Assembly (NCBI GenBank): GCA_015654525.1 | Contig: JAATGT010000266.1 | Span: 1-57,654, forward strand | Reading direction: 5' to 3' | Source: Bacteroidales bacterium | GTDB taxonomy: Bacteria; Bacteroidota; Bacteroidia; Bacteroidales; Paludibacteraceae | DNA length: 57,654 nucleotides | Shown here: positions 1 to 57,654 of the stretch, piece after piece | Numbering within the stretch: position 1 is the stretch's first letter | Layout: the number at the start of each line of letters is the position of its first letter | Program-made: the position numbers and the translations under genes | The notes under the pieces: model-generated | What the model saw: the letters and a program-made list of their open reading frames with translations, nothing else | Told to the model about the DNA's origin: nothing | The model's database searches: none

Positions 1-1
1 G

Positions 2-43
2 AAATTGGAAAAGCAACTAGCTCGTTTAAAACAGGCAGCTTAA
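2..43 (+). CDS. C-terminal end of an unknown protein (partial)
   Basis: The window opens inside a plus-strand reading frame that ends at TAA (41-43). The 13 visible residues are KLEKQLARLKQAA, rich in Lys, Leu and Ala, as in the tail of a helical or coiled-coil protein. The next gene is convergent and a bidirectional terminator lies between them, which fits a real gene end here. Too little is visible to name it. Confidence 0.35.
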   Translation, partial: KLEKQLARLKQAA

Positions 44-101
44 ACACAGCAAATTAAAGCACTCAAAAACAGATATATAGAAAGAGTTATATAGGAGATA
101 C

Positions 102-145
102 AAAAAAAGAGGCCTGCTGAAATTAATCGGCAGGCCTCTTTTGTT
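102..145. terminator. Bidirectional terminator between a plus-strand gene and ychF
   Basis: A 12-bp stem (109-120 with 127-138, one G-T pair) closes a 6-nt loop. It is preceded by an A-run and followed by a T-run, so it can work on both strands. It sits between two convergent genes. Confidence 0.8.
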
Positions 146-163
146 TTCGTTCTTGTCTAAAAT

Positions 164-1264
164 CTACACATTAAAGCGGAAATGCATGATATCACCGTCG
201 TTGACTACATATTCTTTTCCTTCTACACTCATTTTTCCTGCTTCCTTACAAGCTGCTTCCGAACCTAGGGTGGTAAAATCTTCGTACTTGATAACCTCAG
301 CACGGATAAAGCCTTTTTCGAAATCGGTGTGAATTACACCGGCACATTGAGGAGCTTTCCAGCCGCGTTCAAAAGTCCATGCACGGACTTCTTGTACTCC
401 ACAGGTGAAATAAGTTTGCAGATCTAATAAATGATATGCTGCGCGAATTAACCGTGAAACTCCGGATTCTGTCAACCCTACTTCTTCCAGAAACATTTGG
501 CGTTCTTCGTAAGTTTCAAGTTCGGCAATGTCGGCTTCAGTAGCAGCAGCTACAATTAAAATTTCAGCATTCTCATCTTTCACTGATTCGCGTAGAGCGT
601 CCACGTAAGCATTTCCGTTTTTTGCAGATGCCTCGTCCACATTACAAACATACATAACGGGTTTGTCTGTGAGCAAATATAAATCTTTTACAAGCTTTTT
701 ATCCAGAGGATTCAGCTTTACAGTACGGGCTGATTTCCCTTGCAACAGAGCTTCTTTATATTGTACATATATATCGTATGTAGCTTTAGCTTGTTTGTCG
801 CCTCCGGTTTGAGCTTGTTTCTGAACTTTATTTATGCGACTTTCAACAGTTTCAAGATCTTTTAGTTGTAATTCGGTGTCAATAATTTCTTTGTCGCGGA
901 CTGGATTGATGCTGCCGTCGACGTGAGTGATGTTGTCGTCGTCGAAGCAACGTAATACATGTAGAATAGCATCTGTTTCGCGGATATTGGCAAGAAATTT
1001 ATTTCCTAATCCTTCTCCTTTACTGGCACCCTTTACCAATCCTGCTATATCTACAATCTCTACGGTTGTGGGGACGATACGTTGAGGGTGTACCAGTTCA
1101 GCTAGAGCATTGAGTCGGTCATCGGGTACCGTAATGACACCTACATTAGGTTCGATAGTACAAAAAGGGAAGTTCGCTGCTTGAGCTTTTGCATTTGAAA
1201 GACAGTTGAATAGAGTAGATTTACCGACATTGGGTAAGCCTACAATACCACATTGAAGAGCCAT
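164..1264 (-). CDS. ychF: Redox-regulated ATPase / ribosome-associated GTPase-like YchF
   Basis: This Obg-family P-loop protein belongs to the YchF/OLA1 group, which prefers ATP to GTP and binds ribosomes. At 366 residues it is the normal family length. The G1 loop GLPNVGKST is at residues 9-17, a [11 protein letters not shown]3 segment follows near residue 72, and the G4 position reads NVDE instead of NKxD, the hallmark of ATP specificity in YchF. The C-terminal third carries the TGS domain ([14 protein letters not shown]). The ATG directly precedes the conserved start [11 protein letters not shown] Bacteroidota-type -7 box lies about 100 bp upstream, so the gene is probably monocistronic. 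Confidence 0.97.
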
Positions 1265-1366
1265 ATTTTTGAATATTTAGTTTTGAATTGCGTAATCTCT
1301 TGAATTGTTTTAAGTTATTTGGAAACAAACAACTTACATATTTATTAATCCAAAATTACCAGTGTG

Positions 1367-1374
1367 CAAAGATA
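1367..1374 (-). promoter_or_regulatory. -7 promoter box upstream of ychF
   Basis: On the minus strand this reads TATCTTTG, a full match to the Bacteroidota -7 consensus TAnnTTTG, followed by GCAC as is common at starts. No clear -33 TTTG is seen. It lies about 100 bp before the ychF start codon. Confidence 0.5.
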
Positions 1375-1483
1375 CGAAAAAAATGGAGCTTGAAAGATTC
1401 CGGTTTAAACGGGTTGGAGCAGAGAGGTTCTATGATGTAATAACTGAACAATAAATGCTTTGTTTTTTTTTATCGGGATAATG

Positions 1484-2050
1484 TTAGCCCCATAATTTCT
1501 GAATAATTTTGGGGTAGTAGTTGTATTCAAGCTCATGTACCTTTTGCGCTATGGTGTCGGCTGTGTCTGTCGGTAAAACCGGGCATTTTGTTTGAAAAAT
1601 TATACTGCCTTCGTCGTAATTGCTGTTTACGTAATGAATGGTAATGCCGGATTCCTTTTCGCCAGCGTCTGCTACTGCCTGATGCACATGGTGTCCGTAC
1701 ATCCCTTTTCCTCCATATTTAGGCAACAAAGCCGGATGTATGTTGATTATTTTATTTGGAAATGCGTTAATAATGTTTTGCGGAATTTTGAGGAGAAAGC
1801 CGGCTAAAACGATACCGTCTATATTATGTTGTTTTAAAAAATCAACAACGGCATCACTTTGCGTAAATTCTTCGCGTGAGAATGTGAAGGATGGTACCTG
1901 GAGTAATTTTGCCCGTTCATGTATGAATGCTTCCGGTTTGTTAGAGATGATCAGCGGAAAAATTAATTTATCACTGGTTGAAAAATACCGGATTATATTT
2001 TCGGCATTTGAACCTGAACCGGACGCAAACAGAGCTATTTTTAAAGACAT
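1484..2050 (-). CDS. purN: Phosphoribosylglycinamide formyltransferase (GART)
   Basis: PurN transfers the formyl group of 10-formyl-tetrahydrofolate to glycinamide ribonucleotide, the third step of purine synthesis. The protein is 188 residues, the usual size. The N-terminal LFASGSGSNAENI phosphate-binding loop, the catalytic segment NIHPALLPKYGGKGMYG (Asn/His pair) and the downstream GITIHYVNSNYDEGSII segment with its Asp are all present. The frame stays open upstream to 2320, but that part overlaps acpP on the other strand and lacks similarity. The ATG at 2050, just before SLKIALFASGSGSN, is the right start. It is divergent from acpP-fabF. Confidence 0.96.
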   Translation of the reverse strand: MSLKIALFASGSGSNAENIIRYFSTSDKLIFPLIISNKPEAFIHERAKLLQVPSFTFSREEFTQSDAVVDFLKQHNIDGIVLAGFLLKIPQNIINAFPNKIINIHPALLPKYGGKGMYGHHVHQAVADAGEKESGITIHYVNSNYDEGSIIFQTKCPVLPTDTADTIAQKVHELEYNYYPKIIQKLWG

Positions 2051-2067
2051 TGTATGAAGTTTAAATC

Positions 2068-2098
2068 TGCACAAAAAGGTGATATTTGTGCAAAAATA
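2068..2098 (-). promoter_or_regulatory. purN promoter with an overlapping palindrome
   Basis: The minus strand has a -7 box TATTTTTG (2091-2098). An 8-bp perfect inverted repeat TGCACAAA/TTTGTGCA (2068-2075 with 2085-2092) overlaps its downstream edge and the expected transcription start. This is the place for an operator, but no known purine regulator site is recognised. Confidence 0.4.
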
Positions 2099-2201
2099 AC
2101 AATTTTTATCAACAAAAACGAGGTTATATCGATAAATTTTGTTTCCTTTGCACCGCAAAATTATAAAACAATTTCTATTTATAAACTTAAAAACAAAAAT
2201 T

Positions 2202-2438
2202 ATGTCAGAAGTAGAAGCTAAAGTAAAAGCAATTATCGTAGACAAATTAGGCGTGGAAGAAGCAGATGTAACTCCAACAGCTAGTTTCACAAACGACCTT
2301 GGTGCTGATTCATTGGACACTGTAGAATTGATTATGGAATTCGAAAAAGAATTTGGTATCTCTATTCCAGATGAACAAGCTGAAAAAATCGCTACTGTTG
2401 GTGACGCTATCGCTCATATCGAAGCTTTACAAAAATAA
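2202..2438 (+). CDS. acpP: Acyl carrier protein
   Basis: ACP carries growing acyl chains on a 4'-phosphopantetheine arm during fatty acid synthesis in the cytoplasm. The product is 78 acidic residues. The attachment serine is Ser37 in the canonical [12 protein letters not shown] motif, followed by the conserved EFGISIPDE recognition helix. The ATG at 2202 was chosen over an in-frame start 63 bp upstream because the family begins with [11 protein letters not shown]. It is followed after 22 bp by fabF, the usual Bacteroidota pairing, so the two are probably cotranscribed. A weak -7-like box TTCCTTTG is at 2143-2150. Confidence 0.97.
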
Positions 2439-2460
2439 TTTTATTCCGCAATAAATTATT

Positions 2461-3723
2461 ATGGAATTGAAAAGAGTTGTAGTAACAGGTTTAGGTACAA
2501 TTAGCCCGTTAGGAAATTCTATCCCCGAATTGTGGGATAATATCCAAAACGGAATTAGTGGAGCCGGACCTATTACTCATTTCGATGCTTCCCAGTTTAA
2601 AACTCAATTTGCCTGTGAGGTTAAAGGTTTCGATCCTTCGAAATATTTTGATCGTAAAGAAGCCCGCAAATTGGATATTTACGCGCAGTATGCTATTGCA
2701 TCTGCAAAAGAAGCAATTGAAAACTGTGGGGTAGATTTAGAGACTGTTGATAAAGACGAAGTAGGAGTTATTTTTGCAGCAGGTATTGGTGGTATTCAAA
2801 CTTTTGAACAAGAAATTAGTTACTACTATACAAATAAAGAACAAGGTCCTAAATTTAATCCGTTCTTTATTCCAAAAATGATTTCGGATATTGCTGCAGG
2901 TCAAATTTCTATCATGTATGGTTTCCGCGGACCGAATTATTCCACTGCTTCAGCTTGTGCTTCTTCAACCAACGCCATCATTGATGCTTTTACGCATATT
3001 CGTATGGGTAAAGCTAATATAATTTTGACTGGTGGTGCCGAAGCTGCTATTACACCCGGAGGTGTAGGTGGTTTTAATGCGCTTACCGCTTTATCTACAA
3101 GAAATGATGATCCAGCAGGTGCTTCACGCCCGTTCAGTAAAAGCCGTGATGGTTTTGTAATGGGAGAAGGAGCTGGTTGTTTAGTTCTCGAAGAGTTGGA
3201 GCATGCTTTAGCGCGTGGAGCCAATATTCTTTGTGAAGTAGTTGGAGGTGGCATGTCAGCTGATGCTTATCACTTGACGGCGACTCATCCTGAAGGTCTG
3301 GGGGCTATTTTAGTTATGAAACGTGCGTTGAAAGATGCCGGATTAGCGCCTGATGATATTGATTATATTAATGTTCACGGAACATCTACCCCGGTAGGAG
3401 ACATCTCTGAGTCGAAAGCGATCAAGGAAGTGTTTGGTGACCATGCATACAAACTTAACATCAGTTCAACGAAATCCATGACTGGCCACATGTTAGGTGC
3501 GGCTGGTGCGGTTGAGGCTATTATATCAGTAATGTCTGTTGTAAATGATATCGTTCCTCCGACTATCAACTTCAATGAAGGTGATGAAGATCCCGATATC
3601 GATTATAATCTTAATTTTACCTTTAATAAGGCACAAAAGCGAACTGTAAATGCAGCTCTTTCCAATACTTTTGGATTTGGTGGCCATAATGCGAGTGTTA
3701 TCGTAAAAAAATACTCAAAATAA
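2461..3723 (+). CDS. fabF: 3-oxoacyl-[acyl-carrier-protein] synthase II
   Basis: FabF (KAS II) condenses malonyl-ACP with acyl-ACP in fatty acid elongation. The 420-residue protein has the full thiolase fold. The nucleophile Cys166 lies in TASACASSTNAI, His306 in VHGTSTPVGD, and His343 in KSMTGHMLGAAG with Lys338, completing the Cys-His-His triad. The C-terminal glycine-rich NTFGFGGHNAS segment is intact. It lies between acpP and rnc, with only 6 bp to the rnc start, so the three form one transcription unit unless the hairpin at 3751-3792 ends transcription. Confidence 0.97.
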   Translation: MELKRVVVTGLGTISPLGNSIPELWDNIQNGISGAGPITHFDASQFKTQFACEVKGFDPSKYFDRKEARKLDIYAQYAIASAKEAIENCGVDLETVDKDEVGVIFAAGIGGIQTFEQEISYYYTNKEQGPKFNPFFIPKMISDIAAGQISIMYGFRGPNYSTASACASSTNAIIDAFTHIRMGKANIILTGGAEAAITPGGVGGFNALTALSTRNDDPAGASRPFSKSRDGFVMGEGAGCLVLEELEHALARGANILCEVVGGGMSADAYHLTATHPEGLGAILVMKRALKDAGLAPDDIDYINVHGTSTPVGDISESKAIKEVFGDHAYKLNISSTKSMTGHMLGAAGAVEAIISVMSVVNDIVPPTINFNEGDEDPDIDYNLNFTFNKAQKRTVNAALSNTFGFGGHNASVIVKKYSK

Positions 3724-3729
3724 GAGTTT

Positions 3730-4551
3730 GTGATTAAGAATATTCTTTTGAAAATAAGGCTCTTTTCGAAAGCTCGAAAAGAGCCTTATTTTTTATTTTA
3801 TAAAGTCCTCGGTTTTTATCCCCATAAGATAGAGTATTATCAGCTGGCTGTTCGCCATAAATCTGTTTCTATCCCCACCGAAAATGGCTGTAATCTCAGT
3901 AATGAACGTCTTGAATTTTTAGGTGATGCTGTTCTGAATTCGGTAGTAACCGATATTCTCTACTGTCGCTATGAAAATCAGCGTGAAGGTTTTCTTACGA
4001 ATACCCGCTCCAAAATAGTAAAACGTGATTCATTGAATCAGTTAGCTATAGAAATAGGTCTTGACAAATTGGTTAAAGTTACCAAATATGTTAATACCCA
4101 TACGAATAATAATATCTATGGCAATGCCCTGGAAGCATTAATGGGAGCTATTTATCTGGATTATGGATATAAGCAGTGTAAAAAATTTGTTGAACAACGG
4201 TTGTTTCGAAGTTTAGTTGACTTGGATAAAGTTGCAGAAAATGAAGTAAACTTTAAGTCCAAACTCATTGAGTGGTGTCAAAAAAATCGTTTGGAACCGG
4301 AATTTGTTTTGGTGAGTGAAACGTTAAATAACTCGAATAAACATGTTTTTAGATCTCGTCTGATGATTCAGGGACAAATGATTTGTGAAGCTTCGGGTGC
4401 CAGTAAAAAGGAGTCGCAGCAGAATGCTTCGCATATTGCATTTGAAATAATTCAATCAAATAAAAATTTCATGGAAGAACTTAAATTAGCCATAGCTCAA
4501 ACTATAAAAAGTTCTGATCCAGATAGTCTCTCCTCGGAAGTAACCGTTTGA
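3730..4551 (+). CDS. rnc: Ribonuclease III
   Basis: RNase III cleaves double-stranded RNA in rRNA precursors and many mRNAs. The 273-residue protein has the catalytic signature NERLEFLGDAVL near residues 57-68, a second acidic site EALMGAIYLDYG near residue 136, and a C-terminal dsRNA-binding domain (about 175-245) ending in the conserved GASKKESQQNAS segment. The start is GTG at 3730. The N-terminal helix before IEYYQLAVRHKS is typical of Bacteroidota RNase III, so the start is probably right even though codons 8-21 form a terminator-like hairpin. The gene follows fabF by 6 bp. Confidence 0.93.
   Translation: MIKNILLKIRLFSKARKEPYFLFYKVLGFYPHKIEYYQLAVRHKSVSIPTENGCNLSNERLEFLGDAVLNSVVTDILYCRYENQREGFLTNTRSKIVKRDSLNQLAIEIGLDKLVKVTKYVNTHTNNNIYGNALEALMGAIYLDYGYKQCKKFVEQRLFRSLVDLDKVAENEVNFKSKLIEWCQKNRLEPEFVLVSETLNNSNKHVFRSRLMIQGQMICEASGASKKESQQNASHIAFEIIQSNKNFMEELKLAIAQTIKSSDPDSLSSEVTV
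3751..3794 (+). terminator. Terminator-like hairpin inside the first codons of rnc
   Basis: Bases 3751-3769 pair perfectly with 3774-3792 (19 bp) around the loop AAGC, and the 3' side continues as T-runs. It looks like an intrinsic terminator for acpP-fabF, yet it falls in codons 8-21 of rnc. It could instead be an RNase III cleavage site or attenuator controlling rnc. Confidence 0.7.
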
Positions 4552-4628
4552 TTTAAATCCTATCACCTTTAGATAAACCAGATCTGCACATTTCATTTTG
4601 ATTTGTGTATCTTCTTCGTGTTTTTTTG

Positions 4629-4636
4629 TAACTTTG
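4629..4636 (+). promoter_or_regulatory. -7 promoter box upstream of the acyl-CoA ligase gene
   Basis: TAACTTTG matches the Bacteroidota -7 consensus and lies 40 bp before the ATG at 4677. A TTTG at 4602-4605 is 23 bp upstream, slightly far for the -33 element. Confidence 0.45.
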
Positions 4637-4676
4637 TACTTCGGTAAGATTAACTAACACATTAAAACTAAGAAAT

Positions 4677-6479
4677 ATGGAAAATATTCATTTCTCTCAA
4701 TTGGTATTTGCTCAGGCAAAAAAATATGGAGAAAGAGTGGCCCTGTATCATCGGGAAGAGTTGACCGATGCGTGGAGCAAAATTTCATGGAATCTTCTCG
4801 CGAATCAGGTAACTGCCATTTCCAAAGCTTTTGTAGAGATTGGCGTTGTGGAGAAGCAACGGGTAGCACAGTTTTCTCAGAATAAAGCCGAAAATCTGAT
4901 TGTTGACTTTGCATTATTTGCCAACCGTGCAATCATGATTCCGTTGTATGCCACATCTTCTGTTTCGCAAGTTGAGTTTATTGTGAATGATGCTGAAATA
5001 GAAGTTATGTTTGTTGGCGATCAGCAGCAGTATAATGTTGCTTATGAAGTGCTGAAAGCATCTAAGTTTCTCAAGAAAATTATTGCGTTTGACAAAAAAG
5101 TAATCTTTGCCGATCAGCATCATGGGATGTATTACAGTGATTTCTTATCTCTGGGCGAAAAATCGGTAAAAGATTCGGAAGTTGAAGGTCGTCAAAGCAG
5201 AGTCAGTGAAGATGATTTAGCTTGTATTTTATATACTTCGGGCACAACGGGTAATCCCAAGGGAGTAATGATCCCTCATTCCTGTTTTAATGAGGCTATG
5301 CGTATTCATACAATTCGACTCACAAGCATAACAGACAAAGACACAACGATTGCATTCCTTCCCCTTTCGCATGTTTTTGAACGCACCTGGTGTTATTTCT
5401 GTCTCTTTAAAGGTGTGACTATTTACATCAATCTTCGTCCGACAGAGATACAGCAAACCATAAGAGACGTTCATCCGACCTTGATGTGTGCGGTTCCCCG
5501 TTTTTGGGAAAAAGTATATGCGGGTGTAAAAGATAACTTATCGAAATATTCACCTATCATGTTGGGAATTGTTGCATGGGCAGTGGCTACAGGCAAGAAA
5601 CACAATGTTGATATTCTACGAAGAGGGAAAAAACCAGATTTTCTTTTAAAATTTGGATATTCAATTGCTGATAAGCTCATTTTTTCGAAAGTAAAAGAAA
5701 CTCTGGGAATTGAAAATGCAAATATGCTGCCTGTTGCCGGGGCAAAATTGTCTGATAAAATAGCTTTATTCTTTAGGAGTATTGGTGTTCCGCTGGTTTA
5801 TGGTTATGGACTTACTGAAAGTACGGCCACTGTGTGTTGCTATGAGTATGTAAATTATGAAATTGGTACGGTTGGGAATATTATGCCTGATGTTCAGGTT
5901 AAAATCGGTGATGAGAATGAAATTATGTTGAAGGGCAATACTATTTTCGCCGGTTATTATAATAATCCGGCTGCCAATGCGGCTTCATTTACCGAAGATG
6001 GGTGGTTTAAAACCGGAGATGCTGGTTTTATTAAAGAGGACAAGCTAGTATTGACGGAAAGAATTAAAGATCTTTTTAAAACTTCGAATGGGAAATATAT
6101 CGCTCCTCAGGAAATTGAAACCCGTTTGTGACTGGATAAATATATTGAACAAGTGGCCGTGATAGGGGATGAACGGAATTATGTTACTGCAATTATTGCT
6201 CCTAGTATTCCTGCTATTAAGGAATATGCCGAAAAGAACCAGATCAGCTATGAAAATACAGATGATTTGCTCAAATCGCCTGCCATTTATGATTTACTTC
6301 AATCGCGCATTGCTGATCTCCAAACAGGAATGGCTAATTATGAGTTGATTAAGAAATTTTGCCTGATACCTAAAAGTTTTGCTATTGAGACTGGTGAGTT
6401 GACTAATACCTTGAAGATCCGCCGAACGGTAGTGACTCAAAAGTATAAGGCTTTAATCGACGAAATGTATAATAGCTAA
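4677..6479 (+). pseudogene. Long-chain acyl-CoA ligase interrupted by an in-frame TGA
   Basis: This AMP-forming long-chain acyl-CoA synthetase would activate fatty acids to acyl-CoA. The P-loop-like A3 motif YTSGTTGNPKGVMI is near residue 188, the A5 motif YGYGLTEST near 378, and the A7/A8 region WFKTGDAGF...ERIKDLFKTSNGKYIAPQEIE near 440-480. The frame stops at TGA (6129-6131) after ETRL, then continues in the same frame for 116 codons (LDKYIEQVAVIGDERNYVTA) to TAA at 6479. That tail is the small C-terminal lid domain holding the last part of the family. A glycine codon GGA is the likely ancestor of the TGA. Without readthrough the enzyme lacks most of its C-terminal domain and would probably be inactive. 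A nonsense mutation or consensus error is most likely. Confidence 0.85.
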
Positions 6480-6515
6480 ATTTATTTTTGTTCAATAGCT
6501 TTTTTCTGATTTATT

Positions 6516-6548
6516 TTTGTGCTTTATAATAACAATTTTGTATTTTTG
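6516..6548 (+). promoter_or_regulatory. Promoter of the small winged-helix gene
   Basis: TTTG (6516-6519) and TATTTTTG (6541-6548) are 21 bp apart, fitting the Bacteroidota -33/-7 pattern. The start codon lies about 45 bp downstream. Confidence 0.6.
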
Positions 6549-6592
6549 TGTCGATATTATTTCTAAAAGTAACGTTTTAAACTAAGTTGATT

Positions 6593-6790
6593 ATGTTGTT
6601 AGAAAAAATTGGACAAAATGCAGGTCTGGTCTGGACGGTATTAGAAAACGGTGAGTTGAACATTAAAACCGTAAAGAAAATAACCAAGCTGACAGAAAAG
6701 GATCTGAATTTAGCTTTGGGTTGGTTGGCTCGCGAAGGAAAGATTAGATTTCATGAGCTTGAAGATGACCTATTTGTGGCTCTGACTTAA
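6593..6790 (+). CDS. Small winged-helix domain protein (DUF2582-like)
   Basis: This 65-residue protein matches a short winged-helix family common in Bacteroidota. It shows a helix (EKIGQNAGLVWTVLENG), a turn-helix pair (NIKTVKKITKLTEKDLNLALGWLAREGK) and a short beta wing (IRFHELEDDLFVAL). It could bind DNA or mediate protein contacts; the target is unknown. The ATG at 6593 is preferred to the TTG at 6587 because the family begins MLLEKIG. It has its own promoter and a terminator behind it. Confidence 0.8.
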   Translation: MLLEKIGQNAGLVWTVLENGELNIKTVKKITKLTEKDLNLALGWLAREGKIRFHELEDDLFVALT

Positions 6791-6845
6791 TTGAATTGAT
6801 TTGTGGCATTGTTTTGACGCGCGATTGCTGCGCCATCCCAGCACT

Positions 6846-6886
6846 AAAAAACGGGCTATCTCCAAGAGTGAGATAACCCGTTTTTT
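6846..6886. terminator. Bidirectional terminator
   Basis: A stem of 17 pairs (6846-6862 with 6870-6886, one mismatch) has an A-run on the 5' arm and a T-run on the 3' arm. It separates the convergent winged-helix and metalloprotease genes. Confidence 0.85.
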
Positions 6887-6908
6887 AGTTGTGTGTCAAA
6901 TTTGTTTC

Positions 6909-9194
6909 TCAATATCCGCTACCTGTAAGAGAAATCACCCGGTCCGGGAGCCCTCCTCCCGAAATGGTCAGCGTGGCATTGTGAGTGCCTACTGTGCTGG
7001 GTGTATATGTAACATTGATGTCACTTCCGAATATCCCGTTTGCAGTATCCTTTGTTATACTATTGGTCGAAATGGAGAATAAAGTCGCATCGGTTCCACT
7101 GATTGTCAGCGTAAGATCACTAACAATGTCGGTTGTTTTTATATTAATCGATTTTTTATTTGCCGAGAATTGTTTAGTCGGATAAAAAAGTAATGTGTTT
7201 TCTACCGTTCCGTCCAGAATAACCGGAGAGTTTGGGCCTATGCTACTGGTTCCGCTCAGATTAAAACTTAATGTGGCTAAACGATCATTGGTTATGTTCA
7301 GCAGGTCTGTTTGAACTCCCAGGCCTTTGGGATTATATCGCACATTAATTGTTTCTGTAACATTGGTTGCATTGGGTGCCAGACTAAGGGTTTTACTCCA
7401 GGTAGTTTCTGTCGAACGCTTAATCTCGTAGTTGACGCTGTTTTGGAATGAAATGTTGACGTTCGAAGTCAGATTCATGGCAACGATAGCAACATCCTGA
7501 GAGTTTGTGGGAGTTCCGTATGTTGTTGTAAAGTCGGTGAAATTAGCTGTTGCCGACATCTTAGGCGGCATAAAACTAAATGTAATATTATCGACCGATT
7601 TAGTTATGTTGGTAATCGCTCTGTTTATGTCAACATTGCTCCATGTCGTTGGGATGAATGAGCCGGAAGTGAAAGCACTGCCCGGAGAGGTAGTGGAGCC
7701 GCTCAAAGGTTGCAGGTATAATCGCATGTGACTGGCTTGTGTCTGCGTGCTACCGGTGTATGCATTTACTGTATTATTAGTCCAGGCTGATTGATTATAA
7801 TCGATGTGCCAGATGCACATGCCCTCGCCCGGCAGGTAAGTATCCCAGCCTGTTTGTTTGCGGTATTCGGCAATAAAGAATTCGGCGGGATCAGGATTTT
7901 TCCCGTCTAAATTGTGAGTTGTTGCTGCCAGCAGAAAAGCCTGATTCGTCGTATTTGCGGGCTCTGTCGTTCCCTGATAGATGGGTAATAGGGTCAGGTT
8001 GGCTTGTGTGTCTTTTTGTTCGGGGCTAAACCATCCCAGGTAGAATCTATCGTATGCCGAATAGGTAGGAGGAGTTCGTCCGTTGTTGTTGTAGTTTCCC
8101 GCATCCATAATGCTCCAATAGTTCAATGTAGGTTTACTTGAGTCATCAGTATCGTAATAATCGGGAAGCCCTATTACGTGGCCGAATTCATGGCAAAAGG
8201 TACCCACGCCACACATTGTATTTCCAGTACTTCCTGCAAGTTCTGAAGTACAGGCAAAGTCAGCCAAAAGCTTTCCGTTGAATGTAATGGAAGCATCGGT
8301 ACCGGCATAATTATAGGCGGTGGGATATTGCGAAATGGGATAAACTTTCCAGGACTGTGGCCAGATTGTATTTGCCGAAGCCCCTTCGGCTTCATTATAT
8401 CCGGCGTAGCAAACAAACACATTATCGATAATGCCATCATTATCTGTGTCGTATTGTGAGAAATCGATGCCTGCGGTGTTGGCTGCTGTACATGCATCAA
8501 CTACCATTTGAACTGAGTTAGCGTCATTCCCTTCCGTATTGTTGATATTTGCACCATAATATGCCAGAGTCTGCGGAAGTGTATAAGGCCCTGCTACGTC
8601 GAAGTTGGGGGCAAACTTACCATAAGAACTTGCCATAAAATAATCGCGCACCGAGCCCGTTCCACTGTTTGCACTATAGCCGCTTTGATTTAATAGGTTT
8701 GTGAAGTCTGTTTTTGGTGTAGAAGAACTAAAGCTGTTATCCGAGAAATTCACCAGAATAACCAGCGATTTGGGAGATCCCAGATGTGGAAATGCTTTTT
8801 GTGGGGCACTTGCAGTGCTCTGCATTTTAGCCTTCATGGCTGTCTGTTGGAGTGTTTGAATGGCCGACGATTGGTTGACTGTTTTCAAAAATTGTTTTTC
8901 AGATGCCGATCTTTTCATTATATCTCTGGCGATAACCGAACTTTCGGTTATTACGCCTGCGGAATTTACCGAGGCATAGGTCAGAAAACCCCTGGAGTTG
9001 GCTTTCAGCACGTATCCATCTTCGGTGGTTTTAAAATGGTGCAATTCATCTCCTTGCAATCTGATGGTCAATTGAGTTCCGTCGGGCTGTGTTACGGTGA
9101 TTGGATGCGGATAAGCTTTGACGGCGTAAACGGGCAGTGTGAGAGCTTGATATACAATCCCGACGAGTAACAGGAGTATGAGTTTTTTGTACAT
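6909..9194 (-). CDS. Secreted M6-family metalloprotease
   Basis: This 761-residue zinc protease resembles the immune-inhibitor-A (M6) family. It has a signal peptide (YKKLILLLLVGIVYQALTLPVYA), a short propeptide, and a catalytic domain with HEFGH at residues 335-339 followed by VIGLPDYYD, the zinc-binding motif and its extension. From about residue 540 two beta-sandwich modules rich in Ser, Thr and Asn resemble choice-of-anchor D or Ig-like modules. It ends GSGY without a recognisable type IX secretion tail, so export beyond the periplasm is uncertain. A -7 box TACATTTG on the minus strand (9233-9240) precedes it. Confidence 0.88.
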   Translation of the reverse strand: MYKKLILLLLVGIVYQALTLPVYAVKAYPHPITVTQPDGTQLTIRLQGDELHHFKTTEDGYVLKANSRGFLTYASVNSAGVITESSVIARDIMKRSASEKQFLKTVNQSSAIQTLQQTAMKAKMQSTASAPQKAFPHLGSPKSLVILVNFSDNSFSSSTPKTDFTNLLNQSGYSANSGTGSVRDYFMASSYGKFAPNFDVAGPYTLPQTLAYYGANINNTEGNDANSVQMVVDACTAANTAGIDFSQYDTDNDGIIDNVFVCYAGYNEAEGASANTIWPQSWKVYPISQYPTAYNYAGTDASITFNGKLLADFACTSELAGSTGNTMCGVGTFCHEFGHVIGLPDYYDTDDSSKPTLNYWSIMDAGNYNNNGRTPPTYSAYDRFYLGWFSPEQKDTQANLTLLPIYQGTTEPANTTNQAFLLAATTHNLDGKNPDPAEFFIAEYRKQTGWDTYLPGEGMCIWHIDYNQSAWTNNTVNAYTGSTQTQASHMRLYLQPLSGSTTSPGSAFTSGSFIPTTWSNVDINRAITNITKSVDNITFSFMPPKMSATANFTDFTTTYGTPTNSQDVAIVAMNLTSNVNISFQNSVNYEIKRSTETTWSKTLSLAPNATNVTETINVRYNPKGLGVQTDLLNITNDRLATLSFNLSGTSSIGPNSPVILDGTVENTLLFYPTKQFSANKKSINIKTTDIVSDLTLTISGTDATLFSISTNSITKDTANGIFGSDINVTYTPSTVGTHNATLTISGGGLPDRVISLTGSGY

Positions 9195-9544
9195 ATTGAA
9201 GAGTTATATTAATATTAATTAGTCTTGGAGGACAAATGTAGTTATTTTTCTTTATTGATGCTTTTTTGCCGGCCAACTTCATTGGAAAATTATATGTCAA
9301 ATTTGCAGATTTCATCAATCTTCTTTCGGAACCCTTTTGGTTTGATATTTCAATGAAAATGAAAAGAATTCATCCTGTCTATTGTTTTAGATTTATCTTT
9401 GATAATAATTGCAACTGAAAAATTGTCGTATCTTATTGTTATGTTGAGACATAATGTCCGCATATCTCCTCTGGCATTTTGTTTGCAAGCTCCTGTTTGT
9501 TCTTTTAAAAACAAATGTCTAATTAAAAAATGGAGGATTAAACT
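9195..9544. other. Intergenic stretch between divergent genes
   Basis: This 350-bp AT-rich stretch holds the start region of the metalloprotease gene (minus-strand TACATTTG at 9233-9240) and the leader of hsp20. A frame at 9399-9665 overlaps the hsp20 start and shows no protein features. No heat-shock operator or RNA gene was recognised. Confidence 0.4.
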
Positions 9545-9982
9545 ATGTCACTCGTTAGATTTTCAAATCAACTACCTTCTGTGTTTGACCGTTTTTTTGA
9601 AGGCGATTTATTCGATTGGTCAAACCGCAATTTTTCACAAACAAATACTACCTTACCATCGGTAAACATTAAACAAAGTGCTGATGCGTTCAACGTGGAG
9701 GTTGCAGCTCCGGGCTTTGAAAAAGGCGATTTTAAACTGGAGGTAAACAATAATTTGCTGACTGTCTCTTCTGAAAAAAAGATAGAGAATGAAGTTGCTG
9801 AGGGTGAGCAATTCACTAAACGCGAATTTAGTTATCAGTCGTTCAGTCGTTCATTTACACTGCCCGATACGGCAGACGGTGAACGCATTGAAGCCAAGTA
9901 TGACAATGGCATTTTGTATGTCACTATTCCAAAAAAGGAAGAGTCCAAACCAAAACCATCGCGGATGATTGAAATTCAATAA
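9545..9982 (+). CDS. Hsp20/alpha-crystallin small heat-shock protein
   Basis: Small heat-shock proteins hold unfolding proteins as large ATP-independent oligomers. The 145-residue product has an N-terminal arm with Phe/Trp (VFDRFFEGDLFDWSN), an alpha-crystallin domain from about residue 38 (SVNIKQSADAFNVEVAAPG), the conserved A-x-x-x-n-G-v-L element (AKYDNGILYVTIPK), and a short basic tail ending in a putative I-x-I/V-like MIEIQ. GGAGGA lies 9 bp before the ATG, an unusually good ribosome site for this phylum. It is monocistronic. Confidence 0.95.
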   Translation: MSLVRFSNQLPSVFDRFFEGDLFDWSNRNFSQTNTTLPSVNIKQSADAFNVEVAAPGFEKGDFKLEVNNNLLTVSSEKKIENEVAEGEQFTKREFSYQSFSRSFTLPDTADGERIEAKYDNGILYVTIPKKEESKPKPSRMIEIQ

Positions 9983-10159
9983 GTAGCTGAGCATTTATTG
10001 CCGATTTAGGGGAAGCATAATCTTGTTTCCCCTATTTTTTTGAACATCAATAGGAGAATTATTTATTTAAGATAGTATGTTATTTAAATAAAAGTGCAAA
10101 TTAGATTTAAAATAAAATAATAAAATAGAACAATATAATTTCTGTATTTAAACTATTTC

Positions 10160-10167
10160 TATATTTG
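10160..10167 (+). promoter_or_regulatory. -7 promoter box of the following unknown gene
   Basis: TATATTTG followed by CAT matches the Bacteroidota -7 consensus and lies 70 bp before the ATG at 10237. Confidence 0.5.
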
Positions 10168-10236
10168 CATTCAAAATTTATAAATTAATGGCTTAAAAGT
10201 AATTTCCAATTATTTATCAATTAAAATTTAATTCGT

Positions 10237-10716
10237 ATGGCAGATTTGATTTCAGCCACGTTTTCGGAAGAAGACGAAAAAGAAGTAATGGAGTTGTTGG
10301 CAAAACTCAAAGCAAAATTTTCGTTTGGCATTAAACTGAGCTCGGAGCAAAAGCAACGTCTCCCTAAAATGGACGATGGACGCATTCCGTTTGTAGAAAA
10401 AGGTTTGTTTTATGGCGAGCAACAGCCTCTTATTGTACCTCCTTTTACCAATTTGGCGGAGTATAAAAAGGACCTGGATTTCTTTAAAGCTACCCGTAGG
10501 GTGGGTGCTGAGATAGCAAGCATTGCCGAAATGGTATCCGACACGCGCATAGCAGCAAGTTCTGATGCTTATCAGGCAGGACTTTCGATCTACGGCTCGG
10601 CCAAAGGTGCAGCCAAACAAGGAGTCCCCGGCACACAAAGCATTGTGGACGAAATGGGAGAGCTGTTTGATGGGCAACGTAACAACGCTAAAACGGGTGA
10701 GGCTACTGCTAAGTAA
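10237..10716 (+). CDS. Uncharacterised Bacteroidota protein
   Basis: The 159-residue product has no signal peptide or membrane segment and is mostly helical with many charged residues. It opens with an acidic stretch (FSEEDEKEVMELLAKLKAKF), has a central segment LPKMDDGRIPFVEKGL, and ends with Ala/Gly-rich helices containing SDAYQAGLSIYGSAKGAAKQ. I recognise the style from unnamed proteins in this phylum but know no function. It has its own promoter-like box. A dense cluster of short inverted repeats begins directly after its stop codon. Confidence 0.8.
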   Translation: MADLISATFSEEDEKEVMELLAKLKAKFSFGIKLSSEQKQRLPKMDDGRIPFVEKGLFYGEQQPLIVPPFTNLAEYKKDLDFFKATRRVGAEIASIAEMVSDTRIAASSDAYQAGLSIYGSAKGAAKQGVPGTQSIVDEMGELFDGQRNNAKTGEATAK

Positions 10717-10729
10717 AGCAAAGTCACTT

Positions 10730-10915
10730 CTGAGGTAAGCTAGCCTGATTCAAAGTTAGGCTTGCTTACCTCTAGGCTAAGCTTGCTTACCTTAAGGGTA
10801 GGCAAGCTTTACTTTATTTAGGCTTGCTTACTGTTGATCTAAGCAAGGCTAGCTTTTAGGTGGGCTTGCTTAGCTTGGAGGTAAGCAAGCTTGGGTTTTA
10901 GTTAGGTGTGCTTTG
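10730..10915. repeat. Cluster of degenerate AGGCTTGCTTACC repeats in both orientations
   Basis: About nine variants of AGGCTTGCTTACC or its complement GGTAAGCAAGCCT occur in 180 bp, for example at 10734, 10758, 10775, 10797, 10820, 10838, 10862 and 10879. Neighbouring copies in opposite orientation can pair into many alternative hairpins. There is no gene inside. Confidence 0.75.
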
Positions 10916-10953
10916 GATTTACCTAGTAATAGTTTTAAAATTATCTTTCTATA

Positions 10954-12039
10954 ATGAAAAATAAATATTTGATTATTCTTTTATCTGTACTTCTGATAGC
11001 TTGCTGTAAAGATCCAATCAATCAGATTCCAACATTTGAATATCAAATATTCAATACTTCAAATTCAGGGCTACCGTCATCGTTTGTAACACATGTAGCT
11101 TCTGATAGTTCTAACAATATTTGGATAGGAACTTTTTCTTCAGGTTTAGTGAAATATGATGGTGCAAGTTGGGTCTGCTATAACACAAGTAATTCGCAGT
11201 TGCCTAATGATTCAATTAACTCATTGTATGTGGATAGGAAGAACAGAGTATTGGTGGGGACAAACCGGGGTTTAACCATTCTGGATCACGGAAAATGGAC
11301 AACTTATAATAAAGCTAATTCAGGATTACAAGCAGAAATTGTTCTTTCTGTTTGTGCTGACAACAATGATAATATCTGGTTAGGAGCTGTAACGTCTTCC
11401 GCCGATTTTGAAACTCTTGCGGGGTTGTATTTTTTCGATGGCAATAAGTGGAGTTTGTATAATAGAAAGAATTCAATATTGCCTTACGAAACAATCAACT
11501 CGATAGTTTGTGACAAAAACAATGTAATTTGGCTTGGTACAGCACAAAATTTAGGTAAAGGTGGACTTGTTAGAATAAGCAATGAACAATGGAGTCTGTA
11601 TTCAAGTGATAATTCTCCAATGAAATACAATGTGCTTGACAGGATTGTTCTTGGAGGAAATGGTCAGTTGTTATTATCTTCGGATGTCCCTTTTGAATGG
11701 AAATCTGGAGTTTTAGATGGATATCTTTATTTGTTTAACGGAATAGATACTTGGTTGGATATTTCGCCAGCTATAAATAATGCTAATCTTACAAACCGAG
11801 TAACTGCAACTGTATTTGACAAAAACGGAAATATCTGGGTCGCTACAAGTGTTGATCCGAATAGACCCAATGTTGACTATTCATTATCAATATTTTCAAA
11901 TGGCAAATGGACAGTATTAAGTTCAACTCTTCCAAACTTTCCACGAACATATATAGCGGACATTACAGTAGATTCTTCAAATAATATATGGGTGGCCGCA
12001 CCCGATGCAGGTGGACTAATAAAAATAATTGAGAAATAA
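10954..12039 (+). CDS. Lipoprotein with two-component-regulator-type propeller repeats
   Basis: The 361-residue protein starts with a lipoprotein signal (LLSVLLIACCKD; lipobox around LIAC), so it is probably anchored to a membrane. The rest is beta-propeller repeats of the Reg_prop type, seen as recurring blades such as SDSSNNIWIGTFSSGLVKYDG, ADNNDNIWLGA, CDKNNVIWLGTA, FDKNGNIWVAT and VDSSNNIWVAA. Such propellers form the sensor part of hybrid two-component regulators in Bacteroidota, but here no membrane helix or kinase follows. A binding or surface role is likely; the ligand is unknown. It is followed by decayed short genes. Confidence 0.85.
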   Translation: MKNKYLIILLSVLLIACCKDPINQIPTFEYQIFNTSNSGLPSSFVTHVASDSSNNIWIGTFSSGLVKYDGASWVCYNTSNSQLPNDSINSLYVDRKNRVLVGTNRGLTILDHGKWTTYNKANSGLQAEIVLSVCADNNDNIWLGAVTSSADFETLAGLYFFDGNKWSLYNRKNSILPYETINSIVCDKNNVIWLGTAQNLGKGGLVRISNEQWSLYSSDNSPMKYNVLDRIVLGGNGQLLLSSDVPFEWKSGVLDGYLYLFNGIDTWLDISPAINNANLTNRVTATVFDKNGNIWVATSVDPNRPNVDYSLSIFSNGKWTVLSSTLPNFPRTYIADITVDSSNNIWVAAPDAGGLIKIIEK

Positions 12040-12060
12040 ATATTTTTTACTAATTAAATC

Positions 12061-12144
12061 ATGAAACTTATGAGACATTTAATTCGAAAATTACTTACAG
12101 TATTCTTATTTGGGGTACTTCGGGATCACGCCTAGTCTAAGTAG
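12061..12144 (+). pseudogene. Short relic of a secreted or lipoprotein gene
   Basis: An ATG begins 27 codons (MKLMRHLIRKLLTVFLFGVL...) that look like a basic-hydrophobic signal peptide and then stop. Nothing further in the frame supports a protein. With the two broken genes that follow, this suggests a decaying patch of small secreted-protein genes. Confidence 0.25.
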
Positions 12145-12252
12145 GCAAGTTTGAACACTCATTTTCAGGGTGCGGCGCAACTATTTTGGATGAAATTGCA
12201 TCTTGATAGTAAAATCGTTGTAAGTATATTACACATTTAACGTTATACAATC

Positions 12253-12608
12253 ATGAAAGCAAATTTCATTTATTTTTCATTTATTTTTTTCTTATTAGTT
12301 GTGATGGGCAAAAGGATATCTCACAATCAGATCAATTAACGGGCACTTGGATCGAAATAGCTCCGTATTTAGATGGAGTATGTGATACATTACGGTTCAC
12401 TCAAGACAAATTAATTGAGCTGTATACGCCACTACAGGGATATAAATTTGATTTGACTCAACAAAACAGATTGACTATTTACAGCACCTCAATTAAATAT
12501 GATTTTAGCATTTTATTGTCTGAAAATGGAGGAAAAGAGCAACTAGAAATTTATAATTTCATAGACAGAACCTTAACAGACAATGTAAAAAACATCAGAT
12601 TTATTAAA
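12253..12608 (+). pseudogene. Small lipoprotein gene with a one-base frameshift in a T7 tract
   Basis: From ATG at 12253 the frame codes a signal-like start (MKANFIYFSFIFFL) and soon ends. The adjacent frame reads a lipobox LISCDGQKD and then about 100 open codons to TAA at 12606-12608 (GTWIEIAPYLDG, KLIELYTPLQGYKFDL, LTIYSTSIKYDF). Adding one T to the T7 run at 12284-12290 joins start and body into a roughly 118-residue lipoprotein with lipocalin-like character. The frame after the break is well preserved, so slippage, phase variation or a homopolymer consensus error are all possible. Confidence 0.6.
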
Positions 12609-12625
12609 CTCAAATAGATTTTCAA

Positions 12626-12713
12626 TGAAAAAACATCAATAATATTATTCTTGTTGCTTGTTTGTGTTTGTTTTAGCACAGGTAAGTGTAAGGCTCAGTA
12701 TTTATATAAGGAG
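12626..12713 (+). pseudogene. Signal-peptide relic with a one-base frameshift in an A6 tract
   Basis: ATG at 12626 is followed by A6 and an early stop. With one more A the frame reads a good signal peptide (KKTSIILFLLLFVFVLAQ) and then a short tail running into the terminator. Only the export signal remains of what may have been a secreted protein. Confidence 0.3.
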
Positions 12714-12756
12714 AAAAAGCTGCTTCGATCATTGGGTTGAAGCAGCTTTTTTTATT
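12714..12756 (+). terminator. Intrinsic terminator
   Basis: AAAAAGCTGCTTC (12714-12726) pairs with GAAGCAGCTTTTT (12739-12751) and a T-run follows. It closes the decayed gene patch before sppA. Confidence 0.85.
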
Positions 12757-12830
12757 GTGCGCAGGGAATAGCGGGCATAAAGGAAAGATGAAAATTAAAC
12801 GAATCATTTATTGATATTCAATAAATATGT

Positions 12831-12861
12831 TTTGATATTCAAAAAATATTGTTTTCCTTTG
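12831..12861 (+). promoter_or_regulatory. sppA promoter
   Basis: TTTG (12831-12834) and TTCCTTTG (12854-12861) are separated by 19 bp. The -7 box deviates from TAnnTTTG only at its second base. The ATG lies about 45 bp downstream. Confidence 0.55.
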
Positions 12862-12906
12862 CAGAATAATTTTTCAATATAATTTGAAACCATCAAACTC
12901 TCTTTT

Positions 12907-14670
12907 ATGAAACAGTTTTTGAAATTTACGCTGGCAACCATTGTTGGTGTTTTTATTGCTTCCTTATTGGGACTCCTTATCTCTTTCGGAATAATCGGAG
13001 CAATAGCGGGTTCAGCAGATAAAGCCACTGCTTTGAAGCCCAATTCAATCTATCAGATAGATCTCGAAGGGAATCTGGTAGACCGCTCACAAGAGGACCC
13101 GCTCTCAGGGGCATTTGCACATGCGCTGGGCAAGCCTTCCGAAAACACCATTGGACTAGACGACGTGCTGGCTAATATCGAAAAAGCCAAAAAGGATGAT
13201 AATATTGTGGGTATTTACCTCAAAGGCGGTTCGCTGTCGGGTGGAGTGGCTTCAATAAAAGAAATCAGAAATGCACTGATTGACTTTAAAAAGTCGGGAA
13301 AATTTATTGTTTCTTATGCCGATAATTATTCGCAGCGGATGTATTACCTGGTATCGGTAGCTGATAAGATTCTGATTAATCCGCAAGGAATGCTTGAGCT
13401 CAAGGGGCTCTCCGCTCAGACTATGTTTTTTAAAAATACACTTGATAAGTTGGGCATTGAAATGCAGGTGGTAAAAGTCGGAACGTTTAAATCGGCCGTG
13501 GAACCTTATGTGAACACCAAAATGAGTGATGCCAACCGGTTACAGGTAACTGTTTTTATGGGCTCAATATGGAACAATATTCTGAAAGAAATTTCGGCTT
13601 CGCGTAAAATTCCGGTAGCCAAACTAAATAGTTATGCTGACGAAATGATGATGTTTCAACCAACCGAAAAATCGAAACAATACGGGTTGGTAGATGGGTT
13701 AGTGTATATCGATCAGGTAGACAGTGTTCTGAAAAAGTATGTAAAAAGTCTGAAGAAGGGTGATGATTTGACTTTTGTAAAACAAGAGGCAATGACTAAA
13801 GTTCCTGATACGGCGAAATATGATAAAAATAAGGTAGCCCTTATTTATGCTGTAGGCGAAATAACCGATATTGAAGGGGATGGCATTGTGTCGAGAGATT
13901 TGGTGAAAACGATTAATGATGTGGAAAAAGATTCGGCTGTAAAGGCGGTTGTGTTCCGTATCAGTTCACCGGGTGGAAGTGCTTACGGGTCGGAGCAGAT
14001 ATGGCATGCGCTGAATAAGCTTAAGGCAAAGAAGCCGTTGATTGTTTCGATGGGCGATTATGCCGCTTCGGGAGGATACTACATTGCTTGTATGGGTGAT
14101 AAAATCTTTGCGCAACCCACTACGATCACCGGATCTATTGGCATTTTCGGAGTTATACCGAATATCAAAGGACTGGATGATAAAATAGGTATTACGTATG
14201 ATGGAGTGAAGACGAATAAAATGAGTGATGCTATTTCGATAAATCGCCCATTTACACCTGAAGAGCGTGATTTGATGCAAAGTTACGTGAACCGCGGTTA
14301 CGAGCTGTTTGTGAAACGCTGTGCCGATGGACGGAAAATGAAGACAGAACAAATTAAAGCTATTGCCGAGGGCCGCGTGTGGACAGGTGAAGATGCGTTG
14401 AAAATCGGATTAGTAGATAAAATCGGAGGCCTGAACGATGCCATTAAACTGGCCGTGGAGAAAGCTAAGCTAAAATCGTATAACATTAAAGAATATCCCG
14501 AAAAAGAAGACTTTATGACTAAATTTATGAAGAACTTCGGTAAGGATGTGGAAACCCGTATTGCAAAAATTCAGTTGGGCGAACAATATAACCTGTTTAA
14601 ACAGGTGAAGAATCTGGATAAAGTCAACGGCATTCAGGCACGTTTGCCTTACGACTTGAATATTCGGTAA
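12907..14670 (+). CDS. sppA: Signal peptide peptidase SppA, 67-kDa type
   Basis: SppA is an inner-membrane serine protease that degrades cleaved signal peptides on the periplasmic side. The 587-residue protein is the long, tandem-domain form. One N-terminal membrane helix lies at about residues 8-35. The first domain supplies the Lys general base (Lys195 in KVGTFKSAVEPY) and the second supplies the nucleophile Ser388 in GDYAASGGYYIA, after the conserved SSPGGSAYGSE loop. This Lys/Ser split is typical of the E. coli type. It is monocistronic, with its own promoter and a terminator behind. Confidence 0.95.
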   Translation: MKQFLKFTLATIVGVFIASLLGLLISFGIIGAIAGSADKATALKPNSIYQIDLEGNLVDRSQEDPLSGAFAHALGKPSENTIGLDDVLANIEKAKKDDNIVGIYLKGGSLSGGVASIKEIRNALIDFKKSGKFIVSYADNYSQRMYYLVSVADKILINPQGMLELKGLSAQTMFFKNTLDKLGIEMQVVKVGTFKSAVEPYVNTKMSDANRLQVTVFMGSIWNNILKEISASRKIPVAKLNSYADEMMMFQPTEKSKQYGLVDGLVYIDQVDSVLKKYVKSLKKGDDLTFVKQEAMTKVPDTAKYDKNKVALIYAVGEITDIEGDGIVSRDLVKTINDVEKDSAVKAVVFRISSPGGSAYGSEQIWHALNKLKAKKPLIVSMGDYAASGGYYIACMGDKIFAQPTTITGSIGIFGVIPNIKGLDDKIGITYDGVKTNKMSDAISINRPFTPEERDLMQSYVNRGYELFVKRCADGRKMKTEQIKAIAEGRVWTGEDALKIGLVDKIGGLNDAIKLAVEKAKLKSYNIKEYPEKEDFMTKFMKNFGKDVETRIAKIQLGEQYNLFKQVKNLDKVNGIQARLPYDLNIR

Positions 14671-15106
14671 TATCTTCTTTTTTGCGTTTTTTTATTTAAT
14701 AATGGCAAGGGAAGCAAAGCGTGATGTTTTGTTTCCCTTTTTTTGATGTTCTCCCATCCCTGTTTTTAAATTTGACTGAAGATAACTGTTTAAAACGCTT
14801 TGTGTAATGGGCGACTCTTTTGTGTCTGAAAACAGTATTCTGATCCCAGTGACAAAATTATTATGTCTTCATTTCTTTCTCTTATTATGCCGGTCCTTTT
14901 CTGAACTCTAATATCAAATAAGAGTAGAAAGGTAAGCAAAAGAAATAATGCTGTTTTTTTCCATTAAAAGCGACAAACTTAATGAAGTGTTTTCTATAGC
15001 TGGTCGATAGAGATCTCATTTCAATAGATTTATTGCAAATGCATACGTTAAATAAAACTTAACGATAGATGATTCCGTTCGTTTAAACATGAACCTTTTT
15101 AGCTTG
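14671..15106. other. Intergenic stretch with an sppA terminator
   Basis: This 436-bp stretch separates convergent sppA and a kinase gene. It holds one terminator (14707-14743). The rest is AT-rich, with no open frame, RNA gene or repeat that I can support. Confidence 0.4.
14707..14743 (+). terminator. sppA terminator
   Basis: AAGGGAAGCAAA (14707-14718) pairs with TTTGTTTCCCTT (14728-14739) with one G-T pair, followed by a T-run. Confidence 0.8.
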
Positions 15107-16777
15107 TCAATATCTAAAACTACTTCCACCAACAAACTCCCGCAACAGCGATGTTGGCGGAATTTCCCTATCTAAAATCGGAACGAAGTAGTTTAAAAAT
15201 TTTATTAGACGGTGAGTCTCTGTGTATTCGTCGCAGTATTTTGGAACTTCGGCTAAAATCGGTTCTGCATGCCTTTTCAAAACAGCCAACTCGAATAGAA
15301 GTGCCGAGTTGAACAGTACATCGGCATTTTCCTGATAGGGGAATATCCATTTTTCTTCACCTCTGCGTACACTTGACCAACGTCCAATAGTTTCCCGTGC
15401 AGAATAGTTCCGAAAACGGTAATCCCGAATTATTCTGCGAAGCAATCGGGTGTCGGTGGTTGGAATCCAGTTGTGGTTGTCAATAGAAATGGTGGTAAGC
15501 GCTGAAACATAAATTTTAAACGTTGTGTTGACGGGTATGTCTTGTATCAATTCGGGGTTTAAAGCATGGATTCCTTCCATGATTAAAATGCTGTCTTCGT
15601 TTAGTTTCAGCTTTTCGCCTTTGTAATATCGTTTGCCATCTTCAAAATTGAAAAATGGGATATCAATTTCTTCTCCATTAAGAAGCTGTCTTAGATTTTG
15701 ATTGAAAAGAGCTAAGTCTAATGCATGAAGATGTTCGAAATCAAGTTCTCCATTTTCATCGCGGGGAGTTTCATCCCTGTCGACAAAATAATTGTCGAGA
15801 GATATTACGACCGGTTTTAATCCGCTAACAATTAGTTGGATAGAAAGCCGCTTGCTGAAAGTTGTTTTCCCTGATGAGGAAGGCCCTGATATAAGAACAA
15901 AACGCACTTTTTCAGTTCGTTGAGAGATCATGTCGGCAATTGAAGCAACTTTCTTTTCATGTAAAGCTTCTGAAACTTTAATCATATTAAAAGATTGATT
16001 GTTTTGGCAAGCAATATTGAACTCTCCAACATTGTTTATCTTCATAATTTTATTCCAACCGACGTACTCTTTGAAAATATCGTACATTTTTGGAGATAAA
16101 ATAACATCCTCCAATTCAATAGGATTCTCGCGACTCGGAACCCGGAGTAATAATCCATCGTAATATGGGATTAAATCATAAATTTCAAGATAATCAGTTG
16201 ATGGCAAAAGGACCCCATTATAATAATCAATGTAATCGTCAATTCTGAAATAACGAAAATACGGATTTCCAAGGGTTTCAAAAAGTGCAATCTTATCAGT
16301 TTGATGTTCTTTGTTTATAAATAGCTCTCTTACTTCTTTTGTTTGCTTCTCTTCGCAAACAATTTTTTTCTTCTGAGAGATTATAAGGTTGATGCGTCCT
16401 TTAATCTGTGATATAATTTCAGGCGTTATTGACTGACCCAGATTGTCTAATTTGCAATAATAGCCTTTAGATATGGGATGCTCAATCCGAAGAATGGCTT
16501 CGGGGAATAATTCGGAAATAGCTTTTGCCAAAACCATGCTTAATGTTCTGACGTAAACGCGCATGCCTGATGAAGTTCCTAAATCGATGAATTCAATATC
16601 CTTTGGTTTGTATATCAGAAAATTTAAATCTTCTACTTTGTAATTGACCCGTGCAGCCATTACAGGATACTTCAATTGAATGTTTAAGTCTTGGTAAATT
16701 TCAGTCAATGATATTCCTAGCGGATAGGTATGATATGATTTCGTGTTTTTACAATAAATTGTTACTTGTTTGTCCAT
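15107..16777 (-). CDS. Nucleoside (uridine) kinase with TGS and tRNA-synthetase-editing-like N-terminus
   Basis: The 556-residue protein joins an N-terminal TGS-like domain (about 1-65) and a threonyl-tRNA-synthetase-like second domain to a C-terminal P-loop kinase of the phosphoribulokinase/uridine kinase family. The Walker A motif GPSSSGKTTFSK is near residue 297 and a Walker B-like LIMEGIHALNP near 400. The kinase probably phosphorylates a nucleoside; the role of the synthetase-like half is unknown. This architecture is common in Bacteroidota and Firmicutes. It stands alone and converges on sppA. Confidence 0.85.
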   Translation of the reverse strand: MDKQVTIYCKNTKSYHTYPLGISLTEIYQDLNIQLKYPVMAARVNYKVEDLNFLIYKPKDIEFIDLGTSSGMRVYVRTLSMVLAKAISELFPEAILRIEHPISKGYYCKLDNLGQSITPEIISQIKGRINLIISQKKKIVCEEKQTKEVRELFINKEHQTDKIALFETLGNPYFRYFRIDDYIDYYNGVLLPSTDYLEIYDLIPYYDGLLLRVPSRENPIELEDVILSPKMYDIFKEYVGWNKIMKINNVGEFNIACQNNQSFNMIKVSEALHEKKVASIADMISQRTEKVRFVLISGPSSSGKTTFSKRLSIQLIVSGLKPVVISLDNYFVDRDETPRDENGELDFEHLHALDLALFNQNLRQLLNGEEIDIPFFNFEDGKRYYKGEKLKLNEDSILIMEGIHALNPELIQDIPVNTTFKIYVSALTTISIDNHNWIPTTDTRLLRRIIRDYRFRNYSARETIGRWSSVRRGEEKWIFPYQENADVLFNSALLFELAVLKRHAEPILAEVPKYCDEYTETHRLIKFLNYFVPILDREIPPTSLLREFVGGSSFRY

Positions 16778-16854
16778 GTGCGTGCATGTTTTTAATTGAA
16801 AAAGTTTTGCATAAAACCGGTGTAAAATTACATTATTTTTTTTAAATGTATTTA

Positions 16855-16886
16855 TTTGAGTGTCTCTAAATTTTGAATTACATTTG
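16855..16886 (+). promoter_or_regulatory. argD promoter
   Basis: TTTG (16855-16858) and TACATTTG (16879-16886) are 20 bp apart. The leader to the ATG at 16967 is about 75 nt. No arginine operator was recognised. Confidence 0.6.
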
Positions 16887-16966
16887 TATTAAATTTTCAA
16901 GCTTGTAGAATTAATGCAAAATTCTTATTAATTGAAAATTAGGTAATATAAAACACTTACGAATAT

Positions 16967-18121
16967 ATGAATTTATTTAATGTTTATCCTCTTTTTGATA
17001 TCGAGATTGCAAAAGGAATAGGATGTAGAACGTACGATAATCATGGAATTGAATACCTTGATTTATATGGTGGACATGCCGTAATATCTATTGGTCATTC
17101 GCATCCGTATTATGTTCAAAAGTTAACTCAACAATTGGAACATCTGGTTTTCTATTCTAACTCGGTTCAAAATAAATTGCAGGTAGAACTTGCTGAAAAA
17201 TTGGGTAAAATATCAGGATACGATGATTATTCTTTGTTCTTGATTAATTCGGGGGCCGAAGCTAATGAGAATGCATTGAAATTAGCTTCATTTCATACAG
17301 GCCGTAGTAAAGTTGTTGCTTTCAATAAAAGTTTTCATGGGCGTACATCGGCCGCAGTTCGAACAACCGATAATCCTAAAATTGTTGCACCGATAAATGA
17401 GGGATTCGACATTGAGTTTCTTGCTTTGAATGATATAGATGCTGTACGCAAATCGTTGAAAAAGAAAGATGTTTGTGCTGTAATTCTGGAAGGAATTCAA
17501 GGGGTCGGTGGCATTCGTATTCCTGAAATTGAGTTCTTGAAAGCGTTGAGTGAAGAGTGTAAAGCTACGGGAACTATGTTGATACTGGACGAAGTTCAGT
17601 CGGGCTATGGACGTAGTGGAAAGTTCTTTGCACATCAGTATGCCGGGATTCGTCCAGACTTAATTACTGTCGCCAAAGGAATGGGGAACGGTTTTCCGAT
17701 AGGAGGTGTGCTGATCAGCCCTATATTTGAACCTTCGTTCGGAATGCTTGGAACTACTTTTGGTGGTAGTCATTTGGCCTGTACTGCGGCTATTGCAGTG
17801 CTCGATATTATTAAAGTAGAGCATTTGATAGAAAATGCTGAAAAAATAGGAAATTACCTGATTGAAGAGCTGAATAAAATTCCAGGAATAAAAGAAGTCA
17901 GAGGTCAGGGATTGATGATCGGAATTGAATTTGAACAACCAATAAAGGAAATTCGTAATCGTTTGTTGTTTGAAAAAAAGATATTTACCGGAGCCAGTGG
18001 TACTAATATCATTCGGTTATTACCTCCTTTGTGTTTGTCAAAGTCAGATGCAAACTTGTTTCTGAATAGTTTTAAAGAAATTCTTCAGGAACAAACAACT
18101 AAAATCGGGAATATATCTTAA
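16967..18121 (+). CDS. argD: Acetylornithine (succinylornithine) aminotransferase
   Basis: This class III PLP aminotransferase makes N-acylated ornithine from the N-acyl glutamate semialdehyde in arginine synthesis. Bacteroidota often use the succinylated intermediates. The 384-residue protein has the substrate loop YGGHAVISIGHSHP, the PLP phosphate-binding NSGAEANENALK, the Asp of LILDEVQSGYGRSG, and the PLP lysine in TVAKGMGNGFPIGGVL (near residue 235). No other arginine genes are near, so it has been separated from the usual cluster. Its stop overlaps the stop of the convergent SDR gene by 4 bp. Confidence 0.92.
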   Translation: MNLFNVYPLFDIEIAKGIGCRTYDNHGIEYLDLYGGHAVISIGHSHPYYVQKLTQQLEHLVFYSNSVQNKLQVELAEKLGKISGYDDYSLFLINSGAEANENALKLASFHTGRSKVVAFNKSFHGRTSAAVRTTDNPKIVAPINEGFDIEFLALNDIDAVRKSLKKKDVCAVILEGIQGVGGIRIPEIEFLKALSEECKATGTMLILDEVQSGYGRSGKFFAHQYAGIRPDLITVAKGMGNGFPIGGVLISPIFEPSFGMLGTTFGGSHLACTAAIAVLDIIKVEHLIENAEKIGNYLIEELNKIPGIKEVRGQGLMIGIEFEQPIKEIRNRLLFEKKIFTGASGTNIIRLLPPLCLSKSDANLFLNSFKEILQEQTTKIGNIS

Positions 18122-19125
18122 TTCGTTCTCTTCAATTGAAATTTACACACATTCTCAATGCATTTTGAGATGGGTGTAAATTCAAAATTGATTGATTGCT
18201 TTATCTTTTTATTCGAATAAAATTCGCGACTAGTGGCAGATCGGGCGGTTCCGCGATCCAGTAATGGCTTAAAACGAAATATCTTCCCCAATATTTCTGA
18301 AATCAGGCCAATAGTCCAAAGTAGTTTTCTTCCTATTGGTATAAATGGTCGACGTTTTCCAAATCCATCGGCCATCCAACTGAGAATGTCTTTATTCGAA
18401 CAGTTTTCGGCAACCAGAATAAATTGTTCGCCCGATATGTCGGAATTACAGAGTTGAATCATTGCTCTTACTACATCTTGAACGGCAACATAACCACTAC
18501 CTCCGTTAGTGTAAAACTGTAAACCCTTTTGAACTTGAGAAAATAGTTGAGAGCTTCCGCTGTTATTTGTTGAAACTCCCAAAATGACACCCGGATTGAC
18601 AATTATAGCTTTTAATCCCTGACGAATACCTTTCCAAACTTCTTGTTCTGAATAATATTTACTTTGGGAATATAATGATCTGTTTGGACTTTCAACCCAC
18701 TTTGAACTTTCATCTATCATTTTATTTTTGTCTTCTTTGCCGCAAGCAGCAATGGAGCTGACAAAACATAATTTCTGAATGCCTGCTTCAATTGATAGTT
18801 CGACAATATTTCGTGTCCCGACTACATTGGTATCCATTAGTATATCAGTACTATTTCCGAGTGATACCATTGCTGCGCAATGATAAATTGTTGTTACCCC
18901 TTCCATCGCTTCTCGGATGGAGTTGATATCGAGGATATCGGCCTGCTTCCAGTTTATTCTTGCCGTATATTTTTCTGGCTCTGATGTGTAAAAACTGAAA
19001 ATTGTATTTAATGCTTTTAAATTGCTTGACGAGCGGTAAATAGCCGTTATGTGCTCATTTTTTTGCAATAAATGCCAGCATAAGTTTCCTCCCACAAGGC
19101 CGGTGGCTCCAGTTACCAATATCAT
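18118..19125 (-). CDS. NAD(P)-dependent epimerase/dehydratase (extended SDR)
   Basis: The 335-residue protein has the Rossmann motif TGATGLVGGNL at its N-terminus and the catalytic YSQSKYYSE (Tyr-x-x-x-Lys) near residue 153. The cofactor loop NPGVILG follows near 178. It belongs to the extended SDR group (dihydroflavonol-reductase or 3-beta-HSD-like). The substrate cannot be told from sequence; sugar, sterol-like or aldehyde reduction are possible. It is divergent from the LOG gene across a 16-bp palindrome and convergent with argD. Confidence 0.85.
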   Translation of the reverse strand: MILVTGATGLVGGNLCWHLLQKNEHITAIYRSSSNLKALNTIFSFYTSEPEKYTARINWKQADILDINSIREAMEGVTTIYHCAAMVSLGNSTDILMDTNVVGTRNIVELSIEAGIQKLCFVSSIAACGKEDKNKMIDESSKWVESPNRSLYSQSKYYSEQEVWKGIRQGLKAIIVNPGVILGVSTNNSGSSQLFSQVQKGLQFYTNGGSGYVAVQDVVRAMIQLCNSDISGEQFILVAENCSNKDILSWMADGFGKRRPFIPIGRKLLWTIGLISEILGKIFRFKPLLDRGTARSATSREFYSNKKIKQSINFEFTPISKCIENVCKFQLKRTN

Positions 19126-19126
19126 T

Positions 19127-19164
19127 TTTCCGTATTTTTGAAATTCAATTCAAAAATACGGAAA
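19127..19164. promoter_or_regulatory. 16-bp perfect palindrome between divergent genes
   Basis: TTTCCGTATTTTTGAA (19127-19142) and its exact complement (19149-19164) flank a 6-bp spacer. The right arm contains CAAAAATA, which is a -7 box for the minus-strand SDR gene. Another -7 box TATTTTTG (19173-19180) lies just downstream for the plus strand. It is well placed for an operator. Confidence 0.55.
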
Positions 19165-19219
19165 GAAAACAGTATTTTTGCATTTAATTTTAGAATAGAT
19201 AAATTCATTTTTTCATTTT

Positions 19220-19798
19220 ATGCAAAACATTTGTGTCTATTGTGCCTCAAGCACTCAAATAAAGTCGAGTTATTTTGATGCTACTACCCGATTAGCCAAA
19301 ATTTTGGCTGGTGCACAACTTACTGTTGTGTATGGCGGAGGCTCAAATGGACTTATGGGACAATTAGCTGATAGTGCTTTGGATGCGGGTGGAAGAGTTA
19401 TCGGAATTATTCCCCGTTTTATGTGTGAAGTGGAATGGAATCATACCAATTTGACAGAGCTTATTTTGGTGGAAACGATGCATGAACGAAAAGAAAAAAT
19501 GGCTATGATGGCCGACGCTGTTGTGGCTTTGCCTGGAGGTTGTGGCACTTTGGAGGAATTACTGGAAGTAATAACCTGGAAAAAACTAGGTATTTTTACT
19601 AAGCCAATCGTTATAGTGAATCTCGAAGGTTATTATGATGATTTGATAGCCCTGTTGAATAGGACAGTTGATGAGCATTTTATGCGGAACGAACATCGCC
19701 AAATGTGGGAAGTGGTGGAAACTCCTGAAGAAGTTTTGCCTGCAATTCAAAATGCAGTTGTCTGGAATTCTAATGCCCGTGCTTTTGCTGCACTTTAA
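19220..19798 (+). CDS. LOG family protein (TIGR00730), probable cytokinin riboside 5'-monophosphate phosphoribohydrolase-like enzyme
   Basis: The 192-residue protein has the LOG family motifs: VYGGGSNGLMG near residue 35 and the catalytic/phosphate motif PGGCGTLEEL near residue 105, with MHERKEKM before it. LOG enzymes hydrolyse the N-glycosidic bond of nucleoside monophosphates such as AMP; the bacterial substrate is usually unproved. It is followed after 9 bp by a DUF4271 gene and then hemD, so it may head an operon. Confidence 0.9.
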   Translation: MQNICVYCASSTQIKSSYFDATTRLAKILAGAQLTVVYGGGSNGLMGQLADSALDAGGRVIGIIPRFMCEVEWNHTNLTELILVETMHERKEKMAMMADAVVALPGGCGTLEELLEVITWKKLGIFTKPIVIVNLEGYYDDLIALLNRTVDEHFMRNEHRQMWEVVETPEEVLPAIQNAVVWNSNARAFAAL

Positions 19799-19807
19799 AA
19801 AATATAT

Positions 19808-20623
19808 ATGCTTCAGCCTGATACGATACAAACACTAAGCGATAGTACAAAGGTTTTTCCTGATTCATTGGCTCGATTGGACTCGCTGGCAAAGGTAGAT
19901 TCGTTAAACGTAGCTGATTCGTTGAAAGCAATTGCTCAAATTCCACGAGGCTTTATTGGCATTCCGCATCCTTCACTCCCTCAAACTGAAAGTTGGGTAT
20001 TTTTGGTTTTGCTCGGTTTCTTTTTTCTTTTTGTTTATGCTGTTTCACAATCTTCTGGTTACATAACTGAAACTATAAAGACATTTTTTCAGGTAAAAGA
20101 ACGATCGAGTATTTTTAGCAAGGCTACTGTGAATGATTTCCGGTTTCGGTTTTTTCTGATAATATTTACCATCGGCGTTCTAAGCCTTTATGCTTATCTG
20201 ATTTCATATAAACCTGGGAGTCCTTTCTTGTTGAAGGAATATGGTTGTTTTTTTGTAGCCACCACTCTTTTTGTTATTTTAAAATATTTGTCTTTCAATC
20301 TTGTTGGCTATATTTTCCTTTCTCCGCTTAGTTTGAGGATGGCTAAAGAGAGTTATCTGAATGTTGTATCATTCCTGGGGATCCTTTTATACCCGTTATT
20401 GATTTTGCAAATTTATATTCCGAATCATTATGCTGGATTTATTGAGATTGTGAGTCTGAGTGTTTGCTTAATTGCATGTATTCTTGTCATAATTAAACTA
20501 TTTCAAATATTTTTGCATAAAATTGTAGCTTCTTTTTATATATTGTTGTATCTTTGCACCCTCGAAATTTTACCCCTTGTTCTTCTATATCAGGTGTATC
20601 AATTCGTATTAAAGATTGTTTAA
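19808..20623 (+). CDS. DUF4271 integral membrane protein
   Basis: The 271-residue protein begins with a soluble stretch of about 60 residues rich in repeated D-S-L units (LARLDSLAKVDSLNVADSL). About six membrane helices follow (around 65-85, 115-137, 145-170, 183-202, 210-232, 240-262). This family is found in Bacteroidota directly upstream of hemD, as here. Its function is unknown. Start ATG is 9 bp after the LOG gene stop. Confidence 0.85.
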   Translation: MLQPDTIQTLSDSTKVFPDSLARLDSLAKVDSLNVADSLKAIAQIPRGFIGIPHPSLPQTESWVFLVLLGFFFLFVYAVSQSSGYITETIKTFFQVKERSSIFSKATVNDFRFRFFLIIFTIGVLSLYAYLISYKPGSPFLLKEYGCFFVATTLFVILKYLSFNLVGYIFLSPLSLRMAKESYLNVVSFLGILLYPLLILQIYIPNHYAGFIEIVSLSVCLIACILVIIKLFQIFLHKIVASFYILLYLCTLEILPLVLLYQVYQFVLKIV

Positions 20624-20640
20624 ATTTAAACGTTATTGTT

Positions 20641-21399
20641 TTGAAAATAAAGAAGATACTTGTGTCGCAACCTCAGCCGACAACTGAAAAATCGCCATAT
20701 TTTGATATTAGCGAAAAGTATAGTGTCAAAATTGATTTTCGCCCATTTATTAAGGTTGAGCCGGTTCCAGCAAAAGAGTTCAGAACTCAACGTATATCCA
20801 TTTTAGATCATACGGCTATTATTTTTAATGCCCGTCACGGGATTGACCATTTTTTTCGGTTGTGCGAAGAGTTGCGTATTACAATTCCTGAAACGATGAA
20901 ATATTTCTGTGTTTCAGAATCCGTTGCTCTATACCTCCAACGCTATATTCATTACCGCAAGCGTAAAGTGTTCTTTGGTGCTACAGGTAAGTTAATTGAT
21001 TTAGTTACGATTTTGAATAAACATGTAGAAGAAAAATACTTGTTTATCACTTCCGATGTGCAGAATGAAGATACCTTGACCACGCTGGAGAAATCTAAGA
21101 TTACGTACAACCAGGCAATTATGTACAAAACGGTAAGTAATGACTTTGGTCCGAACGAAGAATTTAATTATGACATGCTGTTGTTTTTCAGTCCGGTTGG
21201 AATTAGTTCTTTGGTGAAAAATTTTCCTGATTTTGTCCAGGGCGATATTCAGATTGGATGTTTCGGAGCTACAACGGCTCAAGCGGTTCGTGATGCTGGG
21301 CTACGACTGGACATTGAAGCTCCGCTTCCTGGAATGCCGTCGATGACTATGGCTCTAGAAAACTTTTTAAAGGAAAATAATAAAAAAGGAAAGAAGTAA
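20641..21399 (+). CDS. hemD: Uroporphyrinogen-III synthase
   Basis: HemD closes hydroxymethylbilane to uroporphyrinogen III in haem synthesis. The protein is 252 residues from a TTG start at 20641, chosen because the family begins KIKKILVSQPQP; the open frame upstream overlaps DUF4271 and has no similarity. Conserved family segments include KSPYFDISEKYSVKIDFRPFI, DHTAIIFNARHGIDHFF and the C-terminal FFSPVGISSLVKNF...GCFGATTAQAVRDAG. It lies 17 bp after DUF4271 and a strong terminator follows. Confidence 0.88.
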   Translation: MKIKKILVSQPQPTTEKSPYFDISEKYSVKIDFRPFIKVEPVPAKEFRTQRISILDHTAIIFNARHGIDHFFRLCEELRITIPETMKYFCVSESVALYLQRYIHYRKRKVFFGATGKLIDLVTILNKHVEEKYLFITSDVQNEDTLTTLEKSKITYNQAIMYKTVSNDFGPNEEFNYDMLLFFSPVGISSLVKNFPDFVQGDIQIGCFGATTAQAVRDAGLRLDIEAPLPGMPSMTMALENFLKENNKKGKK

Positions 21400-21420
21400 A
21401 TTCATCCTGTAAAAACTTAG

Positions 21421-21470
21421 CTATCCCAAAAGTATCGAAGATTTTCCGTACTTTTGGGATAGTTTATTTT
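21421..21470 (+). terminator. Terminator between hemD and rnpA
   Basis: CTATCCCAAAAGTA (21421-21434) pairs perfectly with 21449-21462 (14 bp), then TTTATTTT. It ends only 6 bp before the rnpA start codon, so rnpA must depend on readthrough or on a promoter inside this element. It may be regulatory. Confidence 0.75.
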
Positions 21471-21475
21471 AAACC

Positions 21476-21916
21476 ATGAACCATCCAAATTCATTTCCAA
21501 AATCAGAACACTTATGCGGAGACAAACGTATTGGGCAGCTCTTTACACGGGGTGATGCATTTATTGCTTATCCATTGCGAGTGGTGTATCTGATTGCACC
21601 CAAAAAGGATGTAGAATTTGCGTCGGTGATGGTGAGTGTGCCGAAAAAACGGTTTAAAAGAGCCGTGAAACGGAATAGGCTGAAGCGCTTAATGCGCGAA
21701 GCTTATCGGCTTAATAAACAACCGCTCGTTGCATTGCTGAAAGAAAATGATTTGCAGGTGCACATTGCATTTAATTATGTGTCGGACGATGAGCTTGATT
21801 TTATAGCCGTAGAAAAAAAGATGAAAGTAGCTCTGCAGCGCTTAATGGATAAGATTGTCCCTGCAAGCCCAGCAGAGTCAGATCCAATTGATCAGGCAAT
21901 TTCAGGCAATTTATAA
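21476..21916 (+). CDS. rnpA: Ribonuclease P protein component
   Basis: RnpA is the protein subunit of RNase P, which matures the 5' ends of tRNAs together with its catalytic RNA. At 146 residues it is slightly long, with an extended Glu/Ser-rich tail. The RNA-binding signature [18 protein letters not shown] is at about residues 57-75. The N-terminal [17 protein letters not shown] matches the family. It is followed by yidD after 11 bp, the standard pairing. The start codon lies 14 bp after the stem of a strong hairpin. Confidence 0.95.
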
Positions 21917-21927
21917 ACTACAGGTCT

Positions 21928-22149
21928 ATGAAAAAGATTTTTCAGTTTATTGTTCTACTTCCTGTGTATTTTTATCGGTACAGCTTATCGCCGCTTCTGC
22001 CGCCGCGGTGCCGGTATACTCCTACATGCTCTCAATATACCATCGAGGCTGTGAAAAAACATGGCATCATTAAGGGTGGCTGGCTTTCCATTAAGCGCAT
22101 TGCCAGTTGTCATCCGTGGGGTGGGAGCGGTTATGACCCTGTGCCTTAA
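21928..22149 (+). CDS. yidD: Membrane protein insertion efficiency factor YidD
   Basis: YidD is a small membrane-associated protein that assists insertion of proteins through YidC. The 73-residue product has the family motifs [25 protein letters not shown] and [24 protein letters not shown], with the three conserved cysteines. It follows rnpA directly, as is usual. Confidence 0.95.
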
Positions 22150-22195
22150 AAGCCCGGGTTCCTATTTGCTTTTTTACAAAAGAATTGCTGTTCGG

Positions 22196-22225
22196 TTGTT
22201 GCACTAAAGAAAAATTGTATCTTTG
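22196..22225 (+). promoter_or_regulatory. lpxK promoter
   Basis: TTG (22196-22198) precedes TATCTTTG (22218-22225) by 19 bp. The probable TTG start codon of lpxK is 36 bp downstream. Confidence 0.55.
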
Positions 22226-22261
22226 CTATTCACTTTATTTTTTTAGAAATAACACTACTGT

Positions 22262-23350
22262 TTGGCAGCTCCTGTAAAACATATTATCCTTCTCCCCTTT
22301 TCGCTATTTTTCCGGATAGTGACTGGGGTTCGTAACTGGCTTTTTAATAACGAGCTGATTAAATCCCGTTCTTTCGATATTCCTGTTATCTCCATAGGTA
22401 ATCTGGCTGTGGGAGGTACCGGAAAAACTCCGCATACCGAATTTGTACTTTCGGCCTTGCAAGATGAGTGGAAACCGGCCATGCTGAGCCGCGGATATAA
22501 ACGCAAAACACGAGGATTTTATCTGGCCGACGAAAAGGCAAGTAGCCGGACGCTGGGTGACGAGCCGTTTCAAATTTTTCAGAAATTTCCCCAGGTAACG
22601 GTGGCCGTGGATGAGAAGCGGGTGCACGGCGTGTCGAAACTGCAGGAACTGGTGCCAGATCTGCAACTGGTTGTCTTGGATGACGCTTTTCAGCATCGTT
22701 ATATTCAGGCAGGTTTTTCCATTTTACTAACCGATTTTTCTAATTTATATACCCGCGATAGTTTACTGCCTTACGGTCGGCTGCGCGAGTCGAGAGCTGG
22801 AAGCAAACGGGCCGATTTAATTGTGGTTACCAAATGTCCGGTAGACTTACCGCCCATCGATATGCGGTTGATAGAAATGGAGCTGAATCCTCAAACACAT
22901 CAGTCGGTGTTTTTTTCCAGCTATGTTTATGACGAACTCCGTCCAGTTTTCCTTCATGCAGAACCCGAAAACTGGACGGTAGACAGACTAAAACAATCGC
23001 AAGCCGGTGTGTTGCTGGTGGCGGGCATCGTGTCGCCAGGGCAGATTGTAGATTATCTGGCAGATTACACGCAGACTATTAAAACCTTGTTTTTTGCCGA
23101 TCATCATGCTTTTCAGTCGAAAGATTTTGGGCTGATTAGCAAAACCTTCGAAGCAATTACTACATCGGACAAAATACTGTTGGTAACCGAAAAAGATGCA
23201 GCGCGGCTGCAGTCGAATCCGAACTTTCCGGACGAACTCAAGTCGCGCACTTTCGCGTTGCCGATACGCGTAAAAATATTACATAATCAAGAACCATTAT
23301 TTATTCAAAAAATTAAGAACTATGTTGTTGAAAATTCAAGAAACAGCTGA
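22262..23350 (+). CDS. lpxK: Tetraacyldisaccharide 4'-kinase
   Basis: LpxK phosphorylates the 4' position of the lipid A disaccharide precursor at the inner membrane. The 362-residue protein has an N-terminal hydrophobic segment (HIILLPFSLFFRIVTGVRNW) and the kinase P-loop GNLAVGGTGKTPHTEF near residue 47. VVLDDAFQHRYIQ near residue 137 is the DDxFQHR signature. The start is TTG at 22262: an in-frame stop lies 12 bp upstream and the family aligns from the first residues. The 3' end overlaps the next gene by 29 bp, suggesting coupled translation. Confidence 0.92.
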   Translation: MAAPVKHIILLPFSLFFRIVTGVRNWLFNNELIKSRSFDIPVISIGNLAVGGTGKTPHTEFVLSALQDEWKPAMLSRGYKRKTRGFYLADEKASSRTLGDEPFQIFQKFPQVTVAVDEKRVHGVSKLQELVPDLQLVVLDDAFQHRYIQAGFSILLTDFSNLYTRDSLLPYGRLRESRAGSKRADLIVVTKCPVDLPPIDMRLIEMELNPQTHQSVFFSSYVYDELRPVFLHAEPENWTVDRLKQSQAGVLLVAGIVSPGQIVDYLADYTQTIKTLFFADHHAFQSKDFGLISKTFEAITTSDKILLVTEKDAARLQSNPNFPDELKSRTFALPIRVKILHNQEPLFIQKIKNYVVENSRNS

Positions 23351-24134
23351 TTTCCTACGGTCCAAAATTTCATCGAGCCCTAAAACCGGAATCATTCTTG
23401 GTACCGGACTTGGAAACCTGGTGACACAGATTACCGATAAAACAGAAATACCTTATGAGATAATCCCTAATTTCCCTGTTTCGACTGTTGAAGGTCATAG
23501 CGGAAAGCTTATTGTAGGTAAGCTTGGCGATGTAGATGTGCTGGCTATGCAGGGTCGTTTTCATTATTACGAAGGTTACGATATGAAGGCCGTAACCTTT
23601 CCGGTACGCGTGATGAAGGCATTGGGCATTGAAACCCTTTTGGTGTCGAATGCGTCAGGTGGGGTAAACCCCGATTTTGAGATTGGCGATTTGATGATTA
23701 TTACCGATCATATCAACCTTTTTCCCGAACATCCGCTGCGGGGCAAAAACTTCCCCGAGCTGGGTACGCGTTTCCCCGATATGAGCGAAGCTTATTCGAA
23801 GGACTTGATTGCGAAAGCAAAACAAATTGCTGCCGAGCACAAAATTAAAGTGGTGGAAGGCGTGTACGTGGGTACTACCGGACCAACCTTTGAGACTCCT
23901 GCCGAATATCGTTACTTCCGTACCATTGGTGGCGACGCTGTGGGTATGAGCACGGTACCCGAGGTGATTGTGGCCAATCACGCCGGTCTGAAATGTTTTG
24001 GTATTTCTATTGTGACCGATCTGGGTGTTCCCGGAAAAATAGTGGAAGTAAGCCACGAAGAGGTACAGGAAATAGGCAACTCGGTGCAGCCACTTATGAC
24101 GCTTATTATGAAAGAGCTGATCCGTAAGGTGTAA
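23322..24134 (+). CDS. Purine-nucleoside phosphorylase I
   Basis: This trimeric-type PNP cleaves inosine, guanosine and possibly xanthosine with phosphate. The 270-residue protein has the phosphate-binding GTGLGNLV near residue 26, EGHSGKL near 62, the family signature LVSNASGGVNPDFEIGDLMIITDHIN around 108-133, and the base-binding segment GPTFETPAEYR. It overlaps the end of lpxK by 29 bp. Genes of this family are named punA or deoD-like in different genomes, so no symbol is given. Confidence 0.92.
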   Translation: MLLKIQETADFLRSKISSSPKTGIILGTGLGNLVTQITDKTEIPYEIIPNFPVSTVEGHSGKLIVGKLGDVDVLAMQGRFHYYEGYDMKAVTFPVRVMKALGIETLLVSNASGGVNPDFEIGDLMIITDHINLFPEHPLRGKNFPELGTRFPDMSEAYSKDLIAKAKQIAAEHKIKVVEGVYVGTTGPTFETPAEYRYFRTIGGDAVGMSTVPEVIVANHAGLKCFGISIVTDLGVPGKIVEVSHEEVQEIGNSVQPLMTLIMKELIRKV

Positions 24135-24455
24135 AACAGCATCTTATGCTTCGCGTCTAAACAATCTTGCAGTTCGTAACTATTTATATGTAGGGGCTGT
24201 ATCAAGAGTCTTTTTAGAACGTAAATGACCAAAATGCGCAAATTATCGCAATTGTACAGAATTGAAATTCGGTAAATAATATTCTGATTTCCAAATCAGA
24301 TTTGCGAAAATTTGTGGCATTTGCGTTATTTGCGTGCTTTTGATACAAGCTCAATAAATAGTTTTTCACCGAGGTCGGTTTATTCGTCGAAATGGCATAT
24401 CTTTGCACCCATTATTAATAAACGTGTACTTGAAAACCACGATAAAACAAGAAAA
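24135..24455. other. Intergenic stretch upstream of the queuosine transporter gene
   Basis: The 321-bp stretch ends with a -7 promoter box at 24398-24405. It contains repeated variants of GCGCAAATTATCGC/TTTGCGTTATTTGCG (24234-24250 and 24318-24340) in opposite orientation. I see no open frame and no recognisable preQ1 riboswitch. Confidence 0.35.
24398..24405 (+). promoter_or_regulatory. -7 promoter box of the queuosine precursor transporter gene
   Basis: TATCTTTG followed by GCACCC is a full match to the Bacteroidota -7 consensus, 50 bp before the ATG at 24456. This favours that ATG over the longer frame beginning at 24312. Confidence 0.55.
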
Positions 24456-25136
24456 ATGAAAAAACAAGTGTCGGTTGTCTACATGATGTGTGGGCTGCTA
24501 TTTACCGTTTGTCTTATTATTGCCAACATTGTAGGACAAAAACTATTTACGGTCTCCGGATTCGATCTTACCGCCGGAGTACTTATTTTCCCCATTACCT
24601 ATATTCTGAATGACCTGATAGCCGAGGTGTGGGGCTACCGCAAGATGCGCCTGATTATCTGGACGGGATTCTTTATGAATTTCCTTACGGTGCTTGTGTT
24701 TCGAATCAGCATTTGGGCACCGGCTTCGCCTCATTTTGCCAATCAGCAAGCTTTTGCTACGGTGCTGCAGGGTGCCGAGCGCATTGTAGTGGCCAGCTTT
24801 ATAGCTTTTCTTTTCGGGTCGTTTCTCAATGCGTATGTGATGAGTAAAATGAAGATTATGCAACGCGGACGGCATTTCTCGGTACGTGCAGTGGCATCTA
24901 CCATTGTGGGTGAAGGAGCCGACTCACTGGTGTTTTTCACCATTGCTTTCTCGGGCATACTTCCTCACCACGCGCTGTTGACACTTATCGTTACGCAAAC
25001 GACCCTGAAAACCGCCTATGAAATTATTGCTTTGCCACTCACCAACTTTGTTGTGCGGAAGGTAAAGCAGTTTGAACGTACCGATGTGTTCGACAAACAG
25101 ATTTCCTACAATCCGTTTAAAGTAAAAGAGCTCTGA
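24456..25136 (+). CDS. Queuosine precursor transporter (YhhQ/QPTR family)
   Basis: Members of this family import queuosine precursors (preQ0/preQ1 or queuine) for tRNA modification. The 226-residue membrane protein has about six helices. Conserved polar residues include NIVGQK in helix 1, LTAGVLIFPITYILNDLIAEVWGYRK (around residues 33-60), and GEGADSLVFF plus TTLKTAYEIIALP near the end. The start was set at 24456 because a promoter lies between it and the earlier in-frame codon. It is monocistronic with a hairpin behind it. Confidence 0.9.
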   Translation: MKKQVSVVYMMCGLLFTVCLIIANIVGQKLFTVSGFDLTAGVLIFPITYILNDLIAEVWGYRKMRLIIWTGFFMNFLTVLVFRISIWAPASPHFANQQAFATVLQGAERIVVASFIAFLFGSFLNAYVMSKMKIMQRGRHFSVRAVASTIVGEGADSLVFFTIAFSGILPHHALLTLIVTQTTLKTAYEIIALPLTNFVVRKVKQFERTDVFDKQISYNPFKVKEL

Positions 25137-25157
25137 ATAGGTTGAGCTATTGGTATA

Positions 25158-25203
25158 AACTAACGGGTGTTTCAAATTGCTTTGAAACACCCGTTAGTTA
25201 TTT
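25158..25203. terminator. Long perfect hairpin after the transporter gene
   Basis: Bases 25158-25176 pair with 25181-25199 (19 bp, no mismatch) around the loop TTGC. The T-tract after it is short (ATTTAAG), so it is a weaker terminator than its stem suggests. Confidence 0.7.
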
Positions 25204-25279
25204 AAGAATCTAAGCATAACCCTTGCATTAATTATTTATATTCTCTTATTTCCGTTGGCCTTCCATCTCTATAATTAGT

Positions 25280-25471
25280 TTATCTCTTTGATACATTCCC
25301 ATTTTCATCATAGTAATATGTTTCTGTTCTGTCGCTTTGCTCATATGTTTTTGTTCCATTTGCATCTTTTTTCATTGCGCATTTACCAATGCCAGATAGT
25401 AATAAAAATGCCCAAAAGAATATAAGCCATGATTTAATTTCATATTCCTTATTATTCCATTTATACTTCAT
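25280..25471 (-). CDS. Small membrane protein, unknown
   Basis: A 63-residue frame codes one likely membrane helix (SWLIFFWAFLLLSGIGKCAM) flanked by polar ends. The last third (TYEQSDRTETYYYDENGNVSKR) resembles the short repeat-like motifs of toxin or effector fragments. No family was recognised. It could be a relic. Confidence 0.4.
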   Translation of the reverse strand: MKYKWNNKEYEIKSWLIFFWAFLLLSGIGKCAMKKDANGTKTYEQSDRTETYYYDENGNVSKR

Positions 25472-25506
25472 AATACTTCAAATTTAATTATTTATTAGAG
25501 GCACAA

Positions 25507-26117
25507 TTAAAGCCGTTGGTTTTTAAACCCATGACTTTTATTTCTGGTAACTTTAATGTTTGCAAATGGAATTGATAATCTTTTATCATAAAGTCCTTCC
25601 AATGTAGTTTTACTTACATTGCACATAAAAAATTGTAGCATTTGGACCTCGATTTCATTCGGATCGTCACAAAGTCCATAATAAACAGTGAGTGTATTTA
25701 AGTTCTCTAGAGACTTAACCACTGCCCGCCTGAATGAGGTCCACCATCACCAATAGTAGTTGAAAAATACTCTCTGATTCGTTTGCTAATTCCACTCCCA
25801 TTTTTTCGTGTCGTTGCCTTACCAATGTACAAAATACTCTCATCTGGTAACCAAAACCCAGCAAGACGATTTTTTACATTAGTCAAAGTTGCTGGATTAT
25901 TATCAACCAGAAAGTCTTCTACTTTATTAATCCATAATTGAATTTGCTGTTCGTCAAAGTTTGGGTTCTCTGAAATTCCCAGATGTTTATACGGATCACT
26001 GCTTGTCGAAACAACATAAACTCCTTGCTTGTTTTCTTTGAAATTAGCTCCCCACTGAACCTTCTGGAAGTCCAAAATGTCAAACTTACTAAATAATTCT
26101 TGAACTGTTGTTGGCAT
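25507..26117 (-). pseudogene. GIY-YIG-like nuclease-domain protein, frameshifted
   Basis: Residues 1-133 read from ATG at 26117 and contain GVYVVSTSSDP near the start and ILYIGKATTRKNGSGISKRIREYF near the end. These are spaced like the GIY and YIG strands and the following helix of the GIY-YIG fold. The frame then ends after GGQWLSL. The -1 frame continues from about 25718 with KSLENLNTLTVYYGLCDDPNEIEVQMLQFF to TAA at 25507. One missing base between GGQW and KSLENL explains both halves. The intact protein would be about 203 residues with unknown role. Confidence 0.65.
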
Positions 26118-26291
26118 TTATTATTAGTTTATTTCTGTTTTTCTTCAGCTCTCCTACCGTGCCCAAATGCAATTACCTTATTTCATTAACCCAGGCAAGG
26201 CGACTTCAGGTACTTCTTTTTTTTATTTTTTCACCCATCAAAGTTAATACTTCTTCTCGATTCCAACTGATTTTGATAAAATATATTTCAG

Positions 26292-26340
26292 AAAAAAGAG
26301 CAAGAGCGCGAACTCCGGTTTCGCGCTCTTGCTCTTTTTT
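26292..26340. terminator. Bidirectional terminator
   Basis: A 21-bp perfect stem (26292-26312 with 26320-26340) closes the loop CTCCGGT. The arms start with A6 and end with T6. It terminates the minus-strand gene beginning at 27073. Confidence 0.9.
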
Positions 26341-27073
26341 ATTTAGCTTCGTCAGGTGTGTCGGTCGACTTTTTTGATTTTCCTCGTCGGATGGCGATGG
26401 TGTTATCGTATCCTTCGATGCGCTTATTCAGCTCGTTTACAAAAGGAAGATAAGCAGCTTCGCCTTCCACGATGATCAGTGCATTGAGCCGTTCCGTTAT
26501 CTGATGGTAGATGTCATCTGTTTTATGGCGCTCTTGCTTCATGCGTAAGAGGGTCTTGACGGCTTCCTCGGAATAACGGCTATTTTTCAGGTCGTCGAAA
26601 GCCTTGTTTTTAGCCTGTAGTTCTGTAGTCCATCCGGTGAGTAGCACTTTGGCCACATCGGCAGCATAGGTGGTAGTGAAGTCGTGAATCAAACTGTTCA
26701 GTCCACCGGTTTCGGCCTCGTAGGGCTTAATAGCCAGATTACCATAAGTATCCAGCACTATTTGCAGGCGTTTGGCGCTTACGCGTACATCGGGATCATA
26801 ATAATTCAGACCCGATTTCACGGCATCACACATGCCGCGGAACACCTCGTCGCGTTCTTTGTCTGAATCTTTCAGGTCGTCGGATATGGAACTTCTTCGG
26901 ACCACATCGAGTGCCACCAACTCATTGGCATAAGCTGCCAAAAAGAGGTTAAACAATAATTCAATTTTAAGCACCACTGCACCAAAAACTAAAACTAAAT
27001 CACGGAAAGAAGTAAAAAATTGGAAATGCTCTTCATCGTGAAGGCGAGTCAAACTAAAATCTTTAATTTTCAT
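26339..27073 (-). CDS. Uncharacterised helical protein (DUF6261-like)
   Basis: The 244-residue product is predicted almost wholly helical with no signal peptide or membrane helix. Typical stretches are RLHDEEHFQFFTSFRDLV near the N-terminus, SDKERDEVFRGMCDAVKSGLNYYDPDVRVSAKRL in the middle, and YLPFVNELNKRIEGYDNTIAIRRGK at the end. It matches my recollection of a family (DUF6261) that occurs in many paralogues in Bacteroidota. The function is unknown. A strong terminator overlaps its 3' end. Confidence 0.75.
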   Translation of the reverse strand: MKIKDFSLTRLHDEEHFQFFTSFRDLVLVFGAVVLKIELLFNLFLAAYANELVALDVVRRSSISDDLKDSDKERDEVFRGMCDAVKSGLNYYDPDVRVSAKRLQIVLDTYGNLAIKPYEAETGGLNSLIHDFTTTYAADVAKVLLTGWTTELQAKNKAFDDLKNSRYSEEAVKTLLRMKQERHKTDDIYHQITERLNALIIVEGEAAYLPFVNELNKRIEGYDNTIAIRRGKSKKSTDTPDEAK

Positions 27074-27162
27074 ACGTAATAAAACATTAATGGTTAATAA
27101 ATTGACAGATATATTCGGGATTAATACGAATTCTGATTAAAAAACGAAGTGTCCCTGTCGGC

Positions 27163-27440
27163 ATCCGGGGATTTTGGGCTATTCATCGCCTCGTTCAGCT
27201 CAGCATCCAAGGATTTTGGGCACTTTATGGGTCGTTGGACTAATCAGCCAGGGATTCTCAGCGTTTTATTGCTCATTTGCCCATTCATCCAAGGATTTTC
27301 AGCACTTTATTACTCGTTTGCCCGATAATCCAAGGATTCTTACCCATTTTCTTGCTCGTTTGCTCATTCAGCCAGGGATTCCTGCCATTTTATTGCTTCG
27401 TGGGGCTGATCATCCATAGATTTTCGGCATTTTATTGCTT
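27163..27440. repeat. Seven-copy 41-42 bp tandem repeat
   Basis: The landmark GGATT(T/C) recurs at 27169, 27211, 27252, 27293, 27334, 27376 and (as AGATT) 27418, that is every 41 or 42 bp. Between landmarks the copies share CACTTTATTgCTCGTTTGCCC-like text and CAtCCA before the next unit. Copies are diverged, not identical. Confidence 0.85.
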
Positions 27441-27642
27441 CGCTTGGTTTGTCGTACACGTACGACCTATATTTATCGCTATAGAACGCTTGTTTTTATG
27501 TGTTTACGATTTAAGTGCAGCAAAGTTATCGGGTAGATTTGATATTTACAAGTGTTTTAATAAGTTTTTTTATGCGAAAATTTATGTTTTACAACAGGTT
27601 TTTTATAATAAATAGCCATCCAATTGGAATGGATGTAGCTGC

Positions 27643-27885
27643 AAACAGGCCGCTCCTCCGGAGCTTAGGGAAATTTGGAATGGCGCAGGGCTACAAACAG
27701 AATGCTCCTACGGAGCTGCGGACTCATTAAAGGTGTGCAAAATCAGCAGAAGCGTAATAAACTATACGCTCATATAGCGTTAGTTCATAATTGACAAATC
27801 ACAAAAGCAATATTGCTCTGTAGGAGCATTCTGTTTGTAGAAATGAATGTGGAGGGATCCCTAAGCTCCGGAGGAGCGGCCTGTT
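27643..27885. repeat. Nested pair of inverted repeats (large palindrome)
   Basis: Arm A (27643-27671) is complementary to A' (27858-27885) and arm B (27691-27716) to B' (27815-27840), in the order A-B-B'-A' around a loop of about 98 nt. Each arm also contains its own small palindrome GCTCC-nnn-GGAGC. The layout suggests a REP/BIME-like or miniature mobile element. Confidence 0.8.
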
Positions 27886-27991
27886 AGGAGCAACGATATA
27901 GTTATTGTCCCATTATCATTTAAATGACCGATGCAACGGATATGCAATGATTTGCATCTGAAAGATAGTATAGAACTATTACAGAATAAGT

Positions 27992-28408
27992 ATGAAAAGA
28001 TATATAACAGTAGGATCAATTTTTTCCGGCATGCTCTGCCTGCTGTTTTCTTGTCAGCCCGATGGTGCCGATATAAAAACGGGAATAATTGCCAAAGTTT
28101 ATTCGGGTAGTGGCGACTGTATGCCTGTTATCGATACAACCAAGCGGGTGTACACGCCTTATTCGGGCAAGCTCTATATCGTAAAAAAGCTGGAATACGA
28201 TAAGCCAGGTGCCACGCTTGAATCTTTAAAGAGCAAGAGTATCGGGTTGAATATTCGGAATGGCGAGTTGGCTGTGGCTCTCAAGCCCGATTCGTTTGTG
28301 GTTCTCATCGACGACGGTTATAATCCCTCCTCCAGCAACGTAATCTATTTAAAAGAAAATGATCTGCTAAAATCACCTTTCTATTTTTTCCACTGTACGT
28401 CTTACTGA
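27992..28408 (+). CDS. Uncharacterised lipoprotein
   Basis: The 138-residue protein has a lipoprotein signal (IFSGMLCLLFSCQPDGAD; lipobox LFSC), so it is membrane-anchored. The mature part is a compact alpha/beta sequence (TGIIAKVYSGSGDCMPVID, YSGKLYIVKKLEYD, IGLNIRNGELAVALKPDSFVVLIDDG) with a further Cys near the C-terminus. No family was recognised. It precedes radC but is probably independent of it. Confidence 0.7.
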   Translation: MKRYITVGSIFSGMLCLLFSCQPDGADIKTGIIAKVYSGSGDCMPVIDTTKRVYTPYSGKLYIVKKLEYDKPGATLESLKSKSIGLNIRNGELAVALKPDSFVVLIDDGYNPSSSNVIYLKENDLLKSPFYFFHCTSY

Positions 28409-28515
28409 GAAACTCCAACGGAACTCCAAAAGTCTTCATTGAAAGGAATTGTGCTGTTTGCGAGTGTTGCGTATTTTGTATCCAAAGCTCCTTGCGATAT
28501 CTTTTTGCACTAAGC

Positions 28516-28545
28516 TTGTGAAAAAGAAAATTATTCGTATTTTTG
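28516..28545 (+). promoter_or_regulatory. radC promoter, possibly giving a leaderless mRNA
   Basis: TTG (28516-28518) and TATTTTTG (28538-28545) are 19 bp apart. The ATG is at 28550, only 4 bp past the -7 box, so transcription would start at or next to the start codon. Confidence 0.5.
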
Positions 28546-28549
28546 GGGC

Positions 28550-29251
28550 ATGCTAACCGACGATAAACGATTGACGATTCGTGAGTGGGCAGAAGACGAC
28601 CGTCCGCGCGAAAAAATGCTCCGAAAAGGCCCCCAAAGTCTTTCGGATGCCGAGCTTTTGGCCATACTCATTGGTTCGGGCAACCGCGATGAGTCGGCCG
28701 TAGAACTCTCGCGGCGCATCATGCACGAGTGTCAGGATAATATCAACGAGCTGGCGCAACTAAGCATTGCCGATCTTTGTAAGCGCTTTAAGGGTATAGG
28801 CGAAGCCAAAGCCATCACCATCAAAGCGGCATTGGAAATTGGCAAGCGGCGCAAAACAGGCGAAGTGCTTGAACGGAAGAAGATCACCACCAGTGCCGAC
28901 CTTTTCGATCTCTTTGAACCGCAGCTTTTAGACTTGCCGCACGAAGAATTCTGGATTGGCTTACTCAACGGGGCTAATAAGGTGATAGAGATAAAACGAC
29001 TCACGCAGGGTGGAAGTCGCCAGACGGTGGTGGATATCCCGATGTTGCTCAAAATGGCTTTGGAAAAATCGGCACAGGCCGTGGTGGTAGCACACAATCA
29101 TCCTTCGGGGCAAAACCGTCCGAGTCACGAAGACGAAGTGATAACCCGTCGCATCAAAGCCGGCTGCGAAGCCATCGGTATCACCCTACTCGATCATATC
29201 ATCATTGCAAAAGGACAGTATTATAGCTTTGCTGATGAGGGAAAAATGTAA
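28550..29251 (+). CDS. radC: RadC family JAMM/MPN-domain protein
   Basis: RadC proteins contain an N-terminal helix-hairpin-helix region and a C-terminal JAMM metalloprotease-like domain. Their cellular role is unsettled despite the name. The 233-residue protein begins with IREWAEDDRPREKMLRKGPQSLSDAELLAILIGSG, the UPF0758 signature. The zinc motif is VVVAHNHPSGQNRPSHED (HxHPSG...PSxxD) near residue 185. The start aligns with family members, so the very short leader seems real. Confidence 0.95.
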   Translation: MLTDDKRLTIREWAEDDRPREKMLRKGPQSLSDAELLAILIGSGNRDESAVELSRRIMHECQDNINELAQLSIADLCKRFKGIGEAKAITIKAALEIGKRRKTGEVLERKKITTSADLFDLFEPQLLDLPHEEFWIGLLNGANKVIEIKRLTQGGSRQTVVDIPMLLKMALEKSAQAVVVAHNHPSGQNRPSHEDEVITRRIKAGCEAIGITLLDHIIIAKGQYYSFADEGKM

Positions 29252-29405
29252 GCTTCGCGTTATTTATAGTTATTTGCCTTCGGCGTTATTCGTAGTTATT
29301 TTGTCGAAATCAATCTTATAAATAACCATCAATAAAGTCTGGATGATTAACGCGAAGCAATAACATGAAATAAATAACACGAAGTAACTAACGCGAAGCA
29401 AATAA
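29252..29405. repeat. TAACGCGAAGC repeats in both orientations
   Basis: GCTTCGCGTTA at 29252-29262 is the exact complement of TAACGCGAAGC at 29348-29358 and 29389-29399. Variants lie at about 29277 (CCTTCGGCGTTATT) and 29375 (ATAACACGAAGTAA). The cluster fills the radC-ABC transporter spacer. Confidence 0.7.
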
Positions 29406-29410
29406 CAATA

Positions 29411-30313
29411 ATGACTCTTTTAGAAGTAGAAAACGTAGTAAAACAATATGTCGGTCATCGGGCGCTTGATGGCGTAAGTCTCACGGTAGAAGAAAATACG
29501 GTGTACGGTCTGTTGGGTCCCAACGGTGCTGGGAAAACCACATTGATTCGTATTATCAATTGCATAACCGCTCCCGATAGCGGTGAAGTGCGACTCAATG
29601 GTAAACGCATGACTCCTGCTGACGTGCAACAAATAGGTTATTTGCCCGAAGAACGCGGACTATACAAGAAGATGAAAGTCGGCGAGCAGGTTTTGTACCT
29701 GGCACAGCTCCGCGGCATGACCAAAAGCGATGCGCAGAAGGCTCTGAAGTATTGGTTTGAGAAATTTGAGATAGAGGCCTGGTGGAACAAAAAGGTGGAA
29801 GAACTATCCAAAGGTATGGCGCAAAAGGTGCAATTTATCACCACCGTGCTGCACCAACCGAAGCTCCTTATTTTTGACGAACCTTTTAGCGGCTTTGACC
29901 CGGTAAATACCGACATTATGAAGCGCGAAATTCTTGAGCTTCGAGATAAAGGAGCCACCATTATCTTCTCCACACACAATATGGAAACTGTCGAAGATCT
30001 CTGCGAAAACATTTCGCTGGTCAATCAGTCGCGCATTGTTTTGCAGGGCAATGTTTCCGAAATCAGAGCATCACATGCCACCAATACCTTTGTTGTAGGG
30101 TCGCGATCGGCAATAAATGGCGGTGATATTAAACTCATTTCGGAAAAAGAGAAAAACGGCATCTTCGAAACCATCTTGCAAAAAGATCCTTCCGAAACCA
30201 ATAATGCTCTTTTAAAGAAACTCATTGACTGCACCGAAGTCCTGTCGTTCGAAGAATTATTACCCAGCATGAACGATATTTTTATTAAAACGGTAACAGA
30301 AAAGAACCCCTAA
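29411..30313 (+). CDS. ABC transporter ATP-binding protein (NatA-like)
   Basis: This 300-residue ATPase pairs with the permease encoded after it. Walker A is GLLGPNGAGKTTLIR near residue 33, the signature LSKGMAQKVQF near 134, and Walker B LLIFDEPFSGFDP near 154, followed by the switch His in FSTHNMETVEDLC. The C-terminal extension (about 215-300) is the DUF4162-type regulatory domain seen in NatA/ABC-2 exporters. The substrate (sodium, antibiotic, peptide or other) cannot be inferred. A 24-bp inverted repeat separates it from the permease gene. Confidence 0.92.
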   Translation: MTLLEVENVVKQYVGHRALDGVSLTVEENTVYGLLGPNGAGKTTLIRIINCITAPDSGEVRLNGKRMTPADVQQIGYLPEERGLYKKMKVGEQVLYLAQLRGMTKSDAQKALKYWFEKFEIEAWWNKKVEELSKGMAQKVQFITTVLHQPKLLIFDEPFSGFDPVNTDIMKREILELRDKGATIIFSTHNMETVEDLCENISLVNQSRIVLQGNVSEIRASHATNTFVVGSRSAINGGDIKLISEKEKNGIFETILQKDPSETNNALLKKLIDCTEVLSFEELLPSMNDIFIKTVTEKNP

Positions 30314-30447
30314 CCCCTAAAGGGGAATAAGATAAGAACCTTGAATGCTTGAGCGGGGTGAAAATGCAATACAACCGATTAATAGGTATTATATAAAACA
30401 GATACAATACTAAAGTAACCTAGTTCCCCTTTAGGGGTTAGGGGTTC
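30304..30447. repeat. 24-bp perfect inverted repeat in the spacer of the ABC exporter genes
   Basis: The segment 30304-30327 (GAACCCCTAACCCC...) is exactly complementary to 30424-30447, with a 96-nt loop. The left arm overlaps the last codons and stop of the ATPase gene; the right arm ends 14 bp before the permease ATG. Confidence 0.85.
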
Positions 30448-30460
30448 ATCATTAATTATT

Positions 30461-31780
30461 ATGAGCAAAATAAATTTAATTATAAAACGAGAATATACAA
30501 CGCGGGTAATGAAAAAATCATTTATCCTGCTTACGTTCTTAACTCCTGTGCTTTTTGCCGGAATGATAGCCCTGATTGTTTGGTTAGGCGGTATTAAAGA
30601 CGATAAAGTCAAAAGTATCGCTGTGCTCGACAGAACGCATCTTTACACTCATGTTTTAAAAAGTAACGATGCTTATTCTTTTGTTTTTGTCGATGCCCCG
30701 CTGGAAAAACTCAAAAAGGAAAATGCTGAAAGTAATCAGTTTGCCGGACTGCTTTATATCGATGCCGATCTTAAGGATAATCCCCGGGCTGTGACTTTTT
30801 ATTCCGAAAAACAGGTAAATATGGAGCTGAAAACCTATATTACTGGTTTGCTGAATAAGTATGTGGAAGAACAAAAGCTGGCGGCCTATAATATTCCGCA
30901 CCTGAAAGAGATGGTGGAAAAATCGCATACCAACATTGATCTGAAAACGATTAAGTGGGGCGAAGATGGTAAAGAGAAAGTTGGTTCGGCCGAGGTGGCG
31001 CTCATCATCGGGATGATCACTGCTTTTATCATCTATATGTTCATTGTTATTTACGGTGCACAGGTAATGACCGGTGTAGTGCAGGAAAAAACAAATCGCA
31101 TTGTAGAAGTGATGATTTCGTCGGTCAAACCAGTTGAATTGATGATGGGTAAGATTATCGGCATTGCCATGGTGGGGCTCACTCAGTTTTTGATGTGGGT
31201 AATCTTAACCGGAATCATAGCGGCAGCAGTTGGCTCTGTTTTTGGAAGCGGCAGTCTGGATGTAAATTCGCTTCAGCAAATGCAGCAGGTTGGTGTTCAT
31301 CCTGCGGCTAATGTTGCTATGCCTTCGCAGATGCAAACTTTATTAGTTGCCCTGAATGGGTTGAACTATTTCGAAATTATTGGTTTGTTCATAGTGTACT
31401 TCCTCGGCGGATATCTGTTGTATGCTTCGCTTTTTGCGGCAGTAGGCTCGGCTGTAGATAATGAAACCGATACACAGCAATTCTCCTTGCCCATTATGTT
31501 ACCTATCATTTTTGCTATTTATGCAGGTATCTTTGCTGCTCAAAACCCCGATGGTCCGCTGGCTTTCTGGTGTTCCATGATTCCGTTCACGTCTCCCATA
31601 GTAATGATGGTACGTCTTCCGTTTGATGTTCCGGTCTGGCAAATTATCCTTTCGCTCACCATTCTGATTCTGTCATTTATAGGCACTACCTGGATGGCCG
31701 GCAAAATTTACCGCACCGGTATTCTGATGTACGGAAAAAAAATAACCTGGACAGAGATGTGGAAGTGGCTGAAGTATTAG
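30461..31780 (+). CDS. ABC-2 type transporter permease (NatB-like)
   Basis: The 439-residue protein has an N-terminal membrane helix (about 22-45), a large extracytoplasmic domain (about 50-175) and five or six further helices from about 180 to 415. The segment VVQEKTNRIVEVMISSVKPVELMMGKIIG is the conserved coupling region of NatB/ABC-2 exporters. It partners the upstream ATPase. The start is the ATG at 30461, 147 bp past the ATPase stop. Confidence 0.9.
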   Translation: MSKINLIIKREYTTRVMKKSFILLTFLTPVLFAGMIALIVWLGGIKDDKVKSIAVLDRTHLYTHVLKSNDAYSFVFVDAPLEKLKKENAESNQFAGLLYIDADLKDNPRAVTFYSEKQVNMELKTYITGLLNKYVEEQKLAAYNIPHLKEMVEKSHTNIDLKTIKWGEDGKEKVGSAEVALIIGMITAFIIYMFIVIYGAQVMTGVVQEKTNRIVEVMISSVKPVELMMGKIIGIAMVGLTQFLMWVILTGIIAAAVGSVFGSGSLDVNSLQQMQQVGVHPAANVAMPSQMQTLLVALNGLNYFEIIGLFIVYFLGGYLLYASLFAAVGSAVDNETDTQQFSLPIMLPIIFAIYAGIFAAQNPDGPLAFWCSMIPFTSPIVMMVRLPFDVPVWQIILSLTILILSFIGTTWMAGKIYRTGILMYGKKITWTEMWKWLKY

Positions 31781-32120
31781 TTATAAATAGAGACAAACTC
31801 AATGTCGTTTAGATAAGGATTCACACACAGAATACACGGATTAGACGAAGAAATACAGAATATAAATTATATTTAAAATGGATATTATTAAAAACATAAT
31901 AATCAAATCAACTTTACATATTCTGTAAAATCTGTGTATTCTGTGTGCTTAACTAAACGACATTGGAGACAAACTATATAAATACAAATGAATTTGAAAG
32001 TGCAAATAAAGACGCTATTGAAATATTAAAAATGATTCGAAGTGCTATTCTAACAACGAAGGCAAGATTAAAATCTACCTGATTCATAACTCATAATCTT
32101 ATAACTCATAATTAAAAAAC
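31781..32120. other. Intergenic stretch with an imperfect inverted repeat
   Basis: Of 340 bp, the first half is taken by an imperfect inverted repeat (31800-31966). A short open stretch at 31975-32080 (ESANKDAIEILKMIRSAILTTKARL) has no start codon and may be a gene relic. No RNA gene was recognised. Confidence 0.4.
31800..31966. repeat. Imperfect inverted repeat
   Basis: CAATGTCGTTTAG (31800-31812) and the following ACACAGAATACAC segment (31825-31837) return in complement at 31953-31965 and 31933-31945. Gaps and mismatches interrupt the pairing. The whole could fold into a long stem over about 165 nt. Confidence 0.65.
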
Positions 32121-33014
32121 ATGACTCCTCCATATTTACAACCAAACGACGAAATCCGTATTATTTCTCCCTCAGGAGTTATTTCTCCCGAACATATTGA
32201 CGGTGCAAAGAAAACATTATCAAGCTGGGACTTGCAGGTTACCGAAGGACAATATGCCCGTTCGGAATATGGTCGTTTTGCCGGAACAAAAGCACAACGC
32301 GCCGCCGATTTACAACAAGCATTTGATGATCCGAGCGTAAAAGCCGTTCTATGTAGCCGCGGCGGTTATGGACTTTCGCAGATTATAGATAAAATTGATT
32401 TTTCCGGATTTGTGAAATCACCTAAATGGCTGATCGGTTTTAGTGATATCACGATTTTGCACAATGCAATCACTAATCTGGGCATCGTATCCCTTCACAG
32501 CCCGATGGCTAAATACCTTGCCGAGTTACCTGCCGATGCCGATCAGCTTCAACGCCTCAAAGAAATACTATTCGGAAAACTCCCCACCTATAGGGTAGAG
32601 AGTCATCCATTGAATCGACTGGGAAAGATTCAGGGCAAATTGATTGGTGGAAATCTTGCGGTGATGATGGGTTTGAGAGGAACAAAATTTGATTTATCGT
32701 ATAAAAATAATATCTTATTTCTCGAAGATGTAGGCGAGAAACCATATAAAATTGACCGAATGATGCAAAATTTACGTTTAGGCGGTGTTCTTTCCGAAAT
32801 TGCAGGACTTGTTGTCGGGCAATTTGGAGAATGCGACGAAGATCCTCTTATGAAACAAAGCATTGCCGAAATTATTGCCGAAGCGGTCAGTGCCTATAAT
32901 TACCCGGTTTTATTTAATTTTCCAGCAGGACACGTAGACTACAACCTTCCTATTGTCATGGGTTTGAATGTGAGTTTGGATGTAGCAAAACTTCAGTCGA
33001 AATTAATATTTTAA
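32121..33014 (+). CDS. ldcA: LD-carboxypeptidase (S66 family)
   Basis: LdcA removes the terminal D-alanine from murein tetrapeptides during peptidoglycan recycling. The 297-residue protein has the S66 landmarks: IRIISPSGVI at the N-terminus, AVLCSRGGYGLSQII near residue 73, the nucleophile serine in LIGFSDITILHNA near residue 110, LIGGNLAVM with the segment FLEDVGEKPYKIDRM near residue 200, and the C-terminal FNFPAGHVDYNLPIVMG with the His. No signal peptide is present, as expected for the cytoplasmic enzyme. It lies upstream of a cell-wall hydrolase gene. Confidence 0.93.
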   Translation: MTPPYLQPNDEIRIISPSGVISPEHIDGAKKTLSSWDLQVTEGQYARSEYGRFAGTKAQRAADLQQAFDDPSVKAVLCSRGGYGLSQIIDKIDFSGFVKSPKWLIGFSDITILHNAITNLGIVSLHSPMAKYLAELPADADQLQRLKEILFGKLPTYRVESHPLNRLGKIQGKLIGGNLAVMMGLRGTKFDLSYKNNILFLEDVGEKPYKIDRMMQNLRLGGVLSEIAGLVVGQFGECDEDPLMKQSIAEIIAEAVSAYNYPVLFNFPAGHVDYNLPIVMGLNVSLDVAKLQSKLIF

Positions 33015-33114
33015 GGATTTTGTACATTTATGTGAGCGAAAATTCTGTTTTTGAAAAGAATCACTTTTTTTATTAAAAAGAGAAAACGTGTCCTGATTTG
33101 TATCCTAAAAATCA

Positions 33115-33122
33115 TATCTTTG
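33115..33122 (+). promoter_or_regulatory. -7 promoter box of the NlpC/P60-LysM gene
   Basis: TATCTTTG followed by GCAAG matches the Bacteroidota -7 consensus. It lies inside the long open frame that begins at 33051, so the true start must be downstream, at ATG 33153. Confidence 0.6.
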
Positions 33123-33152
33123 CAAGAAGTCAATCAAAAGTTTCGTTTTCTT

Positions 33153-35381
33153 ATGTTTTTATCAAAATACAAATACCTTACAATCAGCATACTTTCTTTG
33201 CTAGTTTTTCCGGTCGCAATTCTGCATTCGGCAACATTAGCATCAACTTCTTCCGACTCAATCCGAACAAATTATATAAACAGAGATCATGTTGATTTAT
33301 CCGACTCGATCATTAATTATGGAAAAGTATTTTTAAATACTCCTTATCGCTATGGTTCAACAGGAACTTCTTCGTTCGATTGCTCTGGATTTACTTCTTA
33401 TGTATACCGAAATTTTGGATATAATCTAGAACGGTGTTCGATTGATCAGTCTCGGCAATTTGAATCTATCGATCGGAATCAATTGAAAAAAGGTGATTTG
33501 GTCTTTTTTTCCGGTCGGCATAAAAGTAAGCAGATTGGACATGTGGGCATTGTTGTTGCAGCTAAAGAAAATGGTGAATTTGAATTTATCCATGCCGCAG
33601 TTCATAAAGGCGTTACAATTTCCAACTCGTCAGAAGAATATTACACAAAACGATTTTTAAAAGCAAGCCGCGTAATAGCTGCCAATCCGATCTTAAAAGT
33701 GGTTCATAAATTAATGAATTTCAGAAGTTCAAAAAATGAACCGGAGGTCCGGAAACAAACACAGCAAGCTTCGGTTCAACAAACTGTTGCTGTTGCACAA
33801 AGTCCGGTTCGACAAGCCAAAAAGGTCATCCCAGCCGAATATCATCATGTCAAATCAGGTGAAACACTTTCGTCAATTGCTCAGAAATATGGGATGACAG
33901 TCGAGGAATTAAAACGAAAGAATAAAATAACAGGAAATAAGCTAAGTCTTAAACAGCGCTTAAAAGTAAAGGATGAAGTAATTACTGTTGAATCAAGAGG
34001 AGGTTCCGGAAATAATTCTTCAGGGTTGGCAGACAATAAGACCAACTCAAGTAGAAATGAGTCTTCCAGATCTGATCAGGATGTTTCGAATAAGCAACCG
34101 GTTGGAGGTGGCTCTCATATCGTAAAAAAGGGTGAATCGCTTTATACCATCGCCAAATTATACAATACTTCGGTAGCGGAATTGAAGAGAATTAATGATC
34201 TTCCCAAAGGAAAACTTCATGCCGGACAGGAAATTAAAGTAAACTCTCAAGCTGATCCTGTGGCAAATAGAAATGAAGTTGCAAAAGCAGAGGTTCCGCA
34301 AAGAGCCACTGTGGGCAAAACTGGAACTCACAAAGTTGTATCGGGTGAATCATTATATAGCATCTCTAAATCATATGATATTCCTGTTGATGAATTGATG
34401 AGAATCAATAATCTTTCTAATAGAAAGCTTCGTGTTGGTCAGGAATTAAGGCTGAATCAAGGTGGGGATGAACCTAAAACCAGAAGTCAGATTGCCGAAA
34501 GACAAGAAAGCAAAGCGGATAAAAAAGGCAATAATAGTAAACCCGAGGCTGCTGAAAAGACCATAACCCACAAGATTAAAAAGGGTGAGAGTCTAATCAC
34601 GATTGCTAAAAACAACAATACTACTGTAGAGGAATTGATGAGAATCAATAATATTCCTAATGGTAAAATCCGTGCCGGTCAGGAATTAAAGATTGCTCAA
34701 AATAGCAGTGAATCAACTAAAAGCATTGTTGCTGAAAGACAAGAAAGTAAAGTAGATAAAAAGACCAATAATAGTAGACCCGAGGCTGCAGAAAAAACTA
34801 TAACTCACAAAATAAAAAAAGGGGAAAGTCTAATCACGATTGCTAAAAACAATAATACCACTGTAGAGGAATTGATGAGAATCAATAATATTCCTAATGG
34901 TAAAATTCGTGCCGGACAGGAACTGAAGATTGCTCATGGTGGTGGAGAACCGGCCAAAAATCTTGTTGCGGACAAACAGGAAGCCAGGCAGGATGGTAAG
35001 AAAAGCAACAAGTCGGAAGAGTCAGGAATGACTGTAAACCATAAAGTCAAACGGGGTGAAAGTCTTATCAGTATTGCTAAGGACAACAATCTCTCTGTTG
35101 ACGAATTGAAAAAGCTCAACAATTTATCCGATTCAAAAATTCGCTTTGGGCAGGAATTAAAATTGACTCAATCTTCTGAAAAATCAAAAAGTTCCTCATC
35201 AAAAGTCGAACGGGAAACTAAATCTAAAAGCATTCAGCACAAGGTAAAGTCGGGTGAATCTTATTATTCTATCGCAAAAGACTACGGATGTACTGTAGAC
35301 GATTTAAAAGACTGGAATAAAAACTCAGGAGGCAAGATTAAAGTAGGAGAGACGGTTATTGTTCATGCTAAAAGCAAATAG
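33153..35381 (+). CDS. Secreted NlpC/P60 endopeptidase with seven LysM repeats
   Basis: This cell-wall hydrolase probably cuts murein peptide stems (gamma-D-Glu to diaminopimelate). From the ATG at 33153 the product is 742 residues with a signal peptide (KYKYLTISILSLLVFPVAILHSA). The NlpC/P60 domain spans about 50-180, with the catalytic Cys in SSFDCSGFTSY, the His in IGHVGIVVA and a third polar residue in EFIHAAVHKG. Seven LysM peptidoglycan-binding modules follow, each of the form HkvkkGESLxxIAk...LkxiNNl...GQELK, separated by Ser/Lys/Asn-rich linkers. Modules four and five and their linker are almost identical, which shows a recent tandem duplication. Confidence 0.92.
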   Translation: MFLSKYKYLTISILSLLVFPVAILHSATLASTSSDSIRTNYINRDHVDLSDSIINYGKVFLNTPYRYGSTGTSSFDCSGFTSYVYRNFGYNLERCSIDQSRQFESIDRNQLKKGDLVFFSGRHKSKQIGHVGIVVAAKENGEFEFIHAAVHKGVTISNSSEEYYTKRFLKASRVIAANPILKVVHKLMNFRSSKNEPEVRKQTQQASVQQTVAVAQSPVRQAKKVIPAEYHHVKSGETLSSIAQKYGMTVEELKRKNKITGNKLSLKQRLKVKDEVITVESRGGSGNNSSGLADNKTNSSRNESSRSDQDVSNKQPVGGGSHIVKKGESLYTIAKLYNTSVAELKRINDLPKGKLHAGQEIKVNSQADPVANRNEVAKAEVPQRATVGKTGTHKVVSGESLYSISKSYDIPVDELMRINNLSNRKLRVGQELRLNQGGDEPKTRSQIAERQESKADKKGNNSKPEAAEKTITHKIKKGESLITIAKNNNTTVEELMRINNIPNGKIRAGQELKIAQNSSESTKSIVAERQESKVDKKTNNSRPEAAEKTITHKIKKGESLITIAKNNNTTVEELMRINNIPNGKIRAGQELKIAHGGGEPAKNLVADKQEARQDGKKSNKSEESGMTVNHKVKRGESLISIAKDNNLSVDELKKLNNLSDSKIRFGQELKLTQSSEKSKSSSSKVERETKSKSIQHKVKSGESYYSIAKDYGCTVDDLKDWNKNSGGKIKVGETVIVHAKSK
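34497..34938 (+). repeat. Tandem duplication of a LysM-linker unit within the hydrolase gene
   Basis: About 204 bp at 34497-34700 recur at 34735-34938 with scattered silent and a few coding changes. Each unit encodes the linker RQESK-DKK-NNS-PEAAEK and a LysM module with IRAGQELKIA. Confidence 0.85.
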
Positions 35382-35396
35382 TATAACTCTGCTCTT

Positions 35397-36119
35397 CTAA
35401 TCAAATAAACTCTGTAATACGTCAAGCGAGTGTAGCTTCTGAAATTCGGGAATGTGTAGTCGGTAATAGTCAATGATACCTTTGAGCAAAAGAACCCGAT
35501 TCTCGCGTGTATAAATCAATTTATGCATGCTTGTGAAGTCGGCTTGCAATGCCTGACTGAAAGCAGTAGTTACTTCAGGTTGCAAAAAATGGATGTGTAG
35601 CGGTTTTTCATTCCGAAAAACTCCGTTCATTAAATCAAAATACTTGCCGGTTGCTTCTATCTGGTTTGGTTCGAAGCCTAAATAACGTGTCAACTTGAGT
35701 AAAAAGATAAGATGAAAATTGGCTATTCCTTCCTCGCAGCAATCCAGCTGCTGAATAGAATTCTCAAGAAACAAGAACAAATTCTCATCCGGTTCCGTTT
35801 GTCGTAGTGTGCGGAAAAGAACCTCGGATAGAAATAATGCTAAAGAGTTTTTTACCGGATTAAATGGAATACCACTAAACGGGTGTTCCATTCTGATATC
35901 TTTTATTCGTTGAATTTCTCTGCCTGGTGAATGAAAGACAACCATTTCCACGATCGAAAGAGGTTGCAGAAACGCCGCCCGGACTATCGACTTCTTTTTA
36001 TTTACGCCGTGAACCATGTAGGAAATACGTCCGAATTGTTGCGTGTAAACCGTAATGATGGTTGACGAGTCGGTGTGTTTTATAGAATGAAGTACAATTC
36101 CAGCGGTTTTGATCTGCAT
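35397..36119 (-). CDS. recO: DNA repair protein RecO
   Basis: RecO works with RecR and RecF to load RecA on gapped DNA coated by SSB. The 240-residue protein has the N-terminal OB fold (KTAGIVLHSIKHTDSSTIITVYTQQFGRISYMVHG) and a helical C-terminal domain with LLKLTRYLGFEPNQ. As in many Bacteroidota, the zinc cysteine cluster of other RecO proteins is not evident. A minus-strand -7 box TATATTTG (36138-36145) lies 18 bp before the start codon. The stop is 15 bp from the convergent hydrolase gene. Confidence 0.92.
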   Translation of the reverse strand: MQIKTAGIVLHSIKHTDSSTIITVYTQQFGRISYMVHGVNKKKSIVRAAFLQPLSIVEMVVFHSPGREIQRIKDIRMEHPFSGIPFNPVKNSLALFLSEVLFRTLRQTEPDENLFLFLENSIQQLDCCEEGIANFHLIFLLKLTRYLGFEPNQIEATGKYFDLMNGVFRNEKPLHIHFLQPEVTTAFSQALQADFTSMHKLIYTRENRVLLLKGIIDYYRLHIPEFQKLHSLDVLQSLFD

Positions 36120-36261
36120 AAAAATCTGTTTAGACTACAAATATAGCAATAATATTGCTTGAAAAATGATTGTGAATGTATGAGTGTTTTTACTTGGAAA
36201 CTTTCTAATCATTGATAAATAGTAAATTACGGGAAATAAATAAATATTTATTGGAAAGGTA

Positions 36262-36291
36262 TTGCCAATTCAAAAAAGTGCCGTATATTTG
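36262..36291 (+). promoter_or_regulatory. Promoter of tRNA-Glu and rpsT
   Basis: TTG (36262-36264) and TATATTTG (36284-36291) are 19 bp apart, a good Bacteroidota promoter, 46 bp before the tRNA. Confidence 0.7.
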
Positions 36292-36337
36292 CACCCGCAA
36301 TTGAGAACAACTACTCACTGCTACAATGACCATTAAT

Positions 36338-36409
36338 GGTCCCTTCGTCTATCGGTTAGGACGCCAGGTTTTCATCCTGGAAAGAGGGGTTCGACTCCCC
36401 TAGGGACTA
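36338..36409 (+). tRNA. tRNA-Glu (TTC anticodon)
   Basis: The 72-nt sequence folds into a full cloverleaf. The acceptor GGTCCCT pairs with AGGGACT, the anticodon stem is CCAGG/CCTGG around the loop TTTTCAT (anticodon TTC), and the T arm is GAGGGGTTCGACTCCCC. No CCA is encoded (CAAAA follows). It shares a promoter with rpsT, which starts 42 bp downstream. Confidence 0.97.
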
Positions 36410-36450
36410 CAAAAAGAATACGAAATTTAAAGACTAAAATAAAGATTGAG

Positions 36451-36705
36451 ATGGCAAATCATAAATCATCGATTAAAAGAATACGTCAAGCTGACAAGAA
36501 AAAATTGCACAACCGCTATTATGCAAAAACAGCTCGTAATGCTGTGCGTAAATTGCGTATTACTGCTGACAAAACTGTAGCTACAGAAATGTTGCCAAAG
36601 ATCAGTGCTATGTTGGACAAGTTGGCTAAACGTAATATTATACATAAAAACAAAGCAAGCAACTTGAAATCGAAGTTAGCTGTTTATGTGAACAAATTAG
36701 CATAA
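36451..36705 (+). CDS. rpsT: 30S ribosomal protein S20
   Basis: S20 binds 16S rRNA early in assembly of the small subunit. The 84-residue, strongly basic protein begins [25 protein letters not shown] and ends with [19 protein letters not shown], the family pattern. It follows tRNA-Glu on one transcript and is closed by a strong terminator. Confidence 0.97.
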
Positions 36706-36726
36706 TTGCGTCTTGGAATTATACAG

Positions 36727-36758
36727 AAGCCCTTTTCCAATTGGAAAAGGGCTTTTTT
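36727..36758 (+). terminator. rpsT terminator
   Basis: A 12-bp perfect stem (36727-36738 with 36743-36754) has the loop AATT and continues into a T-run. Confidence 0.9.
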
Positions 36759-36856
36759 GTCGTAGCTTTATTTTTTCAGGCTAAAGCTACTATTCTTTTT
36801 TTATGATGTATCTGGAAGATTGGGTTGACATTGATTCTACTTAACTTTAGTTCTTC

Positions 36857-39709
36857 TTAATGAGCTTCCAGCCAGTTAGAGCCAATGCCGCAATCGGCAA
36901 TAAGCGGAACTTGTAGTTTAATAGCATCTTCCATCTCTTCTACTACCATTTTTTTTGCTCTGTTTATTTCGGAATTTGGAACAGTAAAGTTCAATTCGTC
37001 ATGAACCTGCATAGTCATTTTGGTTTGCAGACCTTCGTCTTCGATTCGTTTCTGAATGCGAACCATGGCTATTTTGATAATATCGGCAGCCGTGCCCTGA
37101 ATAGGAGCGTTAATGGCATTTCGCTCGGCAAAGCCACGGACTATGCTATTTTGTGAGTTTATGTCGGGCAAAAATCGTTTGCGACCAAATAAAGTTTCTA
37201 CATACCCCATTTCTTTAGCCCGTTGAATACTGGTATCCATATATTTTTTTACGTCCGGGTAAGTGGTGAAATAACCGTCAATTAGCTCTTTGGCTTCAGC
37301 CCTGGGAATACCTAACCGATCGGATAGTCCGAATACAGAAATACCATAAATAATACCGAAGTTAGCTGTCTTAGCTTTGCGGCGCATATCCGAAGTGACT
37401 TCTTCTAATGGAATCTTGTAAATCTTTGCTGCGGTAGCTGTATGGATATCATGCCCACTATTAAATGCTTCGAGCATATTAGTATCTCCACTTAGGTGAG
37501 CCATAATCCGGAGTTCGATCTGCGAATAATCTGCGCTGAGAAAGACGCTGTCGGCGTCAGGAATAAAGGCCTTGCGAATTTCTTTGCCCTGTGCATCGCG
37601 AATAGGAATGTTCTGCAAATTCGGATTGGTGGAACTGAGCCGGCCGGTAGCAGCCACGGTTTGGTTGTAGGAAGTGTGAACTTTCCCTGTAACCGGACTG
37701 ATAAGTTGTGGCAAAGCATCGATATAGGTACTCAGTAACTTTTTCAGTCCGCGATAATCTAAAATTTTGCCAATGATAGGGTGTTTCGAACGGATTTTTT
37801 CCAATACATCTTCTGATGTGGAGTATTGTCCTGTTTTTGTCTTCTTGGCTTTATCATCCAGCTTTAATCGATCGAACAAAATTTCGCCAACCTGCATGGG
37901 AGAACTTACATTAAACTCAAAGCCGGCAATCGTATGAATTTCTTTTTCAAGCTTAAGCATTTCTTCCGTCAGGATTTCAGAGCTCTGACGTAATGCCTCA
38001 CTGTCAATCCGTACACCGGTTCGTTCCATGATGGCTAAGACACGCATCAGTGGCATTTCTATTTCGTAGAAAAGATTTTCGAGTCCATTGGATTTTAGTT
38101 CTTTCTCCAGAACTTGTTTTAATCGAAAGGTCACATCCGCATCTTCGGCTGCATAATCGCATAGCTTCTGAATATCCACTGAGCGAATATCGGCCTGATT
38201 TTTTCCTTTTGATCCAACCAGATCTTCGAAATGGATGGTTCGGTATTTGAGGTATATTTCGGCCAGATAATCCATTCCGTGGCGCAACTCTGGTTGAACC
38301 AAGTAATGCGCAATCATGGTGTCAAATAATTTTCCCTTCAGATCGATGCCATATTGCGCGAGCATTAAAAGATCGAATTTTATGTTTTGCCCAATCTTTT
38401 CAATCTGATTATTTTCGAATACAGCTTTGAACTCATGTAAAACTTCATGAGCTTCAGCTTTATTTGTCGGTAGCGAGACATAATATGCTTCCCCTTCGAC
38501 AAACGAAAAAGAAAGACCTACCAAATCAGAGCTGAACATGTTCAATCCTGTTGTTTCGGTATCGAAGCAAAATGATTGTTGGATAAAGAGCTTTGAAATC
38601 AGGTTAGATCGCTTAATTTTATTGTCGATAAGTATATAGTTGTGAGGAGTATCATTTATCGATCTCAGACCTGTGAAATTTTCATCCAAAGAAGCTGGCT
38701 GTTGGCTAACAACAGGCTTAGCAGGTTCGGCCAGTTTTTCGGGAGCTTCGAAATCGTCGAACAAAGACATTTGCCCCATACTTTTTTTTGCTTTTGCAAA
38801 GCTGATGCTTGGCAGTGACTGATCGGGAGGAAGGGACGAAAATGGATTAGTTCCAACCTTGGCGGACATAGTCCGGAACTCCAGTTCGTCGAATAAAGCA
38901 CGTAACTCGGGTTCATTTCTTGGCTCGATCTCCAGACTTTTTTCATCAAAGTCGATAGGAACATCAATTTTGATGGTGGCCAGAAATCGGGAGAAAATAA
39001 TTTGTTCTTTGTTTTCTTCTATCTTTGTTTTCAAAGCCCCTTTTAGCTCGTTTGTGCGGTTAAGTAAGGAATCAATACTCCCGAATTCTTTCAGGAGTTT
39101 TACGGCGGTTTTTTCACCAACACCCGGGCAGCCCGGAATATTGTCGGATGCATCGCCCATCAACCCGAGTAAATCGATTACCTGTTCGTGGCTGTCTAAA
39201 TCATATTTGGCTTTTACTTCCGTTGGTCCCATTATTTCAAAGCCTCCGGTATGTTTGGGACGATACATGAAGATGTGGTCGGAAACTAATTGCCCGTAAT
39301 CTTTATCGGGCGTGAGCATGAAAACCTCAAAACCGGCTTGCTCTGCTTTTTTAGCCATGGTGCCGATTACATCATCGGCTTCGTAACCTGCAACTTCGAG
39401 TGCCGGAATATTATAAGCTTTGATGAGATCTTTGATAATGGGCACAGCCAAGCGTATGTCCTCGGGAGTTGCTTCGCGTTGCGCCTTGTATTGTTCGAAG
39501 GCTTCGTGACGAAAAGTCTTTCCTTTTGGATCGAATGCAACAGCAATATGAGTCGGTTTTTCGCGTTTTAATACATCCTCGAGTGTATTCACAAAACCAA
39601 AGATGGCTGAGGTGTTCAGCCCTTTAGAATTGAATCGAGGGTTGCGGATAAAGGCATAGTAGGATCTATATATGATGGCATAAGCATCAATCAAAAATAA
39701 CTTTTTCAT
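36857..39709 (-). CDS. polA: DNA polymerase I
   Basis: PolA fills repair gaps and removes Okazaki primers. The 950-residue protein has all three domains. The 5'-3' exonuclease (about 1-290) carries AGYEADDVIGT and GLMGDASDNIPG. The 3'-5' exonuclease (about 345-530) keeps its acidic residues in FDTETTGLN, so proofreading should work. The polymerase part (about 560-950) has SADYSQIELRIMAHLSGD (motif A), RRKAKTANFGIIYG (motif B) and MQVHDELNF (motif C). It is monocistronic on the minus strand, between rpsT and a prenyl synthase gene. Confidence 0.97.
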   Translation of the reverse strand: MKKLFLIDAYAIIYRSYYAFIRNPRFNSKGLNTSAIFGFVNTLEDVLKREKPTHIAVAFDPKGKTFRHEAFEQYKAQREATPEDIRLAVPIIKDLIKAYNIPALEVAGYEADDVIGTMAKKAEQAGFEVFMLTPDKDYGQLVSDHIFMYRPKHTGGFEIMGPTEVKAKYDLDSHEQVIDLLGLMGDASDNIPGCPGVGEKTAVKLLKEFGSIDSLLNRTNELKGALKTKIEENKEQIIFSRFLATIKIDVPIDFDEKSLEIEPRNEPELRALFDELEFRTMSAKVGTNPFSSLPPDQSLPSISFAKAKKSMGQMSLFDDFEAPEKLAEPAKPVVSQQPASLDENFTGLRSINDTPHNYILIDNKIKRSNLISKLFIQQSFCFDTETTGLNMFSSDLVGLSFSFVEGEAYYVSLPTNKAEAHEVLHEFKAVFENNQIEKIGQNIKFDLLMLAQYGIDLKGKLFDTMIAHYLVQPELRHGMDYLAEIYLKYRTIHFEDLVGSKGKNQADIRSVDIQKLCDYAAEDADVTFRLKQVLEKELKSNGLENLFYEIEMPLMRVLAIMERTGVRIDSEALRQSSEILTEEMLKLEKEIHTIAGFEFNVSSPMQVGEILFDRLKLDDKAKKTKTGQYSTSEDVLEKIRSKHPIIGKILDYRGLKKLLSTYIDALPQLISPVTGKVHTSYNQTVAATGRLSSTNPNLQNIPIRDAQGKEIRKAFIPDADSVFLSADYSQIELRIMAHLSGDTNMLEAFNSGHDIHTATAAKIYKIPLEEVTSDMRRKAKTANFGIIYGISVFGLSDRLGIPRAEAKELIDGYFTTYPDVKKYMDTSIQRAKEMGYVETLFGRKRFLPDINSQNSIVRGFAERNAINAPIQGTAADIIKIAMVRIQKRIEDEGLQTKMTMQVHDELNFTVPNSEINRAKKMVVEEMEDAIKLQVPLIADCGIGSNWLEAH

Positions 39710-39858
39710 GAAATCTATAATTTACAAATGCAGTACAGGTTTGAGAAAAACAAACGGTCTGGCTAAAGTGGTTGAGCGTAAAATTTGTTTTGACTGTAAA
39801 AGTAATTAAAAATTGCACAGAAATAAACCCTGACAGTTAAACAAACGGCAAAATTGTT

Positions 39859-39866
39859 TACTTTTG
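39859..39866 (+). promoter_or_regulatory. -7 promoter box of the polyprenyl synthase gene
   Basis: TACTTTTG followed by CAG matches the consensus and lies 15 bp before the ATG at 39881. It is inside the open frame that begins at 39854, supporting the later start. Confidence 0.55.
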
Positions 39867-39880
39867 CAGTACACACCAAT

Positions 39881-40867
39881 ATGAATGTTCAGATGAACTT
39901 TATTGAAAACATTAAAGAACCAATTATCCATGAAATGCAGGCGTTTGCGAAAACATTTGCCGAGGCTCTCAAAACGGATAACCCAATGCTTGAGTCTGTA
40001 AATGAATACGTACTCCAAAAAAGCGGAAAACAATTACGTCCAATGTTAGCGCTTCTGTCGGCAAAATTGTGCGGCGAGGTGAATGAAGCAACGATCGTTT
40101 CGGCTCTTTCGTTAGAATTGTTACATACTGCCAGTTTAATTCACGATGATGTGGTGGATGATACGCTGGAACGCCGTGGAAAGCCTTCGATAAATGCTCG
40201 TTGGACTAATAAGATAGCCATTCTTTCGGGGGATTACATTTTATCTAAAGCACTTGTTTATGCTACTAAAACAAATGATCTGGCAATTTTAAAATCAATT
40301 GCGAATATTGGTATGCAACTTTCGGACGGAGAATTACTTCAATTGGTGAATGCTCAGATTTCTAAAACTTCGGAAGCCAATTATTTTAATATTATCAGAA
40401 AAAAAACAGCTTTGCTGTTCTCCACGTGCACCGAAGTTGGTGGCTTGTCGGTGAAAGCGGACAATAAGTCGTTGGCGCATCTTCGTGATTTTGGCGAATA
40501 TCTGGGCATTTGTTTCCAGATAAAAGATGATATTTTTGATTATTTTGAAGACATACAAATAGGAAAGCCAACCGGAAACGACATCCGTGATGGAAAAGTG
40601 ACGCTACCCCTTATTTATGCTTTGCTCAATACGGTTGGTAGTGAAAGAGATCATGTATTATCTATGATTGATAATAAAGATTTTACTTCCGAAAACATTC
40701 ATGCGATAACTCAATTTGCACATGATAACGGAGGTGTTGATTATGCCTTGTCGCAAATGGACAAATACAAAAAGAAAGCCATCGATGAACTCAATGGCTT
40801 TGTAGATAGCGATGTTAAGAGGTCGCTTATTTTAAGTGCTGAATATGCGGCGTCGCGCAAGATCTAA
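39881..40867 (+). CDS. Polyprenyl diphosphate synthase (trans-type)
   Basis: This enzyme adds isopentenyl units to an allylic diphosphate to make long chains, probably for menaquinone. Two Asp-rich motifs are present: HDDVVDDTLERRG near residue 88 and KDDIFDYFED near residue 215, with the upstream KSGKQLRPML. The start is set at ATG 39881, downstream of a promoter box; an ATG at 39893 is an alternative. The chain length cannot be told, so octaprenyl synthase (ispB-like) is a guess. It is convergent with deoC, with 9 bp between stops. Confidence 0.9.
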   Translation: MNVQMNFIENIKEPIIHEMQAFAKTFAEALKTDNPMLESVNEYVLQKSGKQLRPMLALLSAKLCGEVNEATIVSALSLELLHTASLIHDDVVDDTLERRGKPSINARWTNKIAILSGDYILSKALVYATKTNDLAILKSIANIGMQLSDGELLQLVNAQISKTSEANYFNIIRKKTALLFSTCTEVGGLSVKADNKSLAHLRDFGEYLGICFQIKDDIFDYFEDIQIGKPTGNDIRDGKVTLPLIYALLNTVGSERDHVLSMIDNKDFTSENIHAITQFAHDNGGVDYALSQMDKYKKKAIDELNGFVDSDVKRSLILSAEYAASRKI

Positions 40868-40876
40868 ATCTAGGGA

Positions 40877-41755
40877 TTAGAAATATTTCACTTCTTTTTC
40901 TTCAATAGAACTCAAGAGGTTGTTTGCCAAACGACTTGCTCCGAAACGGAACATGGCATTGTTCAACCAGTCTTTACCCAAGACTTCCTTCACGATGGTG
41001 TAATGTTTTATTGCATCTTCGGTGGTAGATATTCCTCCGGCAGGTTTATAGCTCACTTTTACGCCTGTTTTCTGGTGCCACTCTTTGATGGCTTGGCACA
41101 TTACGTAAGTAGCCTCAACGGTTGCTGCTACCGGAATTTTACCGGTTGACGTTTTGATGAAATCAGCACCTGCATTCATAGCCAGTATTGATGCTTTTTT
41201 GATATTTGAAGGCGATTTCAACGCTCCGGTTTCCAAAATAACTTTTAAGTGCGAGTCGCGGCATGAAGATTTTATTTCGGTTATTTCTTCGTGAACTTCT
41301 TCATAATTACCTTCCAAAAATTTACCGATAGAAATTACAACATCTATTTCTGTAGCACCTTCGAGCACTGCCATGGCGACTTCGGCAATTTTTACTTCGA
41401 TAAAGGTTTGCGAAGCCGGAAAGCCGGCAGCTACTGAGGCGATGCCGATATTTTCAGTCAGGTGTTCTTTAACCACAGAAACTAAAGCCGGATATACGCA
41501 GATGGCAGCCACATTAGGCAATTTAGGATAAACGGCTTTGAAGCCATTTACTTTTTCCACCATAGCGATGATTTCGGCGTGCGTATCGGTTCCGTTTAGC
41601 GATGTCAGGTCAATCTGGCTCAGACATTGTTTGTACACTTCTACATTGTCGTTTTCGGCATAATGATTTGCCAGAATTTTATCTATGTCTTGTTTTACAC
41701 TTTCGTCGGTTATATTGCAATTGTATTGCTTAAAGAGGTCGTCAAATTTGCTCAT
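40877..41755 (-). CDS. deoC: Deoxyribose-phosphate aldolase
   Basis: DeoC splits 2-deoxyribose 5-phosphate to glyceraldehyde 3-phosphate and acetaldehyde in deoxynucleoside breakdown. The 292-residue TIM barrel has the Schiff-base lysine in ADFIKTSTGKIPVAAT and the second catalytic lysine in VSYKPAGGI. EIDVVISIGKFLEGNYE is also typical. It is the last gene of a minus-strand group with a MazG-like gene and a phosphatidylserine decarboxylase gene upstream. Confidence 0.94.
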   Translation of the reverse strand: MSKFDDLFKQYNCNITDESVKQDIDKILANHYAENDNVEVYKQCLSQIDLTSLNGTDTHAEIIAMVEKVNGFKAVYPKLPNVAAICVYPALVSVVKEHLTENIGIASVAAGFPASQTFIEVKIAEVAMAVLEGATEIDVVISIGKFLEGNYEEVHEEITEIKSSCRDSHLKVILETGALKSPSNIKKASILAMNAGADFIKTSTGKIPVAATVEATYVMCQAIKEWHQKTGVKVSYKPAGGISTTEDAIKHYTIVKEVLGKDWLNNAMFRFGASRLANNLLSSIEEKEVKYF

Positions 41756-41809
41756 ATTGGTTGGAGTTATGGGCCCAAACCCCTGGAAGGGGCATAAAGG
41801 TCAGTTTAT

Positions 41810-42136
41810 TTATTTCAGTTTTTCGTTTTCCAGATGACGAGTTTTGTCGCGGTCTGTTTTTTTTAGCATGTTTTTTTCAAATGCTTCGGTGAGGTTAATA
41901 CCGGTTTGGTTGGCCATACAAATGAGTACCCAAAGTACGTCGGCCATTTCATCGGCCAGATTGGCATCTAAATCAGATTTTTTAAAAGACTGATCGCCAT
42001 AAGTGCGGCTTACGACGCGTGCAAGTTCACCCACTTCTTCGGTAAGAATGGCCATGTTGGTCAACTCGCTGAAGTAGCGAACGCCGTAGGTTTTAATCCA
42101 TTCGTCGACTTGTTTTTGAGCTTCTTCCAGAGTCAT
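41810..42136 (-). CDS. MazG-like nucleotide pyrophosphohydrolase
   Basis: The 108-residue all-alpha NTP pyrophosphatase has the metal-binding motifs ILTEEVGELARVV (ExxE) and ANLADEMADVLWVLICMA (ExxD). Enzymes of this kind hydrolyse non-standard or excess nucleoside triphosphates. The ATG abuts the stop of the upstream psd gene, with no gap between 42136 and 42137, so translation is probably coupled. Confidence 0.9.
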   Translation of the reverse strand: MTLEEAQKQVDEWIKTYGVRYFSELTNMAILTEEVGELARVVSRTYGDQSFKKSDLDANLADEMADVLWVLICMANQTGINLTEAFEKNMLKKTDRDKTRHLENEKLK

Positions 42137-42811
42137 TTAATCTTCGTTTAATCGGGCAATGATGGTTTCGTTACCGGTGGTTGAGTCGCCTACTTGTACA
42201 AAAATTTCGGTACCAACGGGGAAGAATAAATCGACACGGGAACCGAATTTGATAAATCCCAGATGTTCGTTGAGATGACATTTTTTACCCGGATGTGCAT
42301 AGGTTACAATGCGGCGGGCTAATGCTCCTGCAATTTGGCGAACAAGAATCTGGGTTTTGCCTTCCGATTCGAGTACGACGGTAGAGCGTTCGTTTTCGTG
42401 ACTAGATTTCGGTAAAAAAGCTGCCATATGTCGTCCGCTATGGTGAACTGATTTGATAACAGTTCCTTTTACCGGATACCAGTTGGCATGTACATTGAAA
42501 ACCGACATGAAGATAGAGACCTGAATACGTTTGTCTCCAAAATATTCCAACTCATCTGTTGGTTCAACCACCACTATAGTTCCATCGGCAGGAGCTACCA
42601 CCAGACTTGGGTCATCGATATACACTTTGCGCGGAGGATTGCGGAAAAAATAGGCAAAGAAGAACAGGAGTAAAGCCGAAATAATGCAGTTGATTATGGG
42701 CAATAATCCAAATGTAAAATGAGTGTAAATATACAAGTTGACGAATAAGAGGACTAAAGCCAATGTGCTTAAAATTAATCGACCCTCCTTGTGAATTCTT
42801 ACGTATCTCAT
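42137..42811 (-). CDS. psd: Phosphatidylserine decarboxylase
   Basis: Psd makes phosphatidylethanolamine from phosphatidylserine at the inner membrane. The 224-residue protein is the short type. Two N-terminal membrane helices (about 13-30 and 37-57) precede the catalytic part with VAPADGTIVVVE, FMSVFNVHANWYPVKGTV and the self-cleavage site FIKFGSRVDLF, where the serine of GS becomes the pyruvoyl group. The neighbour normally expected, phosphatidylserine synthase, is not seen; instead the gene abuts a MazG-like gene. Confidence 0.93.
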   Translation of the reverse strand: MRYVRIHKEGRLILSTLALVLLFVNLYIYTHFTFGLLPIINCIISALLLFFFAYFFRNPPRKVYIDDPSLVVAPADGTIVVVEPTDELEYFGDKRIQVSIFMSVFNVHANWYPVKGTVIKSVHHSGRHMAAFLPKSSHENERSTVVLESEGKTQILVRQIAGALARRIVTYAHPGKKCHLNEHLGFIKFGSRVDLFFPVGTEIFVQVGDSTTGNETIIARLNED

Positions 42812-42944
42812 GTTGTTCTGTGTTTTTTTATCAAAAATAATAATGCGTAACGGGAATTACCACCGCGTTAGTAGGTGTTGTTAGTTTTATTTGTGAAACA
42901 AAAGTAACGAAAAAGAATCAGTGTTGCAAGGGAATGTCGGAAAC

Positions 42945-42975
42945 TTTTCTAATCCGACAGAATTGATTAACTTTG
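42945..42975 (+). promoter_or_regulatory. purB promoter
   Basis: TTTT (42945-42948) and TAACTTTG (42968-42975) are 19 bp apart. The leader to purB would be about 130 nt, long enough for regulation, but no known riboswitch was recognised. Confidence 0.5.
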
Positions 42976-43113
42976 CGCCTTGATTTTTAGAATAAAGAGC
43001 TGTTTATTAAAAAAATCAGTTGTCGTTGCGCTTTGCTGTTAATGGGGCCGAAACCAGAGCCGTTTTATGCAAGCCGACGTAAGTTTTTTGAAATTGTAAA
43101 TGTAAAATAAGAC

Positions 43114-44457
43114 ATGAATTTATCCCTTCTTACCGCTATTTCTCCTATTGATGGTCGTTACCGTACAAAAACCGAAGCTTACGCTGCTTATTTTTCGGAA
43201 TATGCTTTGATGCGTTACCGTGTTTTGGTTGAAGTTGAATATTTTATAGCTTTATGTGAAATACCGTTGAAACAACTGGAACAAGTTCCGGCGGCCGTTT
43301 TTCCGAAATTACGCGCTATCTGCACAGAATTTTCGGAAGCAGATGCCTTGAAAGTAAAAGATATTGAAAAAGTAACCAATCATGATGTAAAAGCGATTGA
43401 GTATTTTATAAAAGAGAAATTTGATGAACTTGGCTTGCATGCATTCAAGGAATTTATTCACTTTGGTTTAACGTCGCAGGATATTAATAATACGGCGGTG
43501 CCCCGCTCCATAAAAGATGCGTTGGCTGATGTATATTACCCTGAGATGGATGAACTGTTGAAAGCCCTAACTCACCTGGTGGATGAATGGCGTGATGTGT
43601 CGATGCTGGCTAAAACTCACGGGCAACCCGCTTCGCCAACCCGGTTGGGCAAGGAGATGATGGTTTTTGTGAATCGCCTGAATCAACAGCTGGCTATATT
43701 GAAACAAACTCCGAATTCTGCCAAATTTGGTGGTGCTACCGGGAACTTCAACGCGCATACGGTGGCTTACCCTGCCATTGACTGGAAGAACTTCGGAAAT
43801 AAATTTGTGTCGGGTAAACTGGGTCTGGATCGCGAACAGTGGACAACACAAATATCCAACTACGATAATCTGGCATCGCAGTTTGATGCCATGAAACGTA
43901 TCAATACTATTCTGATTGACTTTTGTCGGGATGTATGGGCGTATGTGTCGATGGAATATTTCAAACAACGGATTAAAGCAGGCGAAGTAGGTTCGTCGGC
44001 CATGCCACATAAAGTAAATCCGATTGACTTTGAAAATGCTGAAGGCAACCTGGCGCTGGCTAATGCCTCGCTGGAATTTATGTCGGCTAAGTTGCCGATA
44101 TCGCGCTTGCAACGTGATCTGACTGATAGTACCGTACTTCGGAATGTGGGTGTGCCTTTTGCTCATACCATGATAGCTACACAAAGTATTCTGAAAGGCT
44201 TGAGTAAATTGCTGTTGAATGAAAAAGCTATTTACCGCGATTTGGATAATACCTGGGCGGTAGTTGCCGAAGGTATTCAAACCATTCTGCGTCGCGAAGC
44301 TTATCCGTCGCCTTATGAAGCATTGAAGGCGCTGACACGTACCAACGAAGGCATCACCGAAAAGTCTATTCGTGATTTTATCGAAACGCTGGATGTTAGT
44401 CAGTCGGTAAAAGAAGAATTGAAACGCATTACTCCACGAAATTATACAGGAGTCTAA
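43114..44457 (+). CDS. purB: Adenylosuccinate lyase
   Basis: PurB acts twice in purine synthesis, releasing fumarate from SAICAR and from adenylosuccinate. The 447-residue protein has the superfamily signature GSSAMPHKVNPIDFENAEGN near residue 292, with the catalytic serine in the flexible loop. The second-region motif SMLAKTHGQPASPTRLGKEM (general acid His) is near residue 165 and HFGLTSQDINNTA near 118. It is followed by heptamer repeats and an exporter gene. Confidence 0.96.
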   Translation: MNLSLLTAISPIDGRYRTKTEAYAAYFSEYALMRYRVLVEVEYFIALCEIPLKQLEQVPAAVFPKLRAICTEFSEADALKVKDIEKVTNHDVKAIEYFIKEKFDELGLHAFKEFIHFGLTSQDINNTAVPRSIKDALADVYYPEMDELLKALTHLVDEWRDVSMLAKTHGQPASPTRLGKEMMVFVNRLNQQLAILKQTPNSAKFGGATGNFNAHTVAYPAIDWKNFGNKFVSGKLGLDREQWTTQISNYDNLASQFDAMKRINTILIDFCRDVWAYVSMEYFKQRIKAGEVGSSAMPHKVNPIDFENAEGNLALANASLEFMSAKLPISRLQRDLTDSTVLRNVGVPFAHTMIATQSILKGLSKLLLNEKAIYRDLDNTWAVVAEGIQTILRREAYPSPYEALKALTRTNEGITEKSIRDFIETLDVSQSVKEELKRITPRNYTGV

Positions 44458-44460
44458 ATT

Positions 44461-44573
44461 AGCAGTAAGCGGTAAGCAGTAAGTAGTAAGTAGCCGGCAG
44501 TATGTGCGGCGATATTAATCGTTATTTGTTTTCTGTTACTTCTTGTAACTCGTAACTTGTAACTTGTAACTAA
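44461..44573. repeat. Heptamer tandem repeats before the exporter gene
   Basis: Two tracts of 7-bp units fill the spacer. The first, 44461-44495, has AGYRGTA units (AGCAGTA, AGCGGTA, AGCAGTA, AGTAGTA, AGTAGCC). The second, near 44546-44573, has GTAACTT units. The first tract recurs as a diverged copy after the exporter gene. Confidence 0.75.
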
Positions 44574-44577
44574 AAGA

Positions 44578-46416
44578 ATGTTCAAATTTATAACACTTCT
44601 CAGGCGATTTATTCCGCCTTATAAGAAATACGTTTTCTTAAGCTTGCTGTTTAATCTATTAACATTGATTTTCAGCTTATTTTCTTATACTGCAATTATG
44701 CCGGTACTGAATGTGCTGTTTAAAATAGAACAAAGTGTAGCAGTTTATCAAAGCTGGACATCGCACGACAGTATTAAAGTAATTATCAATGCAGTTAAAA
44801 ATAATTTATCTTATTACCTTCAGCATTTTATATCTTCTGTAGGGCCCAGTGCTGCATTGCTTTATTTGGGTGCTTTCTTGATTGTGATGACATCGCTTAA
44901 AGTCGGAACATTTTATATGGGTTCGTATTTTGTCATTCCAATTCGTACCGGAGTATTACGCGATTTACGAAATCAACTATATAAAAAGATTATCAGTCTT
45001 CCTATCGGCTTTTTCACTGCCGAACGCAAAGGGGACATTATGTCGCGCATGACGGGTGATGTGACTGAGGTGGAAGCTTCGATCATGAGTTCGTTGGATA
45101 TGGTGTTTAAAAATCCGATTTTGATACTGGGTTATCTTGCCGTAATGTTTTATATGAGTTGGGAGTTGACGCTGTTTGTTTTGGTGCTGTTGCCTTTCAG
45201 CGGTTGGTTGATAGGTAAGATCGGCAAATCATTGAAACGCAGATCGACGCTGGGGCAAGAACAAACCGGCGAACTGCTTTCGCAGATAGAGGAAACGCTG
45301 GGCGGCCTGCGTGTGGTGAAAGCTTTTAATGCCGAGCATAAACTGGAAGCCCGTTTCAGCCTGCTGAACGAGAAGCTCCGTAAAACTTTTAATCGCTTGA
45401 ATCGTAGGTATAACCTGGCTCATCCGGTAAGCGAACTACTTGGTACAGTGGTTATCGCTATTTTGCTATGGTTTGGAGGAACACTTATTCTGAGCAATAA
45501 AAGTAGTATAGGGGCTTCCGAATTTATCTATTATATCGTGATTTTTTACAGTATCATTGCTCCGGCCAAAGATCTGTCGAAAGCTTCGTACAGTATTCAG
45601 AAGGGGGTGGCCTCACTGGAACGTGTGGATAAAATTTTGATGAGCGAAAACAGCATTGCAGAGCCTGAAAAACCGCAAGTGATGCAGCCTTTTTCGGACA
45701 AAATAGAGTTCCGGAATCTGAGTTTTAAATACCAAACAGACTGGGTGCTGCAAGACATCAATCTGGTGGTGCCAAAGGGTAAGACGGTGGCGCTGGTGGG
45801 TCAGTCGGGTTCGGGAAAATCGACGCTGGTAGACCTGTTGCCGAGGTACTACGATCCGGTGGGAGGAGAGATACTAATGGATGGTGTGAATATAAAGGAC
45901 TTTAATACGCACGACATCCGTTCGCAGATGGGCAACGTGAATCAGGAAGCAATCTTGTTTAACGATACTTTCTTCAACAATATTGCTTTCGGGGTGGATA
46001 ATGCCACACTGGAACAGGTGATGGAAGCTGCCAAAATAGCCAATGCGCATGAGTTTATTATGGGCACGGACAATGGTTATGAAACAAGCATTGGCGATCG
46101 TGGAAGTAAGCTTTCGGGCGGGCAACGTCAGCGGGTGAGTATAGCCCGTGCCATACTGAAAAACCCTCCGATATTGATTCTGGACGAAGCAACTTCGGCA
46201 TTGGACACCGAGTCGGAGAAAATGGTGCAAGAGGCGCTGGAAAAACTGATGCTGAATCGTACTACGCTGGTGGTGGCTCACCGCTTGTCGACCATCAAAC
46301 GTGCCGATGAGATTTGCGTGATGCATGAAGGCAAAATAGTGGAACGTGGTAAACACGAGGAACTGATAGCGCTGAACGGGTATTATAAACGGTTGTGCGA
46401 TATGCAATCGTTTTAA
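44578..46416 (+). CDS. ABC exporter, fused membrane and ATPase domains (MsbA-like)
   Basis: The 612-residue half-transporter has six membrane helices (about 15-330) and a C-terminal ATPase. Walker A is LVGQSGSGKSTLVDLLPRYYD near residue 402, the Q-loop NVNQEAILFND follows, the signature is KLSGGQRQRVSIARAIL near 507, Walker B is ILILDEATSALDTESE near 530, and the switch is VVAHRLSTI. It resembles exporters of lipid A or other lipids, but multidrug export is possible. It is bracketed by related heptamer repeats. Confidence 0.92.
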   Translation: MFKFITLLRRFIPPYKKYVFLSLLFNLLTLIFSLFSYTAIMPVLNVLFKIEQSVAVYQSWTSHDSIKVIINAVKNNLSYYLQHFISSVGPSAALLYLGAFLIVMTSLKVGTFYMGSYFVIPIRTGVLRDLRNQLYKKIISLPIGFFTAERKGDIMSRMTGDVTEVEASIMSSLDMVFKNPILILGYLAVMFYMSWELTLFVLVLLPFSGWLIGKIGKSLKRRSTLGQEQTGELLSQIEETLGGLRVVKAFNAEHKLEARFSLLNEKLRKTFNRLNRRYNLAHPVSELLGTVVIAILLWFGGTLILSNKSSIGASEFIYYIVIFYSIIAPAKDLSKASYSIQKGVASLERVDKILMSENSIAEPEKPQVMQPFSDKIEFRNLSFKYQTDWVLQDINLVVPKGKTVALVGQSGSGKSTLVDLLPRYYDPVGGEILMDGVNIKDFNTHDIRSQMGNVNQEAILFNDTFFNNIAFGVDNATLEQVMEAAKIANAHEFIMGTDNGYETSIGDRGSKLSGGQRQRVSIARAILKNPPILILDEATSALDTESEKMVQEALEKLMLNRTTLVVAHRLSTIKRADEICVMHEGKIVERGKHEELIALNGYYKRLCDMQSF

Positions 46417-46418
46417 AT

Positions 46419-46460
46419 AGCAGTAAGTGGCAAGCAGTAAGTCGTAAGTGGAAGGTAGTA
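46419..46460. repeat. Heptamer tandem repeats after the exporter gene
   Basis: AGCAGTAAGTGGCAAGCAGT and following units are a diverged direct copy of the tract at 44461-44495. Both copies begin 2-3 bp after a stop codon. Confidence 0.7.
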
Positions 46461-46520
46461 AGGGTGTGGATGCGATACTGAGACCTGATCATAATAAAGT
46501 AAACATCATTCGGTGTTTTG

Positions 46521-46557
46521 AAAAAAGAGTTTGATCATATTGATCGGGCTCTTTTTT
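46521..46557 (+). terminator. Terminator of the exporter gene
   Basis: Bases 46521-46537 pair with 46541-46557, including a few G-T pairs, around the loop TAT. The arms begin with A6 and end in a T-run. Confidence 0.7.
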
Positions 46558-46569
46558 TTATGCAATGTG

Positions 46570-47220
46570 GAGAAGTTCTTGCTGGCTTGGGGTGTTGCCT
46601 ATTTGGGAGCTTGTTTGATAGAACCGGTATTAAGTATTCCTTAACCGGACTCACTCCTAACTTAATCGGGCGGGAATTCCCCTCCATGCGGTTGCCTTTT
46701 GGCATAATTGGAATGCCGTATTTCTCAACTTGCATGCTTACTGACTGAATTTAAGTAAACACCGTCTTAATTTATGTGTTCTCTTACTAAATTTAGATGC
46801 AAAAATACATAAATGGAACTGAACATTACTTAATCGGAATGCTTTCTGATACAATTGGTATGCAAAAATACATTAATGGAACTATATCCCTCAAAAAAGT
46901 CCTTAAACAATACTCTTTTGGTATGTAAAAATACTCTAATGGAACTATATCCCCATTAAAAGTTCCTAAGCAATACTGAATTGGATTGCAAAAATACTCT
47001 AATGGAACTAAAAAATACTCAGTCCGCAAGAAAAAATATACAATTGGAAGTAACAAATATACAATTGGAAGCCGAAAATACTGAGTCCGGCGGCCTCATT
47101 GCTAAATTGGAAGCAGAAAATACCCGATTGAAAGGGGAAAGTACTCCGTGCGACCGTTTTGATCTGAATCTGGGAAGGGGATATGCTCAATTGGAAAGGG
47201 AAAAGGTTGAACGGGGCGTG
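46570..47220. repeat. 31-unit array with strict 21-bp periodicity
   Basis: Cut every 21 bp, the sequence lines up without gaps for about 31 units. The shared pattern is nAAAATACnnnAATTGGAAnn. The best copies are at 46801, 46864, 46927, 46990, 47032, 47053, 47074 and 47116. The four strongest (46801, 46864, 46927, 46990) are also spaced at 63 bp, so a higher-order triplet unit exists. Units are diverged, while the spacing is constant. Confidence 0.85.
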
Positions 47221-47396
47221 TAGGTAGTTGAATTTGAAGTGCTTTTTTGTAATTGTGTTCGGAATAAGCAATAAACAGGGGAGTATAAACCTGAGTTGGG
47301 GATAAGTAATAAATGAAAAAGCAGAATCAATTTAATAATGCAGCTTGGTTATCAGATATATCTGAAAATAATGCGAATCAGTAGTTGAAAAAAATA

Positions 47397-47540
47397 GTCC
47401 GTAGGACTTATATACCCATAGAATAAACAGATGTGCCTGTTTATTGTCCGTAGGACATTCACATTTTACCCTGTTCATCCCCTACGGGGAATTGGTTATA
47501 TCTGTTTCCATTTTCTATTGATATGTATTCCCTACAGGAA
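47397..47540. repeat. Cluster of short CTACGG/CCGTAG palindromes
   Basis: GTCCGTAGGAC occurs at 47397-47407 and 47446-47456, TCCCCTACGGGGA at 47478-47490, and TTCCCTACAGGAA at about 47528. A 9-bp inverted repeat AATAAACAG/CTGTTTATT surrounds 47428. The core GTAGG/CCTAC resembles the arms of the palindrome at 27643-27885. Confidence 0.65.
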
Positions 47541-47663
47541 ATAACTCATTATAAATAGAATGTGTATGTGTGCAACTTCTGATTCGCATAAATAATATGT
47601 CGGTGCTTCCGTCGAGTCGGAATGTTCCAGCTGCACCTTCGATTTATGTACCTGACTAAATTT

Positions 47664-47722
47664 CTACAAATAGCCCGGTGTGCTGCACCTTTTTGAGGAA
47701 CAGAGTCCCCAAATATTTGTAG
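47664..47722. repeat. Short inverted repeat CTACAAATA/TATTTGTAG
   Basis: The 9-bp arms lie at 47664-47672 and 47714-47722. The segment GCTGCACCTT between them also occurs at 47630-47639. It appears to be another member of the small intergenic repeat set. Confidence 0.5.
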
Positions 47723-47841
47723 TATTAGGTATTAATTATCATCATTAGGTGCAAAATGCCTTAATATTCAATTGTATATAAAGATGAATCTGTGCTTATC
47801 CCGAACTTAGGTTTAAACTTATCCGTGAAATCAACTTTCCC

Positions 47842-47882
47842 AAAAAAAATCCGACAGACTGCTTGGAAGCGGTCTGCCGGAT
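47842..47882 (-). terminator. Terminator of the following minus-strand gene
   Basis: A 16-bp stem (47849-47864 with 47867-47882, two wobble pairs) is followed, on the minus strand, by a T-run (the A-run at 47842-47849). It lies 20 bp past the stop codon of the gene ending at 47902. Confidence 0.8.
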
Positions 47883-47901
47883 GGGGTATGATATTGTTAT
47901 T

Positions 47902-48711
47902 TTATTTTGAACGTGTAAATGGGATATTACTTATTTGTTTGTACTGTGGGGATGTGGCTCCAAAAACAGATTTTACATATTGTTTTACGGCCAGCGCAAT
48001 GTCTACCAAGCCGGTGTTGTCGGCATAAAGCACTTCGCGGCGTGCAATGTCGGAAGCTTCGAAGAGTGCCGATGAGGTAACTACTGAGTCGTTTAATGTT
48101 TTATACTCGGTGTGCGCGGCATTAATAGCCTCTATGGTGAGCTCCGGTTCGTTGGGCTTATATTGCGGAATGCTAACCAGCAGTTGTGCCAGTTTTCCAA
48201 AGTTTATAACCTTGCGGTCGTATGTTCCCTGGTGAAGTGTTACTTGCTTGACATCATTTCCTTTTGCTTTTTCGGCTGCAATTTCTTCGTCAGTGAGTTT
48301 GTCGGTAGCCCGTTTTGCTCTAAGCTCACGCACGATGGATTCAACCTGATCCTGGGTTTGGGGAGTGGCTCCGCAAATACGCACAGCATTGGCGATGCGG
48401 GTGACTTTGTCGTCGATGCCATCAAATTTGTTACTCCGTGCAGCTTTGGCGCTTTTTTCTGCCACGTCGTTTACAGCCGCTTCATCGTTTGCCTCCACTC
48501 CCCGCAGATAAAGCTTGTTGAGCTCAGGGATGGTGAGCGCAGTGACCGAAGGGTTGTACTGAACACCAAATGTTTTTACACACGAAATTTCTACATTCAG
48601 ATTTGTCACATTCTGCTCGTGACCGGAGCCATTAGTAGTTTTCATAACATCAAAAAGATTTGTAGGGTTGAACTTTAATTTTTTTGCCGATACAGTGTAA
48701 ATGAACTGCAC
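47902..48711 (-). CDS. Uncharacterised Bacteroidota family protein
   Basis: The 269-residue, mainly helical protein has no signal peptide or membrane helix. Notable segments are NVEISCVKTFGVQYNPSVTALTIPELN, NEAVNDVAEKSAKAARSNKFDGIDDKV-like text in the middle, and the C-terminal DIALAVKQYVKSVFGATSPQYKQIS. I have seen that tail in unnamed multi-copy proteins of this phylum, but no function is known to me. The start is GTG at 48709-48711; the ATG at residue 23 is an alternative. A minus-strand -7 box TATATTTG (48734-48741) is close upstream and a terminator follows. Confidence 0.75.
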   Translation of the reverse strand: MQFIYTVSAKKLKFNPTNLFDVMKTTNGSGHEQNVTNLNVEISCVKTFGVQYNPSVTALTIPELNKLYLRGVEANDEAAVNDVAEKSAKAARSNKFDGIDDKVTRIANAVRICGATPQTQDQVESIVRELRAKRATDKLTDEEIAAEKAKGNDVKQVTLHQGTYDRKVINFGKLAQLLVSIPQYKPNEPELTIEAINAAHTEYKTLNDSVVTSSALFEASDIARREVLYADNTGLVDIALAVKQYVKSVFGATSPQYKQISNIPFTRSK

Positions 48712-48733
48712 TGTATGTTTAAATTAACGGCAG

Positions 48734-48762
48734 CAAATATAAAAATATTTTTTTATTCCCAA
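48734..48762 (-). promoter_or_regulatory. Promoter of the preceding minus-strand gene
   Basis: On the minus strand TTG (48762-48760) precedes TATATTTG (48741-48734) by 18 bp. The start codon is 22 bp downstream, just inside the inverted repeat ACAGTG/CACTGT (48692-48714). Confidence 0.5.
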
Positions 48763-49141
48763 TGCTGGTGCAATCTCCCTGTTAAGCTTTTTTATAATTA
48801 GCTGGTTCTTAGCTATGACATTATTATGGGTCGTTTTAGCATGCAAAAGTTGAAGTTGTAAGCCCGGATTTTAAGTCAAAAACTGTCTGCAGCGTGCTAT
48901 ATTCGGTGTTACAAGTTTTTTGGTACCGGATACAAAAAAGAACTTTATTGTATTTTCATTGTATTTTTGGCTTACAGACATTTGCATTATTTAATACTCT
49001 AAAAGAGGCAACCCGAAATAAATTAAATAAAATGATATTGGTGTAAAAAATAATTTTTAAATTTGACGCGGCAAATTGCTGTAAATAGCGCAACTATGAA
49101 AGTCTTTTTAAGGTGATAGAGTAGCTTGGCTGAGCTTAGTT
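48763..49141. other. Intergenic stretch without recognised content
   Basis: This AT-rich stretch of about 380 bp precedes the first left repeat of the GxxExxY locus. I found no coding frame with protein character, no RNA gene, and no missing N-terminal half of the nearby recombinase. Confidence 0.35.
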
Positions 49142-49791
49142 GTCAGAATCAGAATTTACAGAATTGGAGAATTTACAGAATAAGAAAAGATAAATACTGT
49201 GGCTGATGGGTGTGAGTTTTTGGGTTGCATTTGCTTTTTGGGTGGTTGTCAGAATCAGAATTTTCAGAATTGAAGAATTTACAGAATAAGAAAAGATAAA
49301 CCAGCATTTAATTCGCGTCTCAAATTCGGGTAATGGTGATTCGGGCAGTTTATAGAATAAGAAAAAATAAATATCTTGTCAATGGAAAAAGACAAACTAA
49401 CATTTGATATTATTGGTTGTGCAATGAATGTGCATAATACGCTGGGCAATGGTTTCCAAGAGGTGATTTATCAACGTTGTTTGGCAATAGAATTGAAACG
49501 TGCGGGTATTGAGTTTGAACGAGAAGTGGAGCAAAATATTTTTTATAATGGAGTGAATGTGGGTACGCGCAGAGCTGATTTTGTTGTTGCTAATAAAGTA
49601 ATTGTAGAATTAAAAGCATTGATAAATTTAGAAGCTGTGCATTTAGCACAAGCAAAGAATTATGTTGTTGCATATAAATTTGAAAAAGGATTGTTGATAA
49701 ATTTTGGAGCCACAAGCTTGCAGTATAAACTGATCTTTAATCCCAATCTTAATTTTGTAAATTCTCAAATTCTGTAAATTCTGATTCAGAC
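49142..49791. mobile_element. GxxExxY gene bracketed by inverted repeats (candidate small mobile element)
   Basis: The left side carries two direct copies (49142-49181 and 49248-49288) of a roughly 40-bp sequence beginning GTCAGAATCAGAATTT, plus a shorter piece near 49351. The right side (49751-49791) carries the same sequence in inverse orientation with about four mismatches. The recombinase remnant begins right at the outer edge of the right copy. This layout is that of an inserted element, but no transposition has been shown. Confidence 0.5.
49382..49777 (+). CDS. GxxExxY protein (PD-(D/E)XK nuclease-like)
   Basis: The 131-residue protein has the name-giving motif GNGFQEVIY near residue 24 and a PD-(D/E)XK-like core, RRADFVVANKVIVELKA (Asp then Glu-x-Lys) around residues 60-78. 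It is a family of unknown role, frequent in Bacteroidota. The ATG at 49382 fits the family start (KDKLTFDIIGCAM); a TTG lies two codons upstream. The last ten codons (FVNSQIL and stop) are made of the right inverted repeat, so gene and repeat are fused. Confidence 0.88.
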   Translation: MEKDKLTFDIIGCAMNVHNTLGNGFQEVIYQRCLAIELKRAGIEFEREVEQNIFYNGVNVGTRRADFVVANKVIVELKALINLEAVHLAQAKNYVVAYKFEKGLLINFGATSLQYKLIFNPNLNFVNSQIL

Positions 49792-50468
49792 GTTATTTAG
49801 TAAACGAACTAAAAATTTCGACTTCCTACCAAAACCAATCCATAAATGCAGTCAAATTCTATTATGAACGGGTTTTAGGAGGTAGGCGAAAAGTGTACAT
49901 GATTAATCGTCCGCGCGAAGAAAAGTTTCTGCCCGAGGTGTTGAGTCAGGAAGAAGTTACAGCGCTGCTCAATGCCACCGAAAATCTGAAACATAAAGCC
50001 ATTTTGATGACTATTTATTCTGCAGGATTGCGGATAGGTGAAGCCATAAATTTGAAAATAAAAGACATTGACAGCAATCGAATGCAGATGCGGGTAGAAC
50101 AAGCCAAAGGAAAGAAGGATAGGTATACTTTGCTGGGGAATAAAACACTGGAGATATTACGAAAATATGTAGCCGAATACAAACCAACAATCTGGTTATT
50201 TGAAGGTGCAAAAGGAGAAGCCTATTCACAAAAAGGAATTCAGGCAATATTGAAAAAATCGGTGGGAAAAGTAGGCATTAAAAAACATATAACGGTACAT
50301 ACCTTACGGCATTCGTTTGCCACCCACTTGTTGGAAGCGGGTACAGACCTCCGATATATACAAAGTTTGCTCGGACATAGCAATAGCAAAACTACCGAGA
50401 TATATACCCATATAACAACAAAGGGGTTCGATCAGATAAAAAGTCCGTTGGACAATTTAAATATCTAA
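49785..50468 (+). pseudogene. 5'-truncated tyrosine recombinase (XerC/D-like integrase)
   Basis: The catalytic domain is complete: Arg in YSAGLRIGEAINL, Lys in QAKGKKDRYT, His-x-x-Arg in HTLRHSFATHLLEAG, His in LLGHSNSKTTEIY and the nucleophile Tyr in EIYTHIT. Upstream of the first start-like codon (GTG 49893) the frame stays open to 49785 and still reads integrase text (ELKISTSYQNQSINAVKFYYERVLGG), the end of the core-binding domain. The N-terminal part before that is missing, and the break coincides with the edge of the inverted repeat. A shortened product from GTG 49893 (191 residues) would have catalytic residues but no full DNA-binding domain. Confidence 0.8.
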
Positions 50469-50756
50469 TAAGAAATCAATTATCATTTAAATTATATTAA
50501 TATCTTTGCAATACGAATTCATTAACAAGAAATGGATATTTAATATGACCAGATTAAATCCTGTATGCGAACAACAGTTAACGTGAAACTATTTTTATAT
50601 TTCACTACTAAACAATATGATAAAACAATCCATTACTAACCATAAGGCGGATGTATGCGAACTACTTGTTCGCATAGCGATTCGTTGGCAGCAAGCCGAA
50701 AAAAAAAGAAAAAAAAGATTATAGCATTATGAATTATCAACTAAAAATTTAAAAAT
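50469..50756. promoter_or_regulatory. Leader region of the Hsp70 operon
   Basis: A strong -7 box TATCTTTG at 50501-50508 is followed by about 240 nt of leader. Within it are GTGAAA/TTTCAC arms (50583-50604), two copies of TATGCGAAC (50564-50572 and 50654-50662), and a 9-bp perfect hairpin TATGCGAAC/GTTCGCATA (50654-50676). No -33 TTTG is obvious. The A-rich run just before the ATG may aid initiation. Confidence 0.5.
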
Positions 50757-52952
50757 ATGAAAAAAGCAATCGGCATTGACCTCGGAACAAGTAATTCCGT
50801 TATCGCATTTAAAGACACAGTTGTAAAAATTATTCGAAATAAAGAGAACGAAGAACTTACTCGGTCTTGCATCGGATTAAGAAAAGAAGAAATTCTGGTT
50901 GGAAGAACTGCTTATCAGTTGCTTAAAACTGACCCTATAAATACAATTCTCTCTGTCAAAAGACTAATGGGTGGAGCTATTCAAGACCCAATGGTTCAAA
51001 AAATGATAAAAAGTTCGTATTATAAATATGGTATCACTTCTTTAAAAGGTGGGACGGACGATGCTGTTGCTATTATTCTTGGAGGAAAGCAATATACGCC
51101 AGAACAGTTGAGTGCTGAAATTTTGAAAAAGCTTAAAAGAGATGCTGAAGAAAAACTTGGAGATGAAGTTACACACGCTGTAATTACTGTTCCAGCTTAT
51201 TTTACTGAAAAACAGAAAAATGCCACACGAATTGCCGCACAACTTGCAGGTTTAAAAGTGCAAAAATTATTAGCCGAACCAACAGCTGCCGCCATTGCTT
51301 ACGGAGTTGACAATTTAAAAGCAGGAGATGCAAAGACCGTTTTAATTTATGATTTCGGTGGTGGTACTTTTGATCTCTCCATTTTAAATATTGTAGATGG
51401 TCAATATATGGAGGCAGGTACAGGTGGTGATCGTTGGTTAGGAGGAGACGATATTGATAGAACTTTACAAACACATATTTTAAAAAGGATTTCACAAGAT
51501 TACAATATTTCAAATATTGATAGTCTAATTGAAAATTTAGACCATAAAAAGAAATTTCAGTTTGACGCACAATTTAGAGATAACGTAGAAAATATCAAAA
51601 TACAGCTTAGTTCATCAACGAGTGCTCCTTTAATAATGGATGGTATTGAAGATGAAAATGGAGAATGGATAGATTTTGACATTTCAATTTCAAGAGATGA
51701 ATTTGAAAACTTAGTCAAACCTTTCATTGAAAGAAGCATTGAATTAATTGACAATCTGCTTAAAGAAGTAGGGTATGAAATTTCTATGATTGACTCAATT
51801 TTATTAGTAGGTGGTACTTCTTGTATTCCTTTAATAAAACAAATGCTTTCGCAAAAATATGGAAAAGAGAAAATTAAAATATCTGAAAAACCAATGCTTG
51901 CCATTGCTGAGGGTGCAGGAATTTTATCACATAGATTAGGTGATGAATACGAAAACCCAATTGATGGCGAAATTGCAGTCTCAGAAATATCATATAGTAC
52001 AAATCATAATTATTTCATAGAGCTAAAAGACGAATACGACAGAATAATTGAAAAACAAATGCCATTGCCATTTAATGCAACAAGAAACTATAAAACAACC
52101 GTGAATAATCAAAAAGTTGTTAAAGTGGGTATATATTCTGATGTTGAGAATGGTGAAAAAATAAGAGAAACTTTCGGATTCTTTGCAATAGAAGAAGATT
52201 TACCAAAAGGGAGTGATATAGTTTTAGACATAACATTAAGTATTGATGAGATTTTTGAAGTCAAAGCTTACCCAAAAACAAACAAGAGTAAAAGTAAAAA
52301 TATTGTTTTAGGAAGAGGAAATAAAGATTCTAAAACTTTGGAATTCTTGTCAAACTCTTTAGAAAAAATAATGAGTGGGGATTTTACAGAAGCACAGAGA
52401 GATTATTTCTTTAAATCTGCCACAAAAGAAATTGAAAAAATTAATGAAATAGGAACTGAAAATTATGATTCCACGAAATGGGACGAAATTGGAACAAAAA
52501 TTTATATGTCATTTGAACAAGCCGAAAATGTTTCAGATTCAATTGATGAAGAACAATTGACAATAATATTTGCCACTATTTTAATTGGAGAATATCCCGA
52601 TTTAATTGGTAATGAATATATTAATAGAATGAAATCTTTGTTGGCACAGTTTAAAAATGATGATGACCCCTTACAAAAAATACAGGCAATGCAAATATTA
52701 AAATCAATTACTGAGGAATATCCTGTATTGATTACTTTGTTTACATTAAAGATGTCTTCTGATAATGTTGCAAAAGAAAACCCAAGTGATGGTCACCGTT
52801 TATTGCAGATGCACGACCAAATTGTAAATCATTTCCGTAATAGAAGAAAAGACCAAGCTTATGCTCTACTAGACGAAGCAATTGAATTAAGAGACAAGTA
52901 CAACACTGGTGCTTTGGATTTTGGAGGTAGTATTCACTTAGGAAAAAAATAG
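50757..52952 (+). CDS. Divergent Hsp70/DnaK-type chaperone
   Basis: The 731-residue protein has a full Hsp70 ATPase domain (about 1-390): phosphate-1 GIDLGTSNSVIA near residue 6, VPAYFTEKQKNATRIA near 144, LAEPTAAAIAYG, phosphate-2 YDFGGGTFDLS near 198, and the adenosine loop LVGGTSCIPLIKQML near 350. The next 130 residues resemble a reduced beta substrate domain. The last 200 (about 535-731) form a charged helical extension unlike the DnaK lid, ending GGSIHLGKK without an EEVD-like tail. It is not the housekeeping DnaK but the first gene of an accessory operon with its own GrpE and J-like protein. Base composition is more AT-rich than the core genes. Confidence 0.9.
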   Translation: MKKAIGIDLGTSNSVIAFKDTVVKIIRNKENEELTRSCIGLRKEEILVGRTAYQLLKTDPINTILSVKRLMGGAIQDPMVQKMIKSSYYKYGITSLKGGTDDAVAIILGGKQYTPEQLSAEILKKLKRDAEEKLGDEVTHAVITVPAYFTEKQKNATRIAAQLAGLKVQKLLAEPTAAAIAYGVDNLKAGDAKTVLIYDFGGGTFDLSILNIVDGQYMEAGTGGDRWLGGDDIDRTLQTHILKRISQDYNISNIDSLIENLDHKKKFQFDAQFRDNVENIKIQLSSSTSAPLIMDGIEDENGEWIDFDISISRDEFENLVKPFIERSIELIDNLLKEVGYEISMIDSILLVGGTSCIPLIKQMLSQKYGKEKIKISEKPMLAIAEGAGILSHRLGDEYENPIDGEIAVSEISYSTNHNYFIELKDEYDRIIEKQMPLPFNATRNYKTTVNNQKVVKVGIYSDVENGEKIRETFGFFAIEEDLPKGSDIVLDITLSIDEIFEVKAYPKTNKSKSKNIVLGRGNKDSKTLEFLSNSLEKIMSGDFTEAQRDYFFKSATKEIEKINEIGTENYDSTKWDEIGTKIYMSFEQAENVSDSIDEEQLTIIFATILIGEYPDLIGNEYINRMKSLLAQFKNDDDPLQKIQAMQILKSITEEYPVLITLFTLKMSSDNVAKENPSDGHRLLQMHDQIVNHFRNRRKDQAYALLDEAIELRDKYNTGALDFGGSIHLGKK

Positions 52953-52959
52953 GAATGCC

Positions 52960-53457
52960 ATGAATAAGAATTGTCCTATTTGCAACAAAGCGGGATTACC
53001 CGATTACACGAAAGAAAGTGTAGTTTGCCCACAATGTAATTCGGATTTAAAAGCTTTTCTGCTTTTAAGTTCTGTTTCAAAGCCCCCAAAATCAAAAATT
53101 AGTACTTATATCCTAATTGGTATGTCTTTGTTTGCAATTACATTCTTTAGTCTTTATCTAAAATCTAACTCAGACAGAAAAGTATTGAATTCTAGCAATG
53201 AACTTCTAAATGACAGTATTATAAAGATTAAGCAAATGCAAAATATAACTTTCAATAAAGGTGAACATCGAACAGACATTGCAAAGCAAGAAGTTATCAT
53301 AAAATATATAGTTAAAAAAGGTGATTGCCCTTACAAAATTGCACGGTTTTTTTATAGTTCTGGAAGCAAATACAAGCAAATAGAAAAAGATAATAATTTG
53401 GAACAACCATATACTTTAAAAATTGGACAAATTCTGAAAATTAAAATTTCACAGTAA
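52960..53457 (+). CDS. Zinc-ribbon, single-pass membrane protein with C-terminal LysM domain
   Basis: The 165-residue protein combines three parts. An N-terminal zinc ribbon has CPICNKAG and CPQC (residues 5-26). One membrane helix lies at about 48-66 (ISTYILIGMSLFAITFFSLYL). A LysM-like module is at the end (YIVKKGDCPYKIARFFYSSG...LKIGQILKIKI, about 115-163). The expected topology puts the zinc ribbon in the cytoplasm and LysM in the periplasm, against murein. It starts 7 bp after the Hsp70 gene and its stop overlaps the next ATG by one base (TAATG). Confidence 0.85.
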   Translation: MNKNCPICNKAGLPDYTKESVVCPQCNSDLKAFLLLSSVSKPPKSKISTYILIGMSLFAITFFSLYLKSNSDRKVLNSSNELLNDSIIKIKQMQNITFNKGEHRTDIAKQEVIIKYIVKKGDCPYKIARFFYSSGSKYKQIEKDNNLEQPYTLKIGQILKIKISQ

Positions 53458-55808
53458 TGGAAACAATAATCATTTTAATAGTAATTGCAATTGTAGGGTA
53501 TTTTATTTATCAATCTTTACCCAACACTAAATTTGAAAAGGCTCAAAATCTTATTAATGCCAAAGATTTCATCGAGGCAGCCAATATACTAAATGAGATT
53601 TTTGATAAACACGTTGATGCACCAGCCAAACTAGCAGAATGTAAATTAAAATTAGGACAGAATGCATCAAGTATATCATCGAAGTTAAAGTATTTCAACG
53701 AAGTTACTACATTAAGAAAAAGGATAAGCAATTCTATATCTATTACAAATTTTGAGAACATTGAAAGCAAGGCATTTTTTGAAATTGCTAAAATTCAATA
53801 CGAAGCAACAAAAGGAGATATTGAAAAGCTTAACCAAAATTTAAGGTTTATTGACACGGTCTATAAAAAGAGTTTAGAATCTGAATACTCTTCGTTAAAA
53901 ATAAAACATTTCTATGATTTAGCAGAAAGTCATTTTAAAAATGCTTTAGGAAAGGAAAAATCAGCTAATTATTCTGAAGCAATTCAAACATTCAAAACTG
54001 CGAAAGACTTTGCAGAAAAGTCAAATATCAAAACTGTTATTTACAATTCATTTGTAAGGATTGCAATTTGCCAACTCAAACTTAATGAAATTGTCAGATT
54101 AGACAATGTTACTAATATTGCAAATTCAGATAAGATTTATCAGAAAGACTTCTATTACAGGTATGCAATTCAACTTTTAAAGTACAAAGAATATTCGGAA
54201 GCTGAAAAAATAATTTCTTCAAATCTAAATTTTAAATCTCTGGAAATTGACAAACTAAATGATATTTTAAAAAGCGAGAGAAACAATAATGCTGTCAAAA
54301 AAATTGAACAAATAAATGCTTCAATTGATAAATTGTATAAAAATTCTTTATCTACAGAAGAGCTAATGTTACTTTATGACAGTCTTGACAAAACAATTAT
54401 TGAAATTAGCATTTTAGACAAACAACTTTCTGAAAAAATATCAACTATTAAACCAACTTTGTTTAATCGATTGCTTTCGCAATACATTTCGGCAGAACAA
54501 TATGAAAATGCAATATCAATAATCCAGAATTATCCGAGATTTTGGGAAAGCCCTGAATTACTAAAAAATTTAGGTATTTGTTGTTATGGCTCTACGGCAA
54601 AAGGATTATTGACAGAAGGTAATTATAGTATCATTATTTCTGGTTGGCTGACTGCTGTATTTTCTGATAAAGTAATTCTTAAATCATTAAGTGATACCGC
54701 TTGGGACGATGATTATACCTTTACTTTATCAGAAGCAATTGGTTCAAACTATTCGCAACATGAAGAAACACCTGAAAATGTTAATTATGACGAAATTTCA
54801 GAAAATAACATTTCAATTGGCGCAACTCAAAAAGAACTATTACAACAATTTGAATCAATTATCAACAAAGAATTACACGATATCAATTTGTCTAAATTGG
54901 TTAATGACTTCTACGATAAAGAAAAAGACGCATTAGAAAGAATAATTGGAATAATTGAAAATGATATTTTCTTTGCCACTCCTTATTTTGCTATTTCAAA
55001 CGAACTGAATAATAAAATAATAGCAGAATTAGATAACGATTATCTTAGCTATTCTAATGAAGATGCTTTAGATGCTGGTATTCCTTACATTAAAAACTCA
55101 ACTTCAACAGTCGTTTATCAGTATTTCTATGCCAATGACATAATTGACCGAGTAATATCTGCAATAAATAGTGAAAATTCTGCTACAATTAAGAAACTCA
55201 ACACAAATGATAATAAACAGTGGATAGAAAAATTTAATAACATCAGTAGTTCAACAGAAGACAGACTTTTCAATTCAATATCAAACAAAATTTCAGAAGA
55301 TGATGAAAACGAAAATCTAATTCCAGTAATGGAAGAATGTATTGCATTTTCAAGCCAAAAAGAAAAGTTAAAACATCAGTATTCAAATTTTATAGCTAAT
55401 TTTTGTATTTCAAAAGTGAATGACGAAAAAATTGACAACTTCAAAGCATTGTCTTTGATGAAAGGTGCATACTTACGCTCGCCGAATAATCCAAAAATTT
55501 GTAAGAACTTTATAACGCTTATAAAATTTAATCTTATGGATATGCTTAACGACCGAACAAGGAAAACGACAGATATATATAACATACTTGATTGGGTAAA
55601 AAACAATATGTCACAGACATACAAACAAAACAGTGACGAATTAAGCAAAGCAAGACGTGAAATTTTGCAACAACTAAGACAAGCAGGTGTTGATATTTCT
55701 TTGTTTGAAGAAAATTCTTTAGCATCAATACTCTCTGGTAGTTCACTTAATAACGATGGTTTAAAAATGAAACGTGTATTGACTTATTTGAAAGAATTAG
55801 CCAACTAA
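53457..55808 (+). CDS. Large membrane-anchored helical-repeat (TPR-like) protein
   Basis: The 783-residue protein has one N-terminal membrane helix (about 3-20, IIILIVIAIVGYFIYQSL). A long, charged, wholly helical region follows. Parts look like TPR units, for example FEKAQNLINAKDFIEAANILNEIFD (25-50) and YAIQLLKYKEYSEAEKIISSNL (around 235-260); other parts are unlike known families. It is probably a cytoplasmic scaffold or client-binding partner of the Hsp70 in this operon. No catalytic motif was found. It overlaps the LysM gene by one base, and 83 bp separate it from the J-like gene. Confidence 0.8.
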   Translation: METIIILIVIAIVGYFIYQSLPNTKFEKAQNLINAKDFIEAANILNEIFDKHVDAPAKLAECKLKLGQNASSISSKLKYFNEVTTLRKRISNSISITNFENIESKAFFEIAKIQYEATKGDIEKLNQNLRFIDTVYKKSLESEYSSLKIKHFYDLAESHFKNALGKEKSANYSEAIQTFKTAKDFAEKSNIKTVIYNSFVRIAICQLKLNEIVRLDNVTNIANSDKIYQKDFYYRYAIQLLKYKEYSEAEKIISSNLNFKSLEIDKLNDILKSERNNNAVKKIEQINASIDKLYKNSLSTEELMLLYDSLDKTIIEISILDKQLSEKISTIKPTLFNRLLSQYISAEQYENAISIIQNYPRFWESPELLKNLGICCYGSTAKGLLTEGNYSIIISGWLTAVFSDKVILKSLSDTAWDDDYTFTLSEAIGSNYSQHEETPENVNYDEISENNISIGATQKELLQQFESIINKELHDINLSKLVNDFYDKEKDALERIIGIIENDIFFATPYFAISNELNNKIIAELDNDYLSYSNEDALDAGIPYIKNSTSTVVYQYFYANDIIDRVISAINSENSATIKKLNTNDNKQWIEKFNNISSSTEDRLFNSISNKISEDDENENLIPVMEECIAFSSQKEKLKHQYSNFIANFCISKVNDEKIDNFKALSLMKGAYLRSPNNPKICKNFITLIKFNLMDMLNDRTRKTTDIYNILDWVKNNMSQTYKQNSDELSKARREILQQLRQAGVDISLFEENSLASILSGSSLNNDGLKMKRVLTYLKELAN

Positions 55809-55891
55809 CAAAAATTATAAAGCCATTTAAATCAATTAAATCGAATTCGTTAACAACCGATCTTAAAACAATATTTTTTATAACATAAACA

Positions 55892-56170
55892 ATGAAAAAT
55901 CCATATACGATATTAGGAGTAAGCCAGGAAGCAGATAAAAGTGAAATTATGAAAGCTCAAATGTTTGCAATGAAGAAAAAAGAATTTCCACTACAAGAAA
56001 TTGCCATAGCGGCAAAGCAGCTTTTGGATCCAGCTAAAAGGTTGGCAGCAGACTTTATGTTTCCTGCAAAAATTAAGGCAAAAAGAATGCAGCCCATTCA
56101 AAGTACGCTTACATATAAAGAAATAAACACAAGTGTTTTAAACGAGAATGCATTTGATTCATTAAAATAA
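55892..56170 (+). CDS. J-domain-like protein lacking the HPD motif
   Basis: The 92-residue product begins NPYTILGVSQEADKSEIMKAQMFAMKKKE, which matches helices I and II of a J domain. QEIAIAAKQLLDPAKRLAADFMFP matches helices III and IV, as in L-x-D-P-x-R-R-x-x-Y/F. The loop between helices II and III reads KKKEFPLQE, so the His-Pro-Asp triad needed to stimulate Hsp70 ATPase is missing. It may dock on Hsp70 without stimulating it, or use another mode. The remaining 30 residues are polar. It lies 6 bp before the GrpE gene. Confidence 0.75.
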   Translation: MKNPYTILGVSQEADKSEIMKAQMFAMKKKEFPLQEIAIAAKQLLDPAKRLAADFMFPAKIKAKRMQPIQSTLTYKEINTSVLNENAFDSLK

Positions 56171-56176
56171 AAAAAA

Positions 56177-56623
56177 ATGAAAGAATATGTAATAGAACTT
56201 GAACAGATAATAGTTCAAAATTTAAAATCAACCAATTTTTTAAAGAATGAAGTTGAAAGAAAAGAAAATGAAAAACACGATTTGCTAAAAGATATTTCTT
56301 TAAGTATCATTGACATCATCGATTCATTTGAACGAATTGAAGAAAGTATAATTGAAAAGGAATATAATAAAATTGATGAAGTAAACAAAACCACAAGCCG
56401 GTATAAGACAATTCAAAAAAAATTACTTGGTCTTTTGCAAAAACACGGTGTTACTAAAATAGAGTTTCCCGACAATCGTTTAATTGTTGGACTTTGCGAA
56501 GTTGTAGAAACCGAAGCTGATAGCAATAAAAAAACCGATGAAATAATATCTGTTATCAGAAACGGATATATACGAGGAAAAGAACTCATCAGACCGGCAC
56601 AATTAATTGTAGTAAAAAACTAA
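56177..56623 (+). CDS. GrpE-type nucleotide exchange factor
   Basis: The 148-residue protein has a long N-terminal coiled coil (about 1-85) and a C-terminal beta domain. That domain carries the GrpE pattern LLGLLQKHGVTKIEF...GLCEVVETEADSN...SVIRNGYIRGKELIRPAQLIVVK. GrpE proteins release ADP from Hsp70. The presence of a dedicated exchanger beside the Hsp70 implies a separate chaperone cycle. Its stop overlaps the ATG of the next gene by one base (TAATG). Confidence 0.85.
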   Translation: MKEYVIELEQIIVQNLKSTNFLKNEVERKENEKHDLLKDISLSIIDIIDSFERIEESIIEKEYNKIDEVNKTTSRYKTIQKKLLGLLQKHGVTKIEFPDNRLIVGLCEVVETEADSNKKTDEIISVIRNGYIRGKELIRPAQLIVVKN

Positions 56624-56922
56624 TGGGAAAATTTATAAAAATAGTACTTACAATATTATTATTTCTATGTCTTGTTGACATGCCTTATGGTTATTATCAG
56701 TTTGTTAGATTTGCAGCAATGATAGGTTTTGGTATTCTTGCATTTCAATCGTCAGAATCAGAAAATAAAACTTACGTGATAGTTTACGGTGCATTAGCTC
56801 TATTGTTTCAACCTTTCTTCAAAATTGCCTTAGGTAGAGAACTGTGGAATTTAGTTGATGTGATTGTTGCAATTGGTCTTATTATTTCATTGTTCATAAA
56901 AAAACAACAGACTAAAGAATAA
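56623..56922 (+). CDS. Small multi-spanning membrane protein (DUF6804-like)
   Basis: The 99-residue protein has about four hydrophobic segments (IKIVLTILLFLCLVDM, FVRFAAMIGFGILAFQ, TYVIVYGALALLFQPFF and LVDVIVAIGLIISLFI). The segment FQPFFKIALGRELWNLVDVIVA is the family's conserved core as I recall it (DUF6804). The function is unknown. It is the last gene of the chaperone operon and overlaps grpE by one base. Confidence 0.8.
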   Translation: MGKFIKIVLTILLFLCLVDMPYGYYQFVRFAAMIGFGILAFQSSESENKTYVIVYGALALLFQPFFKIALGRELWNLVDVIVAIGLIISLFIKKQQTKE

Positions 56923-57395
56923 TCGCCCAAAAAGCAAAAAAAACCACAGCAAGTGAGTGTTTTTATTCAATTGTCTTGCAGTGGCTTTTATAGCTCTTTG
57001 ATAATAGGCAGAGCGGTCACAGTACATTGTTTTTTATTCGCTTAGACAGTTGAAGTACAATTTAGAAAGAAAAAAACAATGAACTGTGGAGAGTTGATTA
57101 TTTTAGTGTTGTGCATTTAGACAACCATTTAGCTCATATTTGCTTGGCTGACAATAAAAGAAAACAGACTTTAGTATTGACAGACAACGATATAATACAA
57201 CAAAATTAATGACGACTTTATAACGACTGAACGGCCAGCTGCCAACACACGCCTATGCGCACCTGCTGGCTGACATGCATTTCGGCAGTTTTGCTCCCGC
57301 ACTCACTTTGTCGTTCCACTACAGCGAACGCTCCAAGAAAGAAACAAATGCCCACAACCTTGGGCATTATGGCACATTTTAAAAAGGGTAAAAAT
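56923..57395. other. Intergenic stretch with a GC-rich island
   Basis: Between the chaperone operon and the last gene lie 473 bp. After the weak terminator the sequence is AT-rich until a GC-rich block at 57228-57300 with a GCCAGC/GCTGGC inverted repeat (57234-57239 with 57265-57270). A 7-bp hairpin ATGCCCA/TGGGCAT lies at 57348-57367. The block resembles a recombination site or structured RNA, but I cannot assign it. Confidence 0.4.
56935..56994 (+). terminator. Imperfect terminator hairpin after the chaperone operon
   Basis: CCACAGCAAG (56943-56952) can pair with CTTGCAGTGG (56976-56985) with one mismatch. An A-run comes before and CTTTTA follows. The loop is large, so this is only a fair candidate. 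Confidence 0.45.
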
Positions 57396-57654
57396 ATGAA
57401 TGATATAAGGAAAATTATAGACGCAATTGATGCATTTCTTGAGGAAAATCGCCAGGAGACTACAAATCCTGTTGAAATAAATGCTTATCTTGAGACAATT
57501 GGATTGTTGCACTACTCAAATTCAAGACGAGGAAAACCAATAAGAGACATTTTAAGGACTGGACAGATTCCACATGCTTATCAAATTGGAGTTAATTGGA
57601 AAATCCCACACTCTGGAAAGAAAAAGAATGAAAAAAATATTTCAATAAAAGTCC
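57396..57654 (+). CDS. Unknown protein, cut by the window end
   Basis: From ATG at 57396 the frame stays open to the end of the window (86 codons). It begins NDIRKIIDAIDAFLEENRQET and contains NAYLETIGLLHYSNSRRGKP and DILRTGQIPHAYQIGVNWKIPHSG, followed by a Lys-rich stretch. The second half could be a small DNA-binding fold (helix-turn-helix or wing) but no family was recognised. GGG at 57386-57388 is a weak ribosome site. It may be the first gene of another accessory unit. Confidence 0.55.
   Translation, partial: MNDIRKIIDAIDAFLEENRQETTNPVEINAYLETIGLLHYSNSRRGKPIRDILRTGQIPHAYQIGVNWKIPHSGKKKNEKNISIKV

Follow-up and report, generated by a model that had tools for sequence, protein, structure and literature searches.

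A rare Bacteroidota operon encoding a divergent Hsp70 and predicted membrane-linked partners, with a candidate role in anti-phage defence

Gene content of the operon

The window analyzed here (the whole stretch of 57,654 nucleotides from a Bacteroidales contig) contained six ORFs between 50757 and 56922 that formed a tight operon on the plus strand, each at the place given in the preliminary description. These encoded a divergent Hsp70 (50757..52952, 731 aa; HSP70 Pfam, E = 2e-103), a protein combining a zinc ribbon, a transmembrane (TM) helix, and a LysM module (ZnR-TM-LysM; 52960..53457, 165 aa; LysM Pfam, E = 5.5e-9), a TM-anchored TPR protein (TM-TPR; 53457..55808, 783 aa; TPR_19, E = 2e-5, 25.2 bits against a cut-off of 25), an HPD-less J-like protein (55892..56170, 92 aa; DnaJ, E = 2e-4, residues 3-22 only), a GrpE nucleotide-exchange factor (56177..56623, 148 aa; GrpE Pfam, E = 5e-17), and an optional small multi-spanning membrane protein, DUF6804 (56623..56922, 99 aa; PF20619, 2.8e-36). 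The intergenic spacings were 7, -1, 83, 6, and -1 bases and both one-base overlaps read TAATG, which confirmed the one-directional six-gene operon reported earlier, although its start has to be moved from 50469, an intergenic position, to 50757. The GC content was 0.28-0.30 over 52-57 kb vs. 0.40-0.44 over 40-48 kb (2-kb windows). Upstream, also on the plus strand, lay an Xer-like tyrosine recombinase gene with a missing N-terminus (49893..50468; Phage_integrase, 2e-42), and an ORF at 49376-49777 matched PDDEXK_3 (1e-37) and GxxExxY (2e-38). The latter had been taken as a sign of acquisition; it is present, but is a small unit of its own that has inverted repeats.

Hsp70 machines are usually regarded as housekeeping. 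The operon Hsp70s formed a single clade apart from seven housekeeping DnaKs with a support of 100/100, in a tree built without the incomplete DnaK sequences from the window's genome and L012, and the distinctness proposed earlier for this protein was thus borne out. The window Hsp70 scored 310 bits against the DnaK equivalog model TIGR02350, well below its cut-off of 822.55. When aligned with the seven housekeeping DnaKs, all seven operon Hsp70s (the L015 protein was left out because it is split in two frames) were found to lack the DnaK-type interdomain linker DVLLLD, and K and A replaced R and N before EPT, which we take to be E. coli R167 and N170, residues that contact the J protein. The C-terminus of the window Hsp70 was longer than that of the housekeeping DnaKs and helical.

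The ZnR-TM-LysM protein contained a CxxC...CxxC zinc ribbon, one TM helix near residue 47, and a C-terminal LysM; its four zinc-ribbon cysteines were unchanged in 7/7 aligned proteins, and the charges flanking the helix did not decide the side of the membrane. The TM anchor of the TM-TPR protein (residues 3-21) was followed by positive charges, and its long TPR/helical-repeat body is predicted to be cytoplasmic. These TM and LysM modules support the membrane link suggested in the preliminary description. The TM-TPR protein was 41-74% identical to six others, in an alignment without L015, whose TPR gene holds undetermined bases, and GrpE was 46-91% identical to six others (L012, with a GrpE cut by the contig end and a short LysM protein, was omitted from the GrpE and LysM alignments).

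The absence of the HPD motif, noted previously for the window, extended to all eight J-like proteins. The DnaJ Pfam match of the window protein (21.6 bits) was below the cut-off of 27.8, its predicted structure retains the J fold, and it ended in a conserved tail (NAFDSLK in the window). The changes were paired, with HPD gone from the J-like proteins and the linker and pre-EPT residues altered in the operon Hsp70s. The operon does encode its own GrpE and J-like protein, but the label of a self-contained machine remains uncertain, because a J-like protein without HPD may not be an ordinary J partner. A toxin or nuclease was not recognizable in the operon. The small multi-spanning protein described earlier is DUF6804, which is an optional member, as its gene was decayed or absent in some loci. 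For this reason, and as its four plasmid relatives occurred in settings that looked unrelated (one record being unannotated), DUF6804 was rejected as the functional core.

Distribution and cassette carriage

The order Hsp70, ZnR-TM-LysM, TM-TPR, J-like protein, and GrpE was kept in all seven testable loci (L009-L015), with operon Hsp70 identities from 85% to 43%; L016 and L017 were not counted, as their contigs end inside the Hsp70 gene. The preliminary description had made its novelty claim depend on co-occurrence of the genes elsewhere, and the claim withstood this check, with five genes found together in order and the sixth optional. The genome surveys yielded no carrier other than those already known, and the carriers with names were Bacteroidota; the operon is rare and its distribution very patchy. 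The operon Hsp70s of L009 and L010 were 88% identical (DnaK, 74%), whereas those of L009 and L011, which belong to one family, were 77% identical (DnaK, 88%). Judged from these sequences, the operon moves horizontally, in line with the acquisition that had been proposed from the AT-rich stretch. Carriage as phage or plasmid cargo was considered and rejected: the TPR protein had no relatives among phage or plasmid records, GrpE had none in plasmids, viral contigs searched with Hsp70 or TPR profiles gave no relative, and the plasmid Hsp70 matches (268 records) were all below 60% identity, with 27.6-36.0% in the 20 of 268 listed.

In Flavihumibacter (L009), the operon occupies a single 6.6-kb cassette within an integron-type attC array, an arrangement that is first described here. 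R'' and R' matched at seven or more of nine positions in 20 of 26 neighboring site pairs vs. 58 of 1096 other pairs, a count from which two attC sites whose core could not be read and two loci with one site each were left out. The operon cassette itself (670 to 7171) showed a 9-nt match and passed the stem test, such a match alone occurring in 6.2% of shuffles. The 20 matched cassettes had a median length of 788 bp vs. 6.6 kb for the operon cassette, and single cassettes of the array also gave matches to Gp49-like, HTH, and PIN families of the kind that toxin-antitoxin genes give.

The window appears to carry a weaker form of this signature beside the recombinase fragment. The putative cassette start GTTGGCAGC, the R' core of a left recombination site (50684..50692, plus strand), has an exact reverse complement at 57238 (0.025 expected by chance). 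There an attC-like site extends on the same strand from R'' GCTGCCAAC to a degenerate R' (57238..57366, right end placed by eye). Of 5000 Markov shuffles, 1.8% gave such a 9-nt match of the two ends, but the right R' is degenerate and no window pair passed the stem test. The stretch at 57238..57366 had five further matches in the same genome, and five copies were aligned; four sites of that genome showed at best 0, 1, 1, and 2 mismatches under the R'/R'' rule, those with one or two being weak alone. In the window, the right site had a fold z-score of -1.39 and the left stretch one of -2.46. Two Flavihumibacter sites scored -3.29 and -2.71, two others scored -1.87 and -1.08, and a part of one scored 0.10. 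Four pairs passed the stem test in L009, two of which lay within genes and were hence false; one pair passed in L011 and two in L041, and the window, L010, L014, and L040 had no passing pair. Convincing cassette boundaries were not found in L010, L011, L013, L014, or L015, the 9-nt matches in L014 and L015 having chance expectations of 0.26 and 0.2. L010 and L017 shared an upstream stretch starting at GTTACCTGC (by eye), and no right-hand site was found in L010.

The recombinase fragment, which lacks its N-terminus, had been regarded as broken remains. It occupies the position of an integron-type integrase and is perhaps not just debris, as genes related to it directly precede putative cassette starts in two further genomes. 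It was 52% identical to the L017 recombinase, which likewise precedes the Hsp70 gene and was 46% identical to the array-front gene. Its integrase_gron match, in two stretches, reached 168 bits, below the cut-off of 265. None of 10 genomes scored above the IntI family cut-off, and neither did any of 14 control genomes, the assemblies being incomplete. The matches of the window, L017, and L127 recombinases skipped the part of the profile covering the IntI extra domain, which the L127 recombinase also skipped against 2a3v. An Xer gene beside an IS91 transposase in L009 was set aside as the array enzyme, because it had equal matches on five contigs of that genome, an IS91 neighbor, and 36% identity to the L017 recombinase compared with the 46% and 52% above.

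Defense neighborhood and related systems

Defense genes neighbored the operon in at least four of nine loci, which makes the defense role suggested earlier a fair guess. In L014, ZorA2/B2/E2 (Zorya II) lay approximately 340 bp downstream of GrpE on the same strand, a DUF6804 gene came after ZorE, and kinase, vWA, and PP2C genes were located upstream. BREX genes (BrxA/B/C/PglX) were found beside the operon in L011, a type IIG RM gene in L010, and HsdR (type I RM) and TIR in L015. Overall, at least 12 of 60 flanking ORFs had defense matches vs. 1-4 of 100 control ORFs. As 20 of the 60 ORFs were individually scanned with PADLOC and the other 40 were judged among the matches listed (25 of 71 families), the 12 ORFs and four loci are lower bounds. 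Enrichment by locus was weak (4/9 vs. 0/10, p = 0.03; vs. 2/10, p = 0.35), and the control windows were ordinary chromosome instead of mobile islands. No defense system was recognized beside the operon in the window, and seven window proteins matched no PADLOC family at E up to 1. L009 and L017 had mobile genes near the operon and no named defense system that was recognized, and the surroundings of L013 were read by eye as ordinary chromosomal genes, with all five genes still kept.

No description of the operon itself was found among the papers listed by searches of open-licence literature. The closest printed relative is the HSP70 theme of the GAP1-N2 conflict systems, which joins HSP70 and GrpE to a DnaJ or TPR module, zinc ribbons, TM segments, and modules that bind peptidoglycan. 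It is mostly actinobacterial and firmicute, and its predicted site of action in conflicts is near the membrane (Kaur et al., 2020, eLife, PMC7159879). The operon shares its combination of HSP70, GrpE, and DnaJ/TPR, and the kinase, PP2C, and vWA genes upstream in L014 resemble the sister theme of kinase, PP2C, and vWA given in the same text. The operon differs in its stand-alone, HPD-less J-like protein, its membrane-anchored TPR protein, and its named carriers, which are Bacteroidota. At E up to 1, none of the six operon proteins matched a GTPase or GAP1 model in Pfam or NCBIfam (20 flanking ORFs were scanned with Pfam), and FNIII had no Pfam match in the operon proteins.

CnuD of type III CoCoNuT, an Hsp70-like protein that has helical repeats, belongs to a predicted defense operon, and its ATP hydrolysis is predicted to be very poor; TerY-P, type I RM, and BREX are often near these loci (PMC11090510). 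In contrast to CoCoNuT, the present operon showed no McrB, McrC, helicase, or HEPN match and encodes GrpE and a J-like partner. Sedentary chromosomal integrons are reported to store antiphage genes (Darracq, 2025, cited in PMC12409362), and they resemble the Flavihumibacter locus in that attC-bounded cassettes carry accessory or defense genes. They differ in that the six-gene cassette is far longer than the array median and that no IntI match exceeded the family cut-off in 10 genomes.

The housekeeping DnaK-DnaJ-GrpE set shares with the operon the NBD/SBD architecture, GrpE, and the J fold, whereas the separate clade, the other linker and pre-EPT residues, the missing HPD, the membrane partners, and the patchy occurrence set the operon apart. 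Zorya has a membrane- and wall-linked architecture, as the operon appears to have, and type II adjoins it in L014; matches to ZorA, ZorB, or ZorE were not found among the operon proteins.

Candidate functions

The operon may encode an undescribed defense or envelope-guarding device, given that its rare relatives lie in a movable cassette in one genome and beside anti-virus systems in several. The reading that we prefer, an inner-membrane Hsp70 switch for defense against phages or mobile elements, has an even chance of being correct. A dedicated Hsp70 machine would sit on the cytoplasmic face of the inner membrane, where the LysM protein would span to the cell wall and report, or be pulled by, a local disturbance of wall or membrane such as phage entry. 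Beneath that point, the TM-TPR protein would act as a scaffold that brings Hsp70 together with the J-like protein and GrpE. Hsp70, with its altered linker and J-docking surface, would not take part in general folding but would use ATP to switch or clamp one specific client, and GrpE would reset it. This client might be a protein of an entering phage or a membrane effector of the system itself (DUF6804, or a neighboring system such as Zorya). In a fuller version, which is less likely than not, the operon is an undescribed immune device: a private Hsp70 cycle at the inner membrane, independent of HPD, would sense and act on phage entry through the wall, and the whole six-gene cassette would travel in integron-like arrays run by an Xer-type recombinase instead of IntI. 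A rare, mobile, membrane-tied Hsp70 with its own exchanger and an HPD-less J-like protein would illustrate how such a chaperone can run in the absence of the classical J switch and serve as a dedicated switch, perhaps against phages. The operon also offers a stringent way to ask whether entire multi-gene operons can travel as integron-like cassettes, and whether such arrays are served by an enzyme other than IntI.

The main rival is specialized envelope proteostasis, in which a membrane-tied Hsp70 would fold membrane or secreted proteins, extract them, or monitor the synthesis of the wall, without any phage link, and would be mobile since it is useful in some niches. LysM, the two TM-anchored proteins, and the intact-looking chaperone core fit this explanation, as do the ordinary-looking genes around L013 and the lack of a visible toxic effector in the operon. 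On the other hand, proteostasis genes are usually less rare, and the very patchy distribution, the defense neighbors, and the cassette carriage make it somewhat unlikely, although cassette carriage alone is no argument for defense because integron arrays carry many functions.

The operon could alternatively help to assemble or regulate a different membrane machine whose genes lie elsewhere in the carriers, such as a proton-driven motor resembling Zorya or a secretion complex, and the arrangement of L014 speaks for this. However, Zorya adjoined the operon in one of nine loci and no other shared neighbor was noticed among the listed ORFs, which renders this explanation improbable. Selfish, addiction-like cargo that is kept by the array with no benefit to the cell would suit the Gp49-like, HTH, and PIN cassettes of the same array, but is very improbable, as no toxin or antitoxin was recognized in the operon, which is large, multi-gene, and clearly conserved at the protein level across families.

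Conservation of the chaperone operon

The six plus-strand genes at 50757-56922 encode an Hsp70, a zinc-ribbon/TM/LysM protein (LysM), a TM-anchored TPR protein (TPR), a J-like protein, GrpE, and a DUF6804 protein. The preliminary description of six real genes in one direction, with two TAATG overlaps and short gaps, was confirmed in the window sequence (gaps of 7, -1, 83, 6, and -1 bases). Pfam matched HSP70, LysM, TPR_19, GrpE, and DUF6804 in these proteins, and the J-like gene gave a DnaJ match under the cut-off that covered residues 3-22 only. No PADLOC match was obtained for seven window proteins. The window spans one entire contig (57,654 bases) of the host genome. This genome, a draft of 361 contigs (completeness 89%, contamination 2.9%), contained one further strong Hsp70 relative that was 33% identical to the operon Hsp70; its gene runs off a contig end, and it was taken as the housekeeping DnaK.

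A scan of genome contigs for the operon Hsp70 yielded nine loci (L009-L017) from 210 pattern matches; by record title or known taxonomy, the named carriers are all Bacteroidota. Matches to LysM, TPR, J-like, and GrpE genes followed in the same order at all seven loci extending past Hsp70 (L009-L015), including L012, where a contig end cuts GrpE, and L015, where the TPR gene was matched in part only. The expected co-occurrence was thus found for a five-gene set, the L016 and L017 contigs stopping within the Hsp70 gene. Identities to the window proteins were 41-74% for TPR, 46-91% for GrpE, and 34-68% for LysM (six others each), and 54-86% for the J-like protein (seven others). The DUF6804 gene directly followed GrpE in the window, L009 (Flavihumibacter stibioxidans), and L011, was decayed in L010 (Telluribacter; 15886-16160, downstream of the operon), and lay 3.4 kb downstream in L014, after ZorE; no match was found in L013 or L015, and the L012 contig ends in GrpE. 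L011 also contained a 421-aa ORF (16125-17390) that starts at the DUF6804 end, carries an N-terminal hydrophobic stretch, lacks a Pfam match, and is possibly a seventh gene at that locus.

Rarity and horizontal transfer

Strong matches to the TPR protein were counted in taxon samples, which may overlap. Only the window's own genome was positive in the phylum (1/395; two further genomes matched partially, at 24-28% identity), class (1/395), and order samples (1/393; E values in ten further genomes were 1e-6 or weaker). Samples around other carriers returned loci already known, namely L009 and L011 in the Flavihumibacter family (2/294), L010 in the Telluribacter family (1/150), L012 and L013 in the L013 family (2/45), and L014 in its order (1/286). 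Hsp70 and TPR profiles detected no relative in viral contigs, and no TPR-protein relative in plasmids or phages.

Phylogenetic analysis separated seven operon Hsp70s from seven DnaKs with a support of 100/100 and clustered those of the window, L009, and L010 (99/100), in a tree with 6 of 11 inner branches below 80. L009 and L010 shared 88% identity in the operon Hsp70 and 74% in DnaK, whereas L009 and L011, which belong to one family, shared 77% and 88%, respectively. Such a pattern is that of horizontal transfer, which supports the earlier suggestion that the operon was acquired.

Defense genes and related systems

Several operons were flanked by defense genes. L014 harbored Zorya II downstream (14220-17590; ZorA2, 4e-143; ZorB2, 3e-82; ZorE2, 7e-84), followed by the DUF6804 gene, and kinase, vWA, PP2C, and WG-repeat proteins upstream (1045-6472; TerY-P-like). 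The flanks of L011 contained BrxA, BrxB, BrxC, and PglX, those of L010 an integrase and a type IIG RM gene broken into two ORFs (5650-9557, upstream), and those of L015 HsdR, TIR, and a partly matched helicase-like gene. Across the nine loci, 12 or more of the 60 flanking ORFs had defense matches, spread over four or more loci; these counts are lower bounds, since 20 ORFs were scanned singly and the remaining 40 were read from 25 of 71 families listed. As control, 100 ORFs were taken from 10 arbitrarily chosen 14-18 kb windows in six carrier genomes, one window being the contig that carries a housekeeping dnaK. Across these windows, four PADLOC models had a single member each (HEC-05 twice, mad2, and mad3), corresponding to 1-4 ORFs. 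For enrichment near defense genes, counting by ORF gave p 0.0006 with three control hits or 0.002 with four, but the members of a single system do not count independently. By locus the enrichment was weak (p 0.03 with 0/10 control windows or 0.35 with 2/10), and the control windows are not mobile islands.

The nearest system in print, the HSP70/GrpE theme within GAP1-N2 systems, combines HSP70, GrpE, and either DnaJ or TPR with zinc-ribbon proteins, TM proteins, and proteins that bind peptidoglycan (PMC7159879). The operon may work in a similar manner; it was not filed as a member because Pfam detected no GAP1, GTPase, or FNIII match in it. CoCoNuT Hsp70s have partners that differ from those of the operon (PMC11090510). 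Chaperones in defense have precedent, since bNACHT25 defense is described as requiring DnaJ (PMC12169576). Six chaperone terms were all absent from the DefensePredictor main text (PMC13092281).

Cassette boundaries and recombinases

Integrons are described as stores of antiphage genes (PMC12409362). The L009 operon is bounded by integron-type sites. Its 203-bp left site had 39 matches in the F. stibioxidans genome (self included; 40 of 44 candidates scored), in an array on contigs L097-L105 and L127, and none in six other carrier genomes tested. On the array contigs, the cassette start (GTT and following bases) was complementary to the R'' core of the next site, at 7 or more of 9 bases, in 20 of 26 neighboring pairs vs. 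58 of 1096 other pairs. The six missing pairs include that spanning the operon, which fails because a site of other sequence (7171-7298) lies between. The operon's own 9-nt match alone arises in 6.2% of shuffles and derives its weight from the surrounding array. The operon cassette (670 to 7298) measures 6,628 bp, compared with at most 1,932 bp among the 20 matched cassettes (median 788 bp). Among 29 other cassette ORFs, single members matched a type II restriction enzyme, Schlafen AlbA_2, HTH, Gp49-like, and PIN, and one HEPN match was weak.

At one contig end of this genome, a cassette start is directly preceded by a co-oriented gene for a 507-aa Xer-like recombinase, which may serve the array. 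No IntI exceeded the cut-off in 10 genomes, nor in 14 control genomes, and the matches of the neighboring recombinases skip the IntI extra part. L009 also contained an Xer-like recombinase beside an IS91 transposase (9084-11177), with equal recombinase matches on five contigs of the genome.

Putative cassette boundaries in the window, at 50684 and 57238, match over 9 nt (1.8% of shuffles). The right-hand stretch had five more matches in its own genome, including two that flank an ORF on a single contig at a distance of about 1 kb. On the other side, the stem test was passed by none of the window's pairs, and folding of the right site was poor (z -1.39). No full cassette was found at L010, L011, L013, L014, or L015. 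A related recombinase precedes the Hsp70 gene in L017, and the window carries a fragment (49893-50468) in the same position. On three stretches of the window's own genome (L112-L114, on contigs C225, C76, and C155, respectively), ORFs were separated or followed by copies of the attC-like stretch behind the window operon, possibly a decayed array. The GxxExxY ORF (49376-49777) lies within 49142-49791, between inverted repeats of 40 nt that are 93% complementary. It adjoins the truncated recombinase end and resembles a small insertion element in its own right. Degenerate A-rich repeats were seen by eye at 46826-47120, between an ABC transporter gene and an ORF at 47902-48711.
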